In this document: one piece after another, positions 1 through 39,252 of the stretch
How the letters are laid out: each line of letters starts with the position of its first letter
Position numbering within the stretch: the first letter of the stretch is position 1
Origin: a virus
Direction: 5' to 3' (one strand)
Virus record (IMG/VR): IMGVR_UViG_3300008267_000122
Span: 1-39,252 of that record
Length of the DNA stretch: 39,252 bases
The notes under the pieces: model-generated
Databases searched by the model: none
Seen by the model: only the letters and a program-made list of their open reading frames with translations
What the model was told of the DNA's origin: nothing
Program-made: the position numbers and the translations under genes

Positions 1-23
1 AATAATTACCTAAATGTAAATAT

Positions 24-1226
24 TTAATAATCTATAATTACATTAAAAATAACAATATCATTAGGTGTTTTATAATAAGTTGTATTTGTTTTAGCTATGG
101 CAACCATATTACCATTGTTATCAAATAATGCTATCTCAGTTATTCTTGGTATATCACCATTATTAAATGTTGTATTTGTACTATTAACAAATGTATTTCT
201 ATCGGCAATACAAGTTATTTGTTGTGATACATTACTATTAACACTATTAAACTCTATGGTTGTAGCACTTGCTGTAGCACCAGTAATATCAAAGTTATTT
301 ACTATATCTGGGTGTGTTATTGCAAAGAATCCTTTATCTAAATAAGCGATACCTACTGGTGTGTCACCGCTAATACCTAAATCTTCATTTGTAGTTAAAT
401 TCCATAATTCTTTTTTAGGTACTGAACTAAACGCTTTTGTTGTTGCATATCCAGTTGACCAACTCTTTGTTGTATCACCACCGTTAGGTTTCATTATTTC
501 ATCTGAGAATAACAATACTCTATTTGTTCCAAAAGGTGATATTATAGAACTAGTTTCAACCAATGAATTATCATATTGTGTTAAACTAAGTTCTTGATTA
601 TAGAAAGTACCATAAATATTAAAAGTAGATGCTGTGGTTGTTAATGATATTTTAACTGTTTTACCATCAATTATTTCACCATAAGTAGAACCACTTAAAC
701 CTAATATTAATACATTATCTTGAGATAATCCACTTAATCCTGTGTCTGAAAATCCACCTTCAGCATACGTTGAACCAGTAAAATACAATTGTTCATCTTC
801 TGATTTTGGTAAACCAAAAGAATAAAATAAGTTTGTTAATGGGTCTGTGCTACCAGATAGTCTACTAATTATGTTTTGTGAGATAGTTCCAGCACTATAA
901 TCAACTGTACTGAAATCATTATAATCATAAGAAGTATTGATACCTAAAGATGAAATTTCAACTGGTTTAACAATAGATGTTCCATTATAATATAATACGC
1001 TTCTTAAATTGTAATTTGCACCACCATTATTAACAGTATTTAAATCTCCACTAAAATCTGGTATTTCTCCAAATGTTAATCCAGATAAAACTGTATAATC
1101 AGCATCAGAATCTCCTAATGCAAATGTTGTTATTAATGCATTACTATTTGTTATTAATAATTGTCTACCAACAGGTGTTAATTTACCTTTAATTGTGAAT
1201 GTGTCTGCACTAGCTATAAATCCCAT
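24..1226 (-). CDS. Tail-fibre-like structural protein (paralogue of the 720-aa neighbour)
   Basis: 400 aa. The N-terminus carries a pattern of the form KLTPVGRQLL followed by a conserved ALGDSDADY stretch (about residues 14-44). The C-terminus carries ITEIALFDNNGNMVAIAKT (about 360-380) and ends in a hydrophobic strand. Both ends match, in order, the two ends of the 720-aa protein encoded just upstream. This N-/C-terminal pair resembles phage tail-collar/tail-fibre proteins of the PF12571 type (T-x-x-G-x-x-L ... ALGD, and ITEIGLYDxxGxLVAVA). The middle is Ser/Thr/Gly/Asn-rich, as expected of beta-rich fibre proteins. It is the last gene before the low edge of the window and starts 25 nt after the 720-aa gene. 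The leader is A/T-rich with no Shine-Dalgarno. The virion fibre role is inferred from family resemblance and from position in the structural run. Confidence 0.7.
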   Translation of the reverse strand: MGFIASADTFTIKGKLTPVGRQLLITNSNALITTFALGDSDADYTVLSGLTFGEIPDFSGDLNTVNNGGANYNLRSVLYYNGTSIVKPVEISSLGINTSYDYNDFSTVDYSAGTISQNIISRLSGSTDPLTNLFYSFGLPKSEDEQLYFTGSTYAEGGFSDTGLSGLSQDNVLILGLSGSTYGEIIDGKTVKISLTTTASTFNIYGTFYNQELSLTQYDNSLVETSSIISPFGTNRVLLFSDEIMKPNGGDTTKSWSTGYATTKAFSSVPKKELWNLTTNEDLGISGDTPVGIAYLDKGFFAITHPDIVNNFDITGATASATTIEFNSVNSNVSQQITCIADRNTFVNSTNTTFNNGDIPRITEIALFDNNGNMVAIAKTNTTYYKTPNDIVIFNVIIDY

Positions 1227-1251
1227 TTTAATTCGTTTTTATTTATTTTAT

Positions 1252-3414
1252 TTAAAAATCCATACTAAGCTCCACCATCACAGTTCTACCGTTTTGTAAT
1301 CGAATAGGTGAGCTTAATTTACCAATCATAACCAAATCACCAATAGAATCATAGATACCTATTTCACTAACTCTAATGTCAGGTTTAACAGTAGATTCAT
1401 TTGATGTTCTTGTTGGGTTTGATGAATATTTAAAATTATTAGCAGCTATAGATATATTAAATGTTGTTTTATATATACTAGCCCCAATATACGCTTCTAT
1501 ATTACCATAAAAGAATCTTTCATCACCAAATTGTAATGAATTTGGATTATTTATAGTATTCATATTTAATGAATTCATTAAACTAAAATTACTAGCACTA
1601 TTAGTAACCGAATAATCAATTGAAAAACCATTTATTAATGGTGTTTGAACTTCAAGTTGTAATGGGTCTATTGTTTCACCAGCAAAATCTGTTAATGATG
1701 TTGATGTATAATCATATACTTTCCAAGCATCAGGTGATGGTCTTTCACCGTTTGTTACTTGAAATAAAACTTTAAAGTTATAAGCATACCAACCATAACC
1801 ATCATAATTAGTATCTTCTATTTTTCTCATGTATGGGAACATGTCGATTTCTGACATTCTAAATTCAACATCTTTACCTGTTGATGATGTATTTGTTACA
1901 CCTATTACTTTTTGACATGGTAATGTTGAAGTTAACCCTGATACTGAATCATTTTCAAAAGTATATGTTAACCACATAGTTTCTGATGGATTCAATGCTG
2001 CATTAATACCAGCTGGTGATTTAAGTGTAGCACTTAAAGGTGGTAATGTCCAATTTCTATTTGATTTATATGAAATTGCTGCAATTAATTCGTCATCAGT
2101 AAGTACTATAATTTTATATTGTGGTAATACCATACCAACCACCATTGGTGTTTGTTCTGCTGGTATTAACAATGGATTCTCATGTAATTCAATATATTCT
2201 ATTTGTGATGTACCTATAAATTTAGTAGACCCACTAGCTAAGAATGACATACCCATTGTTGTTCCACTTCCAGTTGAGAAATCTCTTCTATGCCACATTA
2301 AGTCTGGCATATGTACATTTACAGTTTTTCCATTAGTATCATCAATATATAAGAATTCACCATAGAAATTAGATATTGTATTGTTAGAATAATGTAAGAT
2401 TGAAATTGATTTTACTGTGTTGTCTAATACAGAACCACCAGGTGTACCACAGACATCAACCATTTCACTAATTGTACTCATAGCTTCGCTAATCCCTAAA
2501 AACGGTCTTGCCATACCTATGTAAGAATTAGAACCAAATAATTCATGACTTTCATATGGTGTCATTGATGTTGCTTGAACACTAGTACCACTCATACCAA
2601 TTAAGTCTTCAATAAATACATTATTCATATTCCAAACTGGTACATCATTAATCGATACATCACAACATCCATCAAAATCTAAAGTATTTGTATTCCAGTA
2701 TGGAATTGATGTATCTGAATCATAATAATCTGAAAAATTACTAGGATATATCATAAATTGAGTATCAGCTGAACTAGCACTCAAATTTGGTAAATATCTA
2801 TCAACATTTATTGTGTCACCAACATCTGTTGTTGTTGCTGTAGATACAATTTGATACCATATATGTGGTACTGGTTTTGTATTTTGATTTTCAGCTAAAT
2901 TTGTACCTAAATAGTCATTATTATATTTAAATAATATAAAATCACCAACACTTAATGTATTACCAGTTCCTATTACTAATGAACTTGTACCACTAAATGA
3001 ACTGTTATTAACATTACCAAAACTTTTAACATATGTATTACCAGTTAAAGTCGTAAATTCATCATGTGCTGCTGATGCTGAGAAAAAACCTCTTTCTTTT
3101 GCTTTGTTATTTACAATAGCTTTAATTGTATTAATTTGACCACTTGTAAATGAATTTAATGCTGTTGTACCATCTTTAGTAATGAAAGTTTTTAAATTAG
3201 GTTGTAAATCAGCTGGAGATAAAACTTTAATATCACCAAAATTAGTTAATGGATTGTTATCGATTAAAGATACTCTATCGTAATTTATTTCTGAATCACC
3301 AATAGCCCAAGCACTAAAATTTAATTGACCTTGCGCTAATTTTTTTCTACCAGTATCTGTCAATTTAACATTAACGATTGGTGAATTACTATTTTCTAAT
3401 GTTATATAACTCAT
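1252..3414 (-). CDS. Large tail-fibre-like structural protein
   Basis: 720 aa. The N-terminal module (KLTDTGRKKLAQGQ, then WAIGDSEINYD, about residues 17-45) and the C-terminal module (VSEIGIYDSIGDLVMIGKL near 680-700, ending MVELSMDF) are homologous to those of the 400-aa protein that follows. The extra length is a central insertion rich in Ser, Thr, Gly and Asn that includes a GDFILFKYNN-type beta stretch near residue 155. The family resemblance is to tail-collar fibre proteins. The pair looks like a duplication that kept the conserved ends and diverged in the middle, where host contact would be expected. It is preceded by a 97-nt gap holding a promoter-like motif and a weak hairpin, so it may head its own late transcript. 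The exact virion position cannot be read from sequence. Confidence 0.7.
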   Translation of the reverse strand: MSYITLENSNSPIVNVKLTDTGRKKLAQGQLNFSAWAIGDSEINYDRVSLIDNNPLTNFGDIKVLSPADLQPNLKTFITKDGTTALNSFTSGQINTIKAIVNNKAKERGFFSASAAHDEFTTLTGNTYVKSFGNVNNSSFSGTSSLVIGTGNTLSVGDFILFKYNNDYLGTNLAENQNTKPVPHIWYQIVSTATTTDVGDTINVDRYLPNLSASSADTQFMIYPSNFSDYYDSDTSIPYWNTNTLDFDGCCDVSINDVPVWNMNNVFIEDLIGMSGTSVQATSMTPYESHELFGSNSYIGMARPFLGISEAMSTISEMVDVCGTPGGSVLDNTVKSISILHYSNNTISNFYGEFLYIDDTNGKTVNVHMPDLMWHRRDFSTGSGTTMGMSFLASGSTKFIGTSQIEYIELHENPLLIPAEQTPMVVGMVLPQYKIIVLTDDELIAAISYKSNRNWTLPPLSATLKSPAGINAALNPSETMWLTYTFENDSVSGLTSTLPCQKVIGVTNTSSTGKDVEFRMSEIDMFPYMRKIEDTNYDGYGWYAYNFKVLFQVTNGERPSPDAWKVYDYTSTSLTDFAGETIDPLQLEVQTPLINGFSIDYSVTNSASNFSLMNSLNMNTINNPNSLQFGDERFFYGNIEAYIGASIYKTTFNISIAANNFKYSSNPTRTSNESTVKPDIRVSEIGIYDSIGDLVMIGKLSSPIRLQNGRTVMVELSMDF

Positions 3415-3445
3415 AATGTTTATAAATATTAATAATTTGAACTTA

Positions 3446-3467
3446 AAAACAATAAAATAATTGTTTT
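3446..3467 (-). terminator. Weak AT-only hairpin, possible terminator or leader structure
   Basis: The arms aaaacaat and attgtttt (8 bp) surround a 6-nt loop, followed on the minus strand by a short T-rich stretch. It lies between the stop of the 627-aa gene and the start of the 720-aa gene. All but two stem pairs are A-T, so stability is doubtful. It lies downstream of the candidate promoter at 3481-3508 and so would fall in that transcript's leader. Confidence 0.25.
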
Positions 3468-3480
3468 ATATCCTATTATA

Positions 3481-3508
3481 AATATAACTTATTATTTTTT
3501 TTTGTAAA
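3481..3508 (-). promoter_or_regulatory. Candidate promoter for the 720-aa/400-aa tail-fibre pair
   Basis: Read on the minus strand: TTTACA, 16 nt, TATATT, continuing as TATATTTATAATA. The same 13-base block, also preceded by TTTACA (17 nt away), occurs directly upstream of the gp25-like gene at 26923-26951. Placement just after the upstream stop codon (3512) and the repeated sequence support a real regulatory signal. In DNA this AT-rich, chance -10-like matches are common. Confidence 0.45.
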
Positions 3509-3511
3509 TAT

Positions 3512-5395
3512 TTAATAATTATTTGTTGCGTTTGTTCTAATGGTAATTGGTATTATATCACTATATTCATTAAACGATATTACATCATTTGTAAACGATT
3601 TATATTTCTTTTCGTTCTTTATCCTATAGTATAAATTAGTACCATATCCACCAATTAATTTTATTGAATTTGAATAATCACTTATACCTTCTAAATGACT
3701 AGTTTCAACTGTATTTATTATGTTACTAAATGCTTCATCAGTTGCTAATTCTATTATAAAATTACCATTACTACTATTAGGTGTATTACTTATGCTCCAC
3801 TCTATTGTTGGTTGAACTATTGTTATATCACCTTGAACTTCTGTTTCGGTATTATAATAAACATTTATTATATCACCTAATAATAAATTACCTTCTAATA
3901 TAATTCTTTTTAAATTTGTTGTTGATTGATAATAATCAATATTATTTGCTAATAAAGCACCATTTAAAGTTATTGCTATGTCATTAGAAGATAAAGGTGT
4001 TAATGTTGTATATATTTCGTATTTATTTGTGGTTGTATTATAATATATTTTATTACTACCTTGATTATCAGTAGAACCTGATACTATTGATGTTTGTATA
4101 TCATATATATCAGCTCTTAAATTATTACCACTACTTGAATTTGAAAATGCAATTGTCATAATATCACCTTCAACAGCTTCTTCTTTTAATTCTATTGCTG
4201 TTACATCAACATCATTACTTGTTACACCAGTTAATATATAATCATACTCTAACGCTAATATTAAACCATTTAATGATATAATATAATCACCATTTGATGC
4301 TGGTAGTGTAACAACTTTTTGTCCTTTTGTTAGTTCAAAGCTATTAACAGTTAACGCATTTAAAGCTAAATTAGTTGATTTGCCGTTTTTAATTATAGGT
4401 TTTGATGGTTTCTGTACCGCAACAAAATGAAAGTCATTAGATTCATCGTATATACCGTATTTTGTTCCTGTTTTTATCTCAGATGTATCAATTATTACAT
4501 TTCTTAATAATGCAAATTCATTTGGATTGTTTAATTCATAATAACCTTTAATTAGATAATCACCATCTATTAATAAATTATCTACTGGTATTGCATATGT
4601 AGTTGCACTTGTACTACTTAATACTGTCCAGTCAACTAATCTTGATTTAAATACTGAATAATCGGTAAACCCATTTAATTTTGAATTGTACTTATAAACT
4701 TCAAATTTAAATCTAGTATTTGTTTCATTATAAAATTGATTTGTATTAGCTGTAAATACAAAATTCATAGTTATCCCAGTTTCTGTTGATATACCATAAA
4801 CATTATTACTGTTTGATGTTAAACCACTAAAATCTAAATCACATATGTTTTCATTATATTCACATGTTCCAGTAAATACATTCCCAACTGAAATACCTGT
4901 TAATGGACATTCATCAATTATATTTATTTTTGTTGCTATATCTATCGATACATGATTTATTGGATGTGTTAGTGAGAATGATGTACCAGTGAAACTATAA
5001 TTATAACCTAATTTAGTTAAACTACTTATAACTGAACCGCTGAAATCATCAATAACTGGTATGTCACCAGTAAATCCAGTACTAATAAAAAATTCATCAC
5101 TATTAACTAACTCGTCATTAGCATATATATTTGTATACCAAGAAATTGAGTTAAAACAAGAACCACTTAATAAATTACTAGTAAAACAATCAGTAGTTGC
5201 TGTGAATATATCGTTATATGAAATACCACTTAAATCAAAATATAATGTATTCTGAACTATTTTATTAGCTGTTGTGATGGTATACATAGGCATCTCATAT
5301 ATCTTCAAATCTGAGCTAGTTTTAGCCACATTTACTGTACTATTTTTTTGAGCACATATACCACTTTGTCTATATATTCTATTTTGATAACTCAT
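3512..5395 (-). CDS. Tail/baseplate structural protein with duplicated beta domains
   Basis: 627 aa, no confident family. Residues about 352-420 and 440-520 form an internal repeat: each has a strand, an I-x-LNG core, a DY pair, a variable loop, then IxLxxxxxxGDIxxxxY. This LNG...DY...GD pattern recurs in phage tail-fibre and tail-spike proteins. The last 100 residues (from about 526) read like a fibronectin-III-type domain (PTIEWSIS ... FIIELATDEAF ... YYRIKN). The N-terminal half is Ser/Thr/Asn-rich with several cysteines. The ATG overlaps the preceding gene's TAA by one base (TAATG), implying translational coupling to the 82-aa protein. Structural assignment is inferred from composition, repeats and neighbours. 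Confidence 0.6.
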   Translation of the reverse strand: MSYQNRIYRQSGICAQKNSTVNVAKTSSDLKIYEMPMYTITTANKIVQNTLYFDLSGISYNDIFTATTDCFTSNLLSGSCFNSISWYTNIYANDELVNSDEFFISTGFTGDIPVIDDFSGSVISSLTKLGYNYSFTGTSFSLTHPINHVSIDIATKINIIDECPLTGISVGNVFTGTCEYNENICDLDFSGLTSNSNNVYGISTETGITMNFVFTANTNQFYNETNTRFKFEVYKYNSKLNGFTDYSVFKSRLVDWTVLSSTSATTYAIPVDNLLIDGDYLIKGYYELNNPNEFALLRNVIIDTSEIKTGTKYGIYDESNDFHFVAVQKPSKPIIKNGKSTNLALNALTVNSFELTKGQKVVTLPASNGDYIISLNGLILALEYDYILTGVTSNDVDVTAIELKEEAVEGDIMTIAFSNSSSGNNLRADIYDIQTSIVSGSTDNQGSNKIYYNTTTNKYEIYTTLTPLSSNDIAITLNGALLANNIDYYQSTTNLKRIILEGNLLLGDIINVYYNTETEVQGDITIVQPTIEWSISNTPNSSNGNFIIELATDEAFSNIINTVETSHLEGISDYSNSIKLIGGYGTNLYYRIKNEKKYKSFTNDVISFNEYSDIIPITIRTNATNNY

Positions 5396-5643
5396 TAGTA
5401 TGATATTTCTATTTCTATAAAGGTTTTATCCTTATTAACGGTTAAACCATAATTACTATTATTTGTTATTAATTCAATGTTAGATGCATTTTTAAAATCA
5501 ATTAAATACGCTTCAAAAGTTCTAGTTTCTATATGATTACATTCTAATGTAACAACTTCAAATCTAAGTCTATCTATAGAACCAATATTTAAATTAAAAC
5601 TATCTGCAATTTTTACTGTTATATTTTGTATTAATCTAGGCAT
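5395..5643 (-). CDS. Small hypothetical protein in the tail gene cluster
   Basis: 82 aa, unrecognised. It is predicted mostly beta: alternating hydrophobic strands (ITVKIADSF, LRFEVVTLE, FEAYLIDF, KTFIEIEISY) with no signal peptide or membrane segment. It lies 11 nt after the 445-aa gene, and its stop codon shares a base with the start of the 627-aa gene. The coupled arrangement suggests a small tail or fibre component, or a chaperone for the 627-aa product. The sequence does not decide between these. Confidence 0.6.
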   Translation of the reverse strand: MPRLIQNITVKIADSFNLNIGSIDRLRFEVVTLECNHIETRTFEAYLIDFKNASNIELITNNSNYGLTVNKDKTFIEIEISY

Positions 5644-5654
5644 CTTATTAAATT

Positions 5655-6992
5655 TTAACTTCTATTATAAAAATAATCCCAATTAGCTCTAGCTCTAACC
5701 CAATCACTTTCAGTTATTTTTATTGAACCCAAAAACGTTGGATTACAAAAAGCTGGACCACTGGATATACGATAAGCGTATTTTTTATTAATAGCAAATG
5801 GGTTATTTACTGTTTCTTTGTTACTATTTTCATTATTTGCTGATATAATATTTAAGTCATCTTCAGTTAACTTACCAAAAGTCGTATGAGTGTCTCCAAC
5901 AACTAAATTATATTGTATAGGATTTGACGGATTGCTAACTAATAACCCTTCAAAATCTACATTTGATTGATAATCAATACTAGTAGCACTAATAGCTAAT
6001 GTTTTAGGCATTTCTTGAAATGTAACATCATAAATAACACATTCTGTATTACCGTAATCAATAGTTTCTAAATGAAACCCTTTAATGTTACAATTATTAG
6101 TCTCAACATTATTAGTCTCACTAAAAACTAAGTTTGTTTTTCTATATCTATGTTTTTGTTGATGAAATATACTATTTCTAACTACATCAGTAGCACCCCA
6201 TATTGTTGTTGATGGTACAAATTGTTCAGCTAAATCAATCCAATGTTTGCCTACTACATTTATAAAACCATCCATTGTTTTGTATGTGAATTTATTTGTT
6301 TCGCAATCACCACAATTACCTAAATATCTATCATATAACAAATTTAATGTTGGGTATGCTGATAATGTTTTCCTATTTTTAACATCGATTAATTCTGATA
6401 TAGCAGCTTTTCTAAATTCATCAACATTATTTATTTGTGATAATTCTGTTGTTAATTTTTCATCTAAATCTATATATTCACAACCATAACAAATTTTTGA
6501 TGATTCTTCCATATATTTAGGATTCCTACCATAGTCATTACCTTCAACTAACCATCTAATTTCAGTTAGAATATCGTTAAATTCATTATATGTGTTGACA
6601 TAATCTTGATATACTGAGTAATCAAAACAATGACCACTCCATATAACAGTACCGTATGATGTTGTTGTTTCAGCAGTATAGTTAGGAGCATCATTAATAC
6701 CATTCATCATATTTATAAAAACCTGAAATTTATCAAAAAGTTCTAATGTTTTAGGACCATGATATGGAGGTGTATCTACTCTGATTAAACTAAATAATGA
6801 ATTTACTTCTGCCATTTTTTCTTCATTAAAACAAGTAGTTGATGCTAAATACCATTGATGAAAAGCTTTTATATACGCATTCCTTGTTTCTCTAGCAGTA
6901 CCAGCTTCATCTTCCCAATCACCAAAAACTTTAATATTATTTTTACCTATAACTCTACTGGTGCGATAATCTTCTAAATCAAAAAAATACAT
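5655..6992 (-). CDS. Tail/baseplate structural protein with FDLEDY N-terminal tag
   Basis: 445 aa. It begins MYFFDLEDY, a tag shared with the 135-aa and 1187-aa proteins upstream. After the tag, a segment (GDWEDEAGTARETRNAYIKAFHQWY) resembles the same region of the 135-aa protein, so the two share a longer N-terminal domain. Residues about 245-285 (KHWIDLAEQFVPSTTIWG, RNSIFHQQKHRYR) form a distinctive block rich in aromatic and basic residues; I recall similar blocks in structural proteins of other marine phages but cannot name a family. There are several CxxC-like pairs (CYGCEY, CGDCE). It follows the DUF1566 protein with a 2-nt gap. Virion location is inferred. Confidence 0.6.
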   Translation of the reverse strand: MYFFDLEDYRTSRVIGKNNIKVFGDWEDEAGTARETRNAYIKAFHQWYLASTTCFNEEKMAEVNSLFSLIRVDTPPYHGPKTLELFDKFQVFINMMNGINDAPNYTAETTTSYGTVIWSGHCFDYSVYQDYVNTYNEFNDILTEIRWLVEGNDYGRNPKYMEESSKICYGCEYIDLDEKLTTELSQINNVDEFRKAAISELIDVKNRKTLSAYPTLNLLYDRYLGNCGDCETNKFTYKTMDGFINVVGKHWIDLAEQFVPSTTIWGATDVVRNSIFHQQKHRYRKTNLVFSETNNVETNNCNIKGFHLETIDYGNTECVIYDVTFQEMPKTLAISATSIDYQSNVDFEGLLVSNPSNPIQYNLVVGDTHTTFGKLTEDDLNIISANNENSNKETVNNPFAINKKYAYRISSGPAFCNPTFLGSIKITESDWVRARANWDYFYNRS

Positions 6993-6994
6993 AT

Positions 6995-7948
6995 TTAAAA
7001 TTTTTTAATAACTATTAGTGCGTATAAATTAGTTTTATCTGCTAAAAAACTTGTGTTAGTTAAAAAACTATAAGCCCAAGCTTGCTGACTATTATATTCC
7101 GTGGATGTCCAAACAACACCTCTTAATTCAATACCTAATTGTGCATAATTACCACCTATAAGTTCCATTTCAGTTTTACTAGGTAAATAATAATCATCAT
7201 ATGTAACACCTTCTTGTGTTGTGTGTGTATAATCTTTAGCAATTTTAGCTACATTATTTTCTGAACCGTAAGTACTAACTATCAAATCTGTATTTGATGC
7301 ACCACTGTATATACCATCAGATGTAGCATTAACTAATGTTGTGTTTGAGCTATGCCAATAATATGAACTTGCTGTTGTTTGTTTAACTGCAAAACCATTA
7401 ATATTGTTAGATTCTAGATATGCACATACACCAAAATCAAGTGGTTGACTTATATAATACCCATTCGGATTGCATTTATTTTTAAAATATTTTTCTATCT
7501 GAAAATTAAATAAATCAAAATTAGCAAATTCAAATGGAAACGTTGCTAATTTAAGTTGATTAACTGATTTTATCGCATTATCTCTTCTAGCTCTATTAAA
7601 AGTACCAACATCTTCACAATCACCAAACCTAGTTACATTTTCGATTCTTTTAATAGCTGATATAGAACATCCTACTAATACTTTTTTATCATCCAAATAT
7701 TCTCTTGCACCAAAATCTTTTAATTCTTCACCACCATATTCATCAATTTGTTTAATTGTTGGTCGTTTAACTCTATATTCTAAATTATCAACATTAACCC
7801 TACGATATGATTTTATATGATTATTATATGACGCAAATATACCTTCATTCAAAGGTTTACAATTACAGTCTTCTGATAAACAATCATTTGATATTGGACT
7901 TATCAATGTAAAAATATTTTCAGTATTGCTAAATGTTTGAAATGGCAT
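6995..7948 (-). CDS. DUF1566 / C-type-lectin-like tail protein, possible receptor-binding or diversified protein
   Basis: 317 aa. Residues about 190-317 match the DUF1566 (Lcl C-terminal) pattern: YYWH near the domain start, GASNTDLIV, VAKIAKDY, then DDYYLPSKTEMELI and VVWTSTEYNSQQAWAYSF near the C-terminus. The common family form is GxxNT ... DWYLPSxxEL ... YWSSTEYN ... AW. Such domains adopt a C-type-lectin-like fold and are used as ligand-binding ends of phage tail proteins. They are also frequent targets of diversity-generating retroelements, where the W-x-STEY...AW end is the variable part. The N-terminal 180 residues are unrecognised and include a short Cys cluster (CLSEDCNC). No reverse transcriptase or template repeat is seen here, so diversification is only a possibility. 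Confidence 0.65.
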   Translation of the reverse strand: MPFQTFSNTENIFTLISPISNDCLSEDCNCKPLNEGIFASYNNHIKSYRRVNVDNLEYRVKRPTIKQIDEYGGEELKDFGAREYLDDKKVLVGCSISAIKRIENVTRFGDCEDVGTFNRARRDNAIKSVNQLKLATFPFEFANFDLFNFQIEKYFKNKCNPNGYYISQPLDFGVCAYLESNNINGFAVKQTTASSYYWHSSNTTLVNATSDGIYSGASNTDLIVSTYGSENNVAKIAKDYTHTTQEGVTYDDYYLPSKTEMELIGGNYAQLGIELRGVVWTSTEYNSQQAWAYSFLTNTSFLADKTNLYALIVIKKF

Positions 7949-7969
7949 ATCTTTTTATTTATAAATATT

Positions 7970-8377
7970 CTAATAAGTAAAATCTTCGAAAGTATCACCA
8001 TCTAAATATGATAACATGCTTTTTAATATGCACATGCTATTTGAAATACCATTAATGTATTCATCATATATTTCTTTAGTTACACCTTCCATTGAGTTGT
8101 CAGCCAAATCCCAGAAATTAGTCCAAGATGAACCTGTTAGACCGTTTAAAAACTCAGAATATAATTCAGTATCGTTTGTATCAAATTCAGTACAAATACC
8201 ATCAGGTTTTTTTATTATAGTCTCATCTCTCCATCTACTTACTGCTAAAATCATAGCACCTCTAGTGTTATTTGCATCACCTCTAATAATGTCCCAATGC
8301 TCAGGGCTAGTCAATTTCTGATTATTTGGTCCCATAAAGGATATATAACAATAATCTTCTGTGTCAAAAAAGTACAT
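7970..8377 (-). CDS. Small FDTEDY-tagged protein, probable tail component
   Basis: 135 aa. It begins MYFFDTEDY and continues with a segment (PEHWDIIRGDANNTRGAMILAVSRW) that parallels the 445-aa protein's N-terminal domain. It therefore looks like that N-terminal domain standing alone with a short acidic, helical C-terminal part (EIYDEYINGISNSM, YLDGDTFEDFTY). It sits between the 1187-aa tagged protein and the DUF1566 protein. Possible roles are a docking subunit or a shortened paralogue of the 445-aa protein. The reading frame is intact and start and stop are clear, so nothing indicates a pseudogene. Confidence 0.6.
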   Translation of the reverse strand: MYFFDTEDYCYISFMGPNNQKLTSPEHWDIIRGDANNTRGAMILAVSRWRDETIIKKPDGICTEFDTNDTELYSEFLNGLTGSSWTNFWDLADNSMEGVTKEIYDEYINGISNSMCILKSMLSYLDGDTFEDFTY

Positions 8378-8387
8378 AATTAATAAT

Positions 8388-11300
8388 TTATATAAAATAT
8401 TTTTTTATTTGAAACGATGGTAAATAATTAGCTGCCCACAAAAATGGTTTTAACGATAATAATAAGTTATTTTTTCTACTTAAATAAGATGTATGATACT
8501 CTCTTCTGGTATCAATAAAATCAATTAAAGCACCGCCTATAATTTCTGTGGGTGACTCTAATGGTAACCAATTATTTTCAATTGGTGACCAATAATAAGT
8601 TTCATTTGTTGTCCCACTAACGTATACTAAGTCACCAACATTACCTTCTAATGCTAACGATATATCATATATACTAGGGATATATCTAAAATCACCAGTC
8701 ATAGCAGAAAATACATCATTTAATGATAAATCAATAGGTTCTATATTTTCATACCATTCTGAATAATCAATTGGTAATCTATGTCTTTTGTATTTAATAC
8801 GTTTTAATGGTCCTTTGTAAAATGATTTATCTACAAATTCATCTGTATTTATATAATCCCAAAACTGAACAAATGAATTATAAGTAGATAAACCGCTAAA
8901 ATCAGTAATACCATGTGTTATTCCACTAAGTATTGAATTATTAATATTACTAAAATAACTATCTCTAAGACTTCTATATGTAGCTGATAATTCTTCATTA
9001 TAACATGGGTAATTTTCCAATTCTTCACATGTTGGTATGAATCTTATATCATCCATCAAATCTAGTTGATTAAATACTATGTCATATGTAACACCATTAA
9101 CGTCACAAAGACCCAATGTGTCTTCACATGTATTTGCTTCTACTACATAACAACTTATTGTTAAATCTAGTTTAATATCAATAACAAAACCATTTATTAA
9201 TATTCTTGTATTTGTATTATCTGTTATTATACTTGTTGAACCACTATGAGTTATGTCTAAATTTAAAATATTTGATACTGTTTCTAATATTTCTTTATAT
9301 GATTCTGATGTTGGTATTAAATCTAATAATAAATTTCCAGAACCGTTAAAGAAGATATCTTCATACAATGTTTCACAATTATTTTTAGCAGTTATTGTCC
9401 ATACTGAAGTAAACATGTAACCACTATATGGTTCATATTCAGAAGGTATTGTATTTAAAAATATTGATTCAAAATCAGGAATATTATTTACCTCAATACT
9501 ATTTAAATCATATGTTGAACCAGTTAATAAACAGCTATTGCTTTGAATTGAACATAATATGTCTTCTTCAATTGCATTTGACCCATCTATTTTTAATTCT
9601 ATTTCTTTTGTATTTAGAATCAATTTATAATCATTTGCATTATATTGTGTTTCTCTAAAAGTTAAATCAAATTCTCTTGCTATTTCACCATCACCAACTG
9701 ACCAAGATTTTTTATTATCCATAACTTTTTCTACTTCAAACCCTATTGGTTTTGTTATGGTTATCTCTTCGTTATCAACTGAGTTACAATATTTATTAAA
9801 ATTAATTTTATCAATTAAAAAACATAAATCAATACAACAAGATTCAACTAAAATTGAAAATCTTATTTTAGTATTTTTTATTTTTTCTATTGTTTCCTTA
9901 GGTATTGATATGTTATAATTAACCCAAGTTGAGTTATACCAAGAATTTAATTTTTTTGTTAATTCAATTTGTTCTTGATTAGATGTCGGTTCTGGATAAT
10001 TACCTTTATATCTTTCTAAATATAAAGTTTTAATAAACTCATCTCTATGTGTTTCACAATTAACTGAGTTAGAACTATTTTCACGATATGTAGTAGCATA
10101 ATCTTCTAAATCAAAACCATATGGTGGTGTTAGTAAACCATTTGAAGTCGCACCTGAAATTATAATACCAGTATTAGGACTTTTTGAATCAATGAAATTC
10201 ATCATGTTATTTTCACCGATATTAAACAAAGTTTCTTCATATACTGAAGAATATACATTGTTATTATTATCATGTTCTAATACAAAGGTTATTTTAATAT
10301 TTTCAAGATTTTTTAATGTATCACTATATGAACTAACAGATTTAAGAGCGTTTAATCTATTAGTTAACTCATTAATTTGATTATTTAAATTAGTTAATGT
10401 TGTTTTATATTGACTATCTAATAATTTATATCTATTTAGTTCATCATTTTTAATTTTCTTATCACAAACACCTTGTGTTGTTTCAACATAATAATTAGGA
10501 ATAGGCATGTTATTAGCACTAGATTCTTTAAATACATTAGCAATAAAATCATTAAAATTAGTTTGTGTATATTGTGTTTCATCACAACCATAATTATCAA
10601 TAAATTTTTTATATTTCTCAGGACCTAATATATTAGACCAAACTTCTAATCCACTTCTATTTAATAAATAAACTTTTGGTGTTAACGAATTAGTACTTGC
10701 TACAGCACTATATGCTTTTTTACCATATAAATAAAACCCAAATAATGTTGGTGGTAAATCTGTATTATTAGTACTAACACTATTTATAGTATCATATTTA
10801 AATGTTAATCTGCTATAATCTAAACCTAAAGGTAAAATAACATTATATGGTTTACTTTCACCAAATGTTTGTGGAGTATCACCATATGTAGTAATTGATG
10901 GTTGAAAGTCTGTATTGTATTCTACATCTACTGGCATTTGATATCTATTAATTGTTGTATCTGTGGTGGTAGATGTAGTTGTAGTGGTTGGTTGGAAATC
11001 AGTATTCAATTCAACATCTATTGGTGTTTGATATCTATTAATTGTTCTTGGTGTAGTAGGTGTATTTGTAGTAGTGGTTGTTGGTATTGTTGTATTGATA
11101 ATTGGAGTTATACCATCACCATAATTGGTTGTCCCATCTACAGACATAACTTCTTCACCAAAATTAAAGCTACCACGTCTCCAAGTATCTATAGTTGTAT
11201 TTTTTGTAGTAGTGGTAGTAGTACCATCTGTATTAGTTGTGGTTGTAGTAGTACCATCTGTATTAGTTGTGGTTGTTGTTGGTGTAGTAGTAGTGGTAGT

Positions 11301-11951
11301 ACCATTTGTTGTAGTTGTTGGTATTACTGGTGTGTTTCTTGTTGTAGTAGTTGTAGTACTAATTGTTTCTTCTTGTGTTCTACTAATATAATTAACAGAA
11401 TTAATCATACCTTTAATTACATAAGGTAAATTATTAAACTCTTGTTGTGTTTGATTTAATATATTACTATTGAATGTTGCTTCACTTAATGTTGTATCAT
11501 ATTGTCTTTTTAATCTTTTTAATTCATTTTCAAGTGAATTTATTTCATCTTGATTATTTGAACATGTTGATTTAAATAATGTACAATCAAAATTGATTAA
11601 ATAATCAAAAGATATATCTAATGTACAAGTTTCACCTTCATTTATTTTAAATAAACTACCTTTACTTTTATTTGAATTAAATACCACTTTCTTAACACAA
11701 TCATCATTACAAGATGAACTAGATGGTGTTTTCCAATAACATTTTTGTTTTTCAATATCAAATTTATAACCTAATCTTTCACAACATTCTTTGTTTCTAA
11801 TATCAGTATATGGGTTTCCATTTTTAAGATATACTTCTACTTCTCCGTTAGTATTATTAATAACGGTAGCACCAATGGCTTTTAATTGTTCCATTGTTTT
11901 ACACACATTTCTGTATGTACCAGCATAATCTTCTAAATCAAATTTGTACAT
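8388..11951 (-). CDS. Large FDLEDY-tagged fibre-like structural protein with poly-Thr linkers
   Basis: 1187 aa. Layout: the tag MYKFDLEDY at the N-terminus; a small Cys-containing segment (ECCERLGYKFDIEKQKCYW, about 54-73); a predicted coiled coil (about 134-172); a Thr-rich low-complexity region with NTDGTTTTTT units (about 198-300); two copies of an NRYQxPxDVExNTDFQP module at about 305 and 335, separated by more Thr; a globular stretch; a second coiled coil (about 500-550); then a second, internal copy of the tag (YGFDLEDYATTYR, about 611-623) beginning what looks like a fused second unit. The far C-terminus is unrecognised. Coiled coils, Thr linkers and a modular layout fit an extended virion fibre or adaptor. 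Function and placement are inferred. It starts 44 nt after the 951-aa gene. Confidence 0.6.
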   Translation of the reverse strand: MYKFDLEDYAGTYRNVCKTMEQLKAIGATVINNTNGEVEVYLKNGNPYTDIRNKECCERLGYKFDIEKQKCYWKTPSSSSCNDDCVKKVVFNSNKSKGSLFKINEGETCTLDISFDYLINFDCTLFKSTCSNNQDEINSLENELKRLKRQYDTTLSEATFNSNILNQTQQEFNNLPYVIKGMINSVNYISRTQEETISTTTTTTRNTPVIPTTTTNGTTTTTTPTTTTTNTDGTTTTTTNTDGTTTTTTKNTTIDTWRRGSFNFGEEVMSVDGTTNYGDGITPIINTTIPTTTTTNTPTTPRTINRYQTPIDVELNTDFQPTTTTTSTTTDTTINRYQMPVDVEYNTDFQPSITTYGDTPQTFGESKPYNVILPLGLDYSRLTFKYDTINSVSTNNTDLPPTLFGFYLYGKKAYSAVASTNSLTPKVYLLNRSGLEVWSNILGPEKYKKFIDNYGCDETQYTQTNFNDFIANVFKESSANNMPIPNYYVETTQGVCDKKIKNDELNRYKLLDSQYKTTLTNLNNQINELTNRLNALKSVSSYSDTLKNLENIKITFVLEHDNNNNVYSSVYEETLFNIGENNMMNFIDSKSPNTGIIISGATSNGLLTPPYGFDLEDYATTYRENSSNSVNCETHRDEFIKTLYLERYKGNYPEPTSNQEQIELTKKLNSWYNSTWVNYNISIPKETIEKIKNTKIRFSILVESCCIDLCFLIDKINFNKYCNSVDNEEITITKPIGFEVEKVMDNKKSWSVGDGEIAREFDLTFRETQYNANDYKLILNTKEIELKIDGSNAIEEDILCSIQSNSCLLTGSTYDLNSIEVNNIPDFESIFLNTIPSEYEPYSGYMFTSVWTITAKNNCETLYEDIFFNGSGNLLLDLIPTSESYKEILETVSNILNLDITHSGSTSIITDNTNTRILINGFVIDIKLDLTISCYVVEANTCEDTLGLCDVNGVTYDIVFNQLDLMDDIRFIPTCEELENYPCYNEELSATYRSLRDSYFSNINNSILSGITHGITDFSGLSTYNSFVQFWDYINTDEFVDKSFYKGPLKRIKYKRHRLPIDYSEWYENIEPIDLSLNDVFSAMTGDFRYIPSIYDISLALEGNVGDLVYVSGTTNETYYWSPIENNWLPLESPTEIIGGALIDFIDTRREYHTSYLSRKNNLLLSLKPFLWAANYLPSFQIKKYFI
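10098..10115 (-). repeat. Internal copy of the FDLEDY tag sequence
   Basis: The 18-base string encoding FDLEDY is identical here, at 11925-11942 (start of the same gene) and at 6966-6983 (start of the 445-aa gene). A diverged copy lies at 8351-8368 in the 135-aa gene. This internal copy is also preceded by Y-G in place of the start-side Y-K or Y-F. Confidence 0.85.
10937..11046 (-). repeat. 90-nt-period duplication (NRYQ...DVE...TDFQP module)
   Basis: The 20-base string tttgatatctattaattgtt occurs at 10937-10956 and again at 11027-11046, exactly 90 nt apart. The flanking sequence encodes the same module twice (NRYQ, then P-x-DVE-x-NTDFQP). The two copies are separated by a Thr-rich linker within the 1187-aa protein. 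Confidence 0.85.
11221..11280 (-). repeat. Tandem 30-bp repeat encoding NTDGTTTTTT units
   Basis: Two adjacent 30-base units begin with gtaccatctgtattagttgt. They differ only near the end and lie within a longer GTA/GTT-rich stretch (about 11200-11370) that encodes the Thr-rich linker of the 1187-aa protein. Such repeats are prone to copy-number change while keeping the frame, because 30 is a multiple of 3. Confidence 0.85.
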
Positions 11952-11995
11952 CTATCTTTTTTATTAATATAATTTATAATTTTAAATTTTGTATA

Positions 11996-14851
11996 TTATT
12001 CATATAATGATTTTGTATAAGTAGTATCTACATAAGTATAAGTAGTTATACAACCGAGTCTACCAGTACTCTTATAAAATAAATGTTTAGCGTAATCAGT
12101 TATAACTAATTTAGCTTCATTAGTTAATGTGGTATATCTTGTTAATAATTTACAAGCATAACCTTTTTCATTTGTTACTGGGTCAGTAACTAATTCTGGA
12201 ATAGATAAACTTAAAGGACAAAACCCAGAATCAGCTGGATTTGTATATTTAAATTCTGGTGGTCCAATTAAATAACCAGAACCATCGGTTTTAACCACAC
12301 CCCATGAATTGTATGGTGAGACAAATTTTAAATATCTTACGTTATTTATTTTCCATGTGATATCTTCTATGTCTAATTTTTTATTATTTAATGTTTTAAA
12401 ATCTGACCCATCATTATTTGTAAAAGGTAATCTCCATTTACAAGATAAGAAAGAACCACCACCTTTAATACCATAATCTTTTTTATCAGCTTCAGATTTT
12501 AAACACACATATCCAGTATTTAATGGTATAGTTAAAAATGCTTTATTATCTCTACTATATTCTATATTGTATTTTTCATATAAATAAGGTGTTCCACCAT
12601 CTAATTTACAACATTCTTGTTCTCTAAAAATAGTCTCGTATGTACCAAAATATGCACCGCTTCTATTTTTAATTTTTTTATTATAAATAAAAATATATGG
12701 GTAACTTTGCATATCTTCAGGATTTGATTCTGCAAATCTTTTTGAACTTAATTCAAAGTTGCAATCATATTTTTGTTCATTTTTCTTTAAACAAACTGAT
12801 AGCATGTCGTCATCACCAATACAATCACAACCACAAGCTGTTTGTTCAGCTGTTGGATATGGGTCTTGTGATATATATACTTGAGGTATAACACAATTAG
12901 CAATAGAACCATTATTCTTATTTACAACATCAACATATAAGTTACCACTATAATTATTCATTTTACCTCTATTATAGTTATAAAATAAATTAGTACTACC
13001 TGTTATATATGTTGTATTTGTAATTGTAAATGGTTGAAAGGTATTTACATCAACACCCATGACATTATTTAATTGGTCAAAATAATTTTTACCACCATCA
13101 TATGGTCCTAAATGTGGGTTGTTTCCATTTAAATAATGGTCATTACTATCGACACCATATGTTTGTCTATACCAACCACCTTTTGATTGAAAATAACTAT
13201 CAGTATTGTTATTCGATAATTTTGGATACCCTTCAGAATCGATATTGTATAAGTTTAAGTCTGGCTCAAACTGAAGTCTTTCTAGTACAGCATAAAATAA
13301 ATCCATGTCTATTTTATTCTTAACTTTATATACATATTCATTTAAATCTATTAAACCTTTTGGTGCTCCAACAAATCTCATTAAGAATTCAATGGCTTTT
13401 CTAGACCCTTTAGATTTAAATAAAAAAGAAGAGTTTAGTATTAATCTTCTCCACATCTCTATTTCAGCTTCTTGTGGTGTAAAACCAATACTATGTCCAG
13501 AATATGTTGAGTCTTTAGGTGTGATTAATTCTTTTATTAAATTATCATTACTAAATGAATTAGTTAAATCCCAACCCATAGTATAAGCTAAGTCTTTTAC
13601 TATCTGGTCAGGTGCATTATCATATTTATCATATGTAATTGTATTTGATTTTTTAATACCATCAATCCATAGTTTTACTTCATCATATTCTCTACCATAT
13701 ATTCTTAGTACTTTTCTCATTTTTTGAGCTTCGGTTTCTAAGAATGAACCATCTATCTGTGGTAATGTATCAAAACTACTTATTGATTCAGAGACTAAAA
13801 ATCTAGTCATCAAATCTGAAAAATTATTATCAGATTGAGTTGCTAATTCTAATAAAACATTAATATATGATACGTAATAATCGTTATTAAAATCTAAGTT
13901 ATAACCATCTGATGTAGGCCAAGTTAAATTTCTTGTACCATTTATAATTACATTTTCTTTAGTTTTAACCCTATATTTAAATGTAGCAGTATATAATGGT
14001 GTTATTTTTCTATTTAATAGATTTTTTTCAAAAATACCTAACCCATTAAAAAATTCATCACATTTTAATTTATTAGGTTTAATATGAAAATTATAATTAG
14101 GCATTGTGGTTGCAGATACACCAAAAGGTGAACCTGAAACTTCTAAATATATCATGTTATTAACATCAGGTGTTGAACCTTCAAATCCTAAGATATCATA
14201 TTCCTTACCTTCATAACTAATAACATAGTTTTTGTAACTTATTGCTAAATTTCTTAATTTATTTTCTTGGTTATATGAATTTAAAACATCACCATTTTTA
14301 TTTAGGATAATATCAAATTTATTATCTATAGAACTTAAATTAACTGTAAATGACGTAACATCAGTTAATGGGTTATAATTATAGTCGTTTAAACTATATA
14401 CACCATTTGTATTGTTATATATTTTAACATACAATGATGCTGGCCAATTTAAGATTATATTTTCTAATGTAACTCTAATATATTCAGTTGCCGAACCAAA
14501 ATAACTTAATTTAGCTAAATCTCTATAATCTACGTTTAATGTTAATTTTGTATTTTTTTCTAATATTTGTTTACTATTTGACGCAAACTCTTCATTAAAA
14601 GTTAATGTACTTAAACTAAAAAAATCACTAAATTGTTTATTGTTATTTGCTATTACAACTCTTTCTGTAGCACCACTTTCTATTTGAAAGTTATTAAGGG
14701 TGAATATTGACGTTTTTTGAATATCACCATTCGTTCTAGTTGTTTGTTGATTACCAACTAAATCTTCTGACCATGGTCTATACTCAATATTACCATTGTA
14801 GGTAATCTTTTGCGTATATCCTGGTACTCTTATCAAATCCCCTTTTGCCAT
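11996..14851 (-). CDS. Large baseplate/tail-wedge-type structural protein
   Basis: 951 aa. The first 340 residues are beta-rich. Residues about 375-510 are helical and basic: RIYGREYDEVKLWIDGIK, then an LAYTMGWDL motif, then MWRRLILNSSFLFKSKGSRKAIEFLMRFVGAP. The 'LxxxxYLxKxKGTxxAIxxLLxxxG' form of this region recalls tail protein I/baseplate-wedge proteins of contractile phages, although the overall length is far greater. The C-terminal third has a CGCDC cluster (about 673-677) with further cysteines, and an ECC motif near 746. It follows the 298-aa gene after 5 nt and precedes the tagged fibre proteins. A baseplate role is inferred. A neck or whisker role cannot be excluded. Confidence 0.6.
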   Translation of the reverse strand: MAKGDLIRVPGYTQKITYNGNIEYRPWSEDLVGNQQTTRTNGDIQKTSIFTLNNFQIESGATERVVIANNNKQFSDFFSLSTLTFNEEFASNSKQILEKNTKLTLNVDYRDLAKLSYFGSATEYIRVTLENIILNWPASLYVKIYNNTNGVYSLNDYNYNPLTDVTSFTVNLSSIDNKFDIILNKNGDVLNSYNQENKLRNLAISYKNYVISYEGKEYDILGFEGSTPDVNNMIYLEVSGSPFGVSATTMPNYNFHIKPNKLKCDEFFNGLGIFEKNLLNRKITPLYTATFKYRVKTKENVIINGTRNLTWPTSDGYNLDFNNDYYVSYINVLLELATQSDNNFSDLMTRFLVSESISSFDTLPQIDGSFLETEAQKMRKVLRIYGREYDEVKLWIDGIKKSNTITYDKYDNAPDQIVKDLAYTMGWDLTNSFSNDNLIKELITPKDSTYSGHSIGFTPQEAEIEMWRRLILNSSFLFKSKGSRKAIEFLMRFVGAPKGLIDLNEYVYKVKNKIDMDLFYAVLERLQFEPDLNLYNIDSEGYPKLSNNNTDSYFQSKGGWYRQTYGVDSNDHYLNGNNPHLGPYDGGKNYFDQLNNVMGVDVNTFQPFTITNTTYITGSTNLFYNYNRGKMNNYSGNLYVDVVNKNNGSIANCVIPQVYISQDPYPTAEQTACGCDCIGDDDMLSVCLKKNEQKYDCNFELSSKRFAESNPEDMQSYPYIFIYNKKIKNRSGAYFGTYETIFREQECCKLDGGTPYLYEKYNIEYSRDNKAFLTIPLNTGYVCLKSEADKKDYGIKGGGSFLSCKWRLPFTNNDGSDFKTLNNKKLDIEDITWKINNVRYLKFVSPYNSWGVVKTDGSGYLIGPPEFKYTNPADSGFCPLSLSIPELVTDPVTNEKGYACKLLTRYTTLTNEAKLVITDYAKHLFYKSTGRLGCITTYTYVDTTYTKSLYE

Positions 14852-14856
14852 TTATA

Positions 14857-15753
14857 TTAAACGTTTGCTATATCATTAAAATTTTTATTAAAATCAATTG
14901 TAGTTCTTTTTTCTTTAACTTCATATAAAGGAACACCAGTAAATTGACTTTTAATTTCAAATAAGTTATATTGTTCATATATCTCATTATTAAAGTTATA
15001 GATAGTATAAATACCATCTTCAATACTTTTAGTTTGGTTACCAAATAATCCAATAGCTAATGTATCAAAGTCATGTTCAACCATTTCAACTTCGATAGTC
15101 ACTGGATTAAATAACGTATGTGTTAAAATAATTTGTTGATTTGGTTGTCCGATGAATGGAAATACATCAGATTTTACATTTGTAGGTGCGTTTGGTGTTA
15201 CAGTACAAAAAACTAAGGTAGAATTATCATTAAATCTATATCTTATAGCTTTTTGATTACTATTTGATAAATTCTGAGTTACTGGTTCTACTTTATTGTT
15301 AGATGTAATTATTCTAAACAAATCTCTTATCTTTGTTGTAGGATTGTTAGGGTCTAAATATTCAACTCTATAACCAATTAACCCATTATTTTCAAGTTTA
15401 TCAGCAAAAGCTGATAAATTAGGGTCTGCTGAATCTAATATAATACCTTTTACATCTGGTAATCCAGTTAACACACCACAATCAACTATGGTTGCTTTAA
15501 TTTCAATAGGTTTTATTACAATAGTATAAATACCTTTATTTTTAAAATCATTAACAGGTAATTTTAAATTATATAACCCATTCAATATATCAATACCTAA
15601 ATCATCATTAGCAATATTTGTTAAATTATTTGAACTTAGTGTGAATGTATTGGTTATTCCACTTTCTCTATTTTTAGAATAAAAAACTTTTATTTGTACA
15701 TCTGAAGGCCTAACATCTGCACCTCTTACTATACCGTAAACTCCTGTTGACAT
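14857..15753 (-). CDS. Hypothetical tail/baseplate protein (298 aa)
   Basis: 298 aa, unrecognised. It is predicted beta-rich, without membrane segments or a signal peptide. It opens with MSTGVYGIVRGADVRPSDVQIKV, then alternating strands (GIYTIVIKPIEIKATI, LVFCTVTP, PVTIEVEMVEHDF). It lies in a run of closely spaced genes: 13 nt after the 299-aa gene and 5 nt before the 951-aa gene. Position and composition suggest a baseplate or fibre-connector component. No known fold can be named from the sequence alone. Confidence 0.6.
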   Translation of the reverse strand: MSTGVYGIVRGADVRPSDVQIKVFYSKNRESGITNTFTLSSNNLTNIANDDLGIDILNGLYNLKLPVNDFKNKGIYTIVIKPIEIKATIVDCGVLTGLPDVKGIILDSADPNLSAFADKLENNGLIGYRVEYLDPNNPTTKIRDLFRIITSNNKVEPVTQNLSNSNQKAIRYRFNDNSTLVFCTVTPNAPTNVKSDVFPFIGQPNQQIILTHTLFNPVTIEVEMVEHDFDTLAIGLFGNQTKSIEDGIYTIYNFNNEIYEQYNLFEIKSQFTGVPLYEVKEKRTTIDFNKNFNDIANV

Positions 15754-15766
15754 TTTTTAAATTATT

Positions 15767-16666
15767 TTAAATGTTATTTATTTTGTAATATCCGTTACCA
15801 TACCTCTCCAATTGTTCCAAAGTATTTATTTCAGCAAGTCTACCATGTTGTCCAAACACTGTTGACCCCCCTCTTTCAATAAATATATCACTTTCAACTT
15901 TTGGTGGTTGTGTTATGTATAATAGATATTCTTCTCTGGTCATTGCAGACATATCCATGTTGGTTTCATTCATGCCTTGACCTTTATAATATATCTTAGT
16001 AGTTGGTATTGTTTCAGTGGTAAATTCATCTGTTACAATTCTTGTGTTATTTATAAAGGTATGATATATTATACCATCTTCAACATACGGTGGTGTTATA
16101 TTTAATAAGTTTTTATCATTAACATCAATTAACTCACCATAAACTATGGGATTGAAATCTGTATTAGATATAACCATATTACTTCCAACTATAGTTTTAC
16201 CAGTGAAATTATAATAACCAACAGTATCTACTATATTACCAACAATATACTGACTATCACCAGTGTAACCATATGTTCTAACAGCTTCTAATTTATCATC
16301 TGTTATACCACTAACACTAATACCTTTTTGGTAATAATCTTTTTTAGTTTTATCACTATATCTAACGTCATAACTAAAGTTATCTTTATTAAATACAGGT
16401 TTATAATTACTATTTTTTATAAATTCAAAATTAGCTGTATAACCTAATATATCTATTAATGGTTTATAATCAACTAATTTACCAGTATCTTTACTAATAG
16501 TACCTTTAGGTATAAATTCTTTAGGTAATAACATACCCAAATCTTTTATGTCTTGTTCTATATTAATTAAAAGATTAATTGTTGTTGCAGTAATAGTACC
16601 CCATGTCGAATCATGAGCTCTACTTCTTAAGCTTTCTAATAATATTTTTCTTTTAATTATCTCCAT
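15767..16666 (-). CDS. Hypothetical tail/baseplate protein (299 aa)
   Basis: 299 aa, unrecognised. The first 45 residues are amphipathic helices (MEIIKRKILLESLRSRAHD, then TINLLINIEQDIKDLGMLLP). The rest is beta-rich with many Tyr and Asn, and a short segment near 235-255 reads MNETNMDMSAMTREEYLLY. The ATG shares one base with the TAA of the upstream gene (TAATG), indicating coupling to the 311-aa product. Structural role inferred from position. Confidence 0.6.
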   Translation of the reverse strand: MEIIKRKILLESLRSRAHDSTWGTITATTINLLINIEQDIKDLGMLLPKEFIPKGTISKDTGKLVDYKPLIDILGYTANFEFIKNSNYKPVFNKDNFSYDVRYSDKTKKDYYQKGISVSGITDDKLEAVRTYGYTGDSQYIVGNIVDTVGYYNFTGKTIVGSNMVISNTDFNPIVYGELIDVNDKNLLNITPPYVEDGIIYHTFINNTRIVTDEFTTETIPTTKIYYKGQGMNETNMDMSAMTREEYLLYITQPPKVESDIFIERGGSTVFGQHGRLAEINTLEQLERYGNGYYKINNI

Positions 16667-17559
16667 TATTTAGCATATATTTCATATAAGTTAACTTCGT
16701 AGTTATCACCTATTAATTTAACATTTGATGAATAATCAGTGTCTATTTTATAGTAATACCCAGTTAAGTCTTTTTTTAATAAATATTTGGTATGAACATT
16801 ATTTTTTTTAGTTGTACCATTTGTTGATTTAAATATTTCATCCACACCTAAGTCACTATCACTAGTAATTAGTTTAGTTATTTTACCAGTCTTAGCATTA
16901 TTGAAAGTCGCTGTCATGAATAATTCAGTATTTTTATTTAAAAATAACTCATCTTTATAATAATATAAATAATAACCTTCACCATTTAATGTTCTATCTA
17001 ACATAGAATCTCCAACACTAAATTCTAAATTTATTTGACTAACTGGTGTCATCATACCCCATTGTTTTTGTCCAGCACCACTAAAAAAAGCTGTTCTAGG
17101 GTTTCCACTATTTAAATAAAATTTAGAATCAATCGAAGGGTATATTATTACATATGATACTAATTTTTGTGTTGACACATTATCACTATCATAAAAATTT
17201 AATCTTAAAAATGAATTTAAAAAACTATTCTTTCTAAATCTAATATCAGTATCTATAAATCCAACATCAGAATATGTTGTATTGATTATTTTTTTATTTT
17301 CATCTCTAGTATTAATACTATATGTTACGCTTCTTATTAAATTATTTAAAGGGTAATCTAAATTTTTTGAAGGTTTTATCCTAACCTGTTCAAAATCAGT
17401 TATATCATTAATCGCTTTTTCAACTTCAACATTAACAAATTTTGTTTCTACCAATTCATGTTGACCATAATTTTGGTTTTCATTTGTTATTGGTATAGTA
17501 AAACTTATATTCTCACTATCAATATCTGATAGTTTAATTCTATATTTATTAACACCCAT
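16666..17559 (-). CDS. Hypothetical tail/baseplate protein, start moved downstream
   Basis: The longest frame opens at 17601, but that would overlap the preceding gene's end by 53 nt. The start MGVNKYRIKLSDID at 17559 (297 aa) leaves an 11-nt overlap, the same as at the 122-aa/1616-aa junction. It also removes an odd hydrophobic lead (MIHLQINLMLILVM) with no counterpart in neighbouring proteins. A Met one codon earlier (17562) is also possible. The protein is beta-rich (YVIIYPSIDSKFYLNSG, LFLNKNTELFMTATF) and not recognised. It is coupled by TAATG to the 299-aa gene. Virion component by context. Confidence 0.55.
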   Translation of the reverse strand: MGVNKYRIKLSDIDSENISFTIPITNENQNYGQHELVETKFVNVEVEKAINDITDFEQVRIKPSKNLDYPLNNLIRSVTYSINTRDENKKIINTTYSDVGFIDTDIRFRKNSFLNSFLRLNFYDSDNVSTQKLVSYVIIYPSIDSKFYLNSGNPRTAFFSGAGQKQWGMMTPVSQINLEFSVGDSMLDRTLNGEGYYLYYYKDELFLNKNTELFMTATFNNAKTGKITKLITSDSDLGVDEIFKSTNGTTKKNNVHTKYLLKKDLTGYYYKIDTDYSSNVKLIGDNYEVNLYEIYAK

Positions 17560-19423
17560 CATTACTAGAATTAACATTAAATTTATCTGTAAATGAATCA
17601 CCTACAATATCTTTAGGTGAAAACAAGTCGTCATCACCTTCATAGTATAAATCAAATTGACCAAAAGGGTCTTGTCTTTTTACTGGAAAAAATATATTTT
17701 TATATAAATAATGACAACCATTAACAAAAGGAAAATCTAAATTCTCACCTAGATTGGATGTACCAGCATCTAAAAAATCTCTCCATATGTAAGTGTTTGG
17801 TGATATTTCGTATTTGTACTCTGGCATACCACTTGTTGTATCGTCACCAGTTTCAATATAATCAGAAAAGGACCTTATTTTAATTTTATGATGTGGTTTG
17901 TATATATAACCTTCACATCTTATCCCTTCTATTGTTTTTTTCATTTTGTTTTTATCTGTTTCAGCATCATCAACTAAATCTATTTTTTCTGTTAATTCTC
18001 TATCAACAGTATTAAATCTATGCATAACATCAGCTAATACTGTTTCATTAAATTCATAAGGTGAAAACTCAACTAAATCACCATAAAAAGTTGAACTATT
18101 AATATCAACTTTTAACCCTTTATCTAAAGGTATGTGGCTATTAAATGGTGCTTTCTTATCTTTGGCTAACGTATGCATTTTTCTAATATTAGACATATTT
18201 AAAAATGTATCAGAGTTAGTTTTTAAATTACCTTCTATATTAGCTAAATCAAAACCATCCATAACGCTTGTGAATATTCCATCGCTCTTGGTTTTTAATA
18301 TAGTTAAATATATTTCACTTAATGGTCTGTTTAAATTATCTTTTAACCCATCTAAATATATGTCTTCATTAAATATTACTTGATATATTGAATCATTAAA
18401 TATGTTTTTTGAAAATCCAACAGGAAATAATTCATAATCATCATTTTCTATTTGTTTATTAGTTAAGTAACCATTAACTTTTCTAAATATTCTTAAATAA
18501 TATTTGACTTCAGTATTATAATATAATCTTTTCATTCTACCCCCATTGAAACCGATACCTATATATGGTGCTACTAATGAATCTGTAGAATATAAAGTAA
18601 TAACAAAATAATATTCTTCTAATGTACCATCTTCTAAACCTAAACCTATAACATCATAGTCACCATTTAATAATGAATTAGGCATATTGGTTATTCTTAC
18701 TTTATCACCAATACTTAAATTATGTTTAACACAAGTACCTAAAGCTATTAAATTTCTACCAGCAAATATCCTATCTCTCATTGTTGTTATTAACAATCCG
18801 TTTCTAACTAACAAATGGTCAGTATCATTCTTATATGGATATGTTATGGTTAAATCCCAATTTTTTTTTATGTTATTATTAAACTCAAATCTATATCTAC
18901 TTGGTTCTAAATCATAATAACTACAGTCACCAGCTTTTGTTTCGTCTGGGTCAAAAAAACCAAACCAACCGTTAATTTCTTTTAAGTGTTTTTTTATTGA
19001 TTGTTCAAATGTAAAATCTTGTCTACCTAAAAATGGGTTTTCATTTAATGCAGTCGCACCATCAGCAACATTAGTTTTAAATATGTCTTGCTTAAATAAA
19101 TCATAATTAAAAGTTTCCCAACCATAACTTTTACTAGTACTTAATTCATCATTATTTGTTGTTGAACCAAAATTATTTTTTACTTTATCACTACTAACAT
19201 TAAATAATACATTACTAATTAATGGGTTTATCGTACTTATTACTCTATATCTAGAACTTTCATTTCTTTCTTTGTTAAATTGTTCAGATTCATTAACAAT
19301 ATAGTTTAATTCAGTAGGTGGTAATTGTTTTTGATAATTTGTCAAATATAAAGGTAGATTAGTATCTAAATTAATTGATAATTTAGAATTTGTTTTTTTT
19401 AATCTATTTTGTATTCTATCCAT
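17549..19423 (-). CDS. Hypothetical tail/baseplate structural protein (624 aa)
   Basis: 624 aa, no named family. The N-terminus is basic and helical (MDRIQNRLKKTNSKL). Residues about 230-277 contain CVKHNLSIGDKVRI then LLNGDYDVIGLG, an H-x-L-x-x-GD-x-V-x-I ... NG-x-Y-x-V pattern that recurs in beta domains of phage structural proteins. Later segments are acidic or aromatic (NPEYKYEI-like; YIWRDFLDAGTSN). No signal peptide or membrane helix. It starts 17 nt after the 1616-aa gene and overlaps the next gene by about 11 nt. The size and its place in the middle of the baseplate run suggest a baseplate or tail-hub component; this is inferred. Confidence 0.6.
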   Translation of the reverse strand: MDRIQNRLKKTNSKLSINLDTNLPLYLTNYQKQLPPTELNYIVNESEQFNKERNESSRYRVISTINPLISNVLFNVSSDKVKNNFGSTTNNDELSTSKSYGWETFNYDLFKQDIFKTNVADGATALNENPFLGRQDFTFEQSIKKHLKEINGWFGFFDPDETKAGDCSYYDLEPSRYRFEFNNNIKKNWDLTITYPYKNDTDHLLVRNGLLITTMRDRIFAGRNLIALGTCVKHNLSIGDKVRITNMPNSLLNGDYDVIGLGLEDGTLEEYYFVITLYSTDSLVAPYIGIGFNGGRMKRLYYNTEVKYYLRIFRKVNGYLTNKQIENDDYELFPVGFSKNIFNDSIYQVIFNEDIYLDGLKDNLNRPLSEIYLTILKTKSDGIFTSVMDGFDLANIEGNLKTNSDTFLNMSNIRKMHTLAKDKKAPFNSHIPLDKGLKVDINSSTFYGDLVEFSPYEFNETVLADVMHRFNTVDRELTEKIDLVDDAETDKNKMKKTIEGIRCEGYIYKPHHKIKIRSFSDYIETGDDTTSGMPEYKYEISPNTYIWRDFLDAGTSNLGENLDFPFVNGCHYLYKNIFFPVKRQDPFGQFDLYYEGDDDLFSPKDIVGDSFTDKFNVNSSNDGC

Positions 19424-19440
19424 GATATTGTATTCTTTTA

Positions 19441-22400
19441 TTATTTAGCTTTAACACCTTCAAGATTTGGGTCTGAATTTATACTTATAATTGGTGAATT
19501 TGGTTCACCAACCAATATTTTAGAATTATTAACATTAATAAAATGATAAGTACCACTTTTATTAGTATAGTTACCAAACCCTAGTCTATCGTCATCACCT
19601 AGTGCTGCCCATGTACTATCTGGTTCAAAAGTAGTGTAACAATTCATAACGTTAAATGAATCTTCTTGATATCTATCAGATATTTCATATGTAAAATCTG
19701 TATGCGCATCCCATGTTGCAGTATTTGGATTGTATCTAGTAGCAAAAATAACAACAACTCTACCCCAATTTTCGTCAACTGTATTATCATCATTTAAATC
19801 AACCCAACCACCTGTGTAATGTGGTGTACTTGTCGTTAATGGTTTATATGGGTGAACTATCCAGAAAAAAATGTCATCCTTACTAGTATCAACTGAATTT
19901 TTTGTTTTGTAATTTAATCTTATTTTATAAAATCCATTACTAGCATTCCATCCAGTACCACCTACTTTAATAACTATACTATATACTTCAAAATTACCTA
20001 GTCTAGATAAACTATCGTTTGTTGTACAAAATCTAGCACTTTGACCAGTCTTTGTGTTTGTATATGGATACATACCATTACATCTAGATATTTGTCCATC
20101 ATAAGCATTATAATTAACTATAATTATAGGTGAATTTTCTTCTGCTAATGTATATTGTTTTACCATGTATTCATTATTTGGTAATCTAGTATAGTCTATA
20201 TCAGTTAAGTACGTACTTGTACAACCACTAGCATCGGTAACTCTAATGTTATATGGTTTATTACAAACCCATTGTTTATTTACTCTTTTACACCCACTAT
20301 ATAATCCAATAGCTTCTACTTCTTCACCACTAGTTTTTGCTATTTTACTTACATATGATTCACCATCAAATTCACATGTGAAAGGTGGGTTATCACCTTC
20401 AACTTTAATTTTTAAATAACCATTTTCAACATCAGGGAATGATGATGGTAACATCTTAAGTACTTGAACATTTATTCTATTTGGTTCTTCAATAGTAAAT
20501 CTTTTAGTAGCTTTATTACCACCTAAATCAGTAACCGTTAATTTATATACACCAGCAACTAAATTCTGTGGTGAACTTGATGTACTAATTACTGTATTAC
20601 TTAAATTTCCATATAAATAATTCCAAGTATGTTCTAATAAGTATTCGTATGTATATGGTTTAACACCACCTTCAACAGTTGCGTTAGCAAATCCATCATT
20701 AGCACCATAACAACTTAATTTAGGTATAATATTAGGTGCTTCTTCTGTTGGAGTACTACTATGTTCAATATCTATTATTAAATTTTCAGGTTTTACTATG
20801 GTAAAATTAGCAGTAGCTTCTGTTTTTATTTTTGAACCACTATCAATTACTTTTACGATATAATTACCTTCTAATAATTGTTCTGAAGAGTTTCTACCAT
20901 CATCAGTTAAGTTACAACTACCATAACAATACCCAGCAGCTGGAATACTACTATTGTATAATAATGGTAATGTCATTTTACTACTTAAAATAATTTCACC
21001 ATTTGCATCTAATTTATATATTTCTACATTATAAGGTGCAGTACCATGACTTATTAATATTTTAATTTTACCACTACCAGTTGATGTGATTGGACTTGGA
21101 AATGCTTGACATTCAACACCGATAAATCCACCAACTACTATATTATTTGATGTTACACTACCGATTGAATCTGAAACTTTCATAGTGTATGTTCCACCAA
21201 ATAAATCTTTTAATAATCCTTTAGTTGAGCAATTATTTTTACTATTATTACAAGGTTTACCAGTTGATTCATCATAACAACAGTAATATCTAACACCATT
21301 AATAAGTGGTCCTTCTATTTCATATCTATAAGGTTTTACACCGCCCACCACAGTATATTTTATTGCCCCAATACCATCTCCAGTCACACTATCATCAATA
21401 ATATCATTAACAATAACAGACATTTCTATTTTTTTATTTTCAGGACACGGTGCAAAATATTTCTTTTTGAATTTATTTAATGCTGAACTACCTTGTAATA
21501 GACCAAAATAAAAATATAATGAATTACCATAAAACCATATACCTTCATTCTTGTCTCTTAATGCCCTATATTTCCAATAATATTCATTATTATATTCATA
21601 AGTATTTTTAGGTGAAGTATCTTTATCTAAAAACCCAAGTTGTATTTTATTAGGTAATTTCTCATTAAATACACCATTAACATACATGATAGCACCTCTG
21701 ATAAAAGCATTACTAACATCACCATTGTTTATTATGAAATCAGCTTTTAATCCACCATCATTTCTATTGTCTTCATCAGCTGAAACGCCAAATTCACTTA
21801 ATCTTTTAACATTATTACATTGTTGTGAACCTAAACTCAATGATGTACAATTTATATTACATATTTGTGAATTACTTAATTTATCATCTGGTGAATCAAA
21901 ACCACTTTCCATTACATCACCAACATAATCACCATCATCATGATATATATTAACCAATGTAGGTCTATTATATGTTGTATCAATTAAAAAATCATGAATT
22001 CTTGGGATACCTTGCCAATCACAATCATACATAGACCCTAAACATATTAATTTTGTCGCATATAATCTAGCATTAGATGTTCTTGAGAAAGCAGCATAAA
22101 ATAATTCATCTTTATATTTCTTAATTATACCTTCTTTTATTTGTATTGAGTTGTATGTCTCACCTAATTCATCATTTTTGAATACTCTACCTAATATTGT
22201 TTGAGGTGATAACTGAGGTTTTGCTGAAACACATGTATCTACAATATAATTTGTAAAACAACTATTATCTGGTTCATTGTCTTTATTGTTGTCAACACCA
22301 GATGAAGTATTACAGTCTAATTCACAGAATTTCTCCTTACCTTTACCTCGTCTTCTAACTTTATATTTTAATAAAAATGAATATAAACTACCATTAATCC

Positions 22401-24291
22401 AATCATTAAAGAAATCAAATTTAAACACATCTAAAGCTTCTGCAATAGCCAATGCTATACAGTTTGTCCATCCAGCATCACCTTTTGGTGAAGTCATTTC
22501 CCATCCATTAAATTTATTTGATGATGGGTATGAATAACCACCTTTACCTTCTTCACTTTCATTTGTTGCTTTAAATGTATTTTTAAATCGGTCAGATGTT
22601 TGTTTTTTGTCACATCCAATACAGTATGGTTTACCGCTTTCATCAGCTGAACAAGAATTTAATATAAATGATATGTATTTTATTTCACAATCTGATATAC
22701 TTCTCTTATCTATACATCTATTTTTAGCATCGGAATTAGTTAAATTAGATAAAGCACAGACTGTTCTTACTATCCAATTTAATAATTTACATATTGGTTT
22801 AAGTATAAATTTATTTAAAAAACCATAAATAGCATTAACAGATGGTATTATATACCTATTTATTAATTTTATTAATATAGCTAATAATTTAACTAATAAA
22901 CATAATATAACAAATAACGGATTTAAATTAACATCTAATTTATTGAACGGAAATGGATTATTACTTCCATCATCAACTTCTTTTATAGCAACAAATGTTC
23001 TATGTTTTGTCGGTCCGTTACTTATTTTATTTTGTACTCTAGTTATGTGATTAGATACTGTATATATTTTATTCCAATGCAAATCTTGGAAATGTTTATC
23101 TTTAGTATTTTCATCAAAACTATAATCAGAATCATTATAACTATCTGGGTTATGTGGTACTAAATATTTTGCTCTAGTTCTTAATCTACCTTCACCACCA
23201 GTAGCATTCATACCAATTTTAAATCTAACTCTAGCTCTAGTAGGTATACCTTTATTTGGGTCATCTGTAGGTATTAAATTACCGTATTCATCAGTATAAA
23301 CATAATCTAAGTTCATTGGTACTTGGTAAGCCCATGTTCCATCATCGTCTATTAATTCACCACCATCTATGTCAAAAAATTCAGTTAAACCTAAATCAGT
23401 TTTTCTAATCATTTCGATTGTACCAGCACCAGTTGTCATGTTTTCCATGGTACCAACTTTTTTTCTAGGTCTACATCTTTTGTTTATACTATTTTTTTCA
23501 TTATCACCGAATACACTACCAAGAAATATAGCTTGAGGTTCTACTTCAACACCCAAGTCAATATCATTTCTTGTAATACCAATAACACACTGTTCCAAAT
23601 CACCCCAAAAAGGTATAACATTTACATTACCACCTCTTGTTTTTATTTGACTTAATGTTTCTAAATTTTTTGATTCTTTAAATTTGCTTGTACTATAAAA
23701 TTGACCTGAATTTGAACCACTTCTGATTAAATCATATGGTTTTACAGATACAGAACCTAAATCAGATAAATCAGCACTAACATGTATTTCATAATCACCT
23801 AATGGTAAACCAAAAAACATATAATCACCAGCAGCATTAGTTACCGTAGTATATTTATAATACTTATCATAAACTTCTAGCGGTATATCATTGTCTTGAA
23901 TTTCTCTTTTACTTAAAAATGAACCTACAGGTGTAAAACATACATCACTACTTTCATTATTTTTAGGTAGTAGATTATATTTTAACCCATCACTATTTTT
24001 ATCCAAAGTGCTTTTATATGGGTATAAACCCTTTATCTCTGGATTTAAGTCATCTTCTTCAGTTAATGGTATAAATATCGATACTTTAGCATTTGGTACA
24101 CCAAATCCGTTATTAACTGTAACTCTACCAACAACAACACCATAATCTGAGCAATATCTTCTATATACATCTTCTTGAGATATACTTAATGACAAAATTT
24201 CAATGTAATCAAACTTCTGTTCGATTTGCATTGAAATAGTTTTATCATTACCTAACGGAGTTGTCCTTATTCTTATTGTTTCATTTGACAT
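19441..24291 (-). CDS. Giant virion protein with CarboxypepD-type domain, hydrophobic core and SprB-like repeats
   Basis: 1616 aa, the longest gene here. About 50-185 looks like a carboxypeptidase-regulatory-type beta domain (VVVGRVTVNNGFGVPNAKVSIFI ... TNAAGDYMFFGLPLGDYEIHV). About 457-516 is strongly hydrophobic, enough for two membrane spans. About 525-560 and 656-690 are Cys-rich. About 956-1360 holds four repeats of SprB type: each has a GGxxPY or equivalent core, then GxYxxxVxDxxG, and often ends in an EEP/KPE boundary. The third reads CYGANDGFANATVEGGVKPYTY ... LVAGVYKLTVTDLGG. The final 250 residues are a separate beta domain. SprB repeats are known from Bacteroidota surface adhesins. 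The gene overlaps the acidic membrane protein gene by 11 nt. A tail-tip or side-fibre role is inferred. Confidence 0.65.
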   Translation of the reverse strand: MSNETIRIRTTPLGNDKTISMQIEQKFDYIEILSLSISQEDVYRRYCSDYGVVVGRVTVNNGFGVPNAKVSIFIPLTEEDDLNPEIKGLYPYKSTLDKNSDGLKYNLLPKNNESSDVCFTPVGSFLSKREIQDNDIPLEVYDKYYKYTTVTNAAGDYMFFGLPLGDYEIHVSADLSDLGSVSVKPYDLIRSGSNSGQFYSTSKFKESKNLETLSQIKTRGGNVNVIPFWGDLEQCVIGITRNDIDLGVEVEPQAIFLGSVFGDNEKNSINKRCRPRKKVGTMENMTTGAGTIEMIRKTDLGLTEFFDIDGGELIDDDGTWAYQVPMNLDYVYTDEYGNLIPTDDPNKGIPTRARVRFKIGMNATGGEGRLRTRAKYLVPHNPDSYNDSDYSFDENTKDKHFQDLHWNKIYTVSNHITRVQNKISNGPTKHRTFVAIKEVDDGSNNPFPFNKLDVNLNPLFVILCLLVKLLAILIKLINRYIIPSVNAIYGFLNKFILKPICKLLNWIVRTVCALSNLTNSDAKNRCIDKRSISDCEIKYISFILNSCSADESGKPYCIGCDKKQTSDRFKNTFKATNESEEGKGGYSYPSSNKFNGWEMTSPKGDAGWTNCIALAIAEALDVFKFDFFNDWINGSLYSFLLKYKVRRRGKGKEKFCELDCNTSSGVDNNKDNEPDNSCFTNYIVDTCVSAKPQLSPQTILGRVFKNDELGETYNSIQIKEGIIKKYKDELFYAAFSRTSNARLYATKLICLGSMYDCDWQGIPRIHDFLIDTTYNRPTLVNIYHDDGDYVGDVMESGFDSPDDKLSNSQICNINCTSLSLGSQQCNNVKRLSEFGVSADEDNRNDGGLKADFIINNGDVSNAFIRGAIMYVNGVFNEKLPNKIQLGFLDKDTSPKNTYEYNNEYYWKYRALRDKNEGIWFYGNSLYFYFGLLQGSSALNKFKKKYFAPCPENKKIEMSVIVNDIIDDSVTGDGIGAIKYTVVGGVKPYRYEIEGPLINGVRYYCCYDESTGKPCNNSKNNCSTKGLLKDLFGGTYTMKVSDSIGSVTSNNIVVGGFIGVECQAFPSPITSTGSGKIKILISHGTAPYNVEIYKLDANGEIILSSKMTLPLLYNSSIPAAGYCYGSCNLTDDGRNSSEQLLEGNYIVKVIDSGSKIKTEATANFTIVKPENLIIDIEHSSTPTEEAPNIIPKLSCYGANDGFANATVEGGVKPYTYEYLLEHTWNYLYGNLSNTVISTSSSPQNLVAGVYKLTVTDLGGNKATKRFTIEEPNRINVQVLKMLPSSFPDVENGYLKIKVEGDNPPFTCEFDGESYVSKIAKTSGEEVEAIGLYSGCKRVNKQWVCNKPYNIRVTDASGCTSTYLTDIDYTRLPNNEYMVKQYTLAEENSPIIIVNYNAYDGQISRCNGMYPYTNTKTGQSARFCTTNDSLSRLGNFEVYSIVIKVGGTGWNASNGFYKIRLNYKTKNSVDTSKDDIFFWIVHPYKPLTTSTPHYTGGWVDLNDDNTVDENWGRVVVIFATRYNPNTATWDAHTDFTYEISDRYQEDSFNVMNCYTTFEPDSTWAALGDDDRLGFGNYTNKSGTYHFINVNNSKILVGEPNSPIISINSDPNLEGVKAK
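20212..21426 (-). repeat. Four SprB-like protein repeats (about residues 956-1360)
   Basis: Repeat boundaries at roughly 956-1053, 1057-1166, 1170-1268 and 1270-1360 of the 1616-aa protein. Shared marks are a GG/HG-x-x-PY core early in each unit (GGVKPYRY, HGTAPYNV, GGVKPYTY, GDNPPFTC) and a G-x-Y-x-(M/V/L)-x-V-x-D-x-x-G close near the end (GTYTMKVSDSIG, GNYIVKVIDSG, GVYKLTVTDLGG, YNIRVTDASG). Confidence 0.7.
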
Positions 24292-24649
24292 TAGCTAAAT
24301 TCTTATCGTATATGTTTATATCTTCATAATCAGATAAAATTAATTCATCTTCATCATATTCTTCTTCTTCATCATCTTCTTCCTCTTCATCGTCTCTGTT
24401 TAATCGTTTACCTAGTTTTATAACAGAGTTTAACATATCTAATGTATCTACATTCTTATTCAATACAACTAGTTTAAATAATAAATAAACTAAATAAACA
24501 TTTATGATTGGTACTAGTAACACTAAACCTAAAACATAAAAAACAAGTTTTACTGAATAACTAATAACTGATACCCAAATAGCTGGTCCTTCTTGAATAG
24601 GTAAACCATCAATACCTAATACATTTTTATTTTTGCAATTACAACCCAT
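24281..24649 (-). CDS. Small membrane protein with Cys N-terminus and acidic tail
   Basis: 122 aa. It begins MGCNCKNKN; residues about 24-66 are hydrophobic and long enough for two membrane helices or one long re-entrant helix. The C-terminal half is very acidic (a run of Asp/Glu at about 86-102). It shows no lipobox-type signal peptide, although two cysteines lie at the extreme N-terminus. It sits between the gp6-like gene and the 1616-aa gene, overlapping the latter by 11 nt (ending in TGA), so the two are probably made together. The 1616-aa product has its own hydrophobic segment, so a shared role at the host membrane is possible. Function unknown. Confidence 0.6.
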   Translation of the reverse strand: MGCNCKNKNVLGIDGLPIQEGPAIWVSVISYSVKLVFYVLGLVLLVPIINVYLVYLLFKLVVLNKNVDTLDMLNSVIKLGKRLNRDDEEEEDDEEEEYDEDELILSDYEDINIYDKNLANVK

Positions 24650-24664
24650 AATACTTTTTTAATT

Positions 24665-24683
24665 ATTAATATAGTATATTAAT
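24665..24683 (-). repeat. AT-only perfect inverted repeat in the gap before the membrane-protein gene
   Basis: Nine-base arms attaatata and tatattaat around a single G, in the 42-nt gap between the gp6-like gene and the 122-aa gene. The centre is too short for a hairpin loop unless several pairs open, so it reads as a symmetric site rather than a terminator. AT-only composition makes chance plausible. Confidence 0.3.
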
Positions 24684-24691
24684 TAAAAAAA

Positions 24692-26512
24692 TTAAATGTT
24701 TTTAACTCTTATTTTAATATCACTATTAGGGTATTTTATTTCAAAAATACTGTAAGGGTCACCATATAATATGTTTTCATTCATTAAATCTATTTGTCTA
24801 GTATCTTCATTTAAATATGGTTGAGTGATTGCAGATGAAGAATATATACCTTTACCAACATTATTGTATACTCTTAATTCAATAACATTTAAGACACCAT
24901 TAATACTATTAATTTTTTCCATTAATTGAGATAAATAAATATTATCACCCATATCCCAATTATTAACATTAAAATAATCCTTTATTGCAGTAATTGATTG
25001 TGATATTATTTGTGATTGAGAAAACTTCTTATCAATAAATAAATCAACTTCAAAACCTAAATTTATTACTTTACCTGTTGTTACTTCAACATAGTCGTTA
25101 ATCATTCTATAATCAGATAAATATGTTGCTATATTTTCTCTCATTACATTATCACTTATCTCAGATATTGTTCCATCTTGATTTAATGTTAAGATATATA
25201 TTTTTATCTTGTTTTGTTCTTCCATTATATTGTATCTGAATGGAATTCCATATTGACCAGGCATTTTACCAATTATAGCTCTATAATCATTTAATGTTAC
25301 AGCTCTATTTTGTGAAGCAAAATTATATCTAATTAAGTTTCTTAATTCTTCTACAGTTATAGGGTCCTTACCACCTAAAGCTGGTAATGGATTTGTTACT
25401 GTTATTGAATTTCTAACAGCAGTGTTTATTGCTGTGTCACTACCATTAATTATAGCATTTATATCAGTAACATTTGTAATTACGCTTGGACCAACATTTG
25501 TATTTGCACCACCACCAATTCTGTATTTAACAAACATGGTTGAACTAGTTGGTGGTATAATACCAAATGAACTATTATTAATAAAATCACCTACCATATT
25601 TACTAATGATTTATCAACATTGAAATCGCATAATGATGTTACATCTTGTGTTCCACCACCGAAAATCAATTTAATAAATCCATTGTCAGTATATTCAGTA
25701 ATAAATCTTTTATTTGTTCTTATGTATTTACCTTTTTTAACATTAAAATTGTTGTTTAATCCTGATTTATCATCCACAAATATTAAATCATCAGCTAAAC
25801 TATCAACTTCATACCATCTTAATGAATCATTAAAAAATTCACTATATTCTGGTATATTTTGATAATTAGTTCCTGGTAAAATAATAACAGATTCGACAGA
25901 TAAAACATTAGTTTCAGGTAAAATAAATTCAGGGAACGGTACGTAATTACTAGTATTAATTACATTTTTAAAATATATCGTACTACCATTTATTGCTAAT
26001 TCTCTTTTTGTTATAACATAATTTATTATAGTGTTATTAGCATCATAATTAGGTATTACCGTTCTATTAGGAATCCCACTTCCATTAAATGGATTAGCAA
26101 AATCACAATCATATTTTGTTTCGAATATTTGTCCACCACCGCTGAATTTAGAACCAGCATTTAAAATAGGTGCATAACTATAATCTGGGCTATCACCATT
26201 AACTGGTAATGTTACCGAAATATCTAATATTGTTGCTGATGGTCTATAAAATGGTATTTTTAACCCATAGTTTCTAGCAATATCCATTAATGAACTTTTC
26301 TCTTGTGCATAAATTAATTTAGTTTCATTAAATGCTCTATCAGTATGATGTGATAACATATCAGCTACCGCAGCATTTAAATCAATTAACATCGCACCAA
26401 CACCAGCATCATTAAATGCTGATAAAGTTTCTGGATAATATTGTTTTATATAGTTTATTAATTCAGTCCTAACTGAATTGAAATCTCTAGTATTGTAATT
26501 TATTGATGGCAT
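24692..26512 (-). CDS. Baseplate wedge protein, T4 gp6 / Baseplate_J type
   Basis: 606 aa. The N-terminal region (INYNTRDFNSVRTELINYIKQYYPE ... DAGVGAMLIDLNAAVADMLSHHTDRAFNE) is typical of the gp6/J family, as is the following helix-rich LMDIARNYGLKIPFYRPS segment. The middle has the usual beta insert, and near 390-420 comes TVEELRNLIRYNF ... ALNDYRAIIGKMP, another family hallmark. The C-terminal part ends in NINSINGVLNVIELRVYN-like sequence. Members form the baseplate wedges around the central hub in contractile tails. It lies 12 nt after the gp25-like gene, the same pairing as in other contractile-tail phages. The start is fixed by the ATG after an A/T-rich leader with no Shine-Dalgarno. 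Confidence 0.85.
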   Translation of the reverse strand: MPSINYNTRDFNSVRTELINYIKQYYPETLSAFNDAGVGAMLIDLNAAVADMLSHHTDRAFNETKLIYAQEKSSLMDIARNYGLKIPFYRPSATILDISVTLPVNGDSPDYSYAPILNAGSKFSGGGQIFETKYDCDFANPFNGSGIPNRTVIPNYDANNTIINYVITKRELAINGSTIYFKNVINTSNYVPFPEFILPETNVLSVESVIILPGTNYQNIPEYSEFFNDSLRWYEVDSLADDLIFVDDKSGLNNNFNVKKGKYIRTNKRFITEYTDNGFIKLIFGGGTQDVTSLCDFNVDKSLVNMVGDFINNSSFGIIPPTSSTMFVKYRIGGGANTNVGPSVITNVTDINAIINGSDTAINTAVRNSITVTNPLPALGGKDPITVEELRNLIRYNFASQNRAVTLNDYRAIIGKMPGQYGIPFRYNIMEEQNKIKIYILTLNQDGTISEISDNVMRENIATYLSDYRMINDYVEVTTGKVINLGFEVDLFIDKKFSQSQIISQSITAIKDYFNVNNWDMGDNIYLSQLMEKINSINGVLNVIELRVYNNVGKGIYSSSAITQPYLNEDTRQIDLMNENILYGDPYSIFEIKYPNSDIKIRVKNI

Positions 26513-26524
26513 AATTTAAATATG

Positions 26525-26905
26525 TTATAAATTTATAGTAATAATCTCGTTCTCAGAGAAAACACCACTTGTTATTGAATAATCAATCTTAACTGTCGCA
26601 GCAAAATCACTTAATTCTGATGTTTCTATTATAACATCATTTATCGTTAAATTCGGCATGAACTTTTTAACTGTATCTCTAATTTCTGTCTTTAAATCAG
26701 TTATATTTTTTGGTGTATTTTCAGTGAATATGAACCTTAGTAAATTAGTACCAAAGTCTGGCATATATAATCTTTCGCCTTTTCTAGTTAATAATAAATG
26801 CATTAAATCTGATTTAATTGCTTGACTATCAATCTCATTCATACCTAAATAATAACCTAAATCATTATTTTTAAATGGGAATGTTATATTAATATATTTT
26901 GGCAT
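26525..26905 (-). CDS. Baseplate wedge protein, gp25-like (GPW_gp25 family)
   Basis: 126 aa, the normal length for the family. Motifs: IKSDLMHLLLTRKGERLYMPDFGTNLLRFIF (the family core around the conserved glycine and 'ER-x-x-x-PDFG' stretch), then TDLKTEIRDTVKKFMPNLTINDVII. gp25 is a baseplate wedge component related to the sheath-assembly initiator in contractile tails and type VI systems. It is the first gene of the structural run. A promoter candidate lies immediately upstream and the NrdA terminator just beyond that, so it probably heads the late transcript. Functional call is firm; exact contacts are inferred from the family. Confidence 0.9.
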   Translation of the reverse strand: MPKYINITFPFKNNDLGYYLGMNEIDSQAIKSDLMHLLLTRKGERLYMPDFGTNLLRFIFTENTPKNITDLKTEIRDTVKKFMPNLTINDVIIETSELSDFAATVKIDYSITSGVFSENEIITINL

Positions 26906-26922
26906 AATATTGTTTTATTATA

Positions 26923-26951
26923 AATATAATAAATCAATATTTTATTGTAAA
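26923..26951 (-). promoter_or_regulatory. Candidate promoter for the structural gene run
   Basis: On the minus strand: TTTACA, 17 nt, TATATT, running on as TATATTTATAATA. The ATG of the gp25-like gene follows after about 17 nt. The same 13-base block with the same -35-like hexamer lies before the 720-aa tail gene. It falls between the NrdA terminator and the first structural gene, where a promoter is expected. It also resembles neither the T4 late consensus nor the Bacteroidota TAnnTTTG exactly. Confidence 0.55.
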
Positions 26952-26966
26952 TCTTATTAAAACAAA

Positions 26967-26991
26967 AAACCCAATCGATTAGATTGGGTTT
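26967..26991 (-). terminator. Rho-independent terminator after nrdA
   Basis: Perfect 10-bp stem (aaacccaatc with gattgggttt) and a 5-nt loop. On the minus strand the stem is followed by TTT-G-TTTT. It lies just past the nrdA stop codon at 27010 and marks the end of the replication/nucleotide unit. Confidence 0.85.
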
Positions 26992-27009
26992 CATTATTCA
27001 TTAGTTATT

Positions 27010-29166
27010 TTATGCTGAACATCCAACACATTCGAATGGACTATCTTTTGGTTTTTCAGAAACAACATTTACTTTTGATGAAGCTAATTTGCTATTAGCA
27101 TCAATTTTAGATTTAGTTCTAGTATAATAAACACCAGTTTTTAATCCACCTTTCCAAGCATACATTAATGCTGAAGCTATTTTACCATATTTAGCATCTG
27201 AATGATATACATTCAATGATTGTGATTGGTCAACATATTTATTTCTTATTATTGATAAATCTAATAATACTTTTTGTGGTATTTCCCAAACATCTTTATA
27301 TCTATATCTAATATCTTCAGGTATTACCATAATATTTTGTATACTACCTTGATTAGCAATAATCTTATCAATCATATCTCTATTCCATAGACCTAATTCT
27401 AATAATTCATTAACTAAATACTTATTAACAATTAAGAACTCTCCTTGTCCTACTCTTCTAGTAAATAAATTAGCAGTTACTGGTTCAAAAGATTCAAAAA
27501 CACCTAATAAAATAGCAGATGATGCTGTTGGCATTAGTGCTAATAAAAGACTATTTAACATCGGTATTGGTTGACCTTCTGGTAGTGGTGACCACCCTTC
27601 AATATATGTCTCACCTTTTGAATATGGACTACCTTCCCATGCTGGATAATTCCTACCTTGCTCAATCGCTAATCTCATTGATTCTTCAACCGCTGATTTG
27701 TACATTGTTTCGAATATAAGTTTATTCCATATTTTAGCATCTTCAGATTCAAATGATATTTTTTTCTTAGCAAAGAAGTCAGCCATACCAGCAACACCAA
27801 TCGCTAAGGCTCTTTGGTCTTCACCAGCAACTTTACTCCAATCGTCAGACCATTTATTTTTATCTATTACCTTATTTAAAGCCTTTACAAGAACTTTTGT
27901 AGTCTTAGCTATACTTTCTAGTGTGTCATGTTCAGATAAGTTAACAGAAGCCAGCGTACACTGCGGAGTGTATTTTGGTCTTGACGCTTGGAACACTTCA
28001 ATACAAAGATTACTTTGTTTAATTATTCCAATATTTCTTTGCATGTTATTTTTGTTAGCGTTATCTTTGAACATCACATAAGGTTTACCGCTTTCAACTT
28101 GTGATTTTATGATTGAGTCAAAAATAGTTTTAGGGTTAACTTTTTTACCTAAACCTAATTCAACAGCTTTGTTATATTCAGCAACAAATGCATCACCATG
28201 TAATTCATAAAGTGGTGTTAACCCAGCTTTTTTGATATCATTAGGGCAGAATGTATACCAATCTTCATTATTCTGTAATTTTTCCATGAATAAATCGTTG
28301 ATAACAACAGATGTAAATAAATCTCTAGTTCTTAATTGTTCATCACCAATTGGTAACGTTAAATCTAAGAAATCTAATATATCTCTATGCCATACTGATA
28401 GGTATAATGCACAACTTCCAGAACGAGAACCTTGTTTATAGAATCTCATTTTAGATTGGACCATATCTGCTAGTCTAATAACACCACCAGCGTTACCTTT
28501 GAATGATTCAACGATACTGTCTTTACTACGTAAGTTATCAATTAATAAACCAATACCAGAACCTTCTTTAGATGCAGCCGCTATTTTTGTAAGTGTTTCT
28601 TCAATACCTTCAAATGAATCTTCATCTAAATGTGTTAAATTACATGAAATCATACCGTTTCTTTCTGGAACACCAGCGTTTGTATATGTTGGTGTTGCAA
28701 AGTTTCCACGTTTTGACATTATTTCTTCTAACAATTCTAAACGGTCAGCTTCATTATCATCATGTAAATAACCAGAAACACGATTATACATACATGATGG
28801 TAATTCAGTTGGTGTTTTCTTATCATCTTTCAAAGAATATTTTGAAAGGAAAGTTGTTGCAGCAAAGAAATCATAAGTTAAATCAACTGGTTGTAATTCT
28901 TTACCGATTAATTTTGATTGTCTAGATAATAGAATTCTACCACCTAACAATGAATAATCTGGATGTTGTATTACTTTATCAGCAGCTTTAAAAGCTATTA
29001 TTTCATCAATTTCAGTTGTTGTGATGTTATCACTAATAAGTGGAATAACTTCTTTAAATAAACTGTCAGAATCAACTTTAAGACCTTTAGCTTGTGTTTT
29101 AATTCTTGTTAAAATTTTATTCGGTGTAAACGCTTGTGACGACTTATCTCTTTTTACTATTCTCAT
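27010..29166 (-). CDS. nrdA: Ribonucleotide reductase, class Ia, large subunit
   Basis: 718 aa. An ATP-cone-like domain occupies the first 90 residues (IVKRDKSSQAFTPNKI). The active-site cysteine and partners are present: C175 in ISCNL, the N-x-C-x-E triad at 386-390 (NLCIE), and C403 in PQCTLASVNL. A YY pair near the C-terminus (GVYYTRTK) fits the radical-transfer path, and the extreme C-terminus has the redox pair CVGC at 713-716. It reduces ribonucleoside diphosphates to deoxy forms together with NrdB, feeding phage DNA synthesis. It follows the endonuclease-like gene with a 6-nt gap and is closed by a terminator. No intein or internal endonuclease interrupts the frame. Confidence 0.95.
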   Translation of the reverse strand: MRIVKRDKSSQAFTPNKILTRIKTQAKGLKVDSDSLFKEVIPLISDNITTTEIDEIIAFKAADKVIQHPDYSLLGGRILLSRQSKLIGKELQPVDLTYDFFAATTFLSKYSLKDDKKTPTELPSCMYNRVSGYLHDDNEADRLELLEEIMSKRGNFATPTYTNAGVPERNGMISCNLTHLDEDSFEGIEETLTKIAAASKEGSGIGLLIDNLRSKDSIVESFKGNAGGVIRLADMVQSKMRFYKQGSRSGSCALYLSVWHRDILDFLDLTLPIGDEQLRTRDLFTSVVINDLFMEKLQNNEDWYTFCPNDIKKAGLTPLYELHGDAFVAEYNKAVELGLGKKVNPKTIFDSIIKSQVESGKPYVMFKDNANKNNMQRNIGIIKQSNLCIEVFQASRPKYTPQCTLASVNLSEHDTLESIAKTTKVLVKALNKVIDKNKWSDDWSKVAGEDQRALAIGVAGMADFFAKKKISFESEDAKIWNKLIFETMYKSAVEESMRLAIEQGRNYPAWEGSPYSKGETYIEGWSPLPEGQPIPMLNSLLLALMPTASSAILLGVFESFEPVTANLFTRRVGQGEFLIVNKYLVNELLELGLWNRDMIDKIIANQGSIQNIMVIPEDIRYRYKDVWEIPQKVLLDLSIIRNKYVDQSQSLNVYHSDAKYGKIASALMYAWKGGLKTGVYYTRTKSKIDANSKLASSKVNVVSEKPKDSPFECVGCSA

Positions 29167-29172
29167 AATTTT

Positions 29173-30843
29173 TTATTTTTTTAATTTATAAACTTTATTA
29201 CCACAGTCATATAATCTAGGATAACCTAACTCATCCATTATTTGTTTTTCTGTTTTATTTTTATCATAACCCATACTAACTAATACATCTTTTCTATAAT
29301 TAAATCTATCAATAAGTTTATTATTAACTAAATATTTATAAGTTGGTGGTGAATTTCTAATAAATTCAAAATTATTTTTTTCATAAACATTTCCATGACT
29401 CCATCTTCTATTTGCATAACTAATAACTTCAATAGGTTTATATTCTTTTACAAAATAAGTCAATAATTTTGAGAATCCACCAATAACATTAAAATTTATT
29501 TTATTACAAAATCTAATTAACTCATAATGACCATCTTTATTTTTAAGACCCATATTTTTTCTTAATTTTGAAAACGACATCAAAGATACTAATTCATCAT
29601 TATAATATAAACCAATATCAATTGAACTCCCTGAATCTCCTTGTATATGATTATTCTTCAAAAATAATGATTTATCTTTTTTATTCACAATATTTATCAC
29701 ACATTTTCTAGCATAAATTTTATTATCAATTAAACCTATTTTATTTTTTATCATTGATTTAATAATTTCACTTTTTTCAAGCCATTCTTTATGTCTAAAT
29801 ATAAGTAAAAAAATATCTTTATCATTACATTTAATCATTTTATCATATTCACACTTTTCATCCTTATTATGGGTTGAATGCCAATACTCGCCATCATACT
29901 CTATTGCGATTTTTAAGTCAGGTAAATAAATATCAATCTCTTCATCTATAATACCTTTAACATTATTGATAACATTAACATTTAAAGATACTAAAAAATT
30001 ATAAATTTCAATCTCACCTTTACTTCGATATGCTTTACAACTAGGACACCCTTGTTTTAAGTCACAATGATTATTATATCTCTGTTTGAACCAACCATGC
30101 TTTTCACAATATACATCTATTTTACTCGTATTGTTCTTATAACCAGTAAAATCGTACTGATATTTATCGCTATGTATTTCAATACACTTATTATACATAT
30201 AAGACACTTTATTAGTTGTATTTTCAACTCCACATTCATTACAACCAGAACCTCTTAAATGAATTGATGGTGTTTGATAAAAGGCACCATGAATAGGACA
30301 TACAATTTTAACCTTTTTACCACTACCAACATATTCAACTAATGAATAATCATACTTTTCACCATGTATTGATTTAGATTTTTCAACAAAAACATCTAAA
30401 CCCATAAATTTAAGTTTGCTTATTTTCTCAGCACCAATCTTCTTACCACATTCAAAACAACCAGAACCTCTTAAATGAACTTGAGGGTGTTGTTCAAAAA
30501 CTCCATGAATTGGACATATAATTTTTACATTATCACTATTTCGAACATAGTTAACTAACGAATAATCATATTTATCATTATGTTTAATTTTAGCTTTACT
30601 AATAAACTCATCATTAGTTAATGTATTAAGTAATGTTAATTTGTCAATTTTACAATTAAAACACTTTGCACCCTTTAAATGATTTGCTGGTATTTGTTCA
30701 AACACACCATGGATTGGACAAATAATTTTAACTTTTGTTTTACTATTTACATAATTCACTAAAGAATAATCATACATATCCCCATGCACTAATTTAGCAC
30801 TTTCAATAAACGATTCCGTATTTTTTTTTGTAGTTTTACCCAT
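29173..30843 (-). CDS. Free-standing homing-endonuclease-like protein with four CPxHG zinc-ribbon repeats
   Basis: 556 aa. Four repeats at about 10-65, 78-133, 152-205 and 212-270 have the form H-x-x-x-Y-D-Y-S-L-V-x-Y, then KI-x-CPIHG-x-F-x-Q-x-x-x-x-HL-x-G-x-x-C-x-x-C; the fourth is degenerate (CEKHG, HC, CPSC). About 276-352 reads as a Vsr/EDxHD-type nuclease core: GEIEIYNFL, IDIYLPDLKIAIEYDGEYWH, and IFLLIFRHKEW. The C-terminal 175 residues (FLKNNHIQGDSGSS, ELIRFCNK, YANRRWSHGNVYEKNNF, GYPRLYDCGN) are commonly joined to such phage nucleases. It sits between nrdB and nrdA, a well-known home for free-standing homing endonucleases. Target site and activity are inferred. It is intact. Confidence 0.75.
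   Translation of the reverse strand: MGKTTKKNTESFIESAKLVHGDMYDYSLVNYVNSKTKVKIICPIHGVFEQIPANHLKGAKCFNCKIDKLTLLNTLTNDEFISKAKIKHNDKYDYSLVNYVRNSDNVKIICPIHGVFEQHPQVHLRGSGCFECGKKIGAEKISKLKFMGLDVFVEKSKSIHGEKYDYSLVEYVGSGKKVKIVCPIHGAFYQTPSIHLRGSGCNECGVENTTNKVSYMYNKCIEIHSDKYQYDFTGYKNNTSKIDVYCEKHGWFKQRYNNHCDLKQGCPSCKAYRSKGEIEIYNFLVSLNVNVINNVKGIIDEEIDIYLPDLKIAIEYDGEYWHSTHNKDEKCEYDKMIKCNDKDIFLLIFRHKEWLEKSEIIKSMIKNKIGLIDNKIYARKCVINIVNKKDKSLFLKNNHIQGDSGSSIDIGLYYNDELVSLMSFSKLRKNMGLKNKDGHYELIRFCNKINFNVIGGFSKLLTYFVKEYKPIEVISYANRRWSHGNVYEKNNFEFIRNSPPTYKYLVNNKLIDRFNYRKDVLVSMGYDKNKTEKQIMDELGYPRLYDCGNKVYKLKK
30034..30816 (-). repeat. Four zinc-ribbon-type protein repeats in the endonuclease-like gene
   Basis: Unit spacing is about 55-75 residues. 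Units 1-3 are near-identical around the CPIHG(V/A)F(E/Y)Q and HL(K/R)G(A/S)xC cores; unit 4 keeps the cysteines and HG but has lost HLxG. The pairs of Cys/His per unit suggest one zinc site each, probably for DNA binding. Confidence 0.8.
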
Positions 30844-30857
30844 ATTCGCTTTAACGA

Positions 30858-31811
30858 TTAAAAATCCTCGTCAAACATCCCATCCATAGTTGTAGGTATT
30901 TCTACTCTAGTGTATTCACCTTCTCTTTTTTCAAAGAAATTATTTTTAGAAGATAATCCTATTCTAGACATATATTCTAATGGGTTTCTTACATTGAATT
31001 CAAGTTCACATCCAAAATCATTTAATACGATATCGGTAACATACTGAACATATTTAATCATATCTTCTTTTGTTAATCCTTGTAATCCTTCTGGCATACT
31101 TTCTTCGATGAAAACTTTTTCTACATCATAACAACCTAAAACTATTTTTCTAATTTCATCTTTTGATAATTTATAAGAATCTTTTAAATAATTCTTATAT
31201 AACTTCAAAGCAAACTCATAATGAAAAGTTTCATCACGTAAAATCAATTCATTCATCGCTCCAAGGCCTGGCATTTTATTTCTAGTTCTATACCAGAATA
31301 CACCAGCAAAAACACTAGCAAATGAAATTCCTTCAACACATGCGAATGCTAATAATCTATGTGCAAAAGATGGGTGTTGAATCCAATTTTCAGCCCAAGC
31401 AGCTTTTTTAGCTACAGCTTGATTTGATTCCATTGAATTAAATAATTCATCTCTCTCAATTAAATCTTTAATATAAGTTTCAATAAGTAATGAATAACCA
31501 TTTGCATGTACTTGTTCAATAAAAGTCTGATGACCATAGAAGTATTGTGCTTCTAATATTTCAACTTCTCTTTGAAAGTTATTAGCTAAATTTTCAATAA
31601 CCAAACCATCTGAAATGGCGAAGAAAGCTAATATATTTTTTAAATATAATTTTTCTTCATCTTTTAATTCATCAAATCTATCCTTAGATAAATCTGGTTC
31701 TTCAGCAACCCATGTTTGTGCTTCGGCTTTCTTGTAGTCTTCCCATAAGTCATTGTGAACCACTGGGAAGATTGAATATCTTTTTTTATATTCGTTTGTT
31801 TTTAAATACAT
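30858..31811 (-). CDS. nrdB: Ribonucleotide reductase, class Ia, small subunit
   Basis: 317 aa. All di-iron ligands and the radical tyrosine can be seen: D40 (EEPDLSKD), E99 and H102 (FIEQVH), Y106 (NGYSLLI), E160 (CVEGISF), E194 and H197 (RDETFH). The sequence looks closer to the eukaryote/Bacteroidota type (AFFAISDG) than to the E. coli type. The C-terminal tail (GMFDEDF) is the usual acidic and aromatic peptide that docks on the large subunit. It supplies the tyrosyl radical to NrdA. It lies 15 nt upstream of the endonuclease-like gene and follows the helicase gene after a 74-nt gap. Confidence 0.95.
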   Translation of the reverse strand: MYLKTNEYKKRYSIFPVVHNDLWEDYKKAEAQTWVAEEPDLSKDRFDELKDEEKLYLKNILAFFAISDGLVIENLANNFQREVEILEAQYFYGHQTFIEQVHANGYSLLIETYIKDLIERDELFNSMESNQAVAKKAAWAENWIQHPSFAHRLLAFACVEGISFASVFAGVFWYRTRNKMPGLGAMNELILRDETFHYEFALKLYKNYLKDSYKLSKDEIRKIVLGCYDVEKVFIEESMPEGLQGLTKEDMIKYVQYVTDIVLNDFGCELEFNVRNPLEYMSRIGLSSKNNFFEKREGEYTRVEIPTTMDGMFDEDF

Positions 31812-31862
31812 AAATCTTTTTTTTTAATTAAAGTTAGAAAACATATACTATAACTATCTTTG

Positions 31863-31875
31863 ACATTTGAAATGT
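31863..31875. promoter_or_regulatory. Short symmetric site in the helicase-nrdB gap
   Basis: Thirteen bases, acattt-g-aaatgt, a perfect inverted repeat around one G. It falls in the 74-nt gap between the helicase stop and nrdB start, one of the longer gaps in this block, so it may be an operator. The site is short and chance cannot be excluded. Confidence 0.25.
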
Positions 31876-31885
31876 TATTTTGTTA

Positions 31886-33283
31886 TTAAATATTTTTTTC
31901 TCTTTCCTTTAATTTGTTGTTAAGTGCATTGTTAATTTTATCAATTCCTTTTGATTTTTTATTTTCTCTAGCTTGTGTTATCGTAACCGAATTAGAACTT
32001 TTACCTTCCATTTCAATTTGTATTGTTCCATTGTTAAATACAACATCTTCGAATACCATACCATCTTTACCAAATCTAGATTTTAATATTGCGATATTTG
32101 CAGTACCAGCTTCTTTTTGTTCTAAACTTTTTGCTATTGATAAAATAAAATGTCCTATTTGTCCCTTCTTTATAGAACCACCCATTTGGTCAGATTCAAC
32201 AACTGTTGAGTTTATTGATGAACGATTTCCTTGTACAGCAGTCCATCCAGCGATATCGAATTCAGCAAGCATTGATTCAAATTCTCTCATGACCATACCT
32301 TCACCTACATTCACATCATCAACTTTAATTGATGGTTTAACACAATCAATATAATCTAACAAGATAATATCTGGTTTAAACCCTTTAGAAATTAATTTTC
32401 TAACATAAGCTTTAATTTTACTAATAGTAGTTTCAGTACTAGACATTTTCTTTAACTTTAAATTACTATCATCACCTAAGTTTTCAATTAATTCTTCTAA
32501 TTCATCTTTGTGATTACCTAATTCATTTGAATTTATTCCAGTCCAACAAGCTAAATGTTTTCTCTGAATTACTTTAGGCATATCTTCAAAAAATATCTGA
32601 AGTACTTTATAACCTTCATTAAACGCTGTATTAGCTAATTTCGTGAACATTGTCGTCTTTCCAACGCCAAATGCAGCAAGGATGAGTCCTAATTCACCTT
32701 TAGCTAATCCACCATTCATAATTTTGTCTAACCCACAAATACCAGTTGGTATTGGGTTTCTAAAGTCATCATCCAATACAGCACGTATATTATGTAATAC
32801 ACTTATTGTATCATCAGATGTATCACCCTTTTCAAGAGCTTTTTTAATTATTGTTTCACATTTTTCATATGAAGCTAAATCGCTTTCATTGATAATTGTT
32901 TCACATTCTTTAATAGCTTTTTTAAGTTCTTGTTTTTTACAGAACTTAATTGCTAAATCTTTAACATATAAACTATCATTTAAGTTAACATTTTGAATCT
33001 TATCAATGAGTTGATTATACATGTTTAATATTACATCAGTTTTTGACTTTTCAGACATTCTGATTCTAATACTACCCAAATCTGGTATAGTTTCATATTT
33101 TTCATAAGCATTTTTGATTTCACCAACAATAGTCCTTAAATACGAACCAGTAAAATAGTTTGGCTCAATTATTTCAATTATAGCTGAACCAAACTTTTCA
33201 TCAGTTAATATATGGTGTATTAATCTATGTTGAAAATCTTCGCTTAGAGTATTTAAATCATCTTGATTTATAACATTACCCAT
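31886..33283 (-). CDS. Replicative DNA helicase, DnaB type (T4 gp41-like)
   Basis: 465 aa. The N-terminal helical region (about 1-160) is the DnaB-type domain that forms the hexamer and binds primase. The C-terminal RecA-fold domain has Walker A (AAFGVGKTT, about 203-211), FFEDMPKVIQRK after it, and Walker B (IILLDYIDCV, about 306-315), then a GNRSS segment consistent with the family's DNA-binding/arginine-finger area. It unwinds the fork 5'-3' ahead of the polymerase. It starts 10 nt after the 184-aa gene and is followed by nrdB in the same direction. No primase gene is seen in the window. The acidic Met-Gly start has an A/T-rich leader. Confidence 0.9.
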   Translation of the reverse strand: MGNVINQDDLNTLSEDFQHRLIHHILTDEKFGSAIIEIIEPNYFTGSYLRTIVGEIKNAYEKYETIPDLGSIRIRMSEKSKTDVILNMYNQLIDKIQNVNLNDSLYVKDLAIKFCKKQELKKAIKECETIINESDLASYEKCETIIKKALEKGDTSDDTISVLHNIRAVLDDDFRNPIPTGICGLDKIMNGGLAKGELGLILAAFGVGKTTMFTKLANTAFNEGYKVLQIFFEDMPKVIQRKHLACWTGINSNELGNHKDELEELIENLGDDSNLKLKKMSSTETTISKIKAYVRKLISKGFKPDIILLDYIDCVKPSIKVDDVNVGEGMVMREFESMLAEFDIAGWTAVQGNRSSINSTVVESDQMGGSIKKGQIGHFILSIAKSLEQKEAGTANIAILKSRFGKDGMVFEDVVFNNGTIQIEMEGKSSNSVTITQARENKKSKGIDKINNALNNKLKEREKNI

Positions 33284-33293
33284 AAAAATTTAT

Positions 33294-33848
33294 TTAAGCG
33301 GTTTTTTCTTCTGTTCTAACTCTTCTTGTACCAAATGTATTAGTAATTGTTGCTATTATTTGTGGGATTATTTTACCTAAATGTAACCCTTTTCTAGCAT
33401 ATGGTTGAAACACGTTACCAGTAAAAGTACTTTTAGCAATAACAGTTTCGTAAAATGAAATCTCCAATGTATAGTTGTTTTCAGTTTCATTAATATTTTT
33501 AATGTCCAAAACATTATACGGATTATGTGGGTTATAGTTATTCCAAGAGATATCTTCACAAATATTTTTTAAGAATGAAGGTATAATACCTAATTTACCA
33601 TAACCGTTGTTCATACCAGTTAATTCATCCATTAAATCTTTAATTTTATATGACCAATTAATATGTGTATCAATTTTCTTTGGGTCAATAATCATATGAT
33701 TCGATGAATCTCTTTTATTGAAATAAGATTTGTCATAGTTATCAACATTGAAGTATCTTTTACAAACAATGTTATCATTACTATAAAAAGTAAAACTAAA
33801 CGGTAGATAAGAAAAATCTTTTTGTGTTGTTGTTGTGTTCTCGCTCAT
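33294..33848 (-). CDS. Hypothetical protein in the replication block
   Basis: 184 aa, not recognised. The N-terminus is Thr-rich (MSENTTTTQKDFSYLPFSFTF). The middle is charged and aromatic (IDTHINWSYKIKDLMDELTGMNNGYGKLGIIPSFLKNICEDI), and the C-terminal third is strands followed by a basic end (TFGTRRVRTEEKTA). No membrane helix, no signal peptide and no known nucleotide-binding motif. It sits between the FEN/RNase H gene (4-nt gap) and the helicase (10-nt gap), so a replication-accessory role (for example helicase loader) is possible. In T4 the gp59 loader lies elsewhere, and no clear similarity to it is visible. Confidence 0.6.
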   Translation of the reverse strand: MSENTTTTQKDFSYLPFSFTFYSNDNIVCKRYFNVDNYDKSYFNKRDSSNHMIIDPKKIDTHINWSYKIKDLMDELTGMNNGYGKLGIIPSFLKNICEDISWNNYNPHNPYNVLDIKNINETENNYTLEISFYETVIAKSTFTGNVFQPYARKGLHLGKIIPQIIATITNTFGTRRVRTEEKTA

Positions 33849-33852
33849 AATA

Positions 33853-34908
33853 TTATAATTTATTTTCTCTATTTATTAATTTTTTAAAAGGTAAAAAATA
33901 ATCTTCAAAGTTATTAATTATTTTATTACCAAACCCATCTTTTTTAATATATTTATAAACATTTTTTATATCTCTACCTTCTGGGTCAATCGGTAGTGTT
34001 ATTAAATTATTAACCATCTCAATAGCTTCTTCAGTCATCAATGGTTTTTTTAGGTTTACAAGTCTATCATTTATTTCAAATAACTTATCACCTTGAATTC
34101 CATCCGTAACACCATTACTTATATTATCCAATATTTGTAAAGGTTTTTTCTTATTATTTATCCTTTCATTTTGCAATAATTTAGATTTATTAATAACTTC
34201 TTCAATTGTAACTTTTCTTTCAGTAACTTCAGGAAAATGCTGTATCAATGTATCTTCACCCAATCTTTTAACTCCTTTGATTGAATCTGAGTTGTCCCCA
34301 CATAATACTTTAATAAGGCTAGCATTTTCATAATGATACTTAAAATTTTCATTAAAATTATCTTTAGTAATATATTTTTTCAAGTCACACATGTATATTC
34401 TAATATCATCGTCAACTAATTGACAGTAATCTCTATCACTTGTAACTATTGTTAATTTATCACCAATAGATTTATTGTTACAAATATAAGCAATAAAATC
34501 GTCTGCTTCAACAATTTCATCTTCTAATTGTCTAATAAATAATTCTTCTAAATATTGTTTGATTCTATATCGCTGATACACTTCACTTTCGTCTTGCGAT
34601 GAAGTTCCATTAATAAAGTCCTTTCCTCTACTTATTTTGTAATTTTTATAGATTTCGTACCTAAGTTTACCACTAAGTGTACCATCCCAGAACACAAATA
34701 CCTTGTGATATAGGTCATCTAATAATAATTTTCTTAGTACTGTTAAGAATTGATAAATACCACCGATATGTTCTCCTTTATCATTGTATTCATCTTTAGC
34801 ACCTAGTAAGGACCTTTTAAATAAACTGGAACCATCAACTAATAATAGATGTTGATGGGTTTCCAATTTATTTTTTTGACCATTTCTTGGAGGTCTTTTG
34901 TTTAGCAT
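33853..34908 (-). CDS. 5'-3' exonuclease / flap endonuclease, T4 RNase H-like
   Basis: 351 aa. It has the family's acidic metal-binding set: D25 (LLLVDGSSLF), D75 (FVFWDG), E134/D136/D137 (VEADDFI), D158 and D160 (TSDRDYCQLV), and D205/D208 (GDNSDSI), followed by the helix-hairpin-type KGVKRLGEDT. It removes RNA primers and 5' flaps of lagging-strand fragments. It sits in the replication block after the UvsX gene (26-nt gap) and before the unknown 184-aa gene. The basic N-terminus (LNKRPPRNGQKNKL) precedes the domain and is longer than usual; a start closer to the domain cannot be ruled out, but no later Met precedes LLLVDGSS. Confidence 0.9.
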   Translation of the reverse strand: MLNKRPPRNGQKNKLETHQHLLLVDGSSLFKRSLLGAKDEYNDKGEHIGGIYQFLTVLRKLLLDDLYHKVFVFWDGTLSGKLRYEIYKNYKISRGKDFINGTSSQDESEVYQRYRIKQYLEELFIRQLEDEIVEADDFIAYICNNKSIGDKLTIVTSDRDYCQLVDDDIRIYMCDLKKYITKDNFNENFKYHYENASLIKVLCGDNSDSIKGVKRLGEDTLIQHFPEVTERKVTIEEVINKSKLLQNERINNKKKPLQILDNISNGVTDGIQGDKLFEINDRLVNLKKPLMTEEAIEMVNNLITLPIDPEGRDIKNVYKYIKKDGFGNKIINNFEDYFLPFKKLINRENKL

Positions 34909-34934
34909 TTAGCTATATTTTAAATGATTAATAA

Positions 34935-36041
34935 CTATTCTCCTAAGTCTTCTTTACTTAATTTAGTTTCTTCAACTTCAATAGTAAAGTCATCCATTGT
35001 TGTATTTAAATGTTTAAGGATATATTCTTTATTTTGTTTTTTATATCCTTCCATATCTTCTGGATTCCAATAACCATGTGGTGTAGAAACAATCATACCA
35101 ACTTCTTCAATTCCGTTAATTTGATTCTTATCACATTTAACTTTTGTTTTGGTTGCGTATTGATAGCGTTTTCCGCCACTTGTAGCCCATAACTTCTCTG
35201 TGGAATGGCTAAGTGTACCACCGAAGTGAATAATGATTCTAGGGGAATAATAGAAAGCTTCACCACCTTTATGTTTGATAACTTTGTTTTCATTATCCAA
35301 CCATATTTTTTGAACAACAGCAAAACTATTTGTATATTTTTTACCTTCTCTTCTTGATGCTGGAATTCTATGATTAACTAATGACTTAAATGCAGTTTCC
35401 ATTGAACCAGCATTCCATTGATTATTGTTTGATTTAGACATAACTGATTTAAAACCATTTAATGAACCAACTGAATCCCATAAGAACAATAAATCCCTAT
35501 CTAAATCACCAGCTTCTTGCATATCTAGTAAATCACCCATTAATTTAGCAACATCTTCAATAATAGGTTCACCTCGTAATCTTTTTGTACCTTCTTTACC
35601 AGTTGAATAATCAAAATTACCATATTTTTGTAATAAATCATCACCGTTAATGAAAATGAAATCACCATCATAGTCAATAACTTCACCAGTTTCTTCATCT
35701 ACAATTTCATCATACTGAACTCCGATGTTTCTAGCATGTTCCCAGTTCCAGTTACCTTCAGTTTCAATAATAACTGGTAAATCACCAATTTTTTGAGCAC
35801 CAACTACAGCTTCATATATCGCAGTTGATTTACCTGTGTTTGAAAAACCTCTGAATGACGTGAAATACCCTCTAGCAATTCCAGGTATTTTTAATGCATC
35901 ATGAAATGCATCTGATAACGGAACCCAAGTTAATTCTTTCTCTTTAACAACATTTCCGAATCCATTATTTTTCTTAAATTCTTTTAAATTGAAATGTTTT
36001 TTTTCAATACTTTTTTTTGCTGGTACTGTTTTTTTTGACAT
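34935..36041 (-). CDS. uvsX: RecA/UvsX-type recombinase
   Basis: 368 aa. Walker A is FRGFSNTGKSTAIYEAV (P-loop G65-T73), followed by VIIETEGNWNWEHAR and Walker B DLLFLWDSVGS (about 183-193). The length and motif order fit UvsX-type phage recombinases rather than bacterial RecA, whose N-terminal helix and C-terminal domain differ. It catalyses strand exchange for recombination-dependent replication and repair, acting with the gp32-like SSB encoded just upstream. The hairpin between the two genes (36070-36094) may lower its expression relative to SSB. The symbol is used by analogy with T4. The start follows an A/T-only leader. Confidence 0.85.
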   Translation of the reverse strand: MSKKTVPAKKSIEKKHFNLKEFKKNNGFGNVVKEKELTWVPLSDAFHDALKIPGIARGYFTSFRGFSNTGKSTAIYEAVVGAQKIGDLPVIIETEGNWNWEHARNIGVQYDEIVDEETGEVIDYDGDFIFINGDDLLQKYGNFDYSTGKEGTKRLRGEPIIEDVAKLMGDLLDMQEAGDLDRDLLFLWDSVGSLNGFKSVMSKSNNNQWNAGSMETAFKSLVNHRIPASRREGKKYTNSFAVVQKIWLDNENKVIKHKGGEAFYYSPRIIIHFGGTLSHSTEKLWATSGGKRYQYATKTKVKCDKNQINGIEEVGMIVSTPHGYWNPEDMEGYKKQNKEYILKHLNTTMDDFTIEVEETKLSKEDLGE

Positions 36042-36069
36042 ATGTATTTTATTTATTTATTTTTAAAAT

Positions 36070-36094
36070 AAATGGCCACTTAGTGTGGCCATTT
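36070..36094 (-). terminator. Terminator or attenuator between gp32-like gene and uvsX
   Basis: Perfect 10-bp stem (aaatggccac with gtggccattt) with a 5-nt loop, followed on the minus strand by ATTTT. G-C pairs in the middle make it more stable than most hairpins here. The T-tract is short, so partial read-through into uvsX is likely, giving more SSB than recombinase. Confidence 0.65.
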
Positions 36095-36105
36095 TATACT
36101 ATAAA

Positions 36106-37035
36106 TTAGAAAGGTAAGTCATCATCTTCTTCATCATCATCAAAAGATGTTACTTCTTCCTCTTCTTCAACTTCAACTACTTTAGCTTTAGGTTTTGCTT
36201 TAGTAGTATTAGTTTTTGTTAAGTCTTTAGGTTCTTCAGTAATCTCTGGTAAACTATAATTTTCAGTATGTGTTTCAGTTGAGTTACCATCAGTGTCTTT
36301 AGCTACCCATTTTTCTTGTGCTTTATCCCACATAGGTACATAACCTTGTACGATTAATGCTAAATACTCATAAGTCTTAATAGAATATACATCTTTCCAT
36401 GTTTTAGTGTTGTTATTATCTAACCACTCTTCCATTAATACTTCATCGTTTGTTAATGGTGTTGATTCTAATGCATATCCAATAGTTGTTGCTTTACCGT
36501 TAGTACCTTCTTTAATTGTTAAAATTAAATCTCTACCAGTAACCGCATCAGTAACATCATGACCACAATCTTCAATAGCACTCATGATTTTATCAAAGAT
36601 ACCTTCTTTTTTGTAGTTATGTTTAAATCTCCAGAATTTAACACCATCAGCTTCATTGTCTCTATCAATAACTTTAATAACATAGAAACGTCTAGCTGAA
36701 AATTCTTTAGCTAATTCTTTTTCATCTTCATTCCCACTAGCTAATAATAATTCTCTAGATTCACAGAAAGGACAATCTTCGTCTTTTTCATGTTTTAAAC
36801 AAGCAAATGTACTCCATTTACCATCCACTTTTTTCTCATGACCAAACATGAATTGAAAAGAAGTTTTTTCACCTTCAGATGGAGGTAAAATTCTAAATCT
36901 TTTCTTTAATGTTTTAACACCTTTTGGTAGTGATGTGTTAAAGTAGTTTTTTAAATCATACTTTTTCTCACTGCTTTTAGTTCCAACTGAAATTGATTGT
37001 TGGTACTGTTTCATCATTTCTTCATAGACACCCAT
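36106..37035 (-). CDS. Single-stranded DNA-binding protein, T4 gp32-like, with bacterial-SSB-type tip
   Basis: 309 aa. The order fits gp32: a basic N-terminal segment (KKRFRILPPSEGEKTSFQFMFGHEKK), a Zn site of the form C-x-x-H ... C-x-x-C (C79, H82, C88, C91 in ACLKHEKDEDCPFC), a core of strands and helices, and a long acidic C-terminus. T4 gp32 uses three Cys and one His for zinc. The very end reads DDDLPF, the form used by bacterial SSB (DDDIPF) to recruit partners, rather than the T4 gp32 ending. It coats single-stranded DNA at the fork. It has its own terminator and candidate promoters upstream, as expected for an abundant protein. The leader holds AAGAG near the ATG, the closest to a Shine-Dalgarno seen here. 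Confidence 0.85.
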   Translation of the reverse strand: MGVYEEMMKQYQQSISVGTKSSEKKYDLKNYFNTSLPKGVKTLKKRFRILPPSEGEKTSFQFMFGHEKKVDGKWSTFACLKHEKDEDCPFCESRELLLASGNEDEKELAKEFSARRFYVIKVIDRDNEADGVKFWRFKHNYKKEGIFDKIMSAIEDCGHDVTDAVTGRDLILTIKEGTNGKATTIGYALESTPLTNDEVLMEEWLDNNNTKTWKDVYSIKTYEYLALIVQGYVPMWDKAQEKWVAKDTDGNSTETHTENYSLPEITEEPKDLTKTNTTKAKPKAKVVEVEEEEEVTSFDDDEEDDDLPF

Positions 37036-37078
37036 GTTCTCTTGATTTTAATTGTTAATAAATTTAATAATATACACT

Positions 37079-37107
37079 AATATAATAATAAAACAACAAA
37101 TAGTCAA
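37079..37107 (-). promoter_or_regulatory. Candidate sigma-70-type promoter for the gp32-like gene
   Basis: On the minus strand TTGACT, 17 nt, TATATT, ending about 44 nt before the ATG. The spacing is ideal. In AT-rich DNA the -10 match is weak evidence, but the TTGACT hexamer is less likely by chance. Confidence 0.5.
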
Positions 37108-37150
37108 GCACTTATGACCAATAATTTATCTTATTATCAAATTACATTTA

Positions 37151-37182
37151 CAAAATTATACATTTAAATTAGATAAAACAAC
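37151..37182 (-). promoter_or_regulatory. Candidate Bacteroidota-type promoter for the gp32-like gene
   Basis: On the minus strand GTTG, 20 nt, TAATTTTG. The Bacteroidota consensus is TTTG/TTG about 19-21 nt before TAnnTTTG, so both the spacing and the -7 element fit. It lies immediately after the terminator of the preceding unit and about 115 nt before the ATG. The 37036-37198 stretch holds no gene. Confidence 0.5.
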
Positions 37183-37198
37183 TTTTTTAATAAAAAAA

Positions 37199-37224
37199 AA
37201 GAGCTAATTTTAAAATTAGCTCTT
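37199..37224 (-). terminator. Strong rho-independent terminator after the 260-aa gene
   Basis: An inverted repeat with 10-bp arms (aagagctaat and attagctctt) plus a central tttaaa that can extend the pairing. On the minus strand it is followed by a long T-tract. It lies 20 nt past the 260-aa gene's stop codon. Confidence 0.85.
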
Positions 37225-37243
37225 AATCAGAATATTAATATAT

Positions 37244-38026
37244 TTAAATTTCTTCTTCTTCATATGGATTGTCTTCAAAACTATCTTTAATTTTATTGTC
37301 ATCCATGTCTTCGATATCTTTATTGGTTAAAACATAATTACCTTCTTCATCTTTAGTTTCTTCATCTTCCATTCCAGTATCATAAGGTGAATCCTTATGG
37401 TCTGCCCAGAATTGAGATAATGTAATATTATAAGGATAAGAATCCATTGAACGTAATTTTACTTGTTCATCTGGTGTTGGCATTCTTTTTTCTAACTCCT
37501 TTTCTAATGTGTCTATTTTATTTGAAATTTGACTCATAGACTCTAATTTACCTTGTAGAGTATCAACCATACTTAATAATCTTTCAACATTAGAATTTGC
37601 ATTATCTGCTGATTGCTTAGCTTCTTTAGTACCATTAACCAATTCGGTAACATCCAATTCTACTTCACCATCACTTGTGTCATCACCAGTTGCTAATTCA
37701 TCATCTACTGGCATTTCATTATCAACTGGATTATCATCGACTGGTTGTGTATCTAAATCTTCTTGGTTAGAATCATCAGGATTAAATTCTTCTGGAGATG
37801 GAATACCACCATCATCAGGATTATTATCATTTTCTGGAGTTTCATTAGGAATTTCTTCTTCGTCTTCTTCTTCTAAACTACCATAAATTAATTTATCTTT
37901 ATCTGGGTCAAGATTTTCTGAATGAAATGAAAATGATTCATCAATTTTATCTTTATAGAAATCATAATTTAATAGATTATGAAATCTTTTAATTTCTTCA
38001 TTTAATAATTGTTTATTTTTTTTCAT
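37244..38026 (-). CDS. Acidic coiled-coil protein, function unknown
   Basis: 260 aa. The basic, helical N-terminus (MKKNKQLLNEEIKRFHNLLNY) precedes a very acidic Asp/Glu/Pro region (about 48-120). About 130-182 is a predicted coiled coil (NSNVERLLSMVDTLQGKLESM, KIDTLEKELEKRM). A conserved-looking LRSMDSYPYNITLSQFW follows, then an acidic tail. The profile is like phage scaffold or head-core proteins, and similar 'SxDSYP(Y/F)N' segments occur in other Bacteroidota phages, but no family is certain. It is the last gene of the unit that starts at 39240 and is closed by a strong terminator. Not an enzyme by any visible motif. Confidence 0.6.
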   Translation of the reverse strand: MKKNKQLLNEEIKRFHNLLNYDFYKDKIDESFSFHSENLDPDKDKLIYGSLEEEDEEEIPNETPENDNNPDDGGIPSPEEFNPDDSNQEDLDTQPVDDNPVDNEMPVDDELATGDDTSDGEVELDVTELVNGTKEAKQSADNANSNVERLLSMVDTLQGKLESMSQISNKIDTLEKELEKRMPTPDEQVKLRSMDSYPYNITLSQFWADHKDSPYDTGMEDEETKDEEGNYVLTNKDIEDMDDNKIKDSFEDNPYEEEEI

Positions 38027-38033
38027 AAAAAAA

Positions 38034-38195
38034 TTATATTAATAATTGTCTACCGTCTTCAGTAATTATTTTTTTATTAATTCTTTCAACCAATTCTTTT
38101 GGTTCTTTAATCTTACAATCGTTTTCGTTACATTCTGTGTTATTTAAAAACTCATCAAGATTATTTTCTAAATTTTTATTTTTTTCAGTATTCAT
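38034..38195 (-). CDS. Small hypothetical protein (53 aa)
   Basis: A short reading frame between the 133-aa and 260-aa genes: ATG at 38195, TAA at 38034. It begins MNTEKNKNLENNLDEFLNNT and ends EDGRQLLI. Its charged, helical composition (KELVERINKKIITEDGRQLL at the C-terminus) resembles other small phage proteins. The gap it fills (38027-38246) would otherwise be unusually long for this genome. There is a small CxxxxC pair. No Shine-Dalgarno, like its neighbours. Function unknown. Confidence 0.55.
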   Translation of the reverse strand: MNTEKNKNLENNLDEFLNNTECNENDCKIKEPKELVERINKKIITEDGRQLLI

Positions 38196-38246
38196 AATCT
38201 AAGTTATTTGATAATAAATTATTTTATATATAAATATCTTAAAATA

Positions 38247-38648
38247 TTAAAAAACACGTTTTATGTTATATAATGTTAATTCATCATTTTTAATTATTAA
38301 CATTTTATTTTGAAAAGCGTTCCAATCTATTTTATATTTTTTATAATCTATATTACCTTCTTCAGCATCAGTTAGCTCAAGAATTAATTTATTAAGTGCA
38401 TTTATAGTGTATATTGCATCACCTTTTTTATGTATAAGTAATGCATTAGGGAATAAATCTCTGAAATTTATTTTTTTATTGTTTTTTATTGTAAATTTAA
38501 ATGTTACTATTAATTTATCTTCTTCATCTAAATTTTTATACCCAAAAACCTTATCATTAGGTATTGAGAACTTTTTTTCCAAATAACCTAAGAACCAATC
38601 TAATCGTTCTGGAAATATGAATGATGCTAATAATACTGTTTTATCCAT
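38247..38648 (-). CDS. Conserved-looking hypothetical protein (133 aa)
   Basis: 133 aa. It reads PERLDWFLGYLEKKFSIPNDKVFGY, LIVTFKFTI, INFRDLFPNALLIHKKGDAIYTINALNKLI, and IDWNAFQNKMLII. The mix of a helix and strands suggests a small globular protein. I recall similar proteins in other T4-like and Bacteroidota phages, but cannot assign a role. It overlaps the 199-aa gene by 8 nt, so the two are translated together. Confidence 0.6.
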   Translation of the reverse strand: MDKTVLLASFIFPERLDWFLGYLEKKFSIPNDKVFGYKNLDEEDKLIVTFKFTIKNNKKINFRDLFPNALLIHKKGDAIYTINALNKLILELTDAEEGNIDYKKYKIDWNAFQNKMLIIKNDELTLYNIKRVF

Positions 38649-39240
38649 GATTGTTTATAAAATATAAGTATGGAATGTATTTATAATCGTAATTTAAATT
38701 TTCCATATAATCTTTATATTCTATAAGTATTTCTTCACTTGTTAAAAAGTCATTAATAAAAGATTTTAAATATATAAATAATTTATTAACATCTCTATTC
38801 ACATATTTTATTATATCTAGATTTATACCGTATATAACATCATCAGCATAAATATATACCATTTCATTAATATGAAACAATACTTTATTATTTTTTAATT
38901 TTATTTCTTTAAATTTATCTAATATTTCAGTGTTTGTTAAAAGGATGAAATCTAAATATTCATATTTAATTTCTAATAATAAATTTTTATATGAATGAGT
39001 TTTAAAATTATATAAATCTTCTTCATATAAATCCCTTTGTTCTGTTATATAAAAAGTCCAAAAGATATCGTCAGATAATTTTCTATTAAAATAATCAGCA
39101 TTAGGGTTTATTTCTTTAACTATATCCCAACCAATAATTAATGTGGGTAGATTCTCTATTATTTTATCTAGAGAATCTATCACATTAAAATCATTATTAA
39201 TTTTTAATTGATTATTTGTAACTATGTTTGCAACTTTCAT
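38641..39240 (-). CDS. Hypothetical protein (199 aa) heading the uppermost unit in the window
   Basis: 199 aa. Motifs: LPTLIIGWDIVKEINPNADYFNRKLSDDIFWTFYITEQRDLYEEDL, then Lys/Ile/Tyr-rich helices and strands (IYADDVIYGINLDIIKYVNRDV). It is not recognised. Its ATG at 39240 is 12 nt from the window edge. The leader contains TATATTTG (39245-39252), which matches the Bacteroidota TAnnTTTG element, but it sits almost on the start codon, so it may be chance or indicate a nearly leaderless message. The upstream part cannot be judged. Confidence 0.6.
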   Translation of the reverse strand: MKVANIVTNNQLKINNDFNVIDSLDKIIENLPTLIIGWDIVKEINPNADYFNRKLSDDIFWTFYITEQRDLYEEDLYNFKTHSYKNLLLEIKYEYLDFILLTNTEILDKFKEIKLKNNKVLFHINEMVYIYADDVIYGINLDIIKYVNRDVNKLFIYLKSFINDFLTSEEILIEYKDYMENLNYDYKYIPYLYFINNHG

Positions 39241-39252
39241 AATGCAAATATA

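Follow-up and report, generated by a model that had tools for sequence, protein, structure and literature searches.

Among described proteins, Legionella Lcl is a DUF1566 protein with a solved C-terminal domain (PDB 8Q4E), and the role of DUF1566 was described there as unclear, with carbohydrate recognition and/or trimer formation as possibilities (PMC10723406). DUF1566 is also the commonest annotated target domain of diversity-generating retroelements (DGRs) in human microbiomes (PMC4159848). Among viruses, DGRs mostly target tail proteins, and C-type lectin folds characterize the annotated VR regions (PMC8144416). Here a phage protein with such a domain is analyzed, whose end an initial annotation had considered a candidate receptor-binding domain, possibly diversified by a retroelement.

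The phage fragment and its DUF1566 protein

The window, a virus record of 39,252 bases with a GC content of 27% that was analyzed over its whole length, is a fragment of a T4-like myophage. It encodes NrdA, NrdB, DnaB, a gp47-like exonuclease, UvsX and gp32-like proteins together with baseplate genes. The structural genes follow in series on the minus strand after the gp25- and gp6-like baseplate genes, and the gp6-like gene served as the anchor for the collection of relatives (62 loci). As NrdA is closest to the enzymes of Cellulophaga and Tenacibaculum phages (35-37%), and with a DUF1566/Lcl_C family that occurs chiefly in genomes of Bacteroidota, a host among the Bacteroidota is probable. 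Between nrdA and nrdB lies a homing-endonuclease-like gene (29173-30843; PHROG 559, 3e-138) that contains three 167-nt repeats. An Rfam search of the window and of L003, part of a near-identical phage, gave no matches. The features relevant to the 317-aa protein are as follows.

26525-26905, minus strand: baseplate wedge protein, T4 gp25-like (PHROG 261, 6.4e-16)
24692-26512, minus strand: baseplate wedge protein, T4 gp6-like (PHROG 6, 1.8e-20)
6995-7948, minus strand: 317-aa protein of the tail region, the target of this analysis (open reading frame)
7463-7948, minus strand: its N-terminal half, residues 1-162 (no database match among the phages searched)
6998-7462, minus strand: its DUF1566/Lcl_C domain with C-type-lectin fold, residues 163-317 (phmmer, alignment A1, AlphaFold, BFVD)
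7169-7192, minus strand: motif YYLPSKTE, residues 253-260 (family consensus WYLPSKDE; YLPS and E invariant in A1)
7076-7111, minus strand: motif WTSTEYNSQQAW (WTSTEYN...AW), residues 280-291 (family consensus YWSSTE....AW)

The near-identical phage, G001 (L002/L003), is mostly ~99% identical to the window but does not extend to the target gene. The two phages differ at several other sites. The C-terminal part of a 1616-aa baseplate-region protein (19400-20500) is ~15% different in G001, with all types of substitution, and this local hot spot is perhaps the real host-recognition site; the diversification visible in this phage population thus lies away from the target. The DnaB helicase gene of G001 (L003:2119-4623) carries an apparent intein of ~1.1 kb, in frame and within the Walker A motif, which is absent from the corresponding site of the window (32658). 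Another ~0.9 kb are extra in G001 between two structural genes (L002:5128-6199) that are nearly adjacent in the window (15738-15889), and a portion of this extra DNA resembles window positions 30488-30810 in inverse orientation (~68% similarity). Repeats at 11042-11380 of the window encode a threonine-rich linker of a 1187-aa protein; the G001 contig ends there, with indels.

The DUF1566 domain was searched with phage DUF1566 proteins gathered through two degenerate-pattern scans of IMG/VR. In phmmer comparisons the target matched these proteins with E-values down to 1.5e-12, and the longest matches span residues 163-317. It also matched the Legionella Lcl C-terminal domain (2.8e-4), and PHROG 4245 matched residues 189-298 (2.4e-7). 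By sequence comparison, the assignment of the protein's end to DUF1566 is confirmed far beyond chance. The domain is C-terminal, as initially annotated, but its extent had been given as the last ~125 residues (6995-7381); it starts near residue 163 (~7462), ~30 residues earlier. The Pfam profile Lcl_C (PF07603) scored below its cut-off on the target (12.5 vs 34.9 bits, E=0.19), this gathering score being a detection threshold and not a property of the family. Eight of nine tested homologues passed it, and the ninth, L170, was narrowly below at 33.5. Both motifs that had been pointed out, YLPSKTE and WTSTEYN...AW, are present at the end of the protein. In A1, an alignment of 33 sequences including the target domain, alignment positions Y100, L101, P102, S103, E106 and S128 are invariant; the LPS.xE and W(S/T)S motifs are thus conserved.

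A structure predicted by AlphaFold with the 33 aligned sequences reached a pLDDT of 88.9 and a pTM of 0.86 for the domain, whereas the whole 317-aa protein modelled from its single sequence gave no usable model (pLDDT 29). The predicted domain has a C-type-lectin-like fold. It resembles Legionella Lcl-CTD (8q4e; Z 15.3 over 124 residues, 2.7 A), Bacteroides BACOVA_04982 (4eps; Z 13.6) and the C-terminal domain of Bdellovibrio Bd2740 (8oks; Z 10.4). The closest viral models in BFVD are phage DUF1566 proteins and one tail fibre.

No Ig-like domain was detected in the 317-aa protein. Close homologues were absent from the scanned viral contigs, the 37 related records and the fetched related loci, and a direct search of IMG/VR returned no close relatives of either this protein or its 445-aa neighbour. 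The A1 profile found no additional copy of the domain in 18 larger related records; that it does detect the window is circular, because A1 includes the target. A match to a Halomonas phage is weak (E=0.4). A tblastn match in Staphylococcus phage BSwM-KMM1 (3e-3) was rejected as spurious, as the stretch contains three stops.

Search for a retroelement

The tools were calibrated on known and newly found DGRs. The reverse transcriptase (RT) profile PF00078 recovered Brt of BPP-1 at 9.2e-19 and a second positive control, G088:C163. The template scan, in which only template adenines may differ between TR and VR, recovered the TR of BPP-1 with 0 non-A mismatches in 120 nt. As an in-family control, 152 domain copies were scanned for templates. 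In L241, a Bacteroidetes MAG, a VR (~10320-10448) and a TR (~11072-11200) differ only at template adenines, and an RT gene (11341-12228) is adjacent, forming a true DGR (10320-12228) on the same DUF1566 subfamily. L225 harbors two copies of the domain that differ mostly at template-adenine sites; both appear to be variable copies belonging to a single DGR, and RT genes occur elsewhere in this genome. Thus some bacteria do have DGRs that target the DUF1566 domain family, as had been stated for such domains in general, and the method detects nearby DGRs. Near-copies in L156, L260, L126, L136, L146 and L234 that came up in the template scan were interpreted as repeats located in the gene or next to it.

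With the same tools neither an RT nor a template was found around the target, and the earlier observation that the window contains neither therefore held. PF00078 found no RT in the 39,252 bases, in the 37 gp6-related phage records, which total 1.87 Mb and include six of 111-321 kb, or in the 50 records from phages that had been retrieved because of their DUF1566-type proteins. The window contains no A-biased template for the target gene: within 90 nt, no fewer than 18 mismatches fall outside template adenines. Nor did the related and family DNA that was fetched (3.15 Mb) yield a template for the gene's end (best, 7 non-A mismatches per 60 nt). A GC tract at the 3' end of the VR, resembling an IMH, is typical of DGRs, though not universal. 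The target has no such tract at its 3' end, where the longest run of G/C is 4 nt, compared to 14 in BPP-1. The VRAVRAF-type terminus of real DGR targets is likewise missing, and in pairs of nearly identical homologues from phages the differences are not concentrated within the last 150 nt.

Codon usage had also been considered as a sign of diversification. The codons TCC, ACG and CAG at the end of the domain are indeed rare in this genome (0.03, 0.06 and 0.12 of the frequency of the most used synonym), but they do not add up to a regional anomaly. C-ending codons account for 3/40 at the target end vs 10/277 in the comparison (p=0.22), G/C-ending codons for 7/40 vs 25/277 (p=0.089), and all 40-codon windows of the target end fall within the 16th-89th percentile of the contig. 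Real VRs of the same family in L241 and L225, in contrast, are clearly enriched in C-ending codons (17/39 and 19/39, p=0.006 and 2e-5). The codon pattern was thus rejected as a sign of a DGR.

These results bear on the proposal that an RT and its template repeat, located where the genome has not been sequenced, rewrite the domain's end. It draws on the L241 DGR and the variable pair in L225, and on the surveys that rank DUF1566 first among annotated targets in human microbiomes (PMC4159848) and place viral DGR targets mostly in tail proteins with C-type lectin folds (PMC8144416). The RT of a DGR is encoded in the genome of its target, usually next to it. BPP-1 and L241, however, have both RT and TR within about 2 kb of the VR, whereas the window has neither. 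The RT is missing from the 37 related and 50 domain-carrying phage records and the TR from the 3.15 Mb, and the target end shows no enrichment of C-ending codons, no GC tract and, in nearly identical homologues from phages, no clustering of differences. Diversification of the target protein by a DGR is not supported, and the suggestion that its end is so diversified was not sustained. A distant DGR elsewhere in this phage, beyond the window, is unlikely; we infer that the remaining part of the genome holds none, and the chance that one rewrites this domain appears very slim. The lectin-like DUF1566 domain is often targeted by DGRs in bacteria, but most of its occurrences in phages come without a detectable retroelement. 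A DUF1566 end alone is therefore no evidence of hypermutation, and the L241 DGR on the same domain family provides a yardstick for later DGR calls.

A baseplate gene probably split around the target

The genes surrounding the target were compared with those of relatives that cover the same site.

8388-11951, minus strand: 1187-aa protein, whose residues up to ~813 form the upstream part of a split baseplate/tail protein (comparison with L065)
7970-8377, minus strand: 135-aa protein; its N-terminus and that of the 445-aa protein are paralogous (z=8.9, sequence comparison)
5655-6992, minus strand: 445-aa protein, whose residues 170-424 correspond to the downstream portion of the split protein and are 50% identical to the 680-aa protein of L065
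6491-9494, approximate boundaries, minus strand: stretch of ~3.0 kb absent from all relatives covering the site (comparison with L065 and L066-L071)

In the close relative L065, whose gp6 is 55% identical, the flanking genes are syntenic, but one continuous 680-aa protein takes the place of four genes in the window. Its residues 32-410 match residues 433-813 of the 1187-aa protein, and residues 425-671 match residues 170-424 of the 445-aa protein. In the distant relatives L066-L071 both parts lie ~40 residues apart inside single proteins of 2,472-2,672 aa. The extra stretch covers the last ~370 residues of the 1187-aa protein, the whole of the 135-aa protein and of the target, and the first ~170 residues of the 445-aa protein. 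Neither the target nor its domain was found in the relatives. This pattern suggests that ~3.0 kb including the target were inserted in this lineage and split the baseplate protein. As the site is covered by one close relative (L065) and a few distant ones, parsimony is the basis for both the direction and the age of the insertion.

Three genes at the split locus also share their beginnings. The segment MY(F/K)FD(L/T)EDY starts the 1187-, 135- and 445-aa proteins (11925-11969, 8351-8395 and 6966-7010) and recurs internally at residue 611 of the 1187-aa protein, so that it occurs four times in the window vs 0.009 expected. Beyond the window it was found, among the relatives searched, only in the same gene of G001. 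It is a possible shared virion-docking peptide. The start of the target does not carry it. A possible short likeness, FGDCEDVGTFNRARRDNAIK, links residues 104-136 of the target to the N-terminus of the 445-aa protein (z=4.1, with the best of 200 shuffles scoring higher), and weakly hints at a shared virion-docking module in the two proteins.

The 3 kb stretch might instead have been joined to the baseplate genes by misassembly, since the insertion site is covered by no second record and the near-identical G001 contig stops inside a T-rich repeat at ~11.06 kb. However, both junctions lie within long intact open frames, the genes are tightly spaced and the codon usage of the target fits the contig. 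In addition, the MY(F/K)FD(L/T)EDY start is common to genes starting inside the stretch and to the 1187-aa gene, which starts outside. A chimera is thus very unlikely. Given a genuine insertion, the split baseplate gene may illustrate how large Bacteroidota phages gain adhesins. That T4-like phages of Bacteroidota alter host recognition by inserting adhesin cassettes into the middle of a conserved baseplate gene, the halves persisting as separate polypeptides whose new gene starts repeat a short docking motif (MY-F/K-FD-L/T-EDY), is a tentative and rather doubtful broader reading. If the cassette reading is true, it represents a route of tail diversification without a retroelement.

Function and comparison with known systems

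The target gene is located downstream (minus strand) of the gp25- and gp6-like genes and beside two tail-fibre-like proteins, and its flanks are syntenic in relatives. One of these neighbours (24-1226) has a weak Pfam match to Phage_tail_fib, and the N-terminus of the other (1252-3414) is similar to that of the first. This operon setting argues for a virion part over a non-virion role. In the homologues L126 and L129 the same domain is carried by tail fibres with a collagen shaft, and the nearest solved structures include adhesin or fibre-tip domains (Lcl-CTD and the Bd2740 C-terminal domain). Because a DUF1566 lectin-like end is combined with a tail/baseplate gene cluster, the proposal of a candidate receptor-binding domain was upheld. 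Domains of this kind serve phages and bacteria in adhering to surfaces.

The protein is likely to be a baseplate- or tail-associated adhesin of fixed specificity that was acquired by insertion. It would be bound to the virion, to which its N-terminal half probably docks it; this docking is a guess, because that half has no detectable homologue. Judged from fold and family, the C-terminal 155 residues would most likely recognise a surface component of Bacteroidota, probably a glycan. The specificity is probably fixed in the sense that ordinary mutations shift it, as do cassettes that are gained or exchanged, whereas a DGR probably does not. The cassette would have arrived with the ~3 kb insertion that cut the conserved baseplate protein into two polypeptides. 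Alternatively, the Lcl_C-like end could chiefly build or cap a baseplate trimer without binding the host, as trimer formation is among the roles considered for DUF1566 (PMC10723406). The absence of the domain from the relatives speaks against an essential structural role in these baseplates and renders this alternative rather unlikely. We regard the adhesin as a further member of the DUF1566 family, whose most interesting aspect is the split-gene insertion.

Among described proteins, the prototype of the DUF1566/Lcl_C domain (PF07603) is the C-terminal domain of Lcl (8Q4E). It and the target have a C-type-lectin-like fold, the LPS..E and W(T/S)S(T/S)E motifs and a C-terminal position of the domain, but identity is only 19%, and the target lacks a collagen shaft and is set in a phage baseplate context. 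The DUF1566/Lcl_C family typically terminates in a VRAVRSF-type sequence, whereas the target ends in LYALIVIKKF. The C-terminal domain of Bdellovibrio Bd2740 (8OKS) shares the C-type-lectin-like fold, but it belongs to a bacterial protein and is 9% identical. BPP-1 Mtd and the DUF1566 target of the L241 DGR likewise carry a C-terminal C-type-lectin fold, that of L241 from the same domain family; unlike them, the target has no RT, TR or VR signature in the window. Phage DUF1566 tail proteins, for example the collagen-like tail fibres L126 and L129 and the DUF1566 proteins of uncultured Caudovirales phages in BFVD, align over the full domain (23-33% identity) and have the same fold. The target differs from them in its N-terminal half, which is unrelated to anything found, and in the position of its gene within the locus of a split baseplate protein.
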